From Nitrososphaerota archaeon (GTDB lineage: Archaea > Thermoproteota > Nitrososphaeria > Nitrososphaerales > Nitrosopumilaceae): a stretch of DNA of 59,603 bases. Below the pieces are notes generated by a model. That model made no database searches. It was given only the letters and a program-made list of their open reading frames with translations, and had not been told where the DNA came from. Every line of letters begins with the position of its first letter. The stretch's first letter is position 1. Below are positions 1 to 59,603 of this stretch, in pieces. Made by a program: the position numbers and the translations under genes. Location of the stretch: assembly GCA_027315065.1 (NCBI GenBank), contig DAHUYT010000007.1, forward strand, positions 1-59,603, read 5' to 3'.

Positions 1-275
1 CATTTCGTACTGTTTGTGATCAAAGGCCTCCAAAATAGTGCATGTCTTTTCGTATTTTGTACCGGAAACGGTGTAGACTAGCCTCCAGCCGGATCTTAGA
101 TTGTAACGAAACAAGGTATGAATACATGCTCCGTGGTATACTTCCTAGGCCATCGATCTCTTGAAATTTTGTCTCTTCTGACATAGTCTTTCTTAAGAAG
201 ATCTAGTGCGCCATTGATCTCTTCGTATAAGACGGTTTGGTACTACCTGTGTCTAGAACCTGTAAGACTAGCCAT
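1..275 (-). pseudogene. Decayed RelE/ParE-family toxin, runs off left edge
   Basis: Read on the minus strand, an ATG at 275-273 opens MASLTGSRHR, then an in-frame TAG (245-243). The next stretch (…EEINGALDLLKKDYVRRDK…) is protein-like but shifts frame near position 108-115, after which the typical RelE/ParE core appears: SGWRLVYTV followed by ILEAFDHKQYE. The order (helical N-terminus, WRLVY strand, final ExFxHxxYE) fits an mRNA-interferase-type toxin and resembles the intact copies at 31229 and 51405. One nonsense codon and one frame break mean it is not functional as read. The C-terminus may continue beyond the window. Confidence 0.7.
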
Positions 276-350
276 ATCCTGCTTATTTGGTTATCCCTAC
301 ATTTTAACCAAAATTGATAATTATATAAGTATGTAGGGGTAACTACTTTT

Positions 351-1244
351 ATGGCTGCAATAAGAAAGAAAACTGTAAAGGAACAGGCGTACTACTACTT
401 GGAACACAGCTACAGGGAAGGTAAGAAAGTCCAGAAAAAGGAACTCTATCTTGGAAACAAGATTCCAAAGAACATCGAGGAGATCAAGACAAAGTTCCTA
501 GACGGCATCTACAAGGAAAAGTGGTACTCTGATGCAGACAGAATCAAAAAGAACTTTTCCAAGGAGCAGAGAACAATACCAAAGTCTGTCAAGGAGAAGG
601 AATTGCAGGCGTTTGTCACTAGGTTTACCTATGACACGCAGAAGATTGAAGGATCAACCCTTACTAGAAGGGAGACAGCTGACCTCCTTGAAAGAGGAAT
701 AACGCCAGCAAGTAAGCCTCTAAGAGATGTAAAAGAGGCCGAGGCACACAGGGATCTTTTTTACGAGATTCTGAAAGAAAGAAAGGACCTTTCACTGCAA
801 ATGATTCTAGAGTGGCACTGGAAACTGTTCCACCAAACAAAAAAAGACATTGCCGGAAAAATCAGAAAGTATCAGGTCGCAATAGGCGGAAGCAAGTTCA
901 TGCCACCATCACCTGTAGAAGTATATCCAATGTTGACAGAGCTCTTCAAGTGGTACAACAAGAACAAAAACAAACTGCATCCAGTTGAACTTGCAGCAGT
1001 TGCCCATCTGAAGTTTGTAACTATACACCCGTTTGGGGATGGCAACGGAAGAGTATCAAGGCTGATAATGAACTTTATACTGAATAAGAAAGAGTATCCA
1101 ATGATGGATATCACGTACGAGGGAAGAAATAGCTACTACAACTCACTTGAGAGGTCCCAGGTGAAAAAGGAAGAGAGAATATTTCTCCAGTGGTTTGTTA
1201 AGAGATACATCAAGGAGCACAAGAGATATCTCAAACTAGACTAG
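351..1244 (+). CDS. Fic/DOC family protein (predicted AMPylase)
   Basis: The 297-aa protein carries the full Fic motif HPFGDGNGR at residues 226-234, so it should transfer AMP from ATP to a hydroxyl of a target protein. Residues 96-101, TQKIEG, match the (S/T)xxxE(G/N) inhibitory helix motif placed before the Fic core, as in self-inhibited class II Fic proteins; activity is then likely held off until the helix moves. The N-terminal 90 residues are basic and helical and shared with the paralogue at 51978. ATG 351 lies about 25 bases after the TATA box TTATATAAG (321-329), so the transcript is leaderless or nearly so. It is divergent from a decayed RelE gene. Target unknown. Confidence 0.9.
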   Translation: MAAIRKKTVKEQAYYYLEHSYREGKKVQKKELYLGNKIPKNIEEIKTKFLDGIYKEKWYSDADRIKKNFSKEQRTIPKSVKEKELQAFVTRFTYDTQKIEGSTLTRRETADLLERGITPASKPLRDVKEAEAHRDLFYEILKERKDLSLQMILEWHWKLFHQTKKDIAGKIRKYQVAIGGSKFMPPSPVEVYPMLTELFKWYNKNKNKLHPVELAAVAHLKFVTIHPFGDGNGRVSRLIMNFILNKKEYPMMDITYEGRNSYYNSLERSQVKKEERIFLQWFVKRYIKEHKRYLKLD

Positions 1245-1376
1245 ATGTGAGACGGTTTTGACCCGGTCATTTTTCGATATTATTTTGGACCCATATTACA
1301 TCTGGGGGACAGGGTACCATCTTGGTCGTATTTTTGGGCCCATTTTTAGAAGAAATTAAATTTAATCAGCATTAAT

Positions 1377-1778
1377 TTAGAAAAATTTCAACATTTCATC
1401 CACTGATACAATCTTAATCTTTTTAAAATTTTTGAGATCTTTGATATCTTTATCACCCGAAACTATGTAGTCTGCGTTTCCGTCATGTGCAGTATTGATT
1501 ATGATATTGTCATCTGGATCGTTGCTTATAACTTCAAAATTTGATGTGATCCGAACATTCTCGCATGTCTCCATCAGTGCAGAAACAATGCGTACAATGT
1601 CTTCGATAGTCATCTTGAATTTTGGCCTCTGAATGACTTCTGATAGTTCATCCAAAATTTCTTTTGATATCAAGATTTTATATTTGCCATCAATTCCCGT
1701 TTGGAATAGCTTTCGTGGCTTTCCATTACAAATTATTGCACTTACTAAAACATTGGTGTCAAGGGCAATCCTCAACAT
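1377..1778 (-). CDS. PIN-domain toxin (VapC-like endoribonuclease)
   Basis: The 133-aa protein begins MLRIALDTNVLVSA, with the first catalytic Asp at residue 7. The later acidic positions of the PIN fold are visible as NDPDDN and SGDKD. Length and order fit the family of 'putative toxin-antitoxin system toxin component, PIN family', which cleave RNA with Mg2+ or Mn2+. It starts 4 bases after the stop of the AbrB-like gene upstream (1783-2064), so both are surely co-transcribed, with antitoxin first. All core acidic residues seem present, so it looks intact. Confidence 0.88.
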   Translation of the reverse strand: MLRIALDTNVLVSAIICNGKPRKLFQTGIDGKYKILISKEILDELSEVIQRPKFKMTIEDIVRIVSALMETCENVRITSNFEVISNDPDDNIIINTAHDGNADYIVSGDKDIKDLKNFKKIKIVSVDEMLKFF

Positions 1779-1782
1779 AGGA

Positions 1783-2064
1783 TCAGTCCCTTGCTTTCTT
1801 GTGTTTTGTCTTTCGGTATGCCTTGATCTCTGCAGATACGTCGTTTTCGTCTAGTTTCAGGCCCTTCTTGTCTATACTCTGGAAAATGCTTTTCCATTCT
1901 TTTTTAACGTCTGGTATGTCCAGCTTTCTCATTACAATGTCATTGTTTACGACGAACACTACAAATCTGGTCTTAGGTTTTATTCTGAGATATTTCCTTA
2001 GCTCTTGTGGTATGACCACCTGTCCCTTTTTGCTCATTGTTGTAATCTCTGGATCTTCTAACAT
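1783..2064 (-). CDS. AbrB/MazE-type antitoxin (swapped-hairpin DNA-binding)
   Basis: The first 45 residues contain TMSKKGQVVIPQELRKYL, the signature of SpoVT/AbrB DNA-binding domains. The C-terminal half is charged and helical and should bind and neutralise the PIN toxin encoded 4 bases downstream. A GTAAGA…TCTTAC inverted repeat lies at 2073-2095, immediately upstream of the ATG, and is the likely autoregulatory operator. The same half-site occurs before the AbrB gene at 51653. Confidence 0.87.
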   Translation of the reverse strand: MLEDPEITTMSKKGQVVIPQELRKYLRIKPKTRFVVFVVNNDIVMRKLDIPDVKKEWKSIFQSIDKKGLKLDENDVSAEIKAYRKTKHKKARD

Positions 2065-2072
2065 TCTTATCA

Positions 2073-2095
2073 GTAAGATTAGTTTACTTTCTTAC
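2073..2095. promoter_or_regulatory. Putative AbrB operator GTAAGA-N11-TCTTAC
   Basis: Inverted half-sites GTAAGA (2073-2078) and TCTTAC (2090-2095) stand 9 bases upstream of the AbrB start codon, where the promoter of the antitoxin-toxin pair must be. The motif recurs as a tighter palindrome before the second AbrB gene (51929-51943). Binding is inferred from position and recurrence. Confidence 0.5.
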
Positions 2096-2298
2096 TATTT
2101 ATACTCATCGCATTCCTAAGGATTATCCATATGCCTACTTTATGGAAACAAAATTTTCCTTGAAAATAAAGATACTAAAGTTTCCACATGTTTTCTGTCC
2201 GAGCCCTGTAGGGCCCAGTCACTATCTAGGTGTAGCTCTGACCCACATAACATCCAATCATGAAACGGCAATGACCGTCCCAAGCGATAGCTTAATCC

Positions 2299-3225
2299 CT
2301 ACTCGAGCTTTTTGACAAGCCCTTTCAGATAAACAGTTAACTCGCTCACAAACTTGTCGAATTCTTTCTCCTTTAGTACAGATATGAGTAGATCTTTTTC
2401 TTCGCCCCATGCAAAGATCGCATTTTTCTCCAACAGTTTTTTCTTTGCTTGCAGATTCTCTCTGTATTTGGCATAAAGCCCGAGTGTATGATTTATCTTT
2501 TTTATCACACAATCTTCTACGTCAGATGGCATGATGTCATGATTCTTGTAAATGAAGAACACGTCTAGAAAGTCTCTTGCTTTTATTCCCTTTCTTGTAA
2601 GCAGTGCCCTTATTTTCTCGCTGAGTATTTCTTTTATGTCGTAAACGTCAAAGGGGACCGCAGTGGAATATTCCAAATATTCTGAAAAAAGTGCGTTCAA
2701 TTCTTCATGTTTACCCGTAAGAAGGCTTACCAATTTTCCCTTTCCAGATTTTAAGCAGAGGTTTTCTACAAAATTTATCTGAACTTTGATGAAGGTTTTC
2801 CTCTTCAAAACCTCTGAATCGTACCAGATTTTGAGCGTACACATCCTGTTGCTGCCTCCTAATTCCACGTAACTCGTGTTGCTCTTTATGCACTTGAAAT
2901 CAAGCCCTCGCTTTTTGGCTATAGTTTCGAAAATGCCGCCTGTCTCATCAATGATTTTAGACAGATTCCTACTGATCTCTTTTCCTGATTTTCCAGAAAA
3001 TTGTGCTTGATCTTTCCATGTAAAATCGATGTCTTCTGAGAATCTGAAATATCCCAAATAGTTCTTTATCAAACACGTGCCGCCCTTGAAAAGAAAATTC
3101 TTTGAGAAGAATTTATCATTTGAAAGATCTATTAAAATTTGATGGAGGAGTAGGTCCTTCTCTATCATATCTTTTCTTTGGATCCCGATGGTTGTCGATA
3201 TACGATCTACAAAATCAGATCTCAT
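2299..3225 (-). CDS. AbiEii/AbiGii-type nucleotidyltransferase toxin
   Basis: The 308-aa protein has the type IV toxin signature of the DUF1814 nucleotidyltransferases: LFKGGTCL at about residue 45, then RFSEDIDF about 15 residues on (the metal-binding acidic pair), and later EKIRALLTRKGIKARDFLD, the conserved ExxRAL…K/R-x-RD block. AbiEii toxins act by nucleotide transfer to RNA in the abortive-infection pair AbiE. It overlaps the upstream AbiEi gene by 4 bases. All expected motifs are present, so it looks functional. Confidence 0.88.
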   Translation of the reverse strand: MRSDFVDRISTTIGIQRKDMIEKDLLLHQILIDLSNDKFFSKNFLFKGGTCLIKNYLGYFRFSEDIDFTWKDQAQFSGKSGKEISRNLSKIIDETGGIFETIAKKRGLDFKCIKSNTSYVELGGSNRMCTLKIWYDSEVLKRKTFIKVQINFVENLCLKSGKGKLVSLLTGKHEELNALFSEYLEYSTAVPFDVYDIKEILSEKIRALLTRKGIKARDFLDVFFIYKNHDIMPSDVEDCVIKKINHTLGLYAKYRENLQAKKKLLEKNAIFAWGEEKDLLISVLKEKEFDKFVSELTVYLKGLVKKLE

Positions 3226-3866
3226 TTGCTCACCCTATCAACAATCTCCGTTATAGATTTTGGATATTTTTTTGAATATTTCTTTAGTCTGCCTGCTGAA
3301 ATATTTCTAGACCAATCATGCACATCCATAATAATTCGTTCGTCTGGTAGGCCTTTGTGTTTAGAGAGATAGATAAAGTCCAGAATTGTTTTTTCTGGAT
3401 CAGAATAACGCATCATCATGTTGTTATCTGTCTTTATTCCGAAATCTAATAGTACTGATGAAATTTTCACAAATCTGAATTTATATCCGGCAATATTGAC
3501 GGGTTTGGGTCTGAAGAAGGAATCGCTGATTACTTCTTCCGTCGTGAAATGTTCATGCGTCATGTTGTTTAGCTTCAGTGCTGTGTGAAGACCAAAATAC
3601 CATCTTTTTACGCCCTTTAATTCTAAACCCTTTGAAACAAGTTCCAGATGGTTGTAGTTGCTTTTTCCAAGCTTGAACTCTTCAAGCGACCTGACATAGA
3701 AAACCTCCCTGAATATCCTTACAAAGTATTTTCTCCAGATGAAATATCGTATGACCGTATCGTAATTCATCTTGGTCAGTTTACATAATTCTTTAAACTC
3801 GTCAGCTGTTACGAATTCCTTTTTCTCCATCCTAAGTTTGTCTAGCAGTATACTCATCTTCATCAC
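3222..3866 (-). CDS. AbiEi-like antitoxin/transcriptional repressor
   Basis: The 214-aa protein has an N-terminal winged-helix region (FVTADEFKELCKLTKMNYDTVIRY) and a C-terminal AbiEi-like domain ending with SDPEKTILDFIYLSK. Its position just upstream of, and overlapping, the AbiEii toxin gene by 4 bases is diagnostic for the AbiE system. In this family the antitoxin represses its own promoter through inverted repeats; a 19-bp perfect inverted repeat lies 35 bases upstream (3901-3943). Confidence 0.82.
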   Translation of the reverse strand: MMKMSILLDKLRMEKKEFVTADEFKELCKLTKMNYDTVIRYFIWRKYFVRIFREVFYVRSLEEFKLGKSNYNHLELVSKGLELKGVKRWYFGLHTALKLNNMTHEHFTTEEVISDSFFRPKPVNIAGYKFRFVKISSVLLDFGIKTDNNMMMRYSDPEKTILDFIYLSKHKGLPDERIIMDVHDWSRNISAGRLKKYSKKYPKSITEIVDRVSK

Positions 3867-3885
3867 ATATCACAACTTCATACAA

Positions 3886-3943
3886 TATATGATGTTGTTA
3901 TCTATATAACAATATCATATAAAGTATGATATTGTTATATAGA
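3886..3943. promoter_or_regulatory. AbiE promoter/operator with 19-bp perfect inverted repeat
   Basis: TCTATATAACAATATCATA (3901-3919) and its exact complement (3925-3943) are separated by five bases. A third, slightly diverged copy of the half-site (TATATGATGTTGTTA, 3886-3900) lies nearer the abiEi start. This matches the known arrangement of AbiEi operators, with two or more half-sites allowing cooperative binding. The AT-rich arms also contain the only TATA-like sequences before the gene. Confidence 0.75.
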
Positions 3944-4144
3944 CGACGCATAAAACGATTGTTTACTAGAACATGCCGGCATTGTAGGTGTGAGACCTGT
4001 AGGACTTTATACCATAACTGACGCATGAATTACGGTTTTGCATCTTATAGGTAATAGGTCAAGGCAGGCAAAAGTCAGTGTACTGTTAGTGTAAATTGGA
4101 TAATTCATCCAGTAAACGACATATGTAAGATTATCGCGGTTGGC

Positions 4145-4240
4145 ATGAAAGATGAACAAAACACTAATTGGTCTGAAACTATACTAAAGACTGCAATGCC
4201 ATTATTTCAAATAAACCAGGATTCAGATAGGCATGACTGA
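4145..4240 (+). CDS. Small ORF (31 aa) overlapping the rlmN start
   Basis: An open frame runs from 4058 (after a TAG) to TGA 4238-4240; the first ATG is 4145 and gives a 31-residue acidic peptide. It overlaps the rlmN start codon by 8 bases. The residues before the ATG (…VNWIIHPVNDICKII…) also look protein-like, so this may be the tail of a lost gene rather than a peptide. No family is recognised. Confidence 0.25.
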   Translation: MKDEQNTNWSETILKTAMPLFQINQDSDRHD

Positions 4241-5288
4241 CCTTTATCGCATGCTACCAGAGGAGGTGGACAAGATCATAACAAGCATGAGCCAACCGCG
4301 CTATCGTGCAGACCAGCTGCTGCACATGCTGTACCACGAGTTTCCAAAGGACATGTCTGCCATGCACCAGATTCCAGCAGAGATGAGAAATGCACTGGCT
4401 TTGGCAGGGTATACAGTTGGATCTGCAAACGAGATTCATCGCGTAACAAGCAAGGACGGACAGACTACAAAGATTCTCCTCAAGCTCTGTGACGGAACCC
4501 TAATTGAGACAGTACTTATGCAGTATCGCAAGGGAAACAGCCGTCCAAGATCAACCATCTGTGTCTCAACACAGGTTGGCTGCCAGATGGGTTGCACATT
4601 CTGTGCTACAGGACAGATGGGATTTGAGCGGAACCTAAAGGCAGAAGAGATCGTCGCACAAGTACTACACTTTGCTTCAGTTCTGCAAGAACGAGGTGAG
4701 CATGTCACAAACCTTGTCTTTATGGGGATGGGTGAGCCCTTGGCAAATTATGCAGAAACAATAAGGGCAGTAAGGCTACTGACACATGCACGTGCATTTG
4801 GTCTTGGACAGAGACATGTCACCATCTCCACAGTTGGCGTCATGAAAGGAATAGACCACCTTGCAGAAGAAGACCTACAGATAGGCCTGGCAATCTCACT
4901 TCATGCGCCAAACGACAAACTGCGCAGAAAATTAATACCAACTGCGGGACCAAGTTCTGTCAAAGATTTGATCTCAGCTACGCGGAGCTATTTCAAGAAG
5001 ACAGGTCGCCGCGTCACACTAGAATATGCACTAATAGACGGAGTCAACGATTCGCCTGAAATCGCTGCACAGCTTGCAATGCTATTGAAGGGCAACGGGG
5101 CTCACGTAAATCTCATACCAGTCAATCCAACCTCTGGCGGTTTCAAACGTCCAAGGTGGAAGCGCATAACAGAATTTGAGCATGTACTGCAGGAATCTGA
5201 TGTGAACTGTACCGTAAGGGTTGAGAAGGGATCAGAGATCTCGGCTGCCTGTGGTCAGCTAAGAACCGACATGGTAAAGAATCTGTAG
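4233..5288 (+). CDS. rlmN: Dual-specificity RNA methyltransferase RlmN
   Basis: The 351-aa radical SAM enzyme methylates C2 of A2503 in 23S rRNA (and A37 of some tRNAs in bacteria). The CxxxCxxC cluster motif is at C117, C121 and C124 (GCQMGCTFCATG), and the essential C-terminal cysteine lies in SAACGQL. GEPLANY and ISTVG blocks are also typical, and length is normal. RlmN is common in bacteria but rare in archaea, so transfer from a bacterium is likely. It stands alone, with no gene of related function next to it. Confidence 0.93.
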   Translation: MTDLYRMLPEEVDKIITSMSQPRYRADQLLHMLYHEFPKDMSAMHQIPAEMRNALALAGYTVGSANEIHRVTSKDGQTTKILLKLCDGTLIETVLMQYRKGNSRPRSTICVSTQVGCQMGCTFCATGQMGFERNLKAEEIVAQVLHFASVLQERGEHVTNLVFMGMGEPLANYAETIRAVRLLTHARAFGLGQRHVTISTVGVMKGIDHLAEEDLQIGLAISLHAPNDKLRRKLIPTAGPSSVKDLISATRSYFKKTGRRVTLEYALIDGVNDSPEIAAQLAMLLKGNGAHVNLIPVNPTSGGFKRPRWKRITEFEHVLQESDVNCTVRVEKGSEISAACGQLRTDMVKNL

Positions 5289-5369
5289 ATGTATGTAATA
5301 CCTGAGTCCTACTGCCTAGTTTGTAAATGACATCAATGGAAATTTATTCTCCTGTACTCAAAACTTTGC

Positions 5370-5636
5370 ATGCATAAAGATAGAGGGATGTGCAGGGGTC
5401 TTTGTAAACAATACAAGGTCAGAAAGCCAAGGGATGGGACAAGCCGTTATTTGTCAGATCAAGTGCGATGTCAGATTTGTGGAGTTTTTATGACAAGAGA
5501 TGGATGTCATGACATGGAGGAAAAGCCTGCAACTGACATGACTGTAGGTCTCTACTGCAATTGCTGCAACTGCATGGTAAGATCAAAACCAAGAAACAAA
5601 CCAAGTCATAAAAAAGATTCAAGTGTTACACGATGA
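5370..5636 (+). CDS. Small zinc-ribbon protein
   Basis: The 88-aa basic protein has several cysteine pairs: CRGLCKQYK near the start, CQIC at about residue 35, and CNCCNC near residue 65. The pattern fits a small treble-clef or zinc-ribbon protein of a type common in Nitrososphaeria. An alternative start is the Met at 5388 (MCRGLC). It overlaps the next zinc-ribbon gene by 4 bases (ATGA), so the two form an operon. Function unknown. Confidence 0.7.
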   Translation: MHKDRGMCRGLCKQYKVRKPRDGTSRYLSDQVRCQICGVFMTRDGCHDMEEKPATDMTVGLYCNCCNCMVRSKPRNKPSHKKDSSVTR

Positions 5637-5746
5637 CCAATTACTATTATTGCCTTGGATGCAAGAAAATTATAGTAAGTGAAAGCCGCGATTATGGTCC
5701 AAGATGCCCTGCTTGTAAAAAACAATCCAAGCAGAACACAAGTTAA
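5633..5746 (+). CDS. Zinc-ribbon microprotein (37 aa)
   Basis: ATG 5633 overlaps the TGA of the preceding gene. The 37-residue product is almost only a zinc knuckle: YYCLGCKKI then RCPACKK, a classic CxxC-x14-CxxC ribbon. Translational coupling to the upstream gene supports it as real. It may bind nucleic acid or a protein partner, but nothing in the sequence decides this. Confidence 0.7.
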   Translation: MTNYYYCLGCKKIIVSESRDYGPRCPACKKQSKQNTS

Positions 5747-6049
5747 AGCTGTGTTTTACCTGAAAACACACAATTCATGATTCAAAGAATCGCTAGATGT
5801 CAATATTTTACTTGGATGAAAAACTGCAATCTAACCTGCCTGACTAAAATCCGTAAACACCCTAGCTGGCAATATGAAGGTAAATTAGGCACAAAAAGTA
5901 CCTTTTGGAACCAGAAACTGTTTACTAATTTCTGTCTGGCAGGATAGTACCGTTTTTCGATCTTTGATAAGAAAATAAATCAGAACGCAGCGTGTGTCGG
6001 TGCTATGTTTAAGCACTACTTTATTAGCGATTACGACGTATAGATTACC
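5747..6049. other. Intergenic stretch, no gene seen
   Basis: No convincing ORF, RNA gene or repeat was seen. The last 50 bases should carry the promoter of the zinc-ribbon gene at 6050; TTTATTAG (6020-6027) is a plausible TATA box. Confidence 0.4.
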
Positions 6050-6256
6050 ATGAACATATACGACACCAAAGTAGTCAAGTGTTCAAAATGTGGAAAGGCC
6101 ATAGGAGAAATAGAATATGATGCAGTGATAACGCTTCCAAAGTGCGGATATTGTGCAAATCCTATTCCAGAAGGAGATGACAAGGCACTATACGTGATAA
6201 GCAAGTTGATAAAATCCAAAGACGATGCAGTTTACAACAATCCAGACAAGCGCTAG
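6050..6256 (+). CDS. Zinc-ribbon protein (68 aa)
   Basis: The product has CSKCGK at residues 11-16 and a second pair KCGYC near residue 32, about 20 residues apart, followed by an acidic loop and a helical, charged tail. This is a small single-ribbon protein of unknown role, similar in design to its neighbours but without sequence repeats shared with them. Confidence 0.7.
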   Translation: MNIYDTKVVKCSKCGKAIGEIEYDAVITLPKCGYCANPIPEGDDKALYVISKLIKSKDDAVYNNPDKR

Positions 6257-6288
6257 ATTATGCTAGTCATTGAATCGCGTGATGAATA

Positions 6289-6792
6289 CTAACCGTGGTT
6301 CTCTTCGGAAGTTTGTGATTCCTGAAGGCTCCAGCAATTTTTGCAGAGGTAACCCACGACACACCATTCTTTTTTTGGCGGGCGGACAAAAAAACCAAGT
6401 TTGGCACCACACATACTACATTTTTTTTTCAGTTCATTGTCTGCATTTTCTCTCTCCTTAAGACATGGCTCGCAAAGCCAGCCTTTTATGCCCCATTCTT
6501 TTTTTGGCTTCCACAGGTTAAGTGTTCCAGGTTCTGAACCGCATAAAACGCATTTGTTGTCGCTGTCCTTTTTTTTCTCAAAATTCTCTTTCATTAGATC
6601 CACATAACAATTTGCACACAACGGGCCTTTGACATTCCAGCTCTTCTTGGGGTTGCTTTTGCGAGAAATACCCCTTTTACAGACAGTGCAAAATTCCTTT
6701 TTTTTATTACTGCTAAATAATCCCACTGTATTACACTTGTTGCATGCTAAAAAAAGTTCTCGGTTTTGCGATATTTTACATATATGTGACAT
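6289..6792 (-). CDS. Three-repeat zinc-finger protein
   Basis: The 167-aa protein contains three successive units of about 45 residues. Each has CxxC, then KK(S/E)W(N/G/C)(V/I)KG or VVGYL, then LCxxC: KKSWNVKGPLCANC, KKEWGIKGWLCEPC and KKEWCVVGYLCKNC. An extra CNKC pair stands at the N-terminus. Each unit should bind one zinc. The invariant Trp and Gly between the cysteine pairs suggest a binding surface repeated three times. No known family was recognised. Confidence 0.75.
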   Translation of the reverse strand: MSHICKISQNRELFLACNKCNTVGLFSSNKKKEFCTVCKRGISRKSNPKKSWNVKGPLCANCYVDLMKENFEKKKDSDNKCVLCGSEPGTLNLWKPKKEWGIKGWLCEPCLKERENADNELKKKCSMCGAKLGFFVRPPKKEWCVVGYLCKNCWSLQESQTSEENHG

Positions 6793-6871
6793 GATTCTGT
6801 TGACACTTCAATCTTAGGTAGATTTGGAAAATGGTGGTCAATCAGGGTTGTGAGATGTCAAGTCAGGGAGA

Positions 6872-7834
6872 TCATTCTTGTTTTGCACTGTCGTCTTTTG
6901 GCTTCTTTTCTTTTTGAACTGCCTTTTTGGTGCTTTCAAGATACGCTATGGTAGTGCCAAGGTTTCCAAATCCCATGGAATTGAGAGACTCTGAAGGAAC
7001 CATCACTATGGTATTTCCCTGTACTTTGATTGATTCATACAACATGTTGGACTGCCTTAACGCATAGGCAACAGGATTTTCTGCATATACTTGTGCTGCT
7101 TCTTCGAATTTCTTTGCAACCAGTACTTCGGATTCTCCATATGTTACACGCGCGTTCTTCTCGCGCTCTGCCTGTGCCTGCATTGACATTGCAGATTCTA
7201 GCTCTTGCGGGATTATGACTTGGCGAATCTCGACGCCTGTTACTTCGACGCCCCAATTGCTTGCCTCGTTTCCTATTATGGTTTTAACGTGGGAATTGAT
7301 TTCTTCCCTTTTTGACAGTATATCCTGGAATAATGAAGATCCTATATTGTTACGAAGTGTAGTCTGAGAGACTTGCTGTATCATTTGGTTAAAGTTTTCA
7401 ACATTTAGTATGGCATCCTTGGCTAGCTGTTCAATTATTCTGTAACGAAGAATTGCGTCAATGGTTACTGGAACATTGTCTTTTGTAAGCATCCTTTCTG
7501 CCTTGAATTCACTTACTTTTTCCCTGATGTCAACTACAAGAACACTGTCTGCAAAAGGAAATCTTGCCTGCACTCCTGGTCCGACCTGTCTATTATATTT
7601 TCCAAGGCGGAGTATTACCGCCCTTTCAAATTGTTTGATTATAATTAGAAACGCTGAAGCAATGATTGCAATTCCGGCAGTCATTGCAAGATATGTTATT
7701 GCGTCGTTATGATAAAAAAGACCAATTCCAATACCTATGATCAAAACCAAAATTCCCAATATGGCCTGAAGGCCAGATCCTTTCTGGCTTACTAGCTTGT
7801 TTGCAAAATTATATGGCATGTACTCACTGGACAA
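6872..7834 (-). CDS. SPFH/Band 7 (stomatin/slipin-like) membrane protein
   Basis: The 320-aa protein has two hydrophobic segments near residues 24-42 and 46-66, followed by a full SPFH domain beginning FERAVILRLGKYNRQVGPG, with DIREKV and DNVPVTIDAILRYRI, then coiled-coil and the C-terminal slipin block NTIVMVPSESL. Members oligomerise at membranes and organise microdomains, often beside an NfeD-type protein; no nfeD gene lies here. Its charged C-terminal tail faces the cytoplasm. Confidence 0.9.
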   Translation of the reverse strand: MSSEYMPYNFANKLVSQKGSGLQAILGILVLIIGIGIGLFYHNDAITYLAMTAGIAIIASAFLIIIKQFERAVILRLGKYNRQVGPGVQARFPFADSVLVVDIREKVSEFKAERMLTKDNVPVTIDAILRYRIIEQLAKDAILNVENFNQMIQQVSQTTLRNNIGSSLFQDILSKREEINSHVKTIIGNEASNWGVEVTGVEIRQVIIPQELESAMSMQAQAEREKNARVTYGESEVLVAKKFEEAAQVYAENPVAYALRQSNMLYESIKVQGNTIVMVPSESLNSMGFGNLGTTIAYLESTKKAVQKEKKPKDDSAKQE

Positions 7835-8284
7835 TTCTTTTTTACCTGATAACTATAGGCAGTCAGTCTGATTTAAAGTACCTCTGTTACTAGTGCTTTG
7901 TCAGGTTATAGCTGGCAGCGTTTTGCAAGACATTTTTAATGATTGGATCTGTCGCGTTTTGAACAGTATCTGATCTGTATCAGTTTGTCAAAAACTGTAC
8001 CGGCCTGTGCATAGTGAAAATATGCCACTAGGGAATTATAGTTGCGCACATTATTGCTATCTTTCCAATAGATGTCACAGTACATTGTAGCAACTAATTC
8101 TTTTTACATGTATGATAAGAAGGATTACAGCAACACGATAAAACCTGGCAATGTTTATTGCGGCAAACTAAAAATGCCCATTTTAAAAGTTGCGGTACAG
8201 ATCAAAAACAGATTTGTTCTGGCATAACAACATTAGTTAACAAGGTTCGTCATTTCATAAATACTCCAAACTGGAACTAGATAT
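7835..8284. other. Gene-poor intergenic region upstream of the RHH pair
   Basis: A 39-codon open frame (8108-8227) exists but shows no recognisable feature and is probably chance. CATAAATAC (8254-8262) sits 25-30 bases before ATG 8285 and is the likely TATA box of the following operon. GTTAACAAGGTT (8236-8247) recurs at 10109-10120 before another gene. Confidence 0.4.
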
Positions 8285-8839
8285 ATGATGAAAACGGTCA
8301 ATGGTTCAAAGAAGACATCAACCATCACATTTAGGCTCGATGATGACACCATACACAAGCTGCGCGGTTTGTCCCGTATGCAAGAAGTGAGCACAAACAC
8401 ACTTGTAAATCAAGCATTGAAGAGATTCATTGACTGGGATGTGTATCTACCCCGATCAGGGTTTGTAATTTTAAGCAAGCCGGTATTGGCAAAACTCTTC
8501 GATAATCTGGACGAAAAGTTTGTAGTTGATATTGCCTCAACCATAGGGAGAGAAGGAATAGAAGACATAGTATTATTTATGCGGGGAAAGGTGGAGCTGA
8601 ATTCATTTATCTCATGGTATGAAACACTGATGATAAATTCTTCAGTGCAGATAAGCCATCTTGTTGACAATGGATTTCATACAATGGTCTTAAAACATGA
8701 CTTGGGAAATAACTGGTCATTATACCAAAAGACAATTCTTGAGCTCATTTTCAGAGAACTGTTCCAAAAAAAGATAGAGCTAGAATGCGACAAAAATACT
8801 GTAAGAGTAATGTTTACAGATGATGAAATCGCAAGCTGA
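8285..8839 (+). CDS. Ribbon-helix-helix protein with C-terminal 'HDLG' domain
   Basis: Residues 10-50 (STITFRLDDDTIHKLRGLS…VNQALKRFI) form a ribbon-helix-helix DNA-binding domain. The remaining 130 residues form an unrecognised domain with the block MVLKHDLGNNWSLYQK followed by an amphipathic helix. The same organisation occurs in the next gene and at 46399. The next gene starts 20 bases before this stop, so the two are co-translated. The combination suggests a regulator with a ligand- or partner-sensing C-terminus; the ligand is unknown. Confidence 0.7.
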   Translation: MMKTVNGSKKTSTITFRLDDDTIHKLRGLSRMQEVSTNTLVNQALKRFIDWDVYLPRSGFVILSKPVLAKLFDNLDEKFVVDIASTIGREGIEDIVLFMRGKVELNSFISWYETLMINSSVQISHLVDNGFHTMVLKHDLGNNWSLYQKTILELIFRELFQKKIELECDKNTVRVMFTDDEIAS

Positions 8840-9386
8840 GTTTCAGACAAACAAAGAGCGCGCAAGAACAATTACTTTTAGGATACATGCACGGACATTG
8901 GAAAAACTAAGAAAATATTCTGCCTATGAAAAATCTACTGTTAACGCAGTTGTAAACAAATTGCTTTTGCAAGCAGCAGAATGGGATATTGTGGCAGCTA
9001 AATCAAGATGGATTCCAATAGAAAGGGAACTAATCAGATCAATTCTTGATAAACTATGTGACGGCGACATAATACATGTGGCAAAAGCGGAAGGTAAAAC
9101 CATTCCCCGCGACATGTGCCTTTCAATGCGTGGAAACTATGGCATAAACGACTGGATTGGCATAATAAAGATGAGATCAGCCGCGGCAGGATTTGATCTG
9201 ACCCAGATAAATGAAGAAAAAATGACAGTGTTTGTAATGCGTCACGATCTTGGCAAAAGATATTCTTTGCACTGTAAAACATTTTACGAGCAAGCATTTG
9301 AGTCACTTCAATGCCCAGCAACGTTTGAGGCGTCTGAAAACACACTAGTGTTTAAGGTTCCAAAGAATTATCTTTTTGTAGAATAA
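8820..9386 (+). CDS. Ribbon-helix-helix paralogue with 'HDLG' domain
   Basis: 188 aa. TITFRIHARTLEKLRKYS…VNAVVNKLL is the RHH part; VMRHDLGKRYSLHCKTF is the counterpart of the C-terminal block in the upstream paralogue. The gene overlaps its neighbour by 20 bases. Identity between the two is modest, so the duplication is old and the pair may work as a heterodimer, since RHH proteins always dimerise. Alternative starts downstream would damage the RHH strand. Confidence 0.7.
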   Translation: MMKSQAEFQTNKERARTITFRIHARTLEKLRKYSAYEKSTVNAVVNKLLLQAAEWDIVAAKSRWIPIERELIRSILDKLCDGDIIHVAKAEGKTIPRDMCLSMRGNYGINDWIGIIKMRSAAAGFDLTQINEEKMTVFVMRHDLGKRYSLHCKTFYEQAFESLQCPATFEASENTLVFKVPKNYLFVE

Positions 9387-9520
9387 ATATAGATCCTTCT
9401 AAACTTGTTCTAGAATAATAGATTCACGCCGAATTGATATGCTAAACCTGACAGAACCTTTACCATAATTGGATAAATGTCAAGTATTAAAAAATAAAAA
9501 AGTAGAGGGCTTCCTAGATT

Positions 9521-10057
9521 TTATTCTTGGAATGCACTTGGGGTTGTTGTTCCACCGGGGGTAGTAGTTGTACTACCGCTTGGTTTTTTCCACATTCCCA
9601 TTTGTCCGTGCATCATTCCCATGGGTCTGTGCATCATCATTCCATGACCTCCCATACCGCCTCCAATAAGAGAAGACATGGTTAACGGATGTCCCGGTGA
9701 TGTCTTGAGCACATTACCGTTTCCGGCATCTACTAAAACAAAATAGACGCTAGTGCCATTAGTTACCTTAAAGGCATAGACGGCTGAGCCGTGTATCACC
9801 GCAAGACCTCCGGATAGCACTTGCCCTCCACTTACCTGACCTGCAGCTGTTGTTGCAGCAGTCGTAAATGGGATCTTCACACTAGACAAGATCATCTGTA
9901 GAATGTTGATTGAGCCCTGTATCGGTGTTTGTGTCTGACCTGAACCAGAACCTGTGGTATCTGCGTATGCAAGTGAGCCGCCTATTGTGGCAATCACTGC
10001 AGCACCTAGAACCATGGCAAACAGTTTCTGATGTATCTTCAGTTCTCGTATGTTCAT
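9521..10057 (-). CDS. Secreted PepSY-like protein with Met/His-rich tail
   Basis: The 178-aa protein opens with a signal peptide (FAMVLGAAVIATIGGSLAYA, cleavage near residue 33). A PepSY-like domain follows (residues about 75-125: VYAFKV, YFVLVDAGNGNVLKTSPG). The tail contains GGMGGHGMMMHRPMGMMH, rich in Met and His, then a Thr/Pro-rich end. The Met/His cluster is typical of extracytoplasmic copper binding and would suit a copper-dependent ammonia oxidiser, but metal binding is inferred only from composition. Confidence 0.65.
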   Translation of the reverse strand: MNIRELKIHQKLFAMVLGAAVIATIGGSLAYADTTGSGSGQTQTPIQGSINILQMILSSVKIPFTTAATTAAGQVSGGQVLSGGLAVIHGSAVYAFKVTNGTSVYFVLVDAGNGNVLKTSPGHPLTMSSLIGGGMGGHGMMMHRPMGMMHGQMGMWKKPSGSTTTTPGGTTTPSAFQE

Positions 10058-10227
10058 TGTGATGTATAATTAGTTACACAATTTATAATGGATTGCGACA
10101 CATTGTTCGTTAACAAGGTTAGTGAACCCGTACCATGAGAGCAAGAGTGTATCCTCTCAGATATTATTACCTCTCCTGCCTTCAAATCATCTTGGTGTTA
10201 AAATATGCCTACTATATTTATCATACC

Positions 10228-10617
10228 ATGGATGATGCAAATTCATGGTACAAGCAGGGCAATGACATGATGGTACAGGAAAAAAATGAAGATGCAATAA
10301 CTGCATATGACAAAGCAATTGAGCTAGATCCCAATCACACAAGCGCATGGAATAACAAAGGAATAGCGATGTTTAGACTCAAAAGATATGAAGATGCAAT
10401 AAGTTGCTATGACAAGGCAATTGAGATCAATCCCAACCATGCCAATGCGTGGTACAACAAGGCAAAGGCACTAAGGGGCCTTGGTCAGTCATGCCTTGAC
10501 AAGGCCAATGAGGATCGTGTGGCGGCTGCAAAGTTAATCAACCAATCACTTGTCATATTTGACTCTGCAGACAAGTGTTATGCCAAGGGAGAAACCATTT
10601 CAGGTGAAAAAAGATAA
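10228..10617 (+). CDS. TPR-repeat protein
   Basis: Two canonical tetratricopeptide units are seen: WYKQGNDMMVQEKNEDAITAYDKAIELDPNH and WNNKGIAMFRLKRYEDAISCYDKAIEINPNH are consecutive 34-residue repeats, then a partial third (WYNKAKALRGLGQ). The open frame extends back to 10135, but the upstream part is hydrophobic junk with no TPR character, so ATG 10228 is chosen. It should be a cytoplasmic protein-protein adaptor. Confidence 0.82.
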   Translation: MDDANSWYKQGNDMMVQEKNEDAITAYDKAIELDPNHTSAWNNKGIAMFRLKRYEDAISCYDKAIEINPNHANAWYNKAKALRGLGQSCLDKANEDRVAAAKLINQSLVIFDSADKCYAKGETISGEKR

Positions 10618-10628
10618 ATCCAGTGTTT

Positions 10629-10958
10629 TCACTGTCCGCCAGCCCTGAGAATGGCATCTCTTATTTCTGTTGATCTTTGAAAAAGTGTCGTAGCTATCTC
10701 ATCTACCTCACCACCACTGGGTTTTTTTCCGGAATGAACCACAAAATAATAGGTCTCAAACCTGCCAACTATGGAGCCGTGTGTGTATCCATAGACATAC
10801 TCTGACTCGTCTTTTATCTTAAAAACTCCACTAAATTCTGGCAGGCGAAGGTTTGATATAATGCCTGGAATTTTCGATATTTCTTCATCTATCATGGTTT
10901 TGAGCACGGTTCTATCCTTTTCTTTGAGTACCATTACTGTCAACTCACCCAGAGACAT
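10629..10958 (-). CDS. Conserved hypothetical protein (roadblock-like size)
   Basis: From ATG 10958 the 109-aa product begins MSLGELTVMVLKEKDRTVLK. The open frame extends to 11018, but that longer start would place the TATA-like sequence of the divergent gene inside it. Mixed alpha/beta sequence with a hydrophobic strand (FETYYFVVHSG) and helical ends; no motif is recognised. Divergent from the EMC3-like gene. Confidence 0.55.
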   Translation of the reverse strand: MSLGELTVMVLKEKDRTVLKTMIDEEISKIPGIISNLRLPEFSGVFKIKDESEYVYGYTHGSIVGRFETYYFVVHSGKKPSGGEVDEIATTLFQRSTEIRDAILRAGGQ

Positions 10959-11056
10959 AAAAGCAATAGCAAACGCGTGCAGGCACTGGTTGCAATCTAC
11001 TGCTTGTGTGTACATCAACTTTTAAAAATACCATGTACAAAATAAAAACAAGCAAA

Positions 11057-11674
11057 ATGGACTTTATAATTTTGGGATTCCTAAATTCCATATATCTACA
11101 GGTACCAGGCATAGGCCAAAACCAACTTGGTAGTGTCAATCCATGGATAAAAGGGGTGATTCCATCCACATTTGGAATTATTGGTATCGCAGTTATGCTA
11201 AACCTATTCAATGCCGCAATAAGAAAAAAGCTTGTGGACAGAGACAAGCTAAAAAGATTGATGAAGGAAACAAGGGCATGGCAGAAAGAAAGGATGGCTG
11301 CCTTTAAATCAAAGGATCAGGAAAAGATAGATCAGCTCAACAAGAAATCTCCATACATGAACAAACTGAACATGGAACTTATGCAGATGAACATGCGACC
11401 CATGGCTCTGACGTTTGTCCCATTCTTGCTTGTATTTTATTTCCTGCTGCCTCACATGTTCTCATATACCATTGCCGAGTCTCCAATACCTCTTAACATA
11501 CTACCTGATCACATATTTCATCTTACATGTTCTGCCAACGATGTAAAAAATGAAGCCAAGACGCACTGCACACATGAAAATGACATGTATTTCTGGGGCT
11601 GGTATTTTCTCTCGTCTATCTCCGTGAGTGGAATAATAATGAAGGTAACAAATACATCTACAAACGTTGATTGA
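11057..11674 (+). CDS. EMC3/TMCO1 (DUF106) family membrane insertase-like protein
   Basis: The 205-aa membrane protein has three to four hydrophobic segments with a charged coiled-coil (RKKLVDRDKLKRLMKE…MAAFKSKDQEK) after the first pair, and MNMRPMALTFVPFLLVFYFLLP. This is the layout of archaeal DUF106 proteins in the Oxa1/YidC/EMC3 superfamily, which help insert membrane proteins. The ATG at 11006 is possible, but the TATA box TTTAAAAATA (11021-11030) points to ATG 11057. Confidence 0.75.
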   Translation: MDFIILGFLNSIYLQVPGIGQNQLGSVNPWIKGVIPSTFGIIGIAVMLNLFNAAIRKKLVDRDKLKRLMKETRAWQKERMAAFKSKDQEKIDQLNKKSPYMNKLNMELMQMNMRPMALTFVPFLLVFYFLLPHMFSYTIAESPIPLNILPDHIFHLTCSANDVKNEAKTHCTHENDMYFWGWYFLSSISVSGIIMKVTNTSTNVD

Positions 11675-11780
11675 ATTGATGGTTTCCTGGCATGTACTCT
11701 TCAAAACAAGATAATTTTTTAAAATACCGGTAACAAAAAAATTATGGGTATATACCACATTATGTCCGAGGTGTAATCAC

Positions 11781-11917
11781 ATGAGCAAACAAAGATCGAG
11801 TTTGGGTGAGGCCTTTATCAGGAGAATATTGATCCCTCATTGGTTGGAGATAGCAACAGGCATCTTGTAGGACTAAGTCTGGTTCTTATTTTTGCAGCAA
11901 AAGTACCGGTAAGCTAG
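11781..11917 (+). pseudogene. Small membrane protein with a frame break
   Basis: GTATATACC (11748-11756) is a good TATA box 29 bases before ATG 11781. The first 29 codons (…IRRILIPHWLEIATGIL) stop at TAG 11868-11870, but the next frame continues as VGLSLVLIFAAKVPVS to TAG 11915-11917, completing a single transmembrane helix. A one-base shift at 11866-11869 would restore a 45-aa protein. Either a recent mutation or a sequence error. Confidence 0.5.
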
Positions 11918-12011
11918 AACTGAGTATTCGCATACTTGGAGCATATTACAAGAATACACACTAAGATACACAAGGAATCCATTAAATGTCAGAGTCTGTA
12001 ATTTGTTATAA

Positions 12012-12524
12012 TTGAGCCAGAACGCGTTAAAAGACAAGATAAAGAAATGGTTAGAAAATGAAGACTTTGAAGTATCGGAGCGGGCTGAAGAAGAGTCTGA
12101 TTTTCATCTTGTCATTTCCAATCTTCATGGCAAAGGGACGTTTGCAGACATTGTCAAGATAAAAAACAAAGACTTTATCATATTGGGTAGTGCATTGCAC
12201 AATCCACAGGAATTTTTGCAGCTACTTACCATGATGCCAGAAAAGGAGAGATCTGATTTCTTCAATCATATACAAAGAGAGTTGCTAAAGTTTATGGTAG
12301 ATCATGAGTTTCATCCAAATAAACTCATGCCAGAACGCATGATAGTTAGAGATACCATATACGAGGAGGACATCACAAGGACTTCCTTTATGCAGTGCCT
12401 AAAGCGGGTAAAATTTTCGTCCCTGTTTCTAATGTGGTCAATTGGACACAAGTTCTCGCCCAATTCAATTCAGTCGTCTACACCACACCTGTCATCAACA
12501 TCTTCTCGACCCCCCTATGGCTGA
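12012..12524 (+). CDS. DUF2299-like archaeal protein
   Basis: The 170-aa protein starts at TTG (no ATG until residue 74) with KDKIKKWLENEDFEVSE, the usual opening of DUF2299 proteins, and keeps the core IVKIKNKDFIILGSALHNPQEF. The C-terminus (LFLMWSIGHKF) is the expected final strand; the last 25 residues are Ser/Pro-rich. Function of the family is unknown. It ends 11 bases from the convergent gene at 12535. Confidence 0.65.
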   Translation: MSQNALKDKIKKWLENEDFEVSERAEEESDFHLVISNLHGKGTFADIVKIKNKDFIILGSALHNPQEFLQLLTMMPEKERSDFFNHIQRELLKFMVDHEFHPNKLMPERMIVRDTIYEEDITRTSFMQCLKRVKFSSLFLMWSIGHKFSPNSIQSSTPHLSSTSSRPPYG

Positions 12525-12534
12525 TCAGATTTTT

Positions 12535-12825
12535 TTATTTTTCATCTGTTCCACATGTATATTTGCCATATTTTCCTTCAAGGCCTACCGCTCTTGAAAT
12601 ATCAGATGACGACGAGGTGTCATTTTGAATTGTTAGGTGACAGCCAAAGTTTGCTTGTGGATAGCCCTTGTCAAGCCGGTTAGTCAGTGAAATGGCTGCA
12701 TTAACAGACGAGCTTGCAGGATGTGGTTTGTCAAAAAAAGAATGGCCTATTGCTTCTGGCACCACTATAAGAAGAATGATAAGGACTGCGAACATGTTGA
12801 TCGATTTTTTTCGTTTGGAGTCCAA
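12535..12825 (-). CDS. Small membrane-anchored protein with conserved C-terminal Cys pair
   Basis: 96 aa. Residues 10-28 form an N-terminal membrane helix with basic residues before it (inside), so the rest faces outward. The outer part holds two cysteines: GCHLTIQNDT and YGKYTC, with ISRAVGLEGKY between them. A clear paralogue, with the same spacing, is at 21499. The cysteines may form a disulphide outside the cell. No known family. Confidence 0.65.
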   Translation of the reverse strand: MDSKRKKSINMFAVLIILLIVVPEAIGHSFFDKPHPASSSVNAAISLTNRLDKGYPQANFGCHLTIQNDTSSSSDISRAVGLEGKYGKYTCGTDEK

Positions 12826-13047
12826 AGGCTATCTATTGAAAATTACTATCATATATTAACTGAAATTATGATTTTCAGTTCTCGACAACCATATTTTCCC
12901 TTTGTCTGATTGGCCCCTTTATGCACTAGTCATATCACTGGTAAGGTGTCACGGTATGATTCTTCTGTCGCAATTACCGCAAAATCTCTTTCCGTACAAC
13001 AAATGAGATTTTATCATGAAATAGTTCTTTGGGTGTAATTTCGAGGT

Positions 13048-13416
13048 TTATGTAATGTGTTTTTCTATTATCTGATTGATACATTCTACGATGCCTACGA
13101 TTTTATGGTGACTGGTAGTTCTTTCACATGATACTACAATTATCAGGTTTTTAACATAGTATAACAAAACATGAACTCTCTCTCGCATAAGATGAGCAAA
13201 ACTTTGTGTTCCTAATACTTCATCATAAAGATCAAAAAGTTCCTTTAGAATTAGCATATCAAATCCTAATGTCTGTTGCTGTGATTTTTGTTTCAAGAGA
13301 AATACATTTGTTGAGACATTGCTTGCAATCTCCCTGCCTTCTTTATCTACGATTGCTACAAATCGTATTGCATTATCCACCTCAACAATTTCATTTACCA
13401 ATTTTGGGAAATTCAA
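13048..13416 (-). CDS. DUF6659-like protein (roadblock/PAS-like sensor)
   Basis: 122 aa. FPKLVNEIVEVDNAIRFVAIVDKEGREIAS is the opening typical of a small family abundant in Nitrososphaeria; the fold looks like a roadblock/profilin-type alpha/beta sandwich (second hydrophobic strand VKNLIIVVSCERTTS). No catalytic motif. Family assignment is from memory of pattern, not from a search. Confidence 0.6.
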   Translation of the reverse strand: MNFPKLVNEIVEVDNAIRFVAIVDKEGREIASNVSTNVFLLKQKSQQQTLGFDMLILKELFDLYDEVLGTQSFAHLMRERVHVLLYYVKNLIIVVSCERTTSHHKIVGIVECINQIIEKHIT

Positions 13417-13544
13417 TTACATATCATACCATAAATTCAGTTATTAAGTTTGATTTCCAAATTTGGAAATAAGGTGATTGCGTAAGTTCTGGTAAGATGT
13501 GCGGTGGCTTGACTGAATTTTCTTCTTGGCATCAAGTTTTGGGT

Positions 13545-13703
13545 TTATTCAATATTAACAATCTTGCCCGTTTCTGTATCTATTCCTAGTTTTCTGGCTT
13601 GTTGCCCAAATTCAGTAAGTATGACTTTATCTTGCCAAATTCCATCCTCAAGAACTACATTTCCAACACATACCCAAATGCTGTCCAAAAAACTTTTGGC
13701 CAT
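13545..13703 (-). CDS. Small conserved-looking ORF (52 aa)
   Basis: Begins MAKSFLDSIWVCVGNVV and ends TEFGQQARKLGIDTETGKIV. The sequence is well composed and protein-like, and the frame extends upstream (GVGEYEVKV) without another start, so it may be the surviving 3' part of a longer gene. It lies 3' of a decayed fragment (13724-13831). Confidence 0.4.
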   Translation of the reverse strand: MAKSFLDSIWVCVGNVVLEDGIWQDKVILTEFGQQARKLGIDTETGKIVNIE

Positions 13704-13723
13704 CACCTTTACCTCATATTCTC

Positions 13724-13831
13724 CTACGCCTTGTTTACTATCTTATCATTTTTGTCAAAGATAATCTTGTTTGATTCTGTAAGATATTCTAGAATAGATT
13801 TTAGTGATTGATGTTGAATTTGTCTTGGCAT
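13724..13831 (-). pseudogene. Fragment of the winged-helix protein found intact at 30882
   Basis: The minus-strand frame MPRQIQHQSLKSILEYL…SNKIIFDKNDKIV matches the middle of the 30882-31235 product (LPRQIQYPSLKVILEYL…SNKVVFDKNNKIV) at most positions, then stops. The 5' part and the tail are missing. A second, dead copy of the same gene. Confidence 0.65.
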
Positions 13832-14566
13832 GCACTGATTTGTAGCTTTTTATCTAATTTGCACACTTGCGCATTGAGTTTGCATCTTTTCAGATTGAAC
13901 TTCAAAAAGATGAACAGCTACTAACATGATAGCTTCAGACCAGATAGCAGCCCATAGTTATCATTGGTAAATCATAGATGAGTCATTACACCATCTCATA
14001 TAGTATAACGCAGTACAAGGCTCATGATATACGCACGACTTGTTTTAAAAATTGTCTGCCATTTTCTTGATGTGATTGACTAATAAGCATGCTTGACCAG
14101 TAGTTTACCAAAGACTTGATACGAAAAGCAGTCATAATAATATCCATGATTTCCATTATTTCTGTCATGCTGGTAGTCTATGGCCTAGTAATTCTTTCAT
14201 CTAGCCACATTTCGTCAAGCTTTGTTTGAATAATCTTGCCAGCGTTTAAAAGATAGCATAAATTTTAGTCTAAAAAATGATCCAGACTTGCTGATAAAAG
14301 ACTGGGAACGGTTACCTGAGCCCATTAGACTTGCAGACAAATATTCAGGAGAATGAAAATGTGTCAATTAACAGAAATTAACAAGTGACAGCCTACATGA
14401 ACAAGGAAATGCCGTAGGGGTGTCAATGCGTGAAAAGACCATAGACCGCGGTAATACGGCTCAGGGATTCGCTCGGTAGATTTCATCAAGGAATTGTACT
14501 TGCCCCGCAGCGCATGTCAAACCAGTACCAATAAACCAGTACTCATATTTTTGATTCCCAATTATT
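13832..14566. other. Gene graveyard, no intact gene
   Basis: Two protein-like scraps lie on the plus strand: 14116-14229 (TTG start, a hydrophobic single-helix peptide, IIISMISIISVMLVVYGLVI) and 14236-14356 (…NDPDLLIKDWERLPEPIRL…, no start codon). Both look like pieces of lost genes. Nothing else could be supported. Confidence 0.4.
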
Positions 14567-14761
14567 TTGTTGGCATGTACAAAACAAGAGATAGAATATT
14601 ATGCCAAATTTGCTTTTTTTGACTTGATGGGTTTCAATTCATCAATTTGTCGTTTAAATAGAAAATTTGTAATACACAGTGAAATGCCATACGAAGAAAT
14701 CTACTTTCAGAGATTAAAGGAAGAAGATCCTGAAGAATATGTGAACGCAACAAATCAATAG
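14567..14761 (+). CDS. Short ORF, doubtful (64 aa)
   Basis: TTG start; the product reads CTKQEIEYYAKFAFFDLMGF…RLKEEDPEEYVNATNQ. Composition is plausible for a small soluble protein but no motif is known, and it sits in a region of decayed genes. Confidence 0.3.
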   Translation: MLACTKQEIEYYAKFAFFDLMGFNSSICRLNRKFVIHSEMPYEEIYFQRLKEEDPEEYVNATNQ

Positions 14762-14800
14762 ACGTAAGGGAGAAAGCGGCTGGAATGTATTTCCAGATTT

Positions 14801-15880
14801 TTATACTTTTTTGCCTAGGATCCTAGAGATATTTTTTGTAAAAATCATCAGGGAGAAGACAGAAGCTGTCAGGACAAGCAACGATGTTGCACCAAACTCT
14901 GGCACGGTGCTTTTTGCGACATTTTCAGAGTTGGAAACCGAAAATTTTTGTATGTTTGGGTTATCATATGACGCATCTGAGACATACACGTCTCCTGCAG
15001 AATCAATTGCAATACCTGACGGGGCACCGAACTGTCCATTACCTGTTCCAAGAGATCCAAATTTTGTAATAAAATGGCCATCACTTGTAAATTTCTCTAT
15101 CCTATAGTTTCCAGTATCTGTTACATACACATCTCCTACAGAATCAACAGATATGCCCTGCGGTGAATTGAACTGGCCGTTGCCTGTTCCAGTAGAACCC
15201 CAGGTGGAAATAAACTGTCCATCGCTTGTAAATTCCTCGACACGATCATTACTTGTATCTGCCACATACACATTTCCGGCATTGCTAATTGCGATACCAG
15301 TTGGAGAATCAAATTGGCCAGTATCATTTCCAATCGAGCCCCACTTGGATATAATCTTGCCAGCACTTGAAAATTTTACTACCACGTTTTTTGTCGGATC
15401 AGAAAAATAAATATTGTCTGAAGAATCTACTGCTATACGTGTTGGATAATACGGTGCGAGATTAAACTGTCGGATGAAATTGCCAGATTTGTCAAACTCT
15501 TCTACTCTGTTATTTGATTGGTCAGAGACATACACGTTTCCCTGACCGTCAATAGCTATGCTTGTTGGAAGGTTGAACTGGCCGTTACCGCTACCAAATG
15601 TCCCCCACTTTTCAAGGAACTTGCCATCACTTGAGAACTTTTCAATTCTATTATTGTTAGTGTCTGTAACATACACATTTCCTGCAGAATCAAGAGCTAG
15701 GCTTGCAGGTACGTTTAACATGCCGTCATAATTTCCAAGTGAGCCCCACTTTGTCACAAATGAGTATGCTTGATCTGCAAACGCAAGAGGAAGGCCGGCA
15801 TAACCTGTATACCACAATACCACAGCAAAAATACACGAGAGTATGATTATTGTCGCTCTTTTTGGAACCATTGTTTTCAA
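14801..15880 (-). CDS. Secreted NHL-repeat beta-propeller with PEFG-type sorting signal
   Basis: 359 aa. A signal peptide (residues 9-36) is followed by six NHL repeats, each with the block GIAIDSAGNVYVSD…NRVEEF and separated by WGSxGxGxGQFxxP, giving a six-bladed propeller. The C-terminus has VPEFGATSLLVLTASVFSLMIF and then basic residues: a PEF(G)-CTERM signal recognised by archaeosortases of ammonia-oxidising archaea. The protein is therefore expected to be displayed on the cell surface. Confidence 0.88.
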   Translation of the reverse strand: MKTMVPKRATIIILSCIFAVVLWYTGYAGLPLAFADQAYSFVTKWGSLGNYDGMLNVPASLALDSAGNVYVTDTNNNRIEKFSSDGKFLEKWGTFGSGNGQFNLPTSIAIDGQGNVYVSDQSNNRVEEFDKSGNFIRQFNLAPYYPTRIAVDSSDNIYFSDPTKNVVVKFSSAGKIISKWGSIGNDTGQFDSPTGIAISNAGNVYVADTSNDRVEEFTSDGQFISTWGSTGTGNGQFNSPQGISVDSVGDVYVTDTGNYRIEKFTSDGHFITKFGSLGTGNGQFGAPSGIAIDSAGDVYVSDASYDNPNIQKFSVSNSENVAKSTVPEFGATSLLVLTASVFSLMIFTKNISRILGKKV

Positions 15881-16160
15881 GTTCTATTTTTTTTGTTTCC
15901 ATATTTAAGATCACCGAGTAAAGTCACAAGGATATGAATCCCATCACACTACAAAAGATTCTGTAAAGTTTTCGACTCATGAACTATCAAATAGATCGCA
16001 GTTATTGCAAAATAATCTCTGATTTATTACATGACACCAGTAGAACCTGCTGTCTTGTTAGTATACAAATCAGCAGACAGCGAAGTTTTGGTTTTGTGAC
16101 AAAATAGAGATTTGAAAATCAGTTAATGACCAAGGAGAACGACAAAAAATAAGACACAGC

Positions 16161-16547
16161 TCAATATGTCATTTTGTAGACTGGACACATACCATCTAGC
16201 AGATCATTTGGAATAATCTCAACCTCAAGTGAGTTACCAATACAGTGTATCTTTATCACTCTTATTCTGCTCTGGTAAAGAAAGGCCTTTCTTCCATCAG
16301 GTGTGATGATTCCAGAGACTTTCAATATCTTGCTTTTTGCCAGCATTTTTAGTCTTCGGTATGCAATACTCAGCGGTATCCCAAAATTATTTGCAATCTC
16401 TATTGCCGATCTTGGAGATTCTATTGTCGATTCAATGATCTTTCTGGAATGTTTGTCTGCAAGTATTCCAAGAAGCAGTTCCTTTGCAATCCGGTTTGGT
16501 TGTTTACTGATGGATTGTTCTTCGTTTAATGTGGTTACAAGAGCCAT
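16161..16547 (-). CDS. ArsR-like winged-helix regulator
   Basis: 128 aa. Residues 25-80 (LLLGILADKHSRKIIESTIESPRSAIEIANNFGIPLSIAYRRL are consecutive helices) form a winged helix of the ArsR/HTH_20 type; KVSGIITPDGRKAFLYQSRI is the wing. The C-terminal 40 residues include one Cys-containing strand. Target unknown. Confidence 0.75.
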   Translation of the reverse strand: MALVTTLNEEQSISKQPNRIAKELLLGILADKHSRKIIESTIESPRSAIEIANNFGIPLSIAYRRLKMLAKSKILKVSGIITPDGRKAFLYQSRIRVIKIHCIGNSLEVEIIPNDLLDGMCPVYKMTY

Positions 16548-16641
16548 CTGCGATATACCTAAAGTATTGGAATTTGAGTTCTTACCTTATTATCAAACTT
16601 GATAGTCAAGATATGTCTTTATTAATAATTCACTAGTTCTT

Positions 16642-16809
16642 GTGAAAGACGAATTGAAGATAAACTGCAACGCATGTGGAAAAAAAGTATCAGACCCTCG
16701 TGCTACTCATTGTTCTGACGCTTGTCTTTTCAAGAGCATAGAAAAAGCTAAAAAGTTTGACCCGACTAAGGTTAGACCAAAAAAGGCATATAAAATAAAA
16801 AATTTGTAG
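16642..16809 (+). CDS. Zinc-finger microprotein (55 aa)
   Basis: GTG start 16642, 20-25 bases after the TATA box TTTATTAATAA (16617-16627), so leaderless. The product has CNACGKK followed by HCSDAC, a CxxC…CxxxC zinc site, and then a basic tail (KKAYKIKNL). Likely nucleic-acid binding from charge alone. Confidence 0.65.
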   Translation: MKDELKINCNACGKKVSDPRATHCSDACLFKSIEKAKKFDPTKVRPKKAYKIKNL

Positions 16810-16957
16810 TGATTGATTATCAATCTTGGCAATCTGCCACGTTTTTAAATATTGGAAATCAAGTCTGAGAACGGAAGGGAGTCACTCTTGCCGTATTGTG
16901 TCGAAACAAACCCAAATGTCTCTTTCCAGATTCCCTTCCAGCCCACAATTGAGGTTC

Positions 16958-17662
16958 TTATCCCAGACTCTTAATTAGAGGAACGATATCCTTGCTCACA
17001 CATACAATCATTGGAGTATCTGTCTTGACATACGCGCTTACTCTTGTTTCTCTCAAATCCATTATCAGGTCCTGAAACTTGTTCAAGTTATCAGTTTCAA
17101 ATGCAAGCATAAAATCTTCATCGTGGATTCCAAAAGAGTATGTCGTATTCAAATTTACTTCAGGATATTTTTTGCCTACCTCAATATGTTCATTCATCAT
17201 ATCTCTCCTTTTTTCTACGGGAAGTAAGTACCAATCTCTTGTTTTTATGAAAGGGTACACAATGGCATACTTTTTCTGTTCTTGACCGGCAAGCCACCCA
17301 TGTCTTCTGGGTTCTTTTGAATAAACCGATGGTCTTGTAGAGGACAGGTAAACGTGGGTAGGAAAGACATATTTTCCAAAATCGGTCGTATAGAGTTTTG
17401 ATATTGCCTCCTGAATCTTTTCAATTGAATCAGCTGCAAGCCATAAAAGAAAATCGGCGTCATCGCGCAATCCCAGTGTAGAATATGGCCTGCACAATAC
17501 GTTCGAATTTTTAATCACATTTTCCGTCTGTACTGCGTGTTTGTCTTTTGTCTTCTCATCTAATATCCTCCAATACTGGTCTACCTTGAAAAAGGAGAAA
17601 TTAAAAAAGATACGCTCTTGTTCGCGGTCATGATTTATCTTGTATTCAATCATTCTTATCAT
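16958..17662 (-). CDS. Chlorite dismutase/HemQ-like heme protein
   Basis: 234 aa. YPFIKTRDWYLLP and TTYSFGIHDEDF match the conserved blocks of the chlorite dismutase/coproheme decarboxylase family; H180 in SFGIHDEDF is the expected proximal heme ligand. Whether it makes heme (HemQ-type) or degrades chlorite or peroxide cannot be settled; members are standard in ammonia-oxidising archaea. It stands alone in front of a regulator pair. Confidence 0.82.
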   Translation of the reverse strand: MIRMIEYKINHDREQERIFFNFSFFKVDQYWRILDEKTKDKHAVQTENVIKNSNVLCRPYSTLGLRDDADFLLWLAADSIEKIQEAISKLYTTDFGKYVFPTHVYLSSTRPSVYSKEPRRHGWLAGQEQKKYAIVYPFIKTRDWYLLPVEKRRDMMNEHIEVGKKYPEVNLNTTYSFGIHDEDFMLAFETDNLNKFQDLIMDLRETRVSAYVKTDTPMIVCVSKDIVPLIKSLG

Positions 17663-17894
17663 CCCAAAATTGTATTATAGAAACCTGAGTTCCCCGCAAC
17701 AACATAATTTCATGTTCTTCTAGATGCCAGTTTCTTCTCTGTTGTGCGCCCTTTAGGACTAGATTCATAAATTCATCAATGACGACATCCTTCCACTGTA
17801 TTCAGATCATCCTTGCAGATCATGATTATATTTTTGCCCACCCATTTCTGAGAGCTGCCAGAGGTTTTGTCATGTTATCAATAACACCACACCA

Positions 17895-18146
17895 TCACAT
17901 TTGCGACTCAATGCCAAGAAGCGTCAGAGTGGTTCGTACATGGTTTATCTTACTTATCTTCCAAGCTATTATATCCCTCAATCTCTCATGCGTTGGCCTT
18001 TCAATTTTTATTATTATATCGTATGCTCCAAAGATATTACGAGCCTCTTTTACGCCGTCGATAGTTTTGAGCTGATCTATTATCTCTCTTTCAAAACCCG
18101 AATCACAGTTTATCAGAATATGTGCAACGGCCAAATTTCTTACCAC
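17895..18146 (-). CDS. Lrp/AsnC ligand-binding (RAM) single-domain protein
   Basis: 83 aa, no DNA-binding domain. AHILINCDSGFEREIIDQLKTIDGVKEARNIFGAYDII are the strands and helix of the RAM domain; the GAYD turn is typical. Such stand-alone domains form oligomers that bind amino acids or effector proteins. It is 28 bases downstream of the gene at 18175-18513, probably the same transcript. Confidence 0.85.
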   Translation of the reverse strand: MVRNLAVAHILINCDSGFEREIIDQLKTIDGVKEARNIFGAYDIIIKIERPTHERLRDIIAWKISKINHVRTTLTLLGIESQM

Positions 18147-18174
18147 GATTATGGTTCCATTGCAGCCATGTGAG

Positions 18175-18513
18175 CTAGTATGAAGCTATGGTCACAGAAC
18201 CGGTTATCTCCTCTACCTGTGGGTTATCTGAGATCTGTTTTAGTATTGACATGTTCATGTTTCCTTTTGCAAAAATCTCATCATTTCCGTGCAATGACAT
18301 CATAAAACCATATTTACTTCTAAGAAAGTTCAGCATCCTTTCTCTATCGGTGCCTTTTTTGCAGTGAATGTCAATCTCTACTGCAGGATAGACATCCCTC
18401 ATCTTCCTTTCATAGAGAAAAATCTTTAACGCCAATTCCAAATCAACTTTGGGAATGGTCTTTTTCAAGTTTACAAGAAATGTATCGTATATAGCTTCAG
18501 GATCTACAGTCAT
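18175..18513 (-). CDS. Conserved hypothetical protein next to AsnC-type sensor
   Basis: 112 aa. Contains VDLELALKIFLYERKMRDVYPAVEIDIHCKKG and then alternating strands; it lacks a recognisable motif but its alpha/beta make-up (IDIHCKKGTDRERMLNFLRSKYGF) could be an ACT/RAM-like fold. Likely co-transcribed with the RAM-domain gene. Confidence 0.6.
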   Translation of the reverse strand: MTVDPEAIYDTFLVNLKKTIPKVDLELALKIFLYERKMRDVYPAVEIDIHCKKGTDRERMLNFLRSKYGFMMSLHGNDEIFAKGNMNMSILKQISDNPQVEEITGSVTIASY

Positions 18514-18711
18514 GGCAAAATAGAGGAAACGATACGTGCATTTAAGAAGAAAAGATGATTATCAATGGTGATAATCAGAATTGTTTTAGCTCCAAAAGAA
18601 TGACCTCAATCCATTGAATCCGTGAACTGCTAGCAAGATCAACATACTTCAAGCATTAGTGCATATGGAAGGAAATGATAATTTGCAATAACATTCTGGT
18701 ATTGTAACGAA

Positions 18712-18813
18712 TCAGAGAATTTGTGTCATCCTAAACATAATGTGTGCTGTCACCAGTGCTACTGCCCCAAGTGCAGTTCCATAATGTATTTTCATTATTA
18801 TGCTTTCTCTCAT
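18712..18813 (-). CDS. Single-helix membrane microprotein (33 aa)
   Basis: The minus-strand frame MRESIIMKIHYGTALGAV…TAHIMFRMTQIL is one transmembrane helix with short ends. Its ATG comes 1 base after the stop of another small membrane protein (18815-19002), the usual arrangement of tiny subunits of membrane complexes. The larger plus-strand ORF here is a shadow. Confidence 0.5.
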   Translation of the reverse strand: MRESIIMKIHYGTALGAVALVTAHIMFRMTQIL

Positions 18814-18814
18814 T

Positions 18815-19002
18815 TTAATCACCAAACAATACAGCGGCACCATACATCATTGCCAAAGCTGCCAGTGCTATTGACACCCAAATACAAAGTCTTTGTTTGT
18901 AATTCAATGACAATGCTTCGTATGGATATTCGGGTTGACCAGGTTTTCCCAGCTGTTATCATTGTCAGTATTTTGGTGATATTTTGCATTGTTCTCTTCC
19001 AT
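18815..19002 (-). pseudogene. Small membrane protein with a frame break
   Basis: ATG 19002-19000 lies about 35 bases after a minus-strand TATA box (ATTTATACC, 19035-19043). The first frame (MEENNAKYHQNTDNDNSW) ends early; one base of shift inside the GGGAAAA run restores GKPGQPEYPYEALSLNYKQR and then a clear transmembrane helix (CIWVSIALAALAMMYGAAVL) to TAA 18815. A single missing G would explain it, so an assembly or sequencing error is as likely as a mutation. Confidence 0.5.
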
Positions 19003-19094
19003 TAGATTTTGCTTGAGTTTCACATAACAAGACGGTATAAATTTCATATCTGATGATTAGGATGTACCATTAGCGTACCCAAATGGGTTAAAAT

Positions 19095-19697
19095 ATGGAC
19101 CATCGTCATACACAAACTGGAGAACTTGCAAAGATGGTCAAAAAAACAAGCAATGATACAAACAAAAAGATACCTGACAGCAAGGGATCAAAGAACAAGA
19201 ATAAACTAATTGCAATAGGAGTCATAGCTGCAATAATCGTAGGAGTGGTATATTTTCTTCATGAATCAGACAATACAGTAGACACAAAATATGCTGCAAT
19301 TGATGGAATTCCTTGTGAAACCCAAGAGTACACCACTTTTCACATACACGCACACCTTGACGTCTTTGTCAACGGCCAACACATTACTGTGCCTCAATAC
19401 ATTGGAATAATGGACAATACATGTCTGTACTGGCTTCACACGCATGATCCCAGTGGCATAATGCACATAGAGTCCCCACAGCAGAGAGACTTTAGCTTGG
19501 CCCAGTTTCTTGACATATGGAAAAAGACAAGCACCGGTGCGCCTCCAGATAGTGAGCCAATAATCTTTGTAAACGGACAAGAGGTATCTACAAACATGAC
19601 AGGTACAATACTCCATGCACACGATGAGATAGCAATCATATACGGAGCTACGCCGCCCAACATACCATCATTCTATCAATTTCCACCGGGCCTCTGA
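19095..19697 (+). CDS. Membrane-anchored extracytoplasmic His-rich protein
   Basis: 200 aa with one membrane helix (LIAIGVIAAIIVGVVYFL, residues 38-55) after a basic cytoplasmic N-terminus. The outer domain has FHIHAHLDVFVNGQHITVP and WLHTHDPSGIMHIESP, histidine blocks also found in uncharacterised bacterial proteins of this design and suggestive of metal binding. Alternative start at Met 14 (19134). Role unknown. Confidence 0.7.
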   Translation: MDHRHTQTGELAKMVKKTSNDTNKKIPDSKGSKNKNKLIAIGVIAAIIVGVVYFLHESDNTVDTKYAAIDGIPCETQEYTTFHIHAHLDVFVNGQHITVPQYIGIMDNTCLYWLHTHDPSGIMHIESPQQRDFSLAQFLDIWKKTSTGAPPDSEPIIFVNGQEVSTNMTGTILHAHDEIAIIYGATPPNIPSFYQFPPGL

Positions 19698-19760
19698 TTT
19701 TAGTTTTACAAAATGAAGTTACAGGGTGATGCCGTTTCTATGACACTGATAAATTAGTGT

Positions 19761-19882
19761 CGGATTTAGGTTCTGCTGCAAACTCAACTGATGATACATT
19801 CATCAAGTCAGAACATATTATTTACAAGAAAAAGACTTGGTTATTATGTCATTAGCCGAGTTTGCAGCAGAACCTGGATTTA
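19761..19882. mobile_element. MITE with IS6-like terminal inverted repeats
   Basis: Perfect 17-18 bp inverted ends: GGTTCTGCTGCAAACTC at 19769-19785 and its complement at 19858-19874. They closely resemble IS6-family ends (for example GGTTCTGTTGCAAAG). The outside flanks are cGGATTTA (19761-19768) and tGGATTTA (19875-19882): an 8-bp duplication with one mismatch, the target-site length made by IS6 transposases. The 106-bp body has no gene, so it is a non-autonomous element needing a transposase from elsewhere. Confidence 0.75.
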
Positions 19883-19957
19883 TATCAATTAAAATAAATC
19901 AAGCCTGGTCTTGAAGAAGATCAGGCACCGTTCATGTGTGTCTAGTTTTTCCTAGAT

Positions 19958-20053
19958 TTACTTTTTGGCAAGTTTTTCAAATCCGCATCTGGTACACACG
20001 AATTTCTTTCCTATGTCAAAAAGGGTGCCTCTGCATTTTGAACATTTTCTCAT
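19958..20053 (-). CDS. Zinc-ribbon microprotein (31 aa)
   Basis: The entire product is a zinc ribbon: RKCSKCRGTLFDIG, then VCTRCGFEK. A minus-strand TATA box (TTTTATAC, near 20083) lies 30 bases upstream of ATG 20053, consistent with leaderless transcription. Similar stand-alone ribbons occur throughout the window. Confidence 0.65.
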   Translation of the reverse strand: MRKCSKCRGTLFDIGKKFVCTRCGFEKLAKK

Positions 20054-20132
20054 TTCATATCATTTAAACAGCCAAAATAAAAAGTATAAAAGTCAGATTC
20101 TGTTATACATTTGTGAAAAATCAAAGATTTTG

Positions 20133-21077
20133 TTAAGATCGTGACGCTTTTCTTGTTTTTTTCTGCTTTTGTTTCTTCTTGTTATTGTAATGCCATAAAA
20201 ATATCATAAAGCCTATTACACTTGATACAATGGTTCCAACTCCAACTACTGGAGCAATGAAGAATTGTCCCACCCAGAATCCGTTTGCGTCTCCAACCTC
20301 AATCATTCCCCTCTGTCTGGCAAAGACATTAAATGAATTATCTATTGAATATGTCTTCCCCATACCATCAGAGTATGTTCCATTTACGTGAATTGTTGCT
20401 TGGATGGGGGCGCCCAATTCCTTTTGTGTTTGTACTGCAAATTCAAAGTCGGTTGATTTTCCAGCATCCAGATCTGTGATAACAAGCGATTTTTTTCCTG
20501 CAAGTTGCAGCTCGGAAGAGAAAACTGAAAGTTTTATGTTGCGGGCGTCTGCCCCTTGGTTTTCCACGGTACCGCTGATTGAAAACGGCTCTCCGGCAAA
20601 TACATCGCTTGGATCTTCAAGGTTAAGCACCAGGAAGGGCTTGGACGCCGCAAAAAATTGTGCCGTCTGCGTGATGACGTGCTTTACAGGTTGAGGATCA
20701 AAGAAACCCTTGATGAAATAATCAACTTTCACATTTGCAACAAAGTTTCCATCAGGAGTGCCGTCCCTTACTGTGGCGTTAAAGTCATTTCCAAAGGCAG
20801 AATTCCTTGCCAGAGCACCAAGATGAAATCTGTTTTTTTGTATATGCAGTTCAGGGCAGGTTATTGTGACTGTGATGTTTGATACCTGATCGGCCGTGGT
20901 CTTTACTATAGAAGATAACACAAATTCTTTTGCCGGCATTACCACATCTGGATAGTTCAGGATAACCTGTATGTTAGAGTCAGTCACGTTATTTTGAGTG
21001 GCATATGTCGGAATAAACAGTATTGACGAAAAAATAATCAAAAGGCAAAAGTTTGAAAACTTGCATGATGTTCCCAC
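20133..21077 (-). CDS. Secreted protein with CARDB-like Ig-fold domains and C-terminal anchor
   Basis: 314 aa. Signal peptide (FCLLIIFSSILFIPTYA), then two beta-sandwich domains; the second has FAGEPFSISGTVENQGADARNIKLSV, typical of CARDB/NEW3-type domains. A final membrane helix (VVGVGTIVSSVIGFMIFLW) is followed by a strongly basic tail that stays inside. So it is an S-layer-side protein fixed in the membrane. Partner unknown. Confidence 0.78.
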   Translation of the reverse strand: MGTSCKFSNFCLLIIFSSILFIPTYATQNNVTDSNIQVILNYPDVVMPAKEFVLSSIVKTTADQVSNITVTITCPELHIQKNRFHLGALARNSAFGNDFNATVRDGTPDGNFVANVKVDYFIKGFFDPQPVKHVITQTAQFFAASKPFLVLNLEDPSDVFAGEPFSISGTVENQGADARNIKLSVFSSELQLAGKKSLVITDLDAGKSTDFEFAVQTQKELGAPIQATIHVNGTYSDGMGKTYSIDNSFNVFARQRGMIEVGDANGFWVGQFFIAPVVGVGTIVSSVIGFMIFLWHYNNKKKQKQKKTRKASRS

Positions 21078-21329
21078 ATCCTCGATATCAATTACACCGT
21101 GTATTCAAAATTCCGATTTGTTCTACCATGTGAAATTCCATCTTAATGCTCTATGAGCATCATGCTATGACATATCATGACGGTATGAGCATTAGACAGA
21201 TATGATTAAAAAAACAGGCTCTAAATGATCAGGAAAAAACGGCAACCGACAAAAATTCATGCCAAGAAAACTTGATGCATGCTGGACCTGTTTTTCATAC
21301 TTTATCTACCAGTACCGTTTTAAAATATC

Positions 21330-21461
21330 ATGAAAGCAAAGTTCAAGACGACCTGTTCTGAGTGCAATGCAGAGATTAGCGTGGGCAATGAAATATCAAA
21401 AACCCCATCAGGCAAGTGGGTTCACAAGCACTGCGCTCCAGAATCAGACGAATTACCATGA
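21330..21461 (+). CDS. Zinc-finger microprotein (43 aa)
   Basis: KTTCSECNAEI then WVHKHCAPE: a CxxC…HxxC zinc site of PARP-finger-like layout (the core GxxIxKTPSGKWVHxHC). TTTATCTA (21300-21307) is a candidate TATA box about 27 bases upstream of the ATG. The small size is complete, with stop TGA 21459-21461. Confidence 0.65.
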   Translation: MKAKFKTTCSECNAEISVGNEISKTPSGKWVHKHCAPESDELP

Positions 21462-21498
21462 GTCCGGGCTGGAACTGGTTTGGATCTAAACATGATTC

Positions 21499-21777
21499 CT
21501 AGGTGCAGGAATACACCGCATATTGTCCAGTGAGTCCAACTGCCCTACTTACATTTATGCCTGTTGTATCGTTTTTAAGAACCAGATGGCATCTTGTGTT
21601 GTCGTTTACATACATGCTGTGTTGTTTATCAGTTAACGAAAGAGCTGTATCTATAGAAGAAGCAGGTGAATGTTTCTGGGTGTCAAAATAAAAATGAGCG
21701 GCAATTTCTGGCACTAGTATCATTAACACGATCGCTATAGCAAACACGTTTATCCGTTTTTTCTGTTTGGTGTCCAA
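21499..21777 (-). CDS. Small membrane-anchored protein, paralogue of 12535
   Basis: 92 aa. N-terminal helix (INVFAIAIVLMILVPEIAAHF), then CHLVLKNDT and NVSRAVGLTGQYAVYSC, the same two-cysteine block as the 12535-12825 product. The shared NDT…SRAVGLxGxYxxYxC pattern defines a small extracytoplasmic family. Confidence 0.65.
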   Translation of the reverse strand: MDTKQKKRINVFAIAIVLMILVPEIAAHFYFDTQKHSPASSIDTALSLTDKQHSMYVNDNTRCHLVLKNDTTGINVSRAVGLTGQYAVYSCT

Positions 21778-21898
21778 CTACCTCTTGATCTTGGCATATA
21801 TTATATTAAGAGGTTCTGCGATCCCAGATGGTTTTAAGATCAAGGGCTGGTGATTCAGGTACCACTACCAATAAACGCATGTATAATCCTAAATTAGT

Positions 21899-22531
21899 TT
21901 ATTTTATTCCTTGGATCTTTATATCCTCTGATGCGTATCCTCTATCTTTTAAAAATTTGGTAAATTCGTCGGATTCAGTTATCATAAGATCAATTGTTCT
22001 CAACAATATCGCATAAAAAAATTCCATTGCTTCATGGCTTCGTTGGCAGTTAGGGCATATGTTAGTATTTTTTGTTGGCAGGTATTTTTGGAGTTTGCTT
22101 TTAGTACTAAATTCATCATAAATGTCTTTGAAGACCTTCATTATCGGTTGACGTAGAAGGAAATTGATATTGTCAAGTGACCCTTCGACCTTAAGCGTTG
22201 CATCAAATTCCTGGTCTATCCCATATTTTCCCCATGTGCCCCTTTCACATACATATCTCTTCTTCCTATCCCCCCTTTCCTTCTTGTTTCTAGGATACAA
22301 GAAAATGTAATCCAGTCTGTAAAGCTCCTTCAAAGCTGAATATACCACGCTGGCAGGCAGGCCTTCTTTTTCTATTATTTCATCGGCCGTGATTCCCTTT
22401 GCCCCTGCCTGTCGCATATAGTCCATTATTTTCCATGTTACCTCTTTTGACAGTATATCTGCTTCAAGGTAAGACTTGATTGGAAAATGAGTAAGATAGG
22501 TCTTGATATTCTTATTTTTCTGGTTTTTCAA
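21899..22531 (-). CDS. Winged-helix regulator with zinc site, divergent from hyf-like operon
   Basis: 210 aa. Residues 30-80 form a winged helix (VTWKIMDYMRQAG…ADEIIEKEGLPASVVYSALKEL), followed by a basic linker and a C-terminal helical domain opening with CPNCQRSHEAMEFFYA. The CxxC with the following His could bind a metal. Transcribed away from the 22753 operon from a shared 220-bp region, so it is a candidate regulator of that operon. Confidence 0.7.
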   Translation of the reverse strand: MKNQKNKNIKTYLTHFPIKSYLEADILSKEVTWKIMDYMRQAGAKGITADEIIEKEGLPASVVYSALKELYRLDYIFLYPRNKKERGDRKKRYVCERGTWGKYGIDQEFDATLKVEGSLDNINFLLRQPIMKVFKDIYDEFSTKSKLQKYLPTKNTNICPNCQRSHEAMEFFYAILLRTIDLMITESDEFTKFLKDRGYASEDIKIQGIK

Positions 22532-22752
22532 TATATCTAGAATTTCATAACTGTATATATTTCTTACAAACCAAAATTCTGAAAATTCTGGAATTTCACA
22601 AAATTACGATTTTTGGTAGCAATAGTTTAAGTTCACCTCTCAGAGTTCCGTGGTATGTCAAAAGCAAGCCTGGACCAGGCGTATCATGCAGGAAATGATC
22701 TAACAGTATGTTGTTAGTTTTAGGTTTTGTTTTTTAAAAAGTGTGTCACATA

Positions 22753-24801
22753 ATGATTGAAAATTTATCTTTACTTCAAATCGCTATTGTTCTTTTTGTG
22801 ACAGGATCTCTTCTTGGACTGTTCTCAAGGAATTCCAAGTTTACAAGGATGTTAACTTTTGTGCCAACAATGATCGCGTCCTTTTTCACGGTCCTTTTTT
22901 CTGTCATCACAATAACTGGAAAGCCATTTCATTTTATAATTCCAAACGTTCTTCCTTTCATAAATTTTGAAATTTTTGCAGATGGAATTGCGGCTTTTTT
23001 CCTGCTGGTCATAAGTATAGTTTCATTTGCAGTTTCACTTTATTCCATAGGTTACATGAAAGAATATGAGACCACAAAAAGAACATCAGTGTTTGGATTT
23101 CTTTTCAATATTTTCATTTTATCTATGATACTGGTTGTGATATCAAATAATTCCTTTTTCTTTCTAATCTTCTGGGAGCTAATGTCCCTTACATCGTTCT
23201 TCCTAGTGATTTATGATCATGACAGAGAAGAAAACGTCAAGTCAGGCATGACATATCTTATCATGACTCAGTTTGGGACTGCGTTTATCCTGGCATCGTT
23301 TTTGTTGGGATATATCCAGACAGGGAGCTTTAGTTTTGATGTGTTCCATAATTCTTCATCATCATTTCCTTTTCTGACCAAAAATCTCATTTTCCTTTTT
23401 GCATTCATTGGATTTGGAACAAAGGCAGGTATCATACCCTTGCATATTTGGCTACCCAAGGCGCATACGTCTGCGCCAAGCAATGTCTCCGCTCTCATGT
23501 CAGCAGTGATGATAAAAATTGGCATTTACGGTATGGTCAGGACAATATTTGACCTTGGAGGATTTGGCCTGTCTCCTGACTACTCATGGTGGGGACTCCT
23601 CATGATAGTTGTAGGGTCTGTATCTGCAATAATAGGGGTGCTTTACGCAGTAATTGAGCACGATATGAAACGGGCTCTTGCTTTTTCAAGTATTGAAAAT
23701 ATTGGCATAATTCTCATCGGTCTTGGATTGTCCGTAGTTTTTGCCTCCCTTAATCTTACAATCCTGTCTGCTCTGGCTCTTGTTGCAAGCATGTATCACA
23801 CCATAAACCATGCAGTTTTCAAGGGGCTGCTCTTTATGGGGGCAGGCTCTGTAGTATATGCAACCCACACAAGAAACATGGAACATCTGGGCGGGTTAAT
23901 AAAGAAGATGCCGTGGACTGCCCTTTTGTTTTTGATTGGAGCAATTTCCATTTCTGGACTTCCTCCCTTCAACGGTTTCATAAGCGAGTGGTTAACAATG
24001 CAGGCCCTACTGTCAAGTTATCAGATTCCGTCAACCATACTTCAGATCTCAGTTGCATTTGCAAGCATACCATTTGCGCTGACGATAGGAATTGCAGCTG
24101 CCACGTTTGTGAAATTGTTTGGAATATCATTTCTCTCAAGACCTAGAAGCGAACACATTGCAAAGATAAAGGAGGTGCCACGCAGCATGATTGCAGGAAT
24201 GTCTATTCTTGCTGCAATCTGCATATTGTTTGGTGTTCTTCCGTTTCTGGGAATTTCGTTGTTAGATACCGCATTTCACCTCTTGCCGCACCCTGCAAGT
24301 CCGTTTGATGCCATAACTTTGCAAAATAATTCTGCCAAGAGCTTTGCCAACCTGTCAATGCCTGTTGTTGTCATAATGTTATCATCGATGGCAGCTGCAA
24401 TTTTCGGTTTCATCAAAGTAATTGGCGGCAAGACCAGAAAGACTACTTTTAGTACATGGGATTGTGGATTTGGCAGCCTTGACCAAAGAATGGAGTATAC
24501 AGCAACATCGCTCTCGCAGCCGATACGCACGGTCTTCAAAACACTTTTCAGGCCACATAATAAAATACAAAAGGAATTTTTTGGAGGGACAGATTCGTAT
24601 CTTCTCAAGACATTAAAAGTAGAGTCTGTCACAAAAAATATTTTTGAAGAAAACCTCTACCTACCCATTATATCGTCCTGCATCTACATCTTCGACAAGA
24701 TACGAAAACTTCAGACAGGAAAGATAAACGCGTACTTGCTTTACATAATGATAACCGTCGTATTACTTCTCTTGTTTGTGAGGCTAAGCCACAATGTATA
24801 G
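22753..24801 (+). CDS. Hyf/Hyc-like antiporter-type membrane subunit (HyfB/HycC family)
   Basis: About 682 aa from ATG 22753 (a GTG at 22741 is possible). Fourteen-plus membrane helices with FLIFWELMSLTSFFLV (key Glu), GFGTKAGIIPLHIWLPKAH, KRALAFSSIENIG and a basic C-terminal extension, as in HyfB/HycC/NuoL-type subunits that move ions. It is the first gene of a six-gene run with 1-8 base overlaps. Confidence 0.88.
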   Translation: MIENLSLLQIAIVLFVTGSLLGLFSRNSKFTRMLTFVPTMIASFFTVLFSVITITGKPFHFIIPNVLPFINFEIFADGIAAFFLLVISIVSFAVSLYSIGYMKEYETTKRTSVFGFLFNIFILSMILVVISNNSFFFLIFWELMSLTSFFLVIYDHDREENVKSGMTYLIMTQFGTAFILASFLLGYIQTGSFSFDVFHNSSSSFPFLTKNLIFLFAFIGFGTKAGIIPLHIWLPKAHTSAPSNVSALMSAVMIKIGIYGMVRTIFDLGGFGLSPDYSWWGLLMIVVGSVSAIIGVLYAVIEHDMKRALAFSSIENIGIILIGLGLSVVFASLNLTILSALALVASMYHTINHAVFKGLLFMGAGSVVYATHTRNMEHLGGLIKKMPWTALLFLIGAISISGLPPFNGFISEWLTMQALLSSYQIPSTILQISVAFASIPFALTIGIAAATFVKLFGISFLSRPRSEHIAKIKEVPRSMIAGMSILAAICILFGVLPFLGISLLDTAFHLLPHPASPFDAITLQNNSAKSFANLSMPVVVIMLSSMAAAIFGFIKVIGGKTRKTTFSTWDCGFGSLDQRMEYTATSLSQPIRTVFKTLFRPHNKIQKEFFGGTDSYLLKTLKVESVTKNIFEENLYLPIISSCIYIFDKIRKLQTGKINAYLLYIMITVVLLLLFVRLSHNV

Positions 24802-25735
24802 CATAGCTGAGATTCTAATAGGGGTAATTCAGGGCCTTGCCATCATTTTGCTGTCCCCGCTGATAACCGGAATAATGCAAAAGACCAAGGCAAGAACACA
24901 GAAAAGAATTGGAGCTACAATATTGCAGCCATACTATGACATCATAAAACTGATAAAAAAAGACGAGGTCGTATCCGACCAGAGCTCTTGGATCTTCAAA
25001 GTGTGCCCGTGGATAAACTTTGTCGCCCTTGCCACAGCAGCCTTCTTCATCCCGTTGTTTTTGACATATTCGCCGTTTGGGCTTGCAGGTGACCTACTTC
25101 TAGTGGTAGGTCTATTCGCACTTGCAAGATTCTTTACAATGCTGGCAGGCCTAGATGTTGCTAGCTCTTTTGGAGGCCTTGGAAGCAGCAGGGAGATGAT
25201 GTTCTCCGCTCTTTTGGAGCCTGCCCTCTTTCTGACAATATTCATTGTGGCACTCACCTACGGGGGAACTAACCTGAGCACGATTGTTGCTGCCGTAGCT
25301 GGTGCAACACTGCTTCCCCATCCGCAGCTAATCTTTGCAGCAATTGCAATGTTTATCATAGTACTAGGAGAAACTGGCCGTCTCCCGTTTGACAACCCTG
25401 CCACCCATCTTGAGCTTACGATGGTTCACGAGGCAATGGTTTTGGAATATTCCGGCAAAAGTCTGGCCCTGATAGAATGGTCGCAGGCAATCAAACTGAT
25501 GATACTTCTGGCATTGGTTGTAAACATTTTTGCCCCCTGGGGTATTTCGTCATCAATTACAGTTGCCACACTTGGTATTGGGTTCATCTCCCTTGTTGCA
25601 AAGATTTCGCTACTAGCTGTAATCATAGCTTACTTGGAATCAACGATTGCAAAATGGCGTCTTTTTAGAATACCTGATCTGATTACAATCGCCATTGCAA
25701 GCTCGATGATAGGAATGGTTCTCTACTATCTCTAG
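24794..25735 (+). CDS. NuoH/HycD-like membrane subunit
   Basis: 313 aa. GETGRLPFDNPATHLELTMVHEAM is the signature of the NuoH/HycD/HyfC subunit that links the hydrophilic arm to the membrane arm; QGLAIILLSPLITGIMQ and RTQKRIGATILQPYYD are also typical. Starts 8 bases before the previous stop. About eight membrane helices. Confidence 0.9.
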   Translation: MYSIAEILIGVIQGLAIILLSPLITGIMQKTKARTQKRIGATILQPYYDIIKLIKKDEVVSDQSSWIFKVCPWINFVALATAAFFIPLFLTYSPFGLAGDLLLVVGLFALARFFTMLAGLDVASSFGGLGSSREMMFSALLEPALFLTIFIVALTYGGTNLSTIVAAVAGATLLPHPQLIFAAIAMFIIVLGETGRLPFDNPATHLELTMVHEAMVLEYSGKSLALIEWSQAIKLMILLALVVNIFAPWGISSSITVATLGIGFISLVAKISLLAVIIAYLESTIAKWRLFRIPDLITIAIASSMIGMVLYYL

Positions 25736-26409
25736 TGATAAACATGGAATCAATACAATTAGATATTCTAACAATTTCCGGCTCTGTGCTGCTAATCGCT
25801 ACGTTTGGGGTTGTTGCAAGGCGTGGATTCATGGATTGGTTAAACGCATATCGTCACCAGTCCATAGTTCTTGCTGGAGTCACGGCAATAATTGGATATG
25901 TGACTGGCATATGGGAAATTTACATAGCAGCTGTGCTTACACTGCTGGTCAAGTCAATAGCAATTCCAAAGATTCTGACATATGTGACCAGAAGACTTGA
26001 TATTGAGTTTAAGACGGAAACTAACCCCTACATCAGTCTCCGTACGTCAATAATCATATCGGCGTTGCTTGTTGCATTGTCATATTTTCTCACACAGCAA
26101 ATTCCATTCAGGTCAGATCAGGTTGTAAACGTGTTACTGCCTGTCTCCATGGCACAGTTCTTCATAGGCCTTTTTGTTCTTGTAAATAGAAGAACGGTAC
26201 TAAGCCAAGTCGTAGGTCTTTTGATAATTGAGAACGGTCTATTCCTGTTTACAATGGTACTGACGCATGGAGTGTCTTTGATAATAGAGATCGGCATATT
26301 GGTGGATATTCTTGTTGGCATTGTGATTTCGTCAATATTGCTCTTCAGAATCGGCCGTACATTTGACAGCTTGGATGTTACCAATCTAGCAAATTTGAGG
26401 GATGACTGA
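25735..26409 (+). CDS. HyfE-like membrane subunit
   Basis: 224 aa (GTG start 25735; ATG 25744 is an alternative). Six or more membrane helices with IAIPKILTYVTRRLDI and the NuoK-like tail QVVGLLIIENGLFLFT…EIGILVDILVGIVI, matching HyfE of hydrogenase-4. Overlaps the previous stop by one base. Confidence 0.82.
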   Translation: MINMESIQLDILTISGSVLLIATFGVVARRGFMDWLNAYRHQSIVLAGVTAIIGYVTGIWEIYIAAVLTLLVKSIAIPKILTYVTRRLDIEFKTETNPYISLRTSIIISALLVALSYFLTQQIPFRSDQVVNVLLPVSMAQFFIGLFVLVNRRTVLSQVVGLLIIENGLFLFTMVLTHGVSLIIEIGILVDILVGIVISSILLFRIGRTFDSLDVTNLANLRDD

Positions 26410-27902
26410 TGGATTCTGTTTTTGCAAATATTACAATGTTGCTACTTTTTTTAACTCCTGTAGCAAGCGCTATATTGGTGACTCTAGTCCGCAAAAAAAG
26501 AACAATTGGGATAATAACGATATGCTCTGCGTCACTAATTCTAGTTCAGGTGTTTTTTCTAGTATCCAGAATAATTAGCGAGAAGACAGTCACTGCCTTT
26601 GGCAACATGTTTTATGTAGATTCTCTGAGTGCTGTAATTTTACTTTCTATTTCTGTCGTAGGCCTTGTCTCTGCACTGTATTCAAAAAATTACATGGGAA
26701 GACAGTATGACAATGCGATGATAGACGACAAGCACATTGTGAGATACTATCAGGGATTTAACGTCTTTTTGTTAACAATGCTTGTTGTTCCAACTGCAAA
26801 CAATCTTGGAATAATGTGGGTTACGGTAGAGGCAACTACGCTGGTATCGGTACTTTTGATAATGCTGTATTTTAAAGAAAACTCCATCGAGGCTGCGTGG
26901 AAATACCTGATAATAGCAACTGTTGGGCTTTCTTTTGCATTAATCGGTACCGTGTTTTTCTACTATGCCAACACCAATGTGACATCGTTTGATGATGCCA
27001 TGAACTGGACCAACATGGTTCACAACTCAAAACTTTTGGATCCCAACTTGGTCAAAATTGCCTTTGTTTTCATACTTGTTGGATATGGGACAAAGGCAGG
27101 CCTTGCTCCAATGCACACCTGGCTTCCAGACGCGCATAGTGAGGCACCGACACCTGTCAGCGCACTCTTGTCAGGAGTTTTATTGAATTGTGGACTTTAT
27201 GCCATAATTCGTTTTCATGTAATAAGCAGCAATACCATAGGATCGGCATTTTCAAGCCATCTTTTGATAATACTTGCAGTCATATCGGTGGGAATAGCTG
27301 CTGCATCAATTTACTTCCAAAAGGACATGAAAAGGATGCTTGCATATTCTAGCGTGGAACACATGGGCTTGATATCGCTTGGAATAGGATTTGGCGGCAT
27401 ACTTGGGGTATATGGAGCAATGCTTCAGATATTAAATCATGCAATTGCAAAACCGTTGATGTTTTTTGCAAGCGGGACAATCAGCCAGAAATATGAGACA
27501 AAGGCAATGTCAAAAATCAAAGGAATAATAAAAATAATGCCGGTAACAGGCGCATTATTCTTGATTGGAGGATTTGCCTTGGTAGGGATGCCTCCGTTTA
27601 ATGTCTTTCTTAGCGAGTTTTTCATATTAAGCGCAGGCTTTCAAAGCGGACAGTTTCTTGCAGTCACACTAGTAATCCTGTTTTTAGTTGTAACTTTTGC
27701 TGTCTTTTTGAGACACCTGATAAAGATGGTTTTTGGAAATCCTGTAGTTCCAATGAAAAAAGATGACATGGGGAAACTTGCAGTGGTGCCCATGATAACT
27801 CTTGGATCGCTTGTCATAGTCCTTGGAGTGTTTGTGCCGCAACAATTGCAGACACTTGTGCATAATGCAGCCATGATAATTAATCACGGAGGTTTTGCAT
27901 GA
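26409..27902 (+). CDS. HyfF-like antiporter-type membrane subunit
   Basis: 497 aa. A second MrpD/NuoN-like channel subunit: IMWVTVEATTLVSVLLIM, GYGTKAGLAPMHTWLPDAHSEAP and KRMLAYSSVEHMG hold the conserved Glu, Lys and His. The two antiporter-like subunits (this and the first gene) suggest two ion paths. Overlaps the preceding stop by one base. Confidence 0.87.
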   Translation: MDSVFANITMLLLFLTPVASAILVTLVRKKRTIGIITICSASLILVQVFFLVSRIISEKTVTAFGNMFYVDSLSAVILLSISVVGLVSALYSKNYMGRQYDNAMIDDKHIVRYYQGFNVFLLTMLVVPTANNLGIMWVTVEATTLVSVLLIMLYFKENSIEAAWKYLIIATVGLSFALIGTVFFYYANTNVTSFDDAMNWTNMVHNSKLLDPNLVKIAFVFILVGYGTKAGLAPMHTWLPDAHSEAPTPVSALLSGVLLNCGLYAIIRFHVISSNTIGSAFSSHLLIILAVISVGIAAASIYFQKDMKRMLAYSSVEHMGLISLGIGFGGILGVYGAMLQILNHAIAKPLMFFASGTISQKYETKAMSKIKGIIKIMPVTGALFLIGGFALVGMPPFNVFLSEFFILSAGFQSGQFLAVTLVILFLVVTFAVFLRHLIKMVFGNPVVPMKKDDMGKLAVVPMITLGSLVIVLGVFVPQQLQTLVHNAAMIINHGGFA

Positions 27903-29518
27903 ATACAATTTATTTAGATAAATACAAAAATGAAATGCTAGAAAAATTTGCAGACAAGATAGACAAGGTAGAGGAGAACGGCAATGAGATTCATTTCATT
28001 CTAAAAGACGTAAATGACGTCCCGTTGACTTGTAATCATGTTTATTCTATTCTAGGTACAAGGCTTGCAACAATAATTTGCACGGACGAACTTGGAATCA
28101 AGAATGGTTTTGTGTTGCGATATGTCTTTGGCAAGGAAAACAGGGAAGACATTTTTATTTTTATTACCGCAGTAGTGAGCCAAAGCCTGTTCTTTCCAAG
28201 CATCGCATTGCAGATTCCAGCGGCAGCTCTCTATGAACGCGAGATCAAAGAGATGTTTGGGTTAACACCTACTGGCAACCCGGACACGAGATCTCTTGTT
28301 TTGCACGAATTTCCAGAAGGCATCTTCCCATTAAGAAAGGAATTTTTGCTCAAGACAAAAGTTGCAAGACAGCAAAGACAGTATCAGTTCCTAAAGGTAG
28401 AAGGCGATGGCATATGCGAGATACCCGTAGGACCTGTGCACGCTGGCATAATAGAGCCTGGACACTTTAGATTCAGCGTACTTGGGGAGAACATAATCAA
28501 TCTTGAAACACGCCTTGGGTATGCGCACAAGGGCATAGAAAAACTTGCAGAATCCATGAAGCTTGATGATGCGCTATTACTGGCTGAGAGAATATCAGGG
28601 GATGAGTCTGTTGCAAACTCCACTGCATACTGCCAGGCAGTAGAAAAGATTTCTGGAATAAGGATTCCAAAAAGGGCAGAAAACATAAGAGTTGTTTTTG
28701 GAGAGATGGAGCGCATCTACAACCACATAAGCACGCTTGCTGGAATCTCGACCGATGCTGGCTTTGCTTTTGGCGCTGCAAGGCTATACATTCTAAAAGA
28801 GAGGCTGATGCAACTAAATGAATCTCTGAGTGGGAGTAGAATTCTTTTTGGAGTAAACAGAATCGGGGGAGTACGGTGCGACATATCTGCTCAAGACAGT
28901 AGACTTGTCATCAGTACGATAGGCACAGTTTTGCGTGATTTTGATAAAATCATATCTTTTCTCAAGGCAAAGTCATCATTTATGGACAGATTAAAAGATG
29001 CTGGCAGGATACCAAGAAAGGCAGCTCAGGACCTAGGAGTGGTAGGAGTGGTAGCAAGGGCGGCAGGAATAGATGTCGATACAAGACATGATCATCCCTA
29101 TGCAGGTTATTTACCGCGTAACCACAGGACACCACAACAGATCATAGAGGACCAGATTGAGATGGAAAAGCGTTCTGGCGACGCACTTGCCAGATTCGAG
29201 GTGAGAGTAAGAGAAGTCAGAAACTCTGCTGCAATGGTAGAAGAGATGCTCGACCTTGACTGCGATGGTACATTCACAGGCATGCCAGAGAAGATAACTC
29301 CGTACAGATCTGCACTGGGATATTCAGAGTCCCACAGGGGGCAGACTGTTCACTGGATAATGATAGGCAAAGACAACTCGATATTTAGGTACAAGATAAG
29401 AACTGCATCTTTTTGCAATTGGCCGATAATAGGGCACGCGGTACTCAAAGATATTGTGCCTGACTTTCCCCTAGTCAACAAAAGTTTGGACCTTTCTTAC
29501 TCGGGAAACGATCTATGA
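27899..29518 (+). CDS. NuoCD/HycE-like fused large subunit lacking nickel-binding cysteines
   Basis: 539 aa. Residues 1-150 are the NuoC part (ALYEREIKEMFGL…PLRKEFL) and the rest the NuoD/HycE part (EPGHFRFSVLGE, ETRLGYAHKGIE). In hydrogenases the first Ni motif is RICGICS; here residues 230-240 read ERISGDESVAN. The C-terminal DPCxxC is replaced by SLDLSYSGNDL (529-539). Thus all four Ni-Fe ligands are gone while the fold is kept. It is likely an energy-converting hydrogenase-related (Ehr-type) subunit. Confidence 0.88.
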   Translation: MNTIYLDKYKNEMLEKFADKIDKVEENGNEIHFILKDVNDVPLTCNHVYSILGTRLATIICTDELGIKNGFVLRYVFGKENREDIFIFITAVVSQSLFFPSIALQIPAAALYEREIKEMFGLTPTGNPDTRSLVLHEFPEGIFPLRKEFLLKTKVARQQRQYQFLKVEGDGICEIPVGPVHAGIIEPGHFRFSVLGENIINLETRLGYAHKGIEKLAESMKLDDALLLAERISGDESVANSTAYCQAVEKISGIRIPKRAENIRVVFGEMERIYNHISTLAGISTDAGFAFGAARLYILKERLMQLNESLSGSRILFGVNRIGGVRCDISAQDSRLVISTIGTVLRDFDKIISFLKAKSSFMDRLKDAGRIPRKAAQDLGVVGVVARAAGIDVDTRHDHPYAGYLPRNHRTPQQIIEDQIEMEKRSGDALARFEVRVREVRNSAAMVEEMLDLDCDGTFTGMPEKITPYRSALGYSESHRGQTVHWIMIGKDNSIFRYKIRTASFCNWPIIGHAVLKDIVPDFPLVNKSLDLSYSGNDL

Positions 29519-30312
29519 AAGACAAGACAAAAGGAATAATGGGCAACAGTATAGAAACAGTTAGAGATACTGACAGTTTGTTTATCCCCGACAATTACAG
29601 AGGTAGCATTGCATTTAACATGGAATCTGCTAATGGCAAGAGGGAACTGGCTGAGTCTGTCTGCCCTACAAAAGCGCTCTTGCCATTCAAAGAAAACTAC
29701 AGTGACTTGCTTTTAGATTACGGCAAGTGCATCATGTGTGGATACTGCGCTGAGATCACACCAAAATTAATCAAGATAAATAGCAAGCCGGCCAGCCCAG
29801 TCAATACAAGAGCCAGCATGATAGAACGGTTGGGCCCGCAGATTCCATCCTTGGCGTCTTATGAGCAGACAGGCAATGAACTTAGAGGAAAAATTCAAGA
29901 ATTGTTTGGCAGGTCACTTGCCATACGTGAAGTTGATGCAGGTTCCTGCAATGGCTGTGAGGTAGAGATTACAGCTCTTAATAATCCGATTTATGATATC
30001 GAGAGGTTTGGAATTCATTTTGTGTCGTCCCCAAGACACGCAGATCTCCTGCTTGTAACAGGGCCTGCATCGAAAAATATGGAAGTTGCCTTGAAGCGAA
30101 CGTATGACGCAATGCCAGGTCCCAAAATAGTCATAGCAGTAGGAGCATGTGCCTGCAGTGGTGGCATATTTGGGGATACCTACTCTACAACAGGTGGAAT
30201 AGGCAATGTGATACCCGTGGACGTGTATATACCTGGATGCCCACCAAGACCACAAACACTGCTTTGCGGCATACTGCTTGCCATAGGCAGAACTTTATCA
30301 CATACAAAATAG
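29515..30312 (+). CDS. NuoB/HycG-like small subunit fused to a ferredoxin domain
   Basis: 265 aa. C145/C148 (GSCNGCEVE), C212 or C214 (GACACSGG) and C242 (GCPPRP) bind the [4Fe-4S] cluster nearest the large subunit. The N-terminal 90 residues carry C50 (SVCPTKA) and C72/C75/C78 (KCIMCGYC), enough for one more cluster and reminiscent of a shortened NuoI/HycF. The fusion and ATGA overlap with the large subunit make it the last gene of the operon. All electron-carrying Cys are intact. Confidence 0.87.
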   Translation: MKDKTKGIMGNSIETVRDTDSLFIPDNYRGSIAFNMESANGKRELAESVCPTKALLPFKENYSDLLLDYGKCIMCGYCAEITPKLIKINSKPASPVNTRASMIERLGPQIPSLASYEQTGNELRGKIQELFGRSLAIREVDAGSCNGCEVEITALNNPIYDIERFGIHFVSSPRHADLLLVTGPASKNMEVALKRTYDAMPGPKIVIAVGACACSGGIFGDTYSTTGGIGNVIPVDVYIPGCPPRPQTLLCGILLAIGRTLSHTK

Positions 30313-30409
30313 TTTGACTGGAACCATGGTTCTGTGGTCCTCGTCGGTTTTTATTTTTGTAAAAAAGCGTCTGGTGTTAATTCGTAACAAAAAAAAGAAA
30401 AAAGAGGAG

Positions 30410-30744
30410 TTATGCTACAGCTGGTGCTTTCCATTGTGGCTGATTTTTCAACCATCTAATGGCATCACGGACTGCTGTGTTTGCTAGAGCCATCAATAAT
30501 GCGTCGACTTCCCAGTAGTGGCGTTTATTAGGTTATTTTGAAAATCTGGCATTTCTGCCCATTCAATAATTCCCCAATGTACTATGCCATTTTTTGCTTG
30601 GTCGTTAACTAGTTCTGGCGTGAGTGGTGTCGAGGCAAAATCAAATACTATGCCATCAATCCAACGCAAAGGTATAACTGACAAGTTCGGAAGAACTGGC
30701 TGAACCTTTAGGCTGGTGAATTCATCAGGGTGTATTTGATTACC
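30410..30744 (-). pseudogene. Hypothetical protein, 5'-truncated and frameshifted
   Basis: The minus strand encodes SVIPLRWIDGIVFDFAS…GIVHWGIIEWAEMPDFQN in one frame and HYWEVDALLMALANTAVRDAIRWL…PQWKAPAVA in the next, with the shift near 30531. No start codon is in frame before the first part (a TGA precedes it). The two halves clearly belonged to one protein. Family not recognised. Confidence 0.6.
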
Positions 30745-30825
30745 TCATGTACCACGATTTTCTTTATTGGCGAGTATTCTATTTCCACCATACTATGCAT
30801 ATACACATTGGTTATTTATGGATTA

Positions 30826-30876
30826 TGTGTATATGTATTACATATATACGCATATATACTAGAATGTATATATACG
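30826..30876. promoter_or_regulatory. TATATA-rich promoter/operator region
   Basis: Three alternating purine-pyrimidine blocks (ACATATATACG, GCATATATACTAG, GTATATATACG) stand in 45 bases. GCATATATAC (near 30850-30859) is 25-30 bases before ATG 30882 and is the probable TATA box; the others are near-palindromic and could be regulator sites for the toxin-like gene pair here. Confidence 0.5.
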
Positions 30877-30881
30877 TAATT

Positions 30882-31235
30882 ATGAAGCATAGTGACATGT
30901 TCCAGAACAATCAACTAGATCCTACTTCCAATACAACCAAAGCAGATGATTCTATAATTATACATGGAAGTGACAGAGTGCCAAATCCAACGTTAGGTAC
31001 TATCAAAATGGTAGAAGAAACACTTTCTAAAATGTCAGAATATCCTACCAAGAATAAACTTTGGAGAGCACTGCCAAGACAAATTCAATATCCATCATTA
31101 AAAGTAATTCTAGAATACCTTGCAGAATCAAACAAGGTTGTTTTTGACAAAAATAATAAGATAGTGTGGTTATTTTCTGAAAATCAGAAACTTCGACAAC
31201 TTAAGGAATCCAGCAAGTCTGTTTTTGCTCAATAA
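30882..31235 (+). CDS. Winged-helix-like protein paired with RelE-like toxin
   Basis: 117 aa from ATG 30882; an earlier start at 30747 would translate an AT-rich promoter, so it is rejected. SKMSEYPTKNKLWRALPRQI…LEYLAESNKVVFDKNNKIVWLF fits a small winged helix. It meets the RelE-like gene (31229-31558) tail to tail with 7 bases of overlap. A dead copy lies at 13724. Confidence 0.6.
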   Translation: MKHSDMFQNNQLDPTSNTTKADDSIIIHGSDRVPNPTLGTIKMVEETLSKMSEYPTKNKLWRALPRQIQYPSLKVILEYLAESNKVVFDKNNKIVWLFSENQKLRQLKESSKSVFAQ

Positions 31236-31558
31236 CCAAATCGTTTTTCATATTCTACATGTGTTTTGAATCCTTCCAAAATATAGACAACAAGACCATT
31301 AGATTCTGGCACAATGGCATAAACCATTCTTCCACCATCACTTAAATCATATCTCCATGCATTGTTAACCCCGTACTTTTGAGTGTAGCAACCGATCAGA
31401 GGTTTTGCAATGTTGTCACCTTTAGTGCAGTCTTCTAATAAAAGCGGAAAAGACTCACTCACGTCTTTTTTTAATCTGCTATTCTCTGGCAGAGAATTGA
31501 AAAATTTATCAAATTCAGTTGTTTTCCTAACATCTATAGCAGATCTTGGTTTATGCAT
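31229..31558 (-). CDS. RelE/ParE-family toxin-like protein
   Basis: 109 aa. RYDLSDGGRMVYAIV followed by VVYILEGFKTHVEYEKRFGY has the RelE-fold order (strand-strand-final helix with E…H…Y), the same as in the decayed copy at 1-275. FDKFFNSLPENSRLKKDV is the N-terminal helix pair. No antitoxin is upstream; the convergent 30882 gene may serve. Confidence 0.7.
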   Translation of the reverse strand: MHKPRSAIDVRKTTEFDKFFNSLPENSRLKKDVSESFPLLLEDCTKGDNIAKPLIGCYTQKYGVNNAWRYDLSDGGRMVYAIVPESNGLVVYILEGFKTHVEYEKRFGY

Positions 31559-31787
31559 AGAAAATCCAACAACTACTTATAGATAAAGAAAATCCTTTCG
31601 TAAGAAGCTGTTTCAACTCTACATGTTAGGCATCTTTGTATTATTTTGATCCTCTACTGGCATTTTGTATTAAGGTAATCCATTTGTTATCGCCTTCTAC
31701 CTAGCATTGATAGCATGTCAGGTGTCCATGCAATAGTACACACTGCAAACTATGGAATTGAAATATGACGCTAACGCATGTTTTACT

Positions 31788-32084
31788 ATGAATATACAAA
31801 CATCCAGCAGGGCAAAATCGATTAGCATGCTGTGTGGTGTCTTTGGCATAGTATCCATGGCAGCTATAGCGCCGTATGTTGCTGCTTATGGAGTGAATTA
31901 CGCCTATGCACAATCCGCCAATCCCTGTGTAAATAATCCAAATCCATGTACCTATGGAATAAAATATACTGGCTCAGACAATCCCTACGGTCCAATGCAA
32001 GGCATAGCATGGGGAGTCGGGATTGGAATAGCAGGACTGTTGGCCGGTGTTGGAGTCTTTACAACAATAAAACGCACGCATTAA
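31788..32084 (+). CDS. Small secreted/membrane protein
   Basis: 98 aa from ATG 31788 (frame open from 31752). A signal-like segment (SMLCGVFGIVSMAAIAPYVAAYG) is followed by NPCVNNPNPCTYGIKYTG and a C-terminal Gly-rich membrane helix (GIAWGVGIGIAGLLAGVGVF). Two cysteines lie between the helices outside the membrane. Unknown function. Confidence 0.6.
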   Translation: MNIQTSSRAKSISMLCGVFGIVSMAAIAPYVAAYGVNYAYAQSANPCVNNPNPCTYGIKYTGSDNPYGPMQGIAWGVGIGIAGLLAGVGVFTTIKRTH

Positions 32085-32174
32085 TTTTTTTTCTTTTTTT
32101 TGGTTTTAACACGGGTCCAATGCTAAATGTATTTGGGTTTTCTCTTGCCTGAAATTTTAAAAAATGGTTCCGGT

Positions 32175-32378
32175 TCACATGTATTTCCATTCTCTCCTTG
32201 ATGGTGAAATAACACGAGTATATCCCTCATAATCTTTTACAAACTTTTTCTCCAGTTCAATAAAATATGAAGATGGGATAATTCTACCATTGTTAAATGC
32301 TACAGGCAACTTTATGTGTAGAAGAACTTTTTGAACAAAGCTCAAGTTTAATCTAATTTCTGGTATGGAACCTTGGCA
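32175..32378 (-). pseudogene. Decayed homologue of the 58721-59056 protein
   Basis: An open frame without start codon reads KVLLHIKLPVAFNNGRIIP…YFIELEKKFVKDYEGYTRVI and aligns with KVKLHFKLPTRYNDGRGMA…YVRVKDYFIDNYGGMSTSL in the intact gene at 58721. The remaining C-terminal half is missing. Confidence 0.6.
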
Positions 32379-32488
32379 TCATGAACCTTATTCACACAAA
32401 TATCATTTTGGTCAATTATATATTTTTTATAAAAAAAACATGGTTTCCGCTTTACAGACTTGTTCTTTTACATCTTGGAAACCTCAAT

Positions 32489-32550
32489 TGCCATTTTTTA
32501 CAAGTAGCTTTGCAATTTCCATCACTTGCCTACTGTGTTCCTTTCTTGCG
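32489..32550 (-). pseudogene. APS kinase (cysC) fragment
   Basis: Read on the minus strand, RKEHSRQVMEIAKLLVKNG matches RKEHNRRVIEVAKLLVKNG of the intact enzyme at 53360. Only about 20 codons survive before a stop. Confidence 0.65.
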
Positions 32551-32792
32551 GACTACAAATACCTCAATGCTTACAACTAAGGTAACGATTATGATTTTGG
32601 CGGGTATTTTTCAAGGCAAGTAAAGGTCAACATGACACATGCGGTAATGGTAAACCCTGTCTTACAGGACACAACCTTTAGGCAGATCTATGTGAGTTTG
32701 ATAAAATTAAAAAATTTAGATTCAAAATGCAAGCCTAAAGCAAGAAATATCCATAAATATCTTGAACACGATTTTATAAGAAAGGGTCGTAG

Positions 32793-32906
32793 ATGAAAGA
32801 AAGATGTAATTTCTGTAAAAAGACATTAGGCTCGTGTACATGTGAAGAAAACATATTGGGAGATTATCATAACAAGTCAAAAGATAGAGATGATCCATTT
32901 GGTTGA
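32793..32906 (+). CDS. Zinc-site microprotein (37 aa)
   Basis: MKERCNFCKKTLGSCTCEE gives CxxC…CxC, enough for one zinc, followed by an acidic tail. CATAAATATC (32751-32760) lies about 35 bases before the ATG. Complete at 37 residues. Confidence 0.55.
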   Translation: MKERCNFCKKTLGSCTCEENILGDYHNKSKDRDDPFG

Positions 32907-32928
32907 TTCAAAAATAATGAATGAATTT

Positions 32929-32978
32929 ACTAATCTGGAATAATTCACATCAACTAATAGAAATTAATGGTAATTAGT
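32929..32978 (+). repeat. 50-bp dispersed repeat, copy A
   Basis: 48 of 50 bases are identical to 40105-40154 in the same orientation. The right half has ACTAAT…ATTAGT inverted arms. Both copies lie just downstream of the stop of a minus-strand gene (here TFB at 33014), so it may act at 3' ends or be a tiny mobile unit. Confidence 0.7.
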
Positions 32979-33013
32979 CAATTAATTCATGGAAAATGTA
33001 ATAAGATTTTTCC

Positions 33014-33958
33014 TTATCCCTTAAGATCAAGTTCTCTTTTCAAATTCACTATCCGGTTTCTAATTGTTACAGTTGTTACGCCAGCTGCATGTGCTATCTT
33101 GGCTTGTTTTATTTTTTCATGATTCATGATACAAGACAGATAAAGTACAGAAGCTGCCAATCCCATTGGATTTTTTCCAGCAGAGATCTCCTTTTGCTTG
33201 ACCATTGATAGTATCTCCAAAGCATCTCTTCTAGTCTTTTCGCTTATGCCTGCCTCATTTGCTATCCTCGTAACAAATTCAGACGAATCAAACGAAGGTT
33301 GTCGTAGTTCTAGATTTCTAACCAAGACCATATAGGCTCTAACAAGATGCCCTCTTTTTACGTTACCACTTACTGCAATGTCTTTTAATGTCCTTGGAGT
33401 ATCTGATACCCTGCAGGCTGCATAAAGGGAGGCGCATATGATGCCCGGTATTCCCCTGCTCTTTGTCAACTTCATCTCCAATGCTTTTCTGAAAATGTAT
33501 GCAGCCTCCTCAATTACAATATCAGGTATTGCAAGTTTTGTTTTCATGGAATATAATATGTTGAATGCCGCGACCAAGCTACGATCCCTTGAGGTAGATT
33601 TGCTGCGGCTATCCCACTTTCTGAGACGATCAAAGATATGCTTAACATCAGATGAGAGAGGATTTCCCGAGGCATCAGTGTTGGAAAAATCAATGTTGGT
33701 AGACAGTCCCATATCATGAATTGCAAGTGAGTATTCTGGTCCAGCCCTGCTCTTGGCATAAAGTTCTTTCATGTCAAATGCACGCGACTGGGAACTAGAG
33801 TACTCGTCTTTTTCAATCAATACAAGACCGCAAGCACCGCATACCACCTCGCCTGATAGTGAATCAGTTAACAAAGGTCCCTTGGTGCACTGGGGCTTCT
33901 TACAATTTTCAAAGATTTCTTCTGACGTATGTTGTATGATGGAATAGTAAGGCCACAA
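33014..33958 (-). CDS. tfb: Transcription initiation factor B (TFB)
   Basis: 314 aa. The N-terminal zinc ribbon is CKKPQC…VCGAC; the B-reader/linker and two cyclin-fold repeats follow, beginning RDRSLVAAFNILYSM and KGNPMG-like KNPMGLAASVLYLSC, with the recognition helix GVTTVTIRNRIVNLK. It recruits RNA polymerase to TATA-bound TBP. The annotated start is TTG; no ATG is in frame nearby, and a TATA-like ATTAAAA is only about 10 bases upstream, so the exact start is uncertain. Confidence 0.93.
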   Translation of the reverse strand: MWPYYSIIQHTSEEIFENCKKPQCTKGPLLTDSLSGEVVCGACGLVLIEKDEYSSSQSRAFDMKELYAKSRAGPEYSLAIHDMGLSTNIDFSNTDASGNPLSSDVKHIFDRLRKWDSRSKSTSRDRSLVAAFNILYSMKTKLAIPDIVIEEAAYIFRKALEMKLTKSRGIPGIICASLYAACRVSDTPRTLKDIAVSGNVKRGHLVRAYMVLVRNLELRQPSFDSSEFVTRIANEAGISEKTRRDALEILSMVKQKEISAGKNPMGLAASVLYLSCIMNHEKIKQAKIAHAAGVTTVTIRNRIVNLKRELDLKG

Positions 33959-34176
33959 GTTTTAATTATGGATTATGCACCGATTCAGAGTATTATATCG
34001 ACGTAGGTCAAGCTAACAGGTAATTCTAATTTTGTAGAACCAAGATTTGGCATACAATTCAGACCTTCCTTTGAACTGTATTCATAGTTTGGATTTCGTG
34101 TCTATTAACACTTGGTCTATTTAGAAGAATCCTGCATAGTCATCGATATAAGGTTGGATGCAAAAGTTATGTATGA

Positions 34177-34860
34177 TTGATACAAGAATCTTCAAAGAGA
34201 CTGGTCAGACGTTTCTTTGGTAACAATGCAGAATCATATGAAAAAGTAGTGAGCCTGACAACTTTTGGAAGAGACGCATATTGGAAAGATGAGATCATAA
34301 AAAGAATCAAAGAATGCAATTCAGTACTTGATCTTGCTTGTGGCACGGGAATATTGACATTTAAGATAGCTGAGAAATTTCCCGAGTCAAAGATAACTGG
34401 CGTTGACATTACCAAAAGATATCTTGAGATTGCAAAGCGCAAGCTAAATCCTCATCATAAGATCTCCTTTCTGCTTGATGACGCAGAAAATCTAAGTCTT
34501 GATACAAAATTTGACTGTATAACCTCATCTTACATTCCAAAATATTGCAACCCGTACATTCTAATAGAACGATGTCTCTACCACCTAAATCCACACGGTA
34601 GAATAATTTTGCATGATTTTACTTATCCTAAAAGCAAACCCATCAGATTGTTATGGAATCTTTATTTTGCCATCTTACAAATGGTTGGGGTTTTTGTGCC
34701 AGGCTGGAAGGATGTATTCAAAGATCTCCCAAAACTAATTAGGTCAGAAAACTGGGTTGATAAATGCAAAGGCATCATGGAAAGAAACGGAATGATTGTA
34801 GAGGCCAGATACCTCACCATGGATTGTTCAGCCATCCTTACAGGCACGAAGAAAGTCTAA
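34177..34860 (+). CDS. Class I SAM-dependent methyltransferase (UbiE-like)
   Basis: 227 aa from TTG 34177, placed 27 bases after TATA box GATATAAGG (34145-34153). VLDLACGTGILTFKIAEKFP and GVDITKRYLEIAKRKL are SAM-binding motifs; SSYIPKYCN and PHGRIILHDFTYPKS follow as in UbiE/MenG-type enzymes. Its 3' end overlaps the chorismate-lyase-like gene by 33 bases, tail to tail. With its two neighbours it may belong to quinone synthesis. Confidence 0.75.
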   Translation: MIQESSKRLVRRFFGNNAESYEKVVSLTTFGRDAYWKDEIIKRIKECNSVLDLACGTGILTFKIAEKFPESKITGVDITKRYLEIAKRKLNPHHKISFLLDDAENLSLDTKFDCITSSYIPKYCNPYILIERCLYHLNPHGRIILHDFTYPKSKPIRLLWNLYFAILQMVGVFVPGWKDVFKDLPKLIRSENWVDKCKGIMERNGMIVEARYLTMDCSAILTGTKKV

Positions 34861-35265
34861 TCTTATCTCTTCTGATACATGGAACCAGACTAAATCATTG
34901 CACAAGATCTCGTATTCCCTTGTAACTGTACTTGCAACTGGGTCCAAGGTGACTGATGTGGTCCTTCTTTGCGCAACTATCTCGTTACTTCGTAATATCC
35001 TGCCCATGCTTTCTCTTTTTTGTAAAATGGCAGTCATTACAGATGTTGGTATATTTTTTGAGTCAAATTTTACATTGGCACGAAGAATTGGAAATTTGTC
35101 ATGACCTATCACAATCTTTCTTAGGTATTTTGTGCCTGATATCGAATTTTGCTCAACGACTTTGAGATAAACTGGCTTTTTGATTATTTCAGATATTGTT
35201 TGTTCGACATACCCTACTGGAGCATCCAGAACTCTCTTTCCTATCTGCTCTATCTCAGCTTCCAT
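34828..35265 (-). CDS. Chorismate lyase-like (DUF98/UTRA fold) protein
   Basis: 145 aa. PVYLKVVEQNSIS…YLRKIVIGHDKFPILRANVKF and MGRILRSNEIVAQRRTTSV resemble chorismate pyruvate-lyases, where a Gly-x-x-L-x-x… then RR-containing strand shapes the pocket. If so it would release pyruvate from chorismate to give 4-hydroxybenzoate. It starts 24 bases after the stop of the membrane protein at 35290. Remote call. Confidence 0.5.
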   Translation of the reverse strand: MEAEIEQIGKRVLDAPVGYVEQTISEIIKKPVYLKVVEQNSISGTKYLRKIVIGHDKFPILRANVKFDSKNIPTSVMTAILQKRESMGRILRSNEIVAQRRTTSVTLDPVASTVTREYEILCNDLVWFHVSEEIRLDFLRACKDG

Positions 35266-35289
35266 GATAATATATCTAGTTCATTTCAG

Positions 35290-35976
35290 TTAAGCGTATC
35301 TTAAAACAAAATATGATATTGTAGAGGCAATAACTCCAATACTGACCAATTTCAAAATAATTTCTTCTCTATGTGCATCTTGAACATCTCTAAGCTCACG
35401 CATTTGCCTCTTGTATTTTTTTGATGTTTTTATAAGAATAAAGCTTAGTAGGGCAGCTATGCCTGATAATGCAAACGCCTGTAGTGATATAGTATTTGTC
35501 TCAATAGCAGAACCTGCAAAGACGGGAAGCATTCCCCATGATATCACAAAGATTACATCGTTGTGAAGCTTACCCTTGAATAATTCCAGATTATACGCAA
35601 AAAGAAAGAACATTTCTGCAATTCCTATTGGAAATAAGAGCGGTGAATCAAGAAATGCGTAGTATAGGCCAATAGCAAATGCGACAGATAACGATGAGAG
35701 GGAAACCATCAAGATCTTCTTTTTTGATAAAACGCCCCAAGGTTTGTTTTTGCTACCTAGGGCGTCAAGACAGTGCGCTGTTATTCCAAGAGCAAGAAAA
35801 TACAGAACGCATATCGCAACAAGCCTTTCTGCCGAAAAGTTAGTTGCAAATGAACCCCACGCTGCAAAGGAAACAACCATCCCAGTATATGGCAGAAAGA
35901 GGATACCGCAGCAAAGCCTGAAGTTTCTTGGCCCGAACTGTGGAACAAACCATTCAGAAAACCTATCCTTTTGCAA
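35290..35976 (-). CDS. Polytopic membrane protein, possibly UbiA-like
   Basis: 228 aa, about seven membrane helices (first FRLCCGILFLPYTGMVVSFAAWG). Polar motifs sit at helix ends: TAHCLDALGSKNKPWG and AYNLELFKGKLHNDVIF, in the positions of the two Asp-rich loops of UbiA prenyltransferases but incomplete. Adjacent to the chorismate-lyase-like gene. UbiA membership is weak. Confidence 0.5.
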   Translation of the reverse strand: MQKDRFSEWFVPQFGPRNFRLCCGILFLPYTGMVVSFAAWGSFATNFSAERLVAICVLYFLALGITAHCLDALGSKNKPWGVLSKKKILMVSLSSLSVAFAIGLYYAFLDSPLLFPIGIAEMFFLFAYNLELFKGKLHNDVIFVISWGMLPVFAGSAIETNTISLQAFALSGIAALLSFILIKTSKKYKRQMRELRDVQDAHREEIILKLVSIGVIASTISYFVLRYA

Positions 35977-36125
35977 TGTAACTTTATGAATTGAACAATA
36001 GCCTAATAATCAGATCCTTTACAGCGTTGTATAAGATATGATAGTTATCACCTTGTAAAAAATATACACGTTAGTGATAGATAGGTCGTAGTTATATTGA
36101 TCCTCTGCATATAATATGTACAGAA

Positions 36126-36278
36126 ATGGCAATAGACCCTGTTTGCGGCATGGAAGTGGACAAGAGAGAAACAAGTTTGAAATCAATCACAGGCGGAAGG
36201 GAAATTTACTTTTGTTGTTCAAATTGCAAGTCGCAGTTTGATGAAAACCCGTCTCAGTTTCTGTTCGATTATAGTTAG
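36126..36278 (+). CDS. YHS-domain microprotein (50 aa)
   Basis: DPVCGMEVDK opens and IYFCCSNCKSQFDENPSQF ends a complete YHS domain, the small metal-binding module usually found in copper-exporting ATPases. Stand-alone YHS proteins may carry copper, fitting a copper-dependent organism. TTATATTG (36093-36100) is its probable TATA box. Confidence 0.8.
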   Translation: MAIDPVCGMEVDKRETSLKSITGGREIYFCCSNCKSQFDENPSQFLFDYS

Positions 36279-36317
36279 TAAAAATCCTCTCTTTTTACAA
36301 GTTCATCATTGAAAAAT

Positions 36318-36949
36318 CTATATTCTTCCTATTTGCTTCGCATGATTCCAGTCTTTCGAATATTTGTCTGCAAGCTTAATCGATTCAGGCAACCATTCAC
36401 CGTCTTTTATCAGTGAGTATACCAATTTTGTCGCTGTCTTTAAGCTAATTTTATTTCCAACACTTACAAAGATCTTTTTGCCTTTTTTCTTCTCAATTAT
36501 CTTTGCAAGTATTTTGCCATCAAACTCCACCGAGTTTTTCCTCATCTTACCGCAAAGTAGGCTCTTTGCTACTCCAATTGTAGGCTTGTCAATGACAATT
36601 CCAATGTAGCAAGCAAGTCCACACTTTCTTGGATGTAATTGACCATTTCCATCAACCAGCAGAACATCAAATTTGTTATCAAGTAGCTTCAAGGCAGACA
36701 TTATGGGACCTGACTCTCGCAACATCATCAAACCAGGAACATAAGGAGCCTCTATTTTGGTCATCGATGTAACATGTTCCAGCACGTCTAATGTTTTTGA
36801 GTCCATTATGACGGCTGAGGAATTTGCCATCTTATCCTTATAGGATACGTCAACGGTACAAACTGTTCTAATATTTTTGAGACAGTCTTTTGTGATTACT
36901 TGAAGAGAAGTTTTTCTTGAAGTTTTACAGCATCGGTGTAACGCGACAT
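36318..36949 (-). pseudogene. nfi: Endonuclease V with a frame break near the N-terminus
   Basis: The open part (170 aa from ATG 36830) has VDGNGQLHPRKCGLACY and VGNKISL, clear EndoV blocks. EndoV also needs the first Asp in VDVSY, which is encoded just upstream (TVCTVDVSYKDK, same frame, no start). The true N-terminus, MSRYTDAVKLQEKLLF, starts at ATG 36949 in another frame; the shift is at about 36895-36905. The full length would be about 210 aa, normal for the family. Either a sequence error or a recent loss of inosine-repair enzyme. Confidence 0.75.
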
Positions 36950-36952
36950 CTG

Positions 36953-37207
36953 TTACTTTTCTTGGTCAATCGACCCGCCTTGCCCTTGAATGGCAGCAAA
37001 TGTTGAGGTACTTGTAACTGGCGTTACATTTCGAATGCTGGTTATTGTTGCATAAAGGTCGATGTACTTTTTAGCTGAAACCTTGATGAAGATATCGTAT
37101 CTTCCCACGATTCCATTTACTTCAACAACATTTGGCAAATTCTTGATTTTAGATATGGTCTCCCTTTCTTGGCCCGGAATACAAGTTGCAAAAATGTATG
37201 CGATCAT
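36953..37207 (-). CDS. Lrp/AsnC ligand-binding (RAM) single-domain protein
   Basis: 84 aa from ATG 37207: AYIFATCIPGQERETISKIKNLPNVVEVNGIVGRYDIFIKV is a RAM domain, followed by TPVTSTSTFAAIQ. The open frame runs to 37273 but the extra residues are not conserved in this family. It ends 3 bases before the endonuclease V start at 36949, so both are likely co-transcribed. Confidence 0.85.
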   Translation of the reverse strand: MIAYIFATCIPGQERETISKIKNLPNVVEVNGIVGRYDIFIKVSAKKYIDLYATITSIRNVTPVTSTSTFAAIQGQGGSIDQEK

Positions 37208-37273
37208 AAGTAATATAGAAGAAAATGCAATAAAAACAGTTTCATGATCATAACATCTGACCTTATATGACAA

Positions 37274-38083
37274 TGAAATGATAATTCAGTATGATCATGA
37301 AATGTGAAGGCAAGCAATCTGAAACCCTCAAAGGGATTTTTAAGGAAACTGAGAATAATTAATCAGAGACAGATCAGGATTGAATGCGTTGTGACAGCCT
37401 TACTGGACAGTACCGAGCTTTGAGCCAGTCTGAAGCAGAATTCTCATGACAAGAAGAGAAATTTTCATCGCTTGATTATACTACCGAATCAGGCTGTAGC
37501 ATGACACCTTACCGCCTGTAAACGGCCAGAACGAGTCTATAGTGCCAGATATCTATTGATACCGCAGTAGATCCCTATCCCCCCACTCAACCATGCCTAG
37601 ATTAACTGTACAATTCAGACTTGGGTGATCCTAATCATTGCTAGAGATAGGCCTTGTAGACCATCAATAAATCAACTCAAATTTAGATGCGGTGACCCTG
37701 AAGATTATTCAGAGTCACCACAGAATGTTTTCCAATTCGTGAACCGGGGATCTTTTTTCTGTTGAATACAATATGTCACCGTCCTAGTTAAAACTTCATT
37801 TGGGATTGTGGTCGTGCACAGAATTTGAGATCATAGAATAAATTTTCACCGTTAAACTAAGATACAAGTTACACGATTCCAAGATGTGATGGATGTAGTT
37901 ACCAATATTTCGTAAAGAAACAGGTTGGTTTTGCCAAGGATCATGTGATCCATTCAAATACACTCATGAAGAATGTATCAAAAATTATTTTCTAAAGAGA
38001 GATTACAAAATAAGGCCGTAACGGATTAAATGTCAAATTGTATCTATCCTTTCTGATATAAAAAATTCGCTTCCATGTTTAAA
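37274..38083. other. Long gene-free region with a strong hairpin
   Basis: No ORF above 25-40 codons looked real. The clearest element is a 12-bp stem with one mismatch and five-base loop at 37691-37719 (GGTGACCCTGAA-gatta-TTCAGAGTCACC), followed 45 bases on by a T-run (ctTTTTTTct). This could be a non-coding RNA or a terminator. Confidence 0.45.
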
Positions 38084-38917
38084 TCACTGAATTTTTAGCG
38101 GTATAGAACCTGTGCCCCATGGTTCTTTTACAAAGAAAGAATAATTCTTTGTAGTGTCAATTACATCGTAAAAAGTCCAATCCACAAATTTTGGCGTATT
38201 TGGTATCAATGTAAGACTACCATAGACTAGTGTGTTAGTTGCATATGGAATCTCTTTTTCTCCATCACTTAGGGCATAATTACAAGAATCCTGGCTTGGG
38301 CATGACATTGTTATTTCTTGACCAATATTGTCGTTGACTACAAAATGAATAGTCAGTATAGATTTGCCATCATCGGCTGGCAGTAGCTCACTGCCTACAT
38401 AATAAAATGTGATAGGGCCTATAACATATGGAGTAGATGACGCAATTGAGCTTTTGATTTTGGTGTCATATTCAATTTGTTGCAAACATGTTTCTTTGTC
38501 TGCTGGTGTCGTAAAATTATCACACTGCGACTCTGGATTATTTGTCGTAGAATTTTGTCCAGGGCTTATGTAGATTATACCTGAATTGATTAGATACTGG
38601 ATTCCTGTCACAAACTCACTATCAGAGATTGTTCCATTTGCCCACCACCCAGCATTATTTTTTACCCAAATTGGTATCGTGTTTTCTTTTGTAATTGTTG
38701 AGTTTACAGGTGGTACCATCATTATATTGTTTTGTATAAGATATTGAATACCTTTTATAAAATCAGAATCAGCGATTTTTCCTTCAGACCACCATTTCGC
38801 GTTATTTTTAATCCAGGAAGGAATATGTATTTGTTGACCGCTGACAGTATCTAATGCTCCAACTAGCATAACCACGCAAATTACAACAGCAAAAAAATGT
38901 TTGATAGTGTTTTTCAA
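38084..38917 (-). CDS. Secreted protein with two 'IPxWIKNNAxWW' repeats
   Basis: 277 aa. Signal peptide (FFAVVICVVMLVGALDTVSG), then two 45-residue repeats: IPSWIKNNAKWWSEGKIADS followed by GIQYLI, and IPIWVKNNAGWWANGTISDS followed by GIQYLI. This unit occurs in extracellular proteins of ammonia-oxidising archaea, often next to plastocyanin-like domains. A beta-rich C-terminal domain with two cysteine pairs (CDNFTTPADKETC; CPSQDSC) follows. Confidence 0.78.
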   Translation of the reverse strand: MKNTIKHFFAVVICVVMLVGALDTVSGQQIHIPSWIKNNAKWWSEGKIADSDFIKGIQYLIQNNIMMVPPVNSTITKENTIPIWVKNNAGWWANGTISDSEFVTGIQYLINSGIIYISPGQNSTTNNPESQCDNFTTPADKETCLQQIEYDTKIKSSIASSTPYVIGPITFYYVGSELLPADDGKSILTIHFVVNDNIGQEITMSCPSQDSCNYALSDGEKEIPYATNTLVYGSLTLIPNTPKFVDWTFYDVIDTTKNYSFFVKEPWGTGSIPLKIQ

Positions 38918-39060
38918 TATTATTAGTATGTTTTATCTTAAAAATTAAGTTGTCTAGTCTATATTAACTAGTTTTTTGTCAGGTTCCGGCATCAGTCAAG
39001 TCATGATATCTTTGGTTTGAATCCTGCAAAACTTTTTGCTAGTTCTGATTCATGTATTGA

Positions 39061-39951
39061 TCAACATGAAACATATGGAGAATTTCCCACAACCTGGTTT
39101 CCCAAGATTGTTCCTCTACACATCACAATTGTACCAGGATTAGAGATTGAGCCGAGGTTTGAGATAGTTGCAGAGTTGTAAATGACATTGTGGTTAGTCA
39201 TCACACCGCTACGATTATTTGCAATCACACCTGAATTGGTGATGGCTCCTGCATTTGTAAAGTTGAAACTGTTTTGTATCATTCCCCAGTTGTAGATGTC
39301 AGCTGCATTTAGGATGAATCCATCCGAGATGAGTTTTGCATGATTTGATATTATACCATGATTTGATATTGTGCCTAAATTGGAGATAGTACCATTAGAA
39401 ATGGATGTAATAGTTCCGGCTTGGTTGTTGATTATAACACCTGTATGGTTTTGGGTGATATTTCCATCGTTTGAGAATGTACCAGAGTTGAAGATTGTAC
39501 CTCCATTGAGGAAGGGAACAGAGTTGAAGATTGTACCTCCATTTGATATTGTTCCATAGTTATCAAACGTTTTCCCATTGTTAGATATAATGCCTGCATT
39601 AGTGATATCTCCCTTATTGTAGATGTCTCCGCCAGAGTTGAAGAGAACGCCACCGTTGGTAATGGTACCATCATTGACAAGTGTTATGCCAGGCAAAACA
39701 ATCACTGTCTCTCCACGAAAAACAACCATTGATGTTACGATACATGTATTAGCATCGGAGGTGTTCCATGCACCTCCTATTCTCTGACAAGAATACTGTC
39801 CATATATCACACCACTGATAGCAAACGAGGGCTGGACTCCTGTAAATACTATAACGATTGAAAATATTAAAACCGGTAAACATGCATAACGCATGATATG
39901 ATATTTGTGTCCTAGAACATTAAGTGTTGTTTGTGAATTTTTTGAAAGCAT
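39061..39951 (-). CDS. Secreted repeat protein (beta-solenoid-like adhesin)
   Basis: 296 aa. After a signal peptide (ACLPVLIFSIVIVFTGVQPSFA) come about 20 short repeats of 7-14 residues based on (G)xIxNxGxI(F/S)NxG, for example GTISNGGTIFNSVPFLNGG. Such Asn/Gly ladders form stacked beta-solenoids. Two cysteines lie at each end (SCQRIGG…NTCIV; CRGTIL…YVSC). Probably exported and surface-bound. Confidence 0.75.
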   Translation of the reverse strand: MLSKNSQTTLNVLGHKYHIMRYACLPVLIFSIVIVFTGVQPSFAISGVIYGQYSCQRIGGAWNTSDANTCIVTSMVVFRGETVIVLPGITLVNDGTITNGGVLFNSGGDIYNKGDITNAGIISNNGKTFDNYGTISNGGTIFNSVPFLNGGTIFNSGTFSNDGNITQNHTGVIINNQAGTITSISNGTISNLGTISNHGIISNHAKLISDGFILNAADIYNWGMIQNSFNFTNAGAITNSGVIANNRSGVMTNHNVIYNSATISNLGSISNPGTIVMCRGTILGNQVVGNSPYVSC

Positions 39952-40104
39952 GATTAATTTAGCTGACCATAGAGTAGAGCCTACTGTGCATCAATTCCTG
40001 TAACATGTTGACCTGATGTGCACCGTTTCACAAACCAAATGCTATAAAAATACCGGTCTACACAGAATCAGGACTTTCGAGTTTGAGTACTGTAACACTA
40101 GGCT

Positions 40105-40154
40105 ACTGATCTGGAATAATTCACATCAACTAATAGAAATTAGTGGTAATTAGT
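40105..40154 (+). repeat. 50-bp dispersed repeat, copy B
   Basis: 48/50 identity to 32929-32978, same orientation. It ends 24 bases downstream of the stop of the minus-strand gene at 40179. The mismatches are at the fourth base and within AATTA(A/G)TGG. Confidence 0.7.
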
Positions 40155-40178
40155 GAAACGTAATTTTCGAACTGACAG

Positions 40179-40430
40179 CTAGTCCGATAATATAGAATAA
40201 TCTGCAAAAATTATTCCCAGCCTTTGTAATATCACTAGAATAATTCCTACTATTCCTACAACCAGAAGCACGGCAAATACATTATGCTGTTCTAGACTAA
40301 TTTGGAACGTTCTATAACCAAATGGTCTAACAACAAGAATTAGCATGCACGCAAGTATACCAAGAAGAATAATCACATACCTGAGGTTGTGTGAATTGTT
40401 GGTTGAATGCTCTTGAGAGTTTTCTGACAT
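40179..40430 (-). CDS. Small two-helix membrane protein (83 aa)
   Basis: Two membrane helices, YVIILLGILACMLILVV and VFAVLLVVGIVGIILVIL, joined by a short basic/polar loop. N-terminus hydrophilic (Asn/Ser/His). No family recognised. Confidence 0.6.
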   Translation of the reverse strand: MSENSQEHSTNNSHNLRYVIILLGILACMLILVVRPFGYRTFQISLEQHNVFAVLLVVGIVGIILVILQRLGIIFADYSILSD

Positions 40431-40924
40431 ACATTCTTGATAGGTAGACAGATTAAAAAATCTTGCACTAGTAAACTAGTGTGAGAGTTCCTGTCTTGTT
40501 TTGATGTATTAGTCTTTCAGACTTCAAAAAGGTAAACATTTACAAAATTCAGAATAATGATTGATGTGTTTCGTAACAGGCTGTGTCGTTATGATGGAAT
40601 AAGTGACATTATCTGTGGGTTGACAAACTTGAGGATGGAGTAACGTAACATGATTGTGGTGCCGTAGAAAAAATCAGATCAGTTCGGTGAAAATGTGTGT
40701 ATTTTGTTTGTAATTACACAAGAGGTCCTTCCATCCGAGATTAAATCCTGTCGAGGAATTCTTCTGTTGTGATTCCCGCTTGGTCCAACATGGATCTCAA
40801 AGTGGAAGGTTTTATTGGATCATGTCTTGGAACAGGAAACGGTGTTTCCAAAAGAATTTTTTAGAATCATATGACTACACGATGTCTTGACAGTTTTAAT
40901 AAGGGAGAAGATGAAAAACATATC
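40431..40924. other. Intergenic region holding a decayed hicA
   Basis: Apart from the hicA fragment at 40741-40857 no gene was found. The last 35 bases hold the TATA box TTTTAATAAGG (40891-40901) of the 40925 microprotein. Confidence 0.45.
40741..40857 (-). pseudogene. 3' fragment of a hicA toxin gene
   Basis: The minus-strand frame PVPRHDPIKPSTLRSMLDQAGITTEEF matches the C-terminus of HicA toxins (P-x-H…K-x-G/S-T-L-R-x-I/M-L…AG…EEF). An in-frame TAA precedes it, so the N-terminal half with the catalytic His is lost. Confidence 0.65.
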
Positions 40925-41002
40925 ATGCAGATCAGGTGTGCTGACTGTCTGGGTATACCTAAGGAATGTAGCAAGAGGCCTTTAGAAAGTGACGTCATAT
41001 GA
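40925..41002 (+). CDS. CxxC microprotein (25 aa) coupled to membrane protein
   Basis: MQIRCADCLGIPKECSKRP has a CxxC and a third Cys. The TGA overlaps the ATG of the next gene (ATATGA), and a TATA box lies about 28 bases upstream of the ATG, so it is transcribed and translated with the membrane protein. It may deliver a metal or a thiol to it, or simply couple translation. Confidence 0.55.
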   Translation: MQIRCADCLGIPKECSKRPLESDVI

Positions 41003-41505
41003 TAAATTTAACACGTGTTAAATTTGTATATCCTACAAGATTAGTCTTCTCAAACAAGAGATACGTTGTTCTTGGAATACTTGTAGCTGCATCATTTTGG
41101 GTAGTCTTGAACATTCTTGACCAGATTATCTTCTTGTCACCTATAGTGACATTTTATCTGCCTTCATATTCGATTACTGGTTTTGTGATATCAAACATCA
41201 CATCTGGACTTGTTGGATTTGTTGTACCAATGAACATCCATGTACTAAGGCAGACAAGATTGAAGCTTGGAACATCAGTTGTTTCTGGCTCTGTTGGCGG
41301 AGTGATTCCTAGTGTGTGTGCCAGTTGCAGCTCAATAGGGCTCTTTCTTGCAAGCACTTTTGGAACAGCGGGGGCAACCGCATCTGCATTTCTGACAAAC
41401 TACGACACTCCATTACGTCTTGTTGCAATCGGAGTGCTTGTCTATGCATATTATTCTGTAAACCGAAAGTTGGCTTTTTCATGTGTGTTACCGTCTGAAA
41501 AATAA
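40999..41505 (+). CDS. Membrane protein with conserved CxxC in a helix
   Basis: 168 aa, about four or five helices. GVIPSVCASCSSIGLFLASTFG lies in the membrane and aligns with GCFVGCPTCAGTIFFLLTNVG of the neighbour at 41530; flanking blocks (SGLVGFVVPM and FLTNYDTPLRL) also align. The pair are diverged paralogues in convergent orientation. A role in thiol or copper handling is possible; not proven. Confidence 0.6.
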   Translation: MINLTRVKFVYPTRLVFSNKRYVVLGILVAASFWVVLNILDQIIFLSPIVTFYLPSYSITGFVISNITSGLVGFVVPMNIHVLRQTRLKLGTSVVSGSVGGVIPSVCASCSSIGLFLASTFGTAGATASAFLTNYDTPLRLVAIGVLVYAYYSVNRKLAFSCVLPSEK

Positions 41506-41529
41506 CGACTCTCCTGAACTACAAAAAAA

Positions 41530-42375
41530 CTATTTTTGGTCTAGTGCGCAGCTTCCCATCCGTGACTTTCGTATAGCTTTTGCCATCATGTATGGAGTCA
41601 CCAACAGAGCTGGAATTGATATGGCCATAAAAATACTTTGAAGTTGAAGTTCATATGATGTAAGAAATATCGCGGTTGCAGTCGTTGTAGCCGTAATCCC
41701 CACGTTAGTGAGCAAAAAGAAAATCGTTCCAGCACATGTAGGACACCCGACAAAACAACCTGTAGCTGCTCCAAGGATTCCCAATCCTTTGCTTTTTTTT
41801 GCGATTGAAAATGCCTGTGCCATCATTGTAAAGTTCAGACCCACCAAGGAGGAGACTGTCACCCACAATACCAGATTGAGTGGAATCAATTGAAAGCCCC
41901 AGTGCTCTGTGAAAGTGGCAAGAATCATTGGCATCTGTCCTGGAAGGTCACAGCATGGAGATAACTCTGCCATTGGAACTGGAAGGCCGTAATTGGTAAA
42001 GTTCAGCTCTGGCTTGTAAAGTATTATGCCTGAGCCAAATGCAAAAAACAGGCCGTATCCAATAGCGCTGATGATGAAGATCTGCCTTGATTTCCTGCTG
42101 TTAACCACGCCTGAAATTATCGAGGAAATAGAATCGTCGGCATTTCTTGCCTTTGCCTTGTAAAACCTGTAGAGGCCCAAACTGATTGCTCCAAATGAAA
42201 GCAGGAGAATAACATATGTTGCAACTGCCAATCGTTGCAATGGAGGCATCGCGGCAGGTGTGACGATCGTGCTCTGGTTGTTCCAGTATGCTAGAAACGA
42301 GACTGTCATTGCCACAAATCCTACTACTATCAATGCCTTCGAAGAGCGATTGATTTTTGTTTGTTGTTCTTCCAA
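41530..42375 (-). CDS. Membrane protein with GCPxC helix, paralogue of 40999
   Basis: 281 aa, six or seven helices. The C-terminal half aligns with the 40999 product; the N-terminal half adds two helices and an outer loop with ELSPCCDLPGQMP. GCFVGCPTCAG is embedded in a helix. It is divergent from the Vgb-like propeller gene at 42628, sharing its 250-bp promoter region. Confidence 0.62.
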   Translation of the reverse strand: MEEQQTKINRSSKALIVVGFVAMTVSFLAYWNNQSTIVTPAAMPPLQRLAVATYVILLLSFGAISLGLYRFYKAKARNADDSISSIISGVVNSRKSRQIFIISAIGYGLFFAFGSGIILYKPELNFTNYGLPVPMAELSPCCDLPGQMPMILATFTEHWGFQLIPLNLVLWVTVSSLVGLNFTMMAQAFSIAKKSKGLGILGAATGCFVGCPTCAGTIFFLLTNVGITATTTATAIFLTSYELQLQSIFMAISIPALLVTPYMMAKAIRKSRMGSCALDQK

Positions 42376-42627
42376 CGTCTAAAATCTTCCTAGCTTACAT
42401 TAAATCGTATCCCTGTTTTCCCATATTTGCTGAGAACCATTATTTGGGGAAATTACGAGATGAATCCCTTGGGAATTAATCAAAAGAGCAGACGATGCCT
42501 TACGTGTATTACATAACATCTCTCTTAGAGACCAGCCGGGAACTGATAGAAAGATGGCTATGTTACTGTAGAATGAGAATCATGATATAAAATATCAAGA
42601 GCTGCTCAATTTTGATGGTTAGAGCAA

Positions 42628-44163
42628 ATGAGTAAAAGATCTTCGCCAAAGGCAATGGCAGCAATACTTGCAGTAGTTGTTTCTGCCTCTTTATTTCTGT
42701 CATACTATTACGTTTCTGAAATTGTCCCGCAAAAAACCGCCATTGTTACAGAGAATAAAACAAGCAATACGGCCCATCTACATGGAGTGTCTGAAAACAT
42801 GGAGGCATCTTCGTTTAAGAGTACATACATCACCGAGTATTCACTACCCAATGACACGTCACCTAATGCAATTTTAGTTGACAATAACGGCATGGTGTGG
42901 ACTGCTGGTTCAGGATCTGATATGCTGCTTGAGCTTGATCCAAAAAGTGCAGATCTTACGTTGTATCAAATACCGGAAAAAACCGACATGGGTGACAGAA
43001 TGTCCTGGTCAATGGTCGAGGATAAAGATAATTCCATATGGTTCTCTCAGTTTGGTTCTGACCCTCTCTGGAGATTTGACCCTCAAACAGCCAAGTTTGA
43101 GCTTTTTCATACTAGCGACACGCCTTTCCAGATGAAAGTTGACAACCAGACAGGCGACATATGGTTTACAACCCTTTCTGGTAATACTGTTGGGGTTGTA
43201 CAGAAGATTAGTAATAATACGGCAACAGGTGGCTACAAGATAAGTGAGTTTTCAGTAGGAAATGATACCTATCCTAGCGGTTTAACTCTGAGGGGAAATT
43301 CTGTATGGATAACTGAGCTTGAGAAAGGCAAGGTGGCAAAGTTTGATGTACTCCGCAATAGTGATGGCTTGGTTACGGGCATCAAAAAAGCATTAGAAAT
43401 TCCTCCCGCAGAAAACAAAGATCAATTTTCCATCCCTACGGATCTTTTGTTTTCAAGTAATGATACGCTTTGGGTTACCGAACATGGTACAAGCACAGTA
43501 ACAAAATACAAAATAAACTCTGGAGAGTTTACTAGATTTGCAACCTCCCAAAACAGATACGGGGTTGCCTCACTGCCTTTTTGGTTAAGGAAGAGCTTGG
43601 ATGATCAAGGGATCTGGTTTGATGAACACGAAGGAGGCAATGTAGCTTTTTTTAATATCAAAAATGAGACTCTGACCGAGTTTAAGCTACCAGATAATTC
43701 AAAAGATGTCACATACATGTTAAACCTTGCAACTGATCCTCACAATACCTGCAAGGCATGGTTCTCAGAGTGGAACGCAGATAAAATTGGAATGGTAAAC
43801 AGATGTCTTCTCGTGCCATTTGAGATTCGCTCAGATCTTCACAGTGTAGTGCTCAGCAGTGAATCTCATCAAAAAATAGATGTTGGAGTCTTGGCAAGAC
43901 AGGCAGTACCGATAGGTTCCAATTATACGACAGTCATTCTTAATGCATCAAGCTCTATGGAACCAGCTGCAGGATTTGTAAACATGTCTGCAACATTTGA
44001 GAACGGAAATACATTTGATTTGACTCAAGTCGGCAAGCAACAACATTTTAAGCTCTTACTTGAGGACCACTCTGCTCCTCCTGGAAATTATACTCTTGGA
44101 ATTAGCGCCTCTGATGGAATAGTGACCAGAACTATTTTTCTTGGTTTGATTGTAAATCCTTGA
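42628..44163 (+). CDS. Virginiamycin B lyase (Vgb)-like beta-propeller, membrane-anchored
   Basis: 511 aa. One N-terminal helix (AMAAILAVVVSASLFLSYYYV) then a Vgb/streptogramin-lyase propeller: TEYSLPNDTSPNAILVDNNG, WSMVEDKDNSIWFSQFGSDP, and similar blades ending with WFSEWNADKIGMVNRC. Final 100 residues form a beta-sandwich. In archaea such proteins are not drug lyases; probably an outer-surface sensor or enzyme of unknown substrate. Confidence 0.75.
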   Translation: MSKRSSPKAMAAILAVVVSASLFLSYYYVSEIVPQKTAIVTENKTSNTAHLHGVSENMEASSFKSTYITEYSLPNDTSPNAILVDNNGMVWTAGSGSDMLLELDPKSADLTLYQIPEKTDMGDRMSWSMVEDKDNSIWFSQFGSDPLWRFDPQTAKFELFHTSDTPFQMKVDNQTGDIWFTTLSGNTVGVVQKISNNTATGGYKISEFSVGNDTYPSGLTLRGNSVWITELEKGKVAKFDVLRNSDGLVTGIKKALEIPPAENKDQFSIPTDLLFSSNDTLWVTEHGTSTVTKYKINSGEFTRFATSQNRYGVASLPFWLRKSLDDQGIWFDEHEGGNVAFFNIKNETLTEFKLPDNSKDVTYMLNLATDPHNTCKAWFSEWNADKIGMVNRCLLVPFEIRSDLHSVVLSSESHQKIDVGVLARQAVPIGSNYTTVILNASSSMEPAAGFVNMSATFENGNTFDLTQVGKQQHFKLLLEDHSAPPGNYTLGISASDGIVTRTIFLGLIVNP

Positions 44164-44233
44164 GGCTTGGTTTGTTGTGTAAAGTTTTGATCTCAGTGGA
44201 GATCCTTACACCTAGTAATAAAATTTGAAAATA

Positions 44234-44290
44234 CAAATCTTACAAGATTTGCCCTCTAGTTATCGTGGGTCTAACAGGGCCCAAATCTTG
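44234..44290. other. Three mutually pairing segments between convergent genes
   Basis: CAAATCTT (44234-44241), AAGATTTG (44244-44251) and CAAATCTTG (44282-44290). Segment 2 can pair with 1 (two-base loop) or with 3 (about 30-base loop). Located between the 3' ends of two convergent genes, it probably acts as a bidirectional terminator or 3' stabiliser; a switching role is speculative. Confidence 0.4.
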
Positions 44291-44343
44291 ATGGGTACAT
44301 TGTTCAGAACTTATTTTTGACATCCATTTTGGAGTGAACACAA

Positions 44344-44757
44344 CTAACGATAACATCGTTCCGATTCCTTAATCGAGTAATCATTGGCACTCATGTCACG
44401 CCTGCTCATTAGACCGTTCTCATCAAATTCCCAGTGTTCATTGCCATGAGTACGCATCCACTGACCGGTGTCTGCGTCTTGCCATTCATATTCAAAACGT
44501 ACCGATATACGATTATCTGTATAGCACCATAGTTCTTTCATTAGTTTATAGTCAAGCTCCTTGGCCCACTTGCGTTTGAGAAATTCAATTATTGCATTGC
44601 GGCCTTTGAAGAATTCTGTACGATTTCTCCATTGAGAATCTACAGTGTATGCCTTTGCCACAAGTTCTGGGTTCCTAGTGTTCCAAGCATCTTGGGCTGC
44701 TTTTACTTTGGCTCGTGCAGTTTCTTCATTGAAAGGAGGCTTTAGATTGGTACTCAT
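44344..44757 (-). CDS. DUF1348 / NTF2-like (SnoaL-type) protein
   Basis: 137 aa from Met 5 of the frame (44757; 44769 also possible). ETARAKVKAAQDAWNTRNPELVAKAYT and SQWRNRTEFFKGRNAIIEFLKRKW and RFEYEWQDADTGQWMRTHGNEHWEF are the standard DUF1348 blocks of the NTF2/SnoaL fold, in which a conical pocket binds small molecules. Substrate unknown. Confidence 0.87.
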   Translation of the reverse strand: MSTNLKPPFNEETARAKVKAAQDAWNTRNPELVAKAYTVDSQWRNRTEFFKGRNAIIEFLKRKWAKELDYKLMKELWCYTDNRISVRFEYEWQDADTGQWMRTHGNEHWEFDENGLMSRRDMSANDYSIKESERCYR

Positions 44758-44950
44758 TACAACACCCATAGTGGAGGTTCCATGCTCATCATAAAGTCAT
44801 AAACAATTATTTCAAGGTTCTTTTAGTTTATTAAAAAGAGAGACAGGCAATGAGATTCATCTTTGATAATTCGATATACGGGCAAAGCCTCAGGGATCCA
44901 GAAACAAATAGGCCTGAAATAACCAATATTATTATTGTGACCGTTATTGC

Positions 44951-46120
44951 TTAGAAAATATTTTTCATGTCTATTTTTCTAATAGATGTCTTCAAACGTT
45001 TCGTGCCGCGCTGGGACAAGTTTCTGACTACCTTGCTTCCCAAATTATCAAAAATCTTTGAGAGATCCCATCCCATCTCGTTATAATTGTATGTCTTGTA
45101 TGGAGTTATGATCCTAACACCCACCTCATAATGAGGCCTGTTACTTGCAGGATTGTGTATTGTTTTAATTGATGCCTTTGCGGATTCCACATCTGGATAC
45201 ACTTTTCGAAGAGTCCGGATTATTTTGTCAAACTTTGTCTTGACAATTTCTGCACTGGAATAATCTTCAGGAAGGCCCACCATATACAGCGGAACATTGC
45301 TTGGTATTTTTGATTCAAGAAGATCGACTATATCCTTGTAGGTGATTATTCCGTGGATGTCATCCCATAAGGTAAGCAGGCAACACGATGCATCATTTTT
45401 TAACATTGAATCTATTACCAGACTCAGAGGCGCATGGGTGTCAAGATTTGGAATGCGTGAGCTGCCCATATTTCCAATTTCTGACTCGTATTTTTTCATT
45501 GATTTTACTCCCCGCAGCCCCATTCCTATCTTCTCTCCAGGCTTTATCACCTGCAAAAGATGCATCGAGGTTAAGACATGTGAAACCTTATTCCCCTTGA
45601 TTACTGGGAGATGGTCTATTTTTTTAGTAATCATGATTTTTCTTGCAGTTGCAAGAGAATCATCGCTTTTTACTGTAATCAGTCCTGATACAAGTATACG
45701 GTTGGCTGGAATCCACTTTAAATTCCGTTTTTGCAAAAGTCCAATTATATCCTGTACATTAATCACTCCGATTATCTGGTCGTTTTCCACTATAGGAACA
45801 GAACGCATCCTATAATGTGATAAAAGCGCGGCTGCCTTTTCTACCGTATCGCTTCTAGTCAGTGGTTGGATCTTTCGCAATAGCGGTTTTACCTTCATGT
45901 TTTCAACATCTTTTGCAGATAACAGATCTCTTGCACCTATTGTCAGCACGTCTTTTCCGTCCATGCAAAACACATCATAGGAATTCGCATTTACCAAAAT
46001 GCCAACTACCTTGGATATTGTATAAGTGGGCTCGATGGTGGTTGCTTTTTTTAGGATTTTACCTACCCTGAAATCTCGTACATCTTTTAAATGTGCATAA
46101 ACAATTTGTGGTGAACTCAT
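44951..46120 (-). CDS. CBS-domain protein with C-terminal ribosome-hibernation-like domain
   Basis: 389 aa. Four CBS motifs (two Bateman pairs) fill residues 15-280 (for example MRSVPIVENDQIIGVINVQDIIGLL, IDHLPVIKGNKVSHVLT, LLTLWDDIHGIITYKDIVDLL). The last 100 residues (FDKIIRTLRKVYPDVESAKASIKTIHN…HYEVGVRIITPYKTY…GWDLSKIFDNLGSKVVRNL) look like an S30AE/HPF-type ribosome-binding domain. Bateman domains bind adenine nucleotides, so it could couple energy status to ribosome activity. Confidence 0.75.
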   Translation of the reverse strand: MSSPQIVYAHLKDVRDFRVGKILKKATTIEPTYTISKVVGILVNANSYDVFCMDGKDVLTIGARDLLSAKDVENMKVKPLLRKIQPLTRSDTVEKAAALLSHYRMRSVPIVENDQIIGVINVQDIIGLLQKRNLKWIPANRILVSGLITVKSDDSLATARKIMITKKIDHLPVIKGNKVSHVLTSMHLLQVIKPGEKIGMGLRGVKSMKKYESEIGNMGSSRIPNLDTHAPLSLVIDSMLKNDASCCLLTLWDDIHGIITYKDIVDLLESKIPSNVPLYMVGLPEDYSSAEIVKTKFDKIIRTLRKVYPDVESAKASIKTIHNPASNRPHYEVGVRIITPYKTYNYNEMGWDLSKIFDNLGSKVVRNLSQRGTKRLKTSIRKIDMKNIF

Positions 46121-46282
46121 TTTTGATTATCTCTTTTTGATTATTCTTCTCAATTATATGTTAGGGTTATAAAAGGCAACTATGATTTTTATCTTTGATA
46201 ATCAATGATAAAACCAATTTCATTAATTTAGAATAAACATATTCAATTTTTTTACTAATAGGTACTTGGGTTTTCATTTTAA

Positions 46283-46390
46283 TTAAGGTATTTCAATTAT
46301 CATGTCAAACCTGCGTGGCCTGAGAAGAGTCGAGTCCATAACATCAAGCCTGTTGGTTGCACCAATAGAGGGAAAAGAGATCATCACAAG
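46283..46390 (-). pseudogene. Fragment of an AAA+ ATPase (CDC48-like)
   Basis: The minus frame SFPSIGATNRLDVMDSTLLRPRRFDMIIEIP ending in TAA matches the sensor-1/arginine-finger segment of CDC48/VCP-type ATPases (…ATNRPDxIDxALLRPGRFD…), with the usual RPGR changed to RPRR. No other ATPase part is nearby. Confidence 0.65.
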
Positions 46391-46398
46391 GGAATGTC

Positions 46399-46947
46399 TT
46401 ATGCCTTCACTTTGATAGTCATGGTAGAAGACATGGGTTTTAACTTTGTAGATAGGCCCAACGCCTTTTGAATAAAATCTGCAAATACAAACCCCATTGC
46501 CTTGGACCACTTGAGTCCAAAATCGTGTTCGAAAACAAGATTGAGATAACCTTCCTTGTCTGTAAAGGAGCTAAATCTATGATAACAGCCTGCCCACAAC
46601 GACATTGTCTCAAACAAATACTTGCTCAAGTTTTCCATTGTAACTGGGACATTATTATGTTCAAAAACAATAAGAAACGTGTTGGTACCAGCACTCTCCA
46701 GTATTTCTACCATCTTCTTTTCATCCACTGCGTTAACTATCTCTTTCCATACCTTGGCCGGAACAATGAATCCGCGCTGTTCTTCTACATGTCTGTAAAA
46801 TTGAAGATGTTTTGATAATATCAGGTTGGTCTTTGCGTTAATGCTATGACCGCTTTTTTTCGCTTCATTTTTCAATTGGTCAAGAAGAGATTTGTCCATC
46901 GCAACAGTTAGGTTTGCCCTGTGACTATCTTTGAATTCTCCTCTCAT
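46399..46947 (-). CDS. Ribbon-helix-helix protein with C-terminal 'HDFG' domain
   Basis: 182 aa. HRANLTVAMDKSLLDQLKNEA…INAKTNLILSKHL is an RHH-like N-terminus; LVFEHDFGLKWSKAMGFVFADF is the counterpart of the HDLG blocks at 8285 and 8820. The third member of this family in the window, but unlinked. Confidence 0.65.
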   Translation of the reverse strand: MRGEFKDSHRANLTVAMDKSLLDQLKNEAKKSGHSINAKTNLILSKHLQFYRHVEEQRGFIVPAKVWKEIVNAVDEKKMVEILESAGTNTFLIVFEHNNVPVTMENLSKYLFETMSLWAGCYHRFSSFTDKEGYLNLVFEHDFGLKWSKAMGFVFADFIQKALGLSTKLKPMSSTMTIKVKA

Positions 46948-47088
46948 AATTTCTACCCGATGATTGTATCATAAGGTACTATAAAACAATAATCAATAAA
47001 ATTTCATTTTTTGTATTATTACAATATCAGAAGATGATTGGGTAAATTCCATACCTGGATAATTACGTAGAGCCAACATCAAGAAAGT

Positions 47089-47262
47089 ATGGATTTCATG
47101 TCATTAGGAAAAATAATTTCAGATGAAAAAGAATCACTGGAATTCTTACGATCAAGATACAACAAAATGCCCTACCATTTTGCAAAAGCAGGCAAATCTA
47201 CATCAGAGTGGGTATTCTCTGTTGCTGTATCTCCATTTCATTTCCTTGATGTACAGCAGTAA
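47089..47262 (+). CDS. Small soluble protein (57 aa)
   Basis: From ATG 47089: ISDEKESLEFLRSRYNKMPYHFAKAGKSTSEWVFSVAV. A second ATG is at 47098. The sequence looks coding (charged helix then hydrophobic strand) but no family is recognised. It is followed after 160 bases by the MEDS gene. Confidence 0.4.
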   Translation: MDFMSLGKIISDEKESLEFLRSRYNKMPYHFAKAGKSTSEWVFSVAVSPFHFLDVQQ

Positions 47263-47421
47263 CTTGTCAGGACTGATTCTCTGGTATTTCATCACGGCCT
47301 ATTTGATTTGATATGTTACATGTTAGGGGTAGAATATACATGATCACCTAATTTTTTTAATTTATTTTCTGTGCACTTCTGTGTTCTGATTTTAATTATA
47401 CCATACAGCCTCTGTATTAGC

Positions 47422-48006
47422 GTGTATACTCAAAGCCATGTGCCTTTTGAATATATCGACTCTATAGAAAATGGACAACATATAGCTCTTTTCTATGATG
47501 AACCCCAGTATGCAAGATTTATAGAATTTCGATTCATAAAAAATGGGCTGTCTGCTGGTCAAACCTGTATTTACGCAACTCAAGAAGACTCAGGTTCAAT
47601 AGTCCTCAAGATGTTAAGTTTTGGAATTCCGATAAAGTACTTTGAGAAAGGCCAGTTAAAGGTCTATCAAATTCATCACGTGTTAGGCAATAGAGATCAA
47701 ATGGTGAAAAGTTGTAAGGAATACATAGGCAACATCATGTTAGGTCTTAGTTCTCCATTTAGGCTAGTCTCAAGAATAATGCCCGATGTTAGCACTGAGG
47801 ATGGAATATCGGTTGAACTGGAACTTGAGCATTTTGTGCATGAAAACTTTGAGGGTTTTGGTGGATCTTTGATTTGTCCATACGAGGTTACAAAAATAGA
47901 ATCCAGCATGCGTAGCAAATGGTTACAGAATCTTAGAGAAAATCATCACACGGTGATTTATGCGCCTAAGTTTGGACAGGGCGGAGTATTTACAATGGTA
48001 AAATGA
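47422..48006 (+). CDS. MEDS-domain (DcmR-type) sensory protein
   Basis: 194 aa from GTG 47422, chosen because a TATA-like TTAATTATACC (47391-47401) lies about 27 bases upstream. FEYIDSIENGQHIALFYDEPQYARFIEFRFIKNGL and later STEDGISVELELEHFVHENFEGF match MEDS (RecA-like) domains found in methyl-metabolism sensors and archaeal signal proteins. No DNA-binding part is attached. Confidence 0.78.
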   Translation: MYTQSHVPFEYIDSIENGQHIALFYDEPQYARFIEFRFIKNGLSAGQTCIYATQEDSGSIVLKMLSFGIPIKYFEKGQLKVYQIHHVLGNRDQMVKSCKEYIGNIMLGLSSPFRLVSRIMPDVSTEDGISVELELEHFVHENFEGFGGSLICPYEVTKIESSMRSKWLQNLRENHHTVIYAPKFGQGGVFTMVK

Positions 48007-48181
48007 GTTATGTTGTCATGAAGTTACTGCCATTAGGAAGAGGCATGTGGAGTCACTCGGCATACAATGAATACGGCTAAGAAAAATTTTTCTGTTAAAT
48101 TTCTTCATAAAATCTCTTGGACTCGGACTAACTGTTGGTTTAAAAACTGTAAGATTTGCACTCACTATGCTCAAGTGTGGA

Positions 48182-49282
48182 TTATGATTTTATTTTAAAA
48201 AGAGATGTTTTACGAGAAAATAACATCAGAAAAAGAAAAGTCATCATCAAAATCAAGGTTGGAAGAGGATATTCTGGAACAGGGGTGGTGGGTTGAATTG
48301 ATACCACATTTTTTCCAAAAGGAAACAACAGGCTAACATGCTTGTATTCTTTTCCTGAGAGGATCTCCGTGGAGGATATGCTTTTAGTAGTATTTTCACC
48401 ATTCAACATAACACTCAAAGATTGAGATTCATCATATGAAGGTGGCCCCGAAATCATCATGAGTTCTGCCCAGCCGCCTTGAGGAAAAACTCCTTCAACG
48501 TTAAAGGAAATGCTATGCGATATTTCGTCATAATGTACGTTTTTTATTTCACCGTCAGAGCCAAGTTCAAATGTTACGGTTTGGTTATTTTCTGCAGGCA
48601 GGGTGTAATTCTGTCCAGATTGTCCTGGTACAAAGCAACTGTAATAGCTGACATACTTTGATACTGAGTCGATAGGAACTAGTGTGAACGTGGAAGAGCC
48701 GTTTGGCGGTATCTTGGAAATGAAATCGCTTTGAACTACATCAAGTACTTTGGCATGAGCATCCTCTGCTATGGCAAAAACTGTAATTCCATAAGCGCCA
48801 AGTGTTGAGGTATTTCGTAAAGTTCCAGTAATTGCATGTGTGTTATGGTCCATGTGAAGGGTGGAATAATCCACCTTGAGGAATTCATCTGGCCTTGCAA
48901 GCGTTACCTGTGAATCTACCCTCATTTCGGACAGATCTGGTTGGTAATCAGATGGTAGTTTAATTTTAAAGGGCATTGCCATGCCGTGTCCAACTATTCC
49001 AATATATTTGCCATACTGAGATTGTGCAGTTGAATTACCAAAGTAAACAGTTGATTCAATGTTATTGTTAGGATCATTATTTTGTACTTCTCCTATGACA
49101 TATTTTTTTCCGTCATTGTCTGTTACTGTCTGTTTGAAATTCAAAACTCCCGGATTATATGCAAAAGATGGTTGGAAAAACAGATTTACCAATACCACTG
49201 ATAACACCGCAAAAATAGTCATGTAAAATAGAGATTTGTTTCTAGTTTTTGCTCCAGTATTATCATTTAATTTAAAATGCAA
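48182..49282 (-). CDS. Secreted beta-sandwich protein with C-terminal sorting-like helix
   Basis: 366 aa. Signal peptide (LFYMTIFAVLSVVLVNLFFQPSFA), a FxxAxxE-type domain (KYVIGEVQNNDPNNNIES…) and C-terminal VPEYPLPTLILMMTFLFLMLF followed by Arg/Lys. The VPEYP-helix-basic end is a variant of the PEF-CTERM signal (cf. VPEFG at 14801). Displayed on the surface, function unknown. It lies next to nirK. Confidence 0.72.
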   Translation of the reverse strand: MHFKLNDNTGAKTRNKSLFYMTIFAVLSVVLVNLFFQPSFAYNPGVLNFKQTVTDNDGKKYVIGEVQNNDPNNNIESTVYFGNSTAQSQYGKYIGIVGHGMAMPFKIKLPSDYQPDLSEMRVDSQVTLARPDEFLKVDYSTLHMDHNTHAITGTLRNTSTLGAYGITVFAIAEDAHAKVLDVVQSDFISKIPPNGSSTFTLVPIDSVSKYVSYYSCFVPGQSGQNYTLPAENNQTVTFELGSDGEIKNVHYDEISHSISFNVEGVFPQGGWAELMMISGPPSYDESQSLSVMLNGENTTKSISSTEILSGKEYKHVSLLFPFGKNVVSIQPTTPVPEYPLPTLILMMTFLFLMLFSRKTSLFKIKS

Positions 49283-49331
49283 GTTGTGTTACTAATTTAA
49301 AAATAAGAGAGAGAGGGATTTATTGATTTGT

Positions 49332-50657
49332 TTAACTTGTTGGATCTGTAGCTGACGGTACCTGCAGGTTGCAACTGTCTGCTGTGTCACTGGTGTTTAT
49401 AGTCCACTTACCACTGGTATATTGTACGCAGTTTGAGTTAAGTGGAGTTCCCATTGTGTAGGGTGTGGTTGGCTGAGAGATACTCTGTGAACCTGTTGGA
49501 GGTACGGCATTAGATGGGTTTGGTGTTGCCGTGTTTGAATCCACTATTATTGGTGCAAACTGTCCTTTGAACAGAGGAGAATAATTGTGGTTTACTATGA
49601 CATACAGCCCAGGTTGATCAAACTTTACATCAACTATTGCAGTATTTGATCCTCCTAGGTTTATTGTCTGTACACCTTTCTCGATTACACCACCCTGGTC
49701 TACTCTGTTAAGCTGCTGTCCTACTATGTGGAAGTTCAACAGTTCATCTCCTACATTTAGTAAGAAGAATCTCACATGATCACCTACGTTAAAGTGCAGT
49801 GGTATCGCTCCAGTGGTCTTTGTTATAACTGGGTCATAACCAAATGGAATTCCGTTGATGTAGGTAAATGTTGCATTGTGGTTGAACATGGCCTGTCTGT
49901 TATAATCACCTGTGTTTGTCAGGTAATATTCAGAAAAGTCAAGTGTGACCTCTTTTGCATTTGGTGATACTTGTTCTGTTGTCAGCGTATCTGGTCCATT
50001 ACTGTTAGATGGAACCGTAAGATCATATCCTTGGTATCCGTTTATTGGATCAACTATTACCATACCTTGCATTCCACGAAACACGTGTTCGTCAAGATCT
50101 ACTACATTTCCTTCACAGTGATACTCAAATGCACCTGCCTGTGTTGCTACAAATGTGTAGGACTTGCTAGTGCCTGGAGTAGTTGGAAGGAAGTTTGCCG
50201 CAGTTACTATTGACGCGTGATTATCAATGCTGTGGTTGTCAGTACTTGATTGTGGGTTTATTATAGTTGCATTGACAATGTCTCCCTGCGTTACTCGGAT
50301 TGTTGGACCCGGAATAGTTCCATTAAACGTGTATGCGATTACCTGGCCTGGTGCTCCGAGACTTGATGGTAGCTTTATTGTCTTTTCAATTGCCACCAGA
50401 GTCATGTGCACAACATGCGCGCCATGTGCTTCATCCTCTTGCGCCTGAGCAAGTTGTATTGGAGCAAAGCCGCCTGGCATGTTAAGCTGCAAATTAGCAT
50501 CAGATATAGAAGGGATTGAGACGGTTGGCTTGACAGTCTGTGCAGTTGCAGTAATGTTTGTGTTTGTCATTAATACAAATGCCATTACAAGTATACCAGC
50601 AACTGCAGCTGCTGAAATTGTAATTGTTTTTCTGTTTTTAAAAGTCATTGTCTCCAA
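49332..50657 (-). CDS. nirK: Copper-containing nitrite reductase (AOA type)
   Basis: 441 aa with signal peptide. All copper ligands of NirK are present: type 1 H142, C181, H191, M196; type 2 H147, H180 and H357; the catalytic Asp D145 (HSIDNHA) and second-domain His H310 (NFHIVG). It should reduce nitrite to NO outside the membrane, an intermediate thought to be needed for ammonia oxidation in archaea. The tail is a Pro/Ser/Thr-rich extension (residues 375-441) with C409 and C431. Transcribed on the minus strand as one gene. Confidence 0.92.
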   Translation of the reverse strand: METMTFKNRKTITISAAAVAGILVMAFVLMTNTNITATAQTVKPTVSIPSISDANLQLNMPGGFAPIQLAQAQEDEAHGAHVVHMTLVAIEKTIKLPSSLGAPGQVIAYTFNGTIPGPTIRVTQGDIVNATIINPQSSTDNHSIDNHASIVTAANFLPTTPGTSKSYTFVATQAGAFEYHCEGNVVDLDEHVFRGMQGMVIVDPINGYQGYDLTVPSNSNGPDTLTTEQVSPNAKEVTLDFSEYYLTNTGDYNRQAMFNHNATFTYINGIPFGYDPVITKTTGAIPLHFNVGDHVRFFLLNVGDELLNFHIVGQQLNRVDQGGVIEKGVQTINLGGSNTAIVDVKFDQPGLYVIVNHNYSPLFKGQFAPIIVDSNTATPNPSNAVPPTGSQSISQPTTPYTMGTPLNSNCVQYTSGKWTINTSDTADSCNLQVPSATDPTS

Positions 50658-50881
50658 GTTTGGAGATATATCATATAAACATCATGAATGCCATAATATA
50701 ATTTATGGAATTATTTTACAAAATGTGCGATATATGATGATTTTCAATTGTATGTTAATAAAGAAGAAAAATTTCTTATACCATACAACTTCACTTAACT
50801 ACAAAACTCCTATCAAATTTTTATTTTATTATTTACATTGAGTTTTCCTGGTGTTCTGACCAATGCCTTACTTTACTGTCT

Positions 50882-51178
50882 GTGTTAGTGCAGATATTCC
50901 GGAAGAAAGAACCAAGTACTACAAATACAATCAAGAGTTCTTGCGAGGATGTTTCTGGTTTGATTAAAAATTTTCTTGAGATATCAATACAATGTGATGT
51001 TATGAACAACGCAGTAAAGATAAAGTTACTTGGAAACCTGCAAAATTATCTCTTACCAATAAACTTTAGACAGTACACTGGCAAGATAGGGTCAAACATA
51101 CAACTTGTTGCATCAGAAAAGATTGAGATTGGTACCAGAACTTTTATTTCAAATATCCTAATTCCTCAAGTTTTTTGA
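50882..51178 (+). CDS. ORF of doubtful status (98 aa)
   Basis: GTG start. The middle (DVSGLIKNFLEISIQCDVMNNAVKIKLLGN) is protein-like, but its 3' end runs into an antisense cysC fragment. Could be a 3'-truncated gene. No motif. Confidence 0.3.
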   Translation: MLVQIFRKKEPSTTNTIKSSCEDVSGLIKNFLEISIQCDVMNNAVKIKLLGNLQNYLLPINFRQYTGKIGSNIQLVASEKIEIGTRTFISNILIPQVF

Positions 51179-51248
51179 TTATGATTTGAAGGTGTTGCTC
51201 TGGCGTGCTCTTTTCAGCATCCAAAATTATCTCGGGGTTTTGCGGCAA
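51144..51248 (-). pseudogene. 3' end of an APS kinase (cysC) copy
   Basis: Encodes LPQNPEIILDAEKSTPEQHL…LEELGYLK with its own TAA (51144-51146), close to the C-terminus of the intact enzyme (…PQNPEIILDTEKNTPEQ…). The rest of the gene is missing. Confidence 0.75.
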
Positions 51249-51250
51249 TA

Positions 51251-51349
51251 AGACAAAAAGGAAGCCATGTCACCCTTACCAATGGTGCAATATACGTCAC
51301 GGTTCCATTGAAAGGAGATTCGTGTAGGATTGCTCGGAGTTATCCCTAA
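51251..51349 (+). pseudogene. hicA toxin fragment
   Basis: RQKGSHVTLTNGAIYVTVPLKGD is the central part of HicA (GSH with the catalytic His, then a VPxH-type strand, here VPLK). Preceded by a cysC scrap and without start codon; frame breaks after GD. Decayed. Confidence 0.6.
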
Positions 51350-51404
51350 GAGATTGTGGCATCTCAAGGGAACGGTTTCTCAAAGTTTAACATGATTTGA
51401 TTAT

Positions 51405-51659
51405 TCATTTGTAAACTTTTTTCCTGTGCTCAAACCTTAGAAGATATAGAACTGTTCCCTGATACGCATAGATGAGTCTGTAGGGTTTTACATATACAGT
51501 CCTTTCACCTTTCAAGTCATATCTTAGCGGCTTTCCCAATTCAGGCGATTCCACTATGTTTTGTATCTGTTTTTGCAGTTTTTCTTTTATTTTATTATCT
51601 TTGATTTTTGTAACTTCGTTTTTGAACTTGTCAGACCATATTATTTGGGTAATTACCAT
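51405..51659 (-). CDS. RelE-family toxin
   Basis: 84 aa. WSDKFKNEVTKIKDNKIKEKLQKQI…GKPLRYDLKGERTVYVKPYRLIYAY…LLRFEHRKKVYK contains the basic strands and final ExRKxVY region of RelE-type mRNA interferases. Its start overlaps the AbrB-type antitoxin by 7 bases. Confidence 0.88.
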   Translation of the reverse strand: MVITQIIWSDKFKNEVTKIKDNKIKEKLQKQIQNIVESPELGKPLRYDLKGERTVYVKPYRLIYAYQGTVLYLLRFEHRKKVYK

Positions 51660-51925
51660 TTGGCAAATTCCATAAAGAATTTTGATGTCTTGGCTTTTCC
51701 ACCCTTGCCACTTTCTATTTCACGCCATGCCTCATGGATAGACTTGAGTGTTTTAATATCGTCCTGGCTCAATCCTTGGTCTACCTTTTTTAAAACGATC
51801 AAGCCCTTTTTTTCTGTTATCACAAACACGTTTCCATCCTTTATGTCAAGTTTTTTTCTTACCTTGTTGGGTATAACTATCTGTCCCCTACTGCTGACTG
51901 TGGTGAACATGGTTTCATTTGACAT
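51653..51925 (-). CDS. AbrB/MazE-type antitoxin
   Basis: 90 aa. TTVSSRGQIVIPNKVRKKLDIKDG is the SpoVT/AbrB domain; the C-terminal helix (SQDDIKTLKSIHEAWREIE) should bind the toxin. A palindrome lies right at the start codon (51929-51943). Unusual because RelE toxins are mostly paired with RelB/RHH antitoxins. Confidence 0.88.
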   Translation of the reverse strand: MSNETMFTTVSSRGQIVIPNKVRKKLDIKDGNVFVITEKKGLIVLKKVDQGLSQDDIKTLKSIHEAWREIESGKGGKAKTSKFFMEFAKW

Positions 51926-51928
51926 GAT

Positions 51929-51943
51929 GTAAGATTATCTTAC
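51929..51943. promoter_or_regulatory. AbrB operator palindrome GTAAGATTATCTTAC
   Basis: A 15-bp perfect palindrome (7-bp arms, 1-bp centre) 4 bases upstream of the antitoxin ATG. Shares the GTAAGA/TCTTAC half-sites with 2073-2095 before the other AbrB gene, so both antitoxins may recognise the same sequence. Confidence 0.6.
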
Positions 51944-51977
51944 TTTATATTAAATGTGTTTGCCGTAGACATTATCC

Positions 51978-52850
51978 TCACAACCAGTGCTTGTTTGCAT
52001 TGATGTATGTCTTCATGAACCACCGCAAAAACGGCATCTCGTCATTTGCTAGATTGGATTTTTCAAGCGCCTTGTAGTAGCGGTGCCGCTGTGCATACTC
52101 TATGTTTAACATCGGATACTTGCCTTCATCGAGAATGCAGTTCATCATCAGCCTTCCAATCCTGCCATTACCATCACCAAACGGGTGAATTGATTCGAAT
52201 TTAAGATGTGTTACAGCTGCAAGCTCGACTGGATTTATCTTGGATTTTATTCTGTGATACCATAAGAAAAAATCCTGTACAAGCGAATATACCTCGTCGC
52301 CTGTTGGGAACTTTGTCTTGCTGCCGCGCACGTATACATCATAGTCTCTTAGCTGCCCTGCTAGGTCCATCTTTGTCTTGTTAAACATTTTTGTGTGCCA
52401 GTATCGTATGGTGTCAAGCGAGATTGGTCTTGTGTGGTTGAGCATCTCAAAGAAGACTTGTTCTGCAAGCTCAGCCTCTACCATGTCTGATCTTGGTTTG
52501 TTTGAAGGCGTGATTCCATCACGGAGAAGATTCTCGGTATCAAGCCTTGTCAGACTAGAGCCCTCTATTTTTTGGGTGTTATACGTAAATGAGACTGCAA
52601 AGTCTTTGAGTTCTTGTTCTGCAACAGACTTGGGCATTTTTTTCTTGTTCTGGACAAACCTTTTCTGGATTTGTTCCAGTCGTGGGTACCATCCTTCTCT
52701 GTAAAATTCCATCAAGAATACCTTTTTTTGTTCTTTGATGTCTTGTGGAATCTTCTTGCCTAGATACTTGCGTTTTATTCTGGTGTTGTCGTGATGCGTT
52801 AGGTAGTAATAGATCCGATCGCCTACCTTTTGCCTTATGACACTAACCAT
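51978..52850 (-). CDS. Fic/DOC family protein (predicted AMPylase)
   Basis: 290 aa. HPFGDGNGR at 222-230 and the self-inhibitory motif TQKIEG at 92-97 are intact. It shares the whole length with the Fic protein at 351, at moderate identity. Located 52 bases downstream of the AbrB start region, transcribed on the same strand as the RelE/AbrB pair but ahead of it. Confidence 0.9.
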   Translation of the reverse strand: MVSVIRQKVGDRIYYYLTHHDNTRIKRKYLGKKIPQDIKEQKKVFLMEFYREGWYPRLEQIQKRFVQNKKKMPKSVAEQELKDFAVSFTYNTQKIEGSSLTRLDTENLLRDGITPSNKPRSDMVEAELAEQVFFEMLNHTRPISLDTIRYWHTKMFNKTKMDLAGQLRDYDVYVRGSKTKFPTGDEVYSLVQDFFLWYHRIKSKINPVELAAVTHLKFESIHPFGDGNGRIGRLMMNCILDEGKYPMLNIEYAQRHRYYKALEKSNLANDEMPFLRWFMKTYINANKHWL

Positions 52851-52922
52851 GAATTGTATATTATCCTGTTTAATTTATAATTTTGCGAATTTATAATAAA
52901 AGGGTAATATTCATTTCTAGAA

Positions 52923-53030
52923 TTAGTCATACATAAAACCTCTTTCTAGATCTTTCAAAGATTCTAAGACTCTTCTCTTTGCTTCTTGGTCTAATTCCTC
53001 TATCTTAGGGCATTTGATGAAAACCGGTGG
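52923..53030 (-). pseudogene. Short protein fragment
   Basis: PPVFIKCPKIEELDQEAKRRVLESLKDLERGFMYD is a charged helical stretch ending in TAA (52923-52925). No start. It could be the C-terminus of a lost antitoxin, but this is only a guess. Confidence 0.35.
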
Positions 53031-53310
53031 TGCCTACCACGCTACTAGACGAGTTTTGGGGTGACCAGAGAGACTTGGCAAACGTCTTAATTAATGCAAC
53101 CATGTATGACTCACAAGGAATAGCGTACACAAGTTTAGCGGAATTACAAATCAGTTTGGATGGTTTGAGGGTTCGATATTGATGGACGACGAAACGCCTG
53201 ATCAGGTGTATCATGTGGTCTTTAATGCCACTTTTCCTCACATGACAAATACCACAAAGATATTTTCATTTGAGCTGATAGATTCTAGGAAAGTTGGAAA
53301 CGATGAGTAA
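53027..53310 (+). pseudogene. Fragment of an extracytoplasmic beta-sandwich protein, frame broken
   Basis: First frame: LLDEFWGDQRDLANVLINATMYDSQGIAYTSLAEL to TGA 53180-53182. Second frame, from an overlapping ATG 53182: DDETPDQVYHVVFNATFPHMTN…FSFELIDSRKVGN to TAA. Asn-rich strands suggest an exported Ig-like domain. No signal peptide, so the 5' part is lost. Confidence 0.45.
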
Positions 53311-53359
53311 AGAGAACATCAAGATTAAACTGTCTGGTGAAAAATGCCCGTTTTTTGGC

Positions 53360-53884
53360 TCATTTTAGATATCCCAGTTCCTCAAGGTTTTTGATTATTA
53401 TATTGAGGCATTGTTCTGGCGTATTCTTTTCCGTATCCAAAATTATCTCCGGGTTTTGTGGCTCCTCGTACGGGGATTGTATTCCTGTCATGTTTTTGAT
53501 TTCACCTGCCTGTGCCTTTTTGTATAATCCCTTTGGGTCTCGTTTTATGCATGTATCAAGTGATGCCTTGACGTATACCTCGACAAAGTTTGGGATCTCT
53601 TTTCTTGCCCTCTCTCTTGTTTCTCGATATGGTGAGATTAATGGTATTATTGTGGTGATTCCGTTTTTTACCAGTAACTTTGCTACTTCGATTACTCGTC
53701 TGTTGTGTTCCTTTCTTCCCTGTTCGGTATAATCACAGTCAGAGCTTAGTGTCTTTCTCAACTCGTCGCCGTCTAGAATCATTACAGGAATGTTTTTTGA
53801 TTTGAGGTGGTTCTGGACAAGTCCTGCAATCGTAGTTTTGCCAGATGCTGGCAGTCCTGTAATCCATATGGCTGAAGCTTGCAT
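53360..53884 (-). CDS. cysC: Adenylylsulfate (APS) kinase
   Basis: 174 aa. P-loop GLPASGKTT, DGDELRKTLSSDC and RKEHNRRVIEVAKLLVKNG (lid/APS-binding) and VKASLDTCIKRDPKGLYKKA are standard for CysC, which makes PAPS from APS and ATP. Complete length. It is the intact member of a set with fragments at 32489 and 51144. PAPS is needed for sulfation of sugars or lipids, fitting the neighbouring sugar genes. Confidence 0.9.
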   Translation of the reverse strand: MQASAIWITGLPASGKTTIAGLVQNHLKSKNIPVMILDGDELRKTLSSDCDYTEQGRKEHNRRVIEVAKLLVKNGITTIIPLISPYRETRERARKEIPNFVEVYVKASLDTCIKRDPKGLYKKAQAGEIKNMTGIQSPYEEPQNPEIILDTEKNTPEQCLNIIIKNLEELGYLK

Positions 53885-54078
53885 GACATGATTCGTAATA
53901 TACAGTAATTATGATTTTTGTTTTGTGGTTTCTGCCACTCATTGGGCGTTCTCAAATTAAGAGTACAAGGTTTGCAGATCCTAAAGCACGTTGACTAGAA
54001 CCATTTTCAGAAATCAACAGGAGCTCAGCTCAAAGTGTATGATCATTTTTTTATGCAAATCGGGTGCAAAAGAAAGTT

Positions 54079-54158
54079 GGTGAGACCGCCAAGGTAGAGC
54101 GTGAAGTTGAGACCTTATTAGTCAGTTCTGCTTCGTGAGTTCAAATCCCACCCTCACA
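54079..54158 (+). pseudogene. Decayed tRNA-Leu (anticodon GAG)
   Basis: A tRNA-like layout is visible: acceptor GGTGAGA against CCTCACA (5 of 7 pairs), D-stem CGC/GCG, anticodon loop TTGAGAC with U33 and anticodon GAG (54109-54111) but only three pairs in the stem, and T-loop TTCAAAT with a mismatched stem (GTGAG/CCCAC). The variable arm is short for leucine. Probably a remnant, possibly left by integration at a tRNA gene. Confidence 0.45.
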
Positions 54159-54289
54159 GCTGACCAAGTACGATTTTGTTTCTAATATAGTTTTAGAATC
54201 TCTGCTGCCATATTGTCTATCTGATGGTACTGATCATATTGCAAGTAAAAAATAGAATTTTTCGTTTGTAAAGTTGCGGCATATTATCC

Positions 54290-54412
54290 TTACAGCCGTA
54301 TTTGAGATCTCTCACCAAGCAGGAACTGGTGCTTCTTTGGATACATGTGGTCCTCTATCTCGGACTGGTATGCGATAATGCTGCCAACGAGATGTATCTT
54401 GGCATCTACTTT
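54290..54412 (-). pseudogene. 3' fragment of rmlA-like nucleotidyltransferase (copy 2)
   Basis: VDAKIHLVGSIIAYQSEIED followed by PKKHQFLLGERSQIRL and TAA: nearly identical to the C-terminus of the intact gene at 56225 (IDAKIHLVDSIIAHQSEIED). The N-terminal catalytic part is gone. Confidence 0.8.
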
Positions 54413-54471
54413 AACGCGCCATCCACAGTTGTTAGAAAAACAATCATCTTGTTTTTATGGTGATGTAAGCA

Positions 54472-55005
54472 TCAGAGTCCCAAGCCATCAACATACTCTC
54501 TTGGAGTTAGAATCGGCATTCCGATAATTTTGGAGAGATGATTCTTTTTAGACAGAAGATCCGAGTCTCCCGTTACAAAGGCTCCGAGTTTGTGGTTTGT
54601 CTGCTTGGCATGCCTAGCTGCTGCAACATGAATCAGATCTAGTGTTCGGAGTGGGGCATTGGCCTGGATGCTCAGTAGGATAGATTCATTGAATATGCTC
54701 GGCATTGTTATCTGAGCGTTTCCAAGCGGTAGTGGTGCGTCTCCTGGTAGATGAATGAACCTTATCTTGAGACCTGCAAGCATCTTGATGGTCTTTGCTA
54801 CAAATATCTGCCTGCCGTCCTCGTCTTCCTGTCCCATCCTTGCGTGATACAGCCTTCCTGCTACCGCTGCAGTTTCAAGCAATGTAAGTACGGATGTTTC
54901 GGCCTGTATCTCGTCACCCTTCTCTAGGTTCACAATTATTGTCTCTGCCTCTGAATTATAGGGGTCATCAGACTTTAGCTTTGATATGAATACATTGGTG
55001 TCCAT
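54472..55005 (-). CDS. PIN-domain toxin (VapC-like)
   Basis: 177 aa. MDTNVF (Asp 2), TLLETAAVAGRL (Glu), LDLIHVAAARHA (Asp) and VTGDSDLL (Asp) are the four PIN acidic positions, all in place. Starts 17 bases after the RHH antitoxin gene. Slightly longer than typical VapC, with an insert near residues 60-100. Confidence 0.87.
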   Translation of the reverse strand: MDTNVFISKLKSDDPYNSEAETIIVNLEKGDEIQAETSVLTLLETAAVAGRLYHARMGQEDEDGRQIFVAKTIKMLAGLKIRFIHLPGDAPLPLGNAQITMPSIFNESILLSIQANAPLRTLDLIHVAAARHAKQTNHKLGAFVTGDSDLLSKKNHLSKIIGMPILTPREYVDGLGL

Positions 55006-55022
55006 GTAGAGTTGGCGCGTGG

Positions 55023-55301
55023 TTATCTCTCCCTTTCTTTGCCTACTAGTTGTGCTGCAGTCTTGGGCCCCTTGAATATCCTCGCTGCAAGCTTCTCAAA
55101 CTCCCTGTCAGACATTTTCTTGTCGGCCCTGCTCAAGACTTCGCCAAAGATGTCCGGTGTAAAGAGTTCGGGATGCTCCCTTAGATGATCCACTAGAATC
55201 TCTCTTACTGCCTCGCTCTTGTTCTTGTAGGCTTTTCTCCTGACGAGCCTCTTTATCTTTTCCATGGTCTCCTTCTCCACCTTGACATTGAGTATCTCCA
55301 A
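55023..55301 (-). CDS. Ribbon-helix-helix antitoxin (VapB-like)
   Basis: 92 aa, TTG start 55301. EILNVKVEKETMEKIKRLVRRKAYKNKSEAVREILVDHL is a full RHH domain; the charged C-terminus (DREFEKLAARIFKGPKT) should wrap the PIN toxin. The operator at 55301-55325 overlaps the start. Confidence 0.8.
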   Translation of the reverse strand: MEILNVKVEKETMEKIKRLVRRKAYKNKSEAVREILVDHLREHPELFTPDIFGEVLSRADKKMSDREFEKLAARIFKGPKTAAQLVGKERER

Positions 55302-55325
55302 CGTAACGTGATTGTGTTACGTAAC
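55301..55325. promoter_or_regulatory. VapB operator (ACGTAAC-N8-GTTACGTAAC)
   Basis: ACGTAAC (55301-55307) and GTTACGT (55316-55322) are inverted; the latter is part of the 10-bp palindrome GTTACGTAAC. AT-rich TATA-like sequence (55326-55338) follows upstream of the gene. Typical position for autoregulation by RHH antitoxins. Confidence 0.55.
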
Positions 55326-55409
55326 ATAAAAATATTTATCGTGGGTGACCCTTCCTCTCTTCCGGAAATTGCTTTACCTAACTGTTTAGGCAATTAGCTG
55401 GTGGCAATA

Positions 55410-55520
55410 TCATGTCTTATCTGAGACCTTTCTTCCCAGCAAGAACTGGTGCTTCTTTTGGTGCGTGTGGTCTTCGATCTCCAACTTGTGCTCTATGATG
55501 CTGCCTACCAAGTGTATCTT
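55410..55520 (-). pseudogene. 3' fragment of rmlA-like nucleotidyltransferase (copy 3)
   Basis: KIHLVGSIIEHKLEIEDHTH followed by KKHQFLLGRK and an altered end (VSDKT, TGA). Aligns with the C-terminus at 56225 and with the copy at 54290, more diverged in its last residues. Confidence 0.75.
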
Positions 55521-55537
55521 GAGTCAATTCAGATGCC

Positions 55538-55864
55538 TTATCTTGCAAGCACAGTTTTTTCGTTTCTAGTTATTTTCAGAAGAGCTTGCTTGCCCAGTGC
55601 GGAATCCAGCGAGACAAACTGCTTTACGATGGTGCTTTTCTTGTTTATTGAATACAGCTGTACATTTCCAAACTTTCTTGTAGGAACAAATATCTCGAAT
55701 TTTTCAAGTACAGGCCAGATTTTATAAAACGTGGTCTTGGAGATTCCTACGTTTTCAATTATCTCTTTTTTGGAATAATCTCCCTGGTTATCAAGGAAAA
55801 AATCAATTATTCTAAGTTGCGGCGAGTCCCCCAGATATCGGATAAATAGTGAGTCAGTTGCCAT
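55538..55864 (-). CDS. Winged-helix regulator (108 aa)
   Basis: LRIIDFFLDNQGDYSKKEIIENVGISKTTFYKIWPVLEKFEIF is a compact winged helix as in archaeal ArsR/MarR-like proteins, followed by the wing (VPTRKFGNVQLYSINKKS). A possible regulator of the neighbouring modules. Confidence 0.75.
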   Translation of the reverse strand: MATDSLFIRYLGDSPQLRIIDFFLDNQGDYSKKEIIENVGISKTTFYKIWPVLEKFEIFVPTRKFGNVQLYSINKKSTIVKQFVSLDSALGKQALLKITRNEKTVLAR

Positions 55865-55926
55865 GCGATGATATCATAACAGACGCGTACAAAGTATTTA
55901 TTTTATGCCCTTGAGAGGTACTATAA

Positions 55927-56219
55927 ATGGACCTCTCAGACGAGGAGATCATGGCAAGAATAATCCACAAACTCTACAGGCGGGGAAACTGGGGGGAGAG
56001 TCACACCTCCTTTGAGAACTTGAAGAAGGGTTTCAACCAGAGGGATCTTGGCAAGAAAGGTCCAAAGAGGGTGGACAGGTTGGGGAGCGCATGATAAAGA
56101 GAGGGCTGTTGCATTCCAAACAGACTGGGTACGGGCTTGAGGTCAGTCTTGAATTCACAGCAAAGGATGGGCTTGCTAAAATCGTCAAGAGTGTCTTCCC
56201 AGACGATGAGTTTGTCTGA
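55927..56219 (+). pseudogene. Thaumarchaeal hypothetical gene with a frame break
   Basis: From ATG 55927: LSDEEIMARIIHKLYRRGNWGESHTSFENLKKGF…GKKGPKRVDRL to TGA 56092-56094; the next frame from 56091 (MIKRGLLHSKQTGYGLEVSL…) runs to TGA 56219. The two parts read as one winged-helix-like protein of about 97 aa, so a frameshift near 56080-56090 is likely; an ATGA-coupled gene pair is the alternative. TATA-like TATTTATTTTATG lies 25-35 bases upstream. Confidence 0.55.
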
Positions 56220-56224
56220 TTCTG

Positions 56225-57289
56225 TCACAGTCTAATTTGAGATCTCTCGCCTAGCAGGAACTGGTGCTTTTTTGGGTGTGTGTGGTCCTCGATTTCTGAC
56301 TGGTGAGCTATGATGCTGTCTACCAGGTGGATCTTGGCGTCAATCTTTGCTCCTTCCATTATAATGGAATTTTCAATGTCGCATTTTTTGAGCGTTACAT
56401 TATTTCCAACGCTGGCATAAGGCCCAAGTCTTACTGCAGGTCCTATGGTACAGTTGTCACCTATAATTGCAGGACCTGTAACAAACGAGTCTCTTGATAT
56501 GGTAGTGTTCTTTCCAATCACAATATTTCCTCTAACCTCAGAGTCGTGAGATATAACAAACTGGTTTGGAGTGCCTATTGAATCCAACACCAGTTGGTTT
56601 GCATGCAAAATGTCTTCTGGGGTGCCAGTGTCCTTCCACCACCCTGTCACTGTATCATGTTCTATGGTATTACCACTGTTCATTAGTAGATCCAGTGCAT
56701 CTGTTATCTCAAGTTCCCCACGCCATGATGGCTTTAGCTTGTCTATAATATCGAAGATCTTTGGGGTGAGAAAATAGATCCCAATTACTGCCAGGTTTGA
56801 TGGTGGGTTTTTTGGTTTTTCTATTATTTTTTTTATCTTAGTACCATCAAGCTCTGCAACTCCAAATCTTGTTGGGTCATCTACCTCGCAGAGAAGTATC
56901 ATTGCCTCTGCGCTAGAGTTTTGGAATTTTTTTGTATAGTCAACCAGTCCCTTTCGTAAAATATTGTCACCAAGATACACGACAAATCTGTCGTTTCCGA
57001 TAAAGTCCTTGCACAGTCTTATTGCATGAGATATGCCAGCAGGCTTGTCTTGGTAAATGTAGGTAATTTTTACTCCAAATTTCGAGCCGTCACCGTAGAA
57101 CCCTTTTACCTTTTCAGGATAGACGTCTCCTATTATGATTCCAATGTCTGTGATTCCTGCCTCTTTGAAGTCTTCCAGCGCATACTGCGACATTGGCTTG
57201 TTTCCAATTGGCAGAAGCTGCTTTGGTCCTGTGTGTGTGAGCGGTCTGAGCCTTGTTCCATGACCTCCGTGTAATATGATTCCCTTCAT
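56225..57289 (-). CDS. rmlA: Glucose-1-phosphate thymidylyltransferase (long form)
   Basis: 354 aa. N-terminal nucleotidyltransferase (KGIILHGGHGTRLRPLTHTGPKQLLPI; usual AGG is HGG), WRGELEITDALDLL, then a left-handed beta-helix tail (GNIVIGKNTTISRDSFVTGPAIIGDNC). Forms dTDP-glucose from dTTP and glucose-1-phosphate. Two fragments of its 3' end lie at 54290 and 55410. With rmlD (57827) and rmlB (59364) it makes a dTDP-rhamnose-type pathway. Confidence 0.88.
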   Translation of the reverse strand: MKGIILHGGHGTRLRPLTHTGPKQLLPIGNKPMSQYALEDFKEAGITDIGIIIGDVYPEKVKGFYGDGSKFGVKITYIYQDKPAGISHAIRLCKDFIGNDRFVVYLGDNILRKGLVDYTKKFQNSSAEAMILLCEVDDPTRFGVAELDGTKIKKIIEKPKNPPSNLAVIGIYFLTPKIFDIIDKLKPSWRGELEITDALDLLMNSGNTIEHDTVTGWWKDTGTPEDILHANQLVLDSIGTPNQFVISHDSEVRGNIVIGKNTTISRDSFVTGPAIIGDNCTIGPAVRLGPYASVGNNVTLKKCDIENSIIMEGAKIDAKIHLVDSIIAHQSEIEDHTHPKKHQFLLGERSQIRL

Positions 57290-57347
57290 TTTGGATACAT
57301 GTTATATGATACGGTATATTTCAATTTGGTTTTGCTTTATTTTTAGA

Positions 57348-57571
57348 TTACAAAAGAGTCAAAAATTCATCAAGTGTTAGCCCCGTTTCCTCCATTATAG
57401 CTTTGAGTGTGCCCTTGGCTATCTCTTTATGGTTTGGAACAGTAACTCTCCGATGTGGAGGTTCCCTTTGTCTTAGGATAATATGGCTGCCAGCTGATGA
57501 TCAACGTCATAACCAATTTTAGATAACGCCTTGATTACTTTTATGGCAGAAGCTACTGGAATCTTAGGCAC
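57348..57571 (-). pseudogene. hicA: hicA toxin gene with frame break
   Basis: VPKIPVASAIKVIKALSKIGYDVDHQ in the first frame (GTG start 57571, overlapping hicB's stop) joins AGSHIILRQREPPHRRVTVP…IAKGTLKAIMEETGLTLDEFL in the next, one base off near 57490. The catalytic His of HicA is in GSH. A one-base restoration gives a normal 74-aa toxin. Confidence 0.7.
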
Positions 57572-57773
57572 TTACTTCTACCAGTTCTTCTTCTACTTGA
57601 GGTAGAGGTTCATTGTGTTTTTTCAGGCTCTGCAGATAACCACTCATTGCATCCTTGATATTAATCAAAACTTCCTCCCGCGTTTTTCCCTGCGAGATGC
57701 AACCTGGCAATGATGGACATTTTGCTATAAAGACGCCATCCTCGTCTTGTTGTATTATTATTCTGTACTTCAT
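57564..57773 (-). CDS. hicB: HicB-family antitoxin
   Basis: 69 aa. YRIIIQQDEDGVFIAKCPSLPGCISQGKTREEVLINIKDAMSGYL is the HicB RNase-H-like partner fold. It lies 5' of, and overlaps, the hicA frame by 8 bases, opposite to the more common hicA-hicB order. Confidence 0.85.
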   Translation of the reverse strand: MKYRIIIQQDEDGVFIAKCPSLPGCISQGKTREEVLINIKDAMSGYLQSLKKHNEPLPQVEEELVEVSA

Positions 57774-57826
57774 GTGGTACTATTTTGATTTTTGATTTAC
57801 TTAAATGTTTGATTCTGCTGCCAGAT

Positions 57827-58717
57827 TCAGGTAGCAAATCCAGACCTCAATTCCTCTATGAATAAATCAAGGCCTTTTTCTACAGTCATTGGTTTTTCCT
57901 TGAGAAGTGACGCTGCCTTGGAAACGTCAAGTGAGGAGTCTTGTGGTCTTGGTGCCTTCCAGTTCATTGCAGACATGTTGGTAGGTCTTAGAAGTTTTTT
58001 GTCAAGGTTTAGCTTTTCTGCAACCATTACTGCCATGTCATATCTTGAAACTCTTGTTGCTCCTGATACGTGAAGTATTCCCTGGATATTTCTTGACGAT
58101 ATCTCAATTAGCATCCTGCTGAGGTTTGGGACGTAGGTTGGCGAGGTATACTGGTCTGTTACGATATCAAGCGGAACTTTGGCTTGAAGGTTTTCTGCAA
58201 CAAACAGTGGAAATGACTTTTTTTTCGGGTGCATTCCATATGGAGTACTGATCCTTGCAATGCACCATCTTGAAGATATATCTTGCACTGCTTTTTCCCC
58301 TTCAAGCTTTGACCTGCCATAATGGTCTACAGGATCTGTCCTGTCGGTTTCTTTTTTCAATCCTTTTTTTCCGTCAAAGACGTAGTCTGTGGATACGTAT
58401 AGAAGGAATGCTCCGTGCTTTTTTGCCTGCTCTGATATTATAGCAGTGGATCTTGCGTTGATCTTCTGTGCCAATTCCTTTTCTGTCTCGCACTGGTCCA
58501 CGTTTGTCATTGCAGCCAGATGGACTATTACATCTGGTCTGATGGTCTCAACTGTCTTTATGATGCTGTTCTGATCTGCAAGGTCGATTTGGGTTGCAAA
58601 TCCGTCTTCTGGCTTGGAGTTGTGGTAGCAAGAGTAGACATTTTCATATGATTTCAAAAGATCTTTTACAACTTGTCTTCCTACAAGTCCTGCGGAGCCT
58701 GTCACAAGAAATTTCAT
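57827..58717 (-). CDS. rmlD: dTDP-4-dehydrorhamnose reductase-like
   Basis: 296 aa. Rossmann GSAGLVGRQVV, VHLAAMTNVDQCE, STDYVFDG and the catalytic YGRSK (YxxxK) are all present; length normal. Reduces dTDP-4-keto-rhamnose with NAD(P)H. Follows the genes at 58721 and 59059 on the same strand with 3-base gaps. Confidence 0.85.
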   Translation of the reverse strand: MKFLVTGSAGLVGRQVVKDLLKSYENVYSCYHNSKPEDGFATQIDLADQNSIIKTVETIRPDVIVHLAAMTNVDQCETEKELAQKINARSTAIISEQAKKHGAFLLYVSTDYVFDGKKGLKKETDRTDPVDHYGRSKLEGEKAVQDISSRWCIARISTPYGMHPKKKSFPLFVAENLQAKVPLDIVTDQYTSPTYVPNLSRMLIEISSRNIQGILHVSGATRVSRYDMAVMVAEKLNLDKKLLRPTNMSAMNWKAPRPQDSSLDVSKAASLLKEKPMTVEKGLDLFIEELRSGFAT

Positions 58718-58720
58718 TTT

Positions 58721-59056
58721 TTAGTTAGAAATTACAGTATGATAATAACAAAGGATTTCCAATTGCTTGAACTGGGATTTAAAATCGTCTATCTGTTTAG
58801 GAATCTTTGATTTTACTTTCTTATCAAATGTTGTTTGCGGTATAAAAGTGAAATATTCTATTGTTTCATCAGTAAAAATTATTCCTGAATCAGACTTCCA
58901 ATAACCTACCGAAGGAAGACTTGTACTCATACCTCCATAATTATCTATGAAATAGTCTTTTACTCTCACATATTCCTTGTCTGCCATTCCTCTTCCATCA
59001 TTGTATCTAGTAGGTAGTTTAAAATGTAGTTTTACTTTCTTTTGCAGACGTGACAA
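58721..59056 (-). CDS. Hypothetical protein (111 aa), intact copy
   Basis: KVKLHFKLPTRYNDGRGMADKEYVRVKDYFIDNYGGMSTSLPSVGYW is an alpha/beta unit that matches a dead copy at 32175-32378. FTDETIEYFTFIP strand follows. No motif. Lies 2-3 bases from its neighbours, so part of the sugar operon. Confidence 0.65.
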   Translation of the reverse strand: MSRLQKKVKLHFKLPTRYNDGRGMADKEYVRVKDYFIDNYGGMSTSLPSVGYWKSDSGIIFTDETIEYFTFIPQTTFDKKVKSKIPKQIDDFKSQFKQLEILCYYHTVISN

Positions 59057-59058
59057 GT

Positions 59059-59247
59059 CTATAGCTTTTCATATGGAATTTTTTTGCTATTTAATTTTTC
59101 ACATTGTTTACCAGATATGAAATACTCTGTTTTTGACACGGCCCTAAATGGTTCTCCAGATCTTCTCAAGACTCCTATTGCTCTTACCTCTACGTTGGGC
59201 TCAATCCTGACCTTTCTGTATGTATTTGACATTGATTCTGGAATCAT
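59059..59247 (-). CDS. Small protein (62 aa) heading the sugar-gene operon
   Basis: SNTYRKVRIEPNVEVRAIGVLRRSGEPFRAVSKTEYFISG: basic, beta-rich. TATA box CATATATTAATAG (59270-59282) lies about 29 bases before ATG 59247, so the transcript starts at the codon. Unknown family. Confidence 0.6.
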   Translation of the reverse strand: MIPESMSNTYRKVRIEPNVEVRAIGVLRRSGEPFRAVSKTEYFISGKQCEKLNSKKIPYEKL

Positions 59248-59363
59248 ATTCTATTTTGACTCTTTTGCTATTAATATATGAAATTAGAGGTTAAAAAGAA
59301 TAGCGTGGATTCTACACCTCTCCTTTCGCTAAATTATTTGATCCCTAGATTCTTGGATTGTCT

Positions 59364-59549
59364 TTACCAGTTTACAGTCCAAGGCTGCGGGTGAAGTGTC
59401 TTTTCATCTGCAAGCGGCTCCCACCAGTCCTGGTTGTTTTGGTACCATGATACTGTTTCCTGCAATGCTTGGTCAAACCGGTATCTTGGCTTCCAACCTG
59501 TTGCCTTGATTATTTTTGATGCGTCAATTGAATATTGGTCCGGACCCCT
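59364..59549 (-). pseudogene. rmlB: 3' end of dTDP-glucose 4,6-dehydratase
   Basis: GPDQYSIDASKIIKATGWKPRYRFDQALQETVSWYQNNQDWW is the C-terminal block of RmlB, ending with TAA 59364-59366. The frame is closed by TAG immediately upstream of RGPD (59550-59552) and the sequence beyond (59555-59603) has no RmlB similarity, so the gene is broken here, possibly by an insertion. Confidence 0.7.
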
Positions 59550-59603
59550 CTAGAATAAGACCACCTCAGGACACAGACTTTTTGAACAATACAGGAGGCG
59601 TGA

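Follow-up and report, generated by a model that had tools for sequence, protein, structure and literature searches.

A rare 54-nt intergenic repeat in a Nitrosopumilaceae archaeon and its possible spread as a small copied unit

We found that a 54-nt sequence occurring twice, in direct orientation and 7,176 nt apart, in a 59,603-nt stretch of archaeal DNA (contig DAHUYT010000007.1, the window) recurs once elsewhere in the same genome and, as a partial match, once in a related species. It has the look of a small repeat, rare and copied, that does not belong to a larger duplication. Our best explanation, held with roughly even confidence, is that this is a dispersed, A+T-rich intergenic repeat of ~50 bp, found in only a few species within a single Nitrosopumilaceae genus, and that a small non-autonomous element gave rise to the copies in a transposition-like or hairpin-templated process. 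Were it mobile, it would represent a rare example in this archaeal family of a tiny dispersed repeat at low copy number, with no enzyme evident; a regulatory role would indicate a small regulon that includes surface proteins and Cys-rich ones. At present it stands as a well-verified low-copy repeat of uncertain role.

Copies, ends and surroundings

As the preliminary description stated, positions 32929-32978 and 40105-40154 share 48 of 50 bases and have the same orientation. The match extends further, to a unit with 51/54 bases identical between the two copies, here called c1 and c2 (Table 1). The longest exact repeat within the window is 34 nt, compared with 14-16 nt in five shuffles, and BLAST of the c1/c2 repeat inside the source genome gave an E value of 4e-18. 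Both copies lie outside genes, in agreement with the earlier remark that they make no coding sense.

The source genome (G000; 1.74 Mb, 86 contigs, 97.7% complete) contains three copies, the third being c3 (G000:C13:20130-20177, 83% identical). A pattern allowing up to three mismatches returned the same three, and its reversed control returned none. In a search of 36 further genomes from the genus, the sole carrier was Nitrosopumilaceae archaeon JOPF002 (G018), where 25-27 nt match at 96% on contig JASHNR010000018.1 (g18; G018:C12:13795-13819). The repeat is thus present in 2/37 genomes of the genus and 2/300 genomes of the order. We built a sequence-only model (R1) from the four copies; it gave these 41-47 bits, whereas no other match in the genus exceeded 17 bits, and across the 300 genomes of the order its matches included no further copy and no parent insertion sequence. 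When 84,980 species genomes were searched for exact matches to the core, the only hits were JOPF002 and one Ligilactobacillus match, about as expected by chance on our own estimate. The core and two longer patterns had no match in IMG/VR, and a viral origin was rejected on this basis. A literature search with the terms we used found no paper on such short repeats in Thaumarchaeota.

Matching between copies begins and ends sharply. When we performed BLAST on the 2.1-kb surroundings of every pair of copies, nothing significant was found outside the unit, which rules out a longer diverged duplication around them. The preliminary description would have been contradicted had the two copies in the window been the only ones and flanked such a duplication; neither is the case. 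Its suggestion of recent copying or selection was a fair one: for c1 and c2, recent copying is favoured by the abrupt ends, the unrelated flanks and the near absence of the repeat in relatives.

Direct duplications flanking the copies are absent from c3 and only 4 nt long in c1 and c2. In g18, CGATGT occurs on either side, possibly by chance; none of the four copies shows a convincing target-site duplication. We also looked in relatives for a true empty site at the loci orthologous to c1, c2 and c3. None could be demonstrated, since the genes around these loci are arranged differently in relatives. In JOPF002, two inverted copies of a 258-nt segment, 4.3 kb apart and 93% identical (G018:C12:8965-9222 and 13542-13799), each carry a small Cys-rich (metallothionein-like) gene; g18 is at the edge of one segment, and there is no repeat at the other. 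Similarity between the segments ends at g18, which suggests association with a breakpoint rather than proving an empty site.

These observations (a discrete unit, sharp ends, scattered sites) are consistent with a small non-autonomous element that would have been copied whole into intergenic DNA. The process may have been transposition-like or hairpin-templated, comparable in behaviour to REPs or MITEs, with c1 and c2 probably recent copies and c3 and g18 probably older ones. Against a dispersed element stand the low number of copies in the genome (three), the lack of a convincing target-site duplication, of a Y1 transposase and of a demonstrated empty site, and inverted arms that differ between copies and are weak in c2 and c3.

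Table 1. Coordinates of the repeat copies and adjoining features in the window
Feature	Position	Strand	Remarks
c1, copy 1 of the 54-nt repeat	32928..32981	+	in 107-nt gap between convergent genes
c2, copy 2 of the 54-nt repeat	40104..40157	+	in 227-nt gap between two minus-strand genes
Core of c1, TTCACATCAACTAATAGAAATTA	32944..32966	+	
Core of c2	40120..40142	+	
Long imperfect inverted arms around c1	32915..33000	-	6+4+7 bp in fold
Small Cys-rich 37-aa reading frame	32793..32906	+	TATA-like box upstream; 3' end toward c1; no Pfam match
Transcription factor B (TFIIB) gene, TFB	33014..33958	-	3' end toward c1
Asn-rich repeat surface-type protein	39061..39951	-	
Small membrane-protein gene	40179..40430	-	end adjoins c2

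Genomic contexts and a possible regulator-binding site

All four copies lie outside recognisable genes, and their position relative to genes varies. The repeat had been described as lying past the 3' end of a gene on the minus strand. This is true of c1, ~35 nt past the stop of the TFB gene (its gap is also a convergent 3'-3' one), and of c2, ~24 nt past the stop of the small membrane-protein gene; it does not extend to c3 and g18, which are upstream of small genes. Specifically, c3 is situated between a 103-aa gene and a gene for a small conserved membrane protein, ~30 nt upstream of the latter's conserved start region, and g18 precedes the start of a small Cys-rich gene by ~50 nt, a TATA-like box lying between the two. 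In addition to its 3' position, c2 is ~150 nt upstream of the start of the gene for the Asn-rich surface-type protein.

Three of the four copies (c2, c3 and g18) are therefore upstream of a gene, as archaeal promoter operator sites are, and it is possible, though we consider it unlikely, that the core is a binding site for a putative lineage-specific regulator, controlling from upstream of promoters the genes that adjoin these copies. Within the core, CTAATAGAAATTA is invariant in 4/4 known copies and AATTCAyAT is nearly so; the core also has a weak dyad, AATTCAyAT-N6-ATAGAAATT. The core of g18 is better kept than its flanks, and promoter-operator modules common to two loci do exist in this genome (for example, 40447-40506 and G000:C33:13200-13259). 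The weakness of the dyad argues against such a site, as does c1, which is flanked by convergent gene ends and has no recognisable gene starting next to it. Moreover, c1 and c2 are alike over 54 nt, well past the usual operator, and the genes adjoining the copies have no evident common function. In eight relatives of the c3 gene the DNA upstream is unrelated and lacks the repeat, which also speaks for the dispersed element. The membrane-protein gene next to c2 has a relative in JOPF002 (84% identical in DNA), beside which there is no copy.

Inverted arms, folding and the structured RNA alternative

The inverted arms ACTAAT/ATTAGT reported previously are present in c1, while c2 has ACTGAT. Shuffling the two 50-mers yields inverted arms of 6 nt in 35% and 28% of cases, and such arms are thus no evidence in themselves. 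In c1 and g18 the core is enclosed by longer, ungapped inverted arms, and for each of these copies 0/500 shuffles gave arms as long; those of c2 and c3 are weak (p 0.36 and 0.26, 500 shuffles). Arm sequences differ between copies, and the long arms of c1 extend past the shared 54 nt and are specific to that locus. These locus-specific arms speak for the dispersed element in a suggestive, not decisive, way.

A rival reading, which we regard as improbable, is that the minus strand encodes a small RNA with structure, or an element of a 3'-UTR, predicted to form a hairpin of two helices whose loop is conserved. Minus-strand folds of c1 and c2 have z-scores of -2.5 and -2.1. A 15-pair minus-strand structure has 91.7% of its cells paired, compared with 32-42% when slid, though it was drawn from the same four sequences on which the pairing was scored. 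Its U-G pairs work on the minus strand only, and two outer pairs are doubly changed, a number that 157/500 shuffles reach with just four sequences. We take this predicted hairpin as suggestive, not as proof. Further evidence against an RNA comes from c3, which retains 3/6 outer pairs and folds better on the plus strand, and no common promoter or terminator was seen among the copies. No Rfam family was found in the window, and a known RNA family there was rejected on this basis; a C/D-box RNA was rejected by eye as the boxes are not conserved among copies.

We consider it a long shot that the repeat represents a new kind of hairpin element, with a fixed loop and locus-specific stems, in which a putative enzyme would recognise the loop and place it within inverted repeats. 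Least plausible of all, and rejected, is that c1 and c2 are attL/attR attachment sites bounding a 7.2-kb integrated element: their direct orientation, length of ~50 nt and spacing would suit it, but a Pfam scan of ten proteins (30747 to 38917) found no integrase between or beside them and no mobile-element gene between them (the proteins there are TFB, methyltransferase, UbiA-like, endonuclease V and AsnC-type), there is no tRNA, and c3 is solitary on another contig.

Comparison with known repeats and other elements of the window

The dispersed repeat favoured here resembles REPs and REPINs in being short, intergenic and dispersed, with inverted arms in some copies. REPs are commonly tied to a Y1 transposase (RAYT); the 97.7% complete source genome has no match to the Y1/IS200-REP transposase domain (PF01797), and a REP with RAYT was rejected. 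As to the conserved palindromic stem of REPs and REPINs, significant arms are found only in c1 and g18, with different sequences. One source describes REPs as usually exceeding 100 copies per genome (PMC2817692), as against only three here. With MITEs it shares small non-coding copies, sharp ends and unrelated flanks, but it differs in lacking terminal inverted repeats common to the copies and convincing target-site duplications. Because it departs from REPs in copy number and Y1 transposase and from MITEs in termini and target duplications, we filed it in neither group; it may act like one or the other.

Several other elements were observed in the window. The module at 40447-40506 is a second, 60-nt repeat that constitutes the promoter region of the small membrane-protein gene adjoining c2; it is 95% identical to its counterpart on G000:C33 and 80% identical to G018:C9:19063-19117. 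A perfect palindrome, CACTAGTTTACTAGTG, is located just upstream of the TATA-like TTTTTTAA, and the module is likely a common operator-promoter. Directly beside it is a lone 28-nt stretch, GTCTGAAAGACTAATACATCAAAACAAG (approximately 40495-40522, minus strand), one base off the repeat of a genuine CRISPR array with at least 28 units in another genome of the genus (G030:C76 ~10090-12100). There is no array in the window, and this lone CRISPR-like repeat, upstream of the small membrane-protein gene, is reminiscent of repeat-derived regulatory elements.

From its translation, 40738-40887 (minus strand) is a candidate HicA-toxin-like gene. Its DNA is 91-93% identical to that of two other genomes (G003 and G007), whose other DNA is far more diverged, and it was probably transferred recently. 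Related small proteins encoded at 8285-9386, 46399-46947 and G000:C33 ~13390-13720 are, by appearance, candidate ribbon-helix-helix regulators. Finally, 22741-30312 is an operon of complex-I / group 4 NiFe-hydrogenase-like subunits, including a 30 kDa-49 kDa fusion and a 20 kDa subunit, in a genome of Nitrosopumilaceae kinship.
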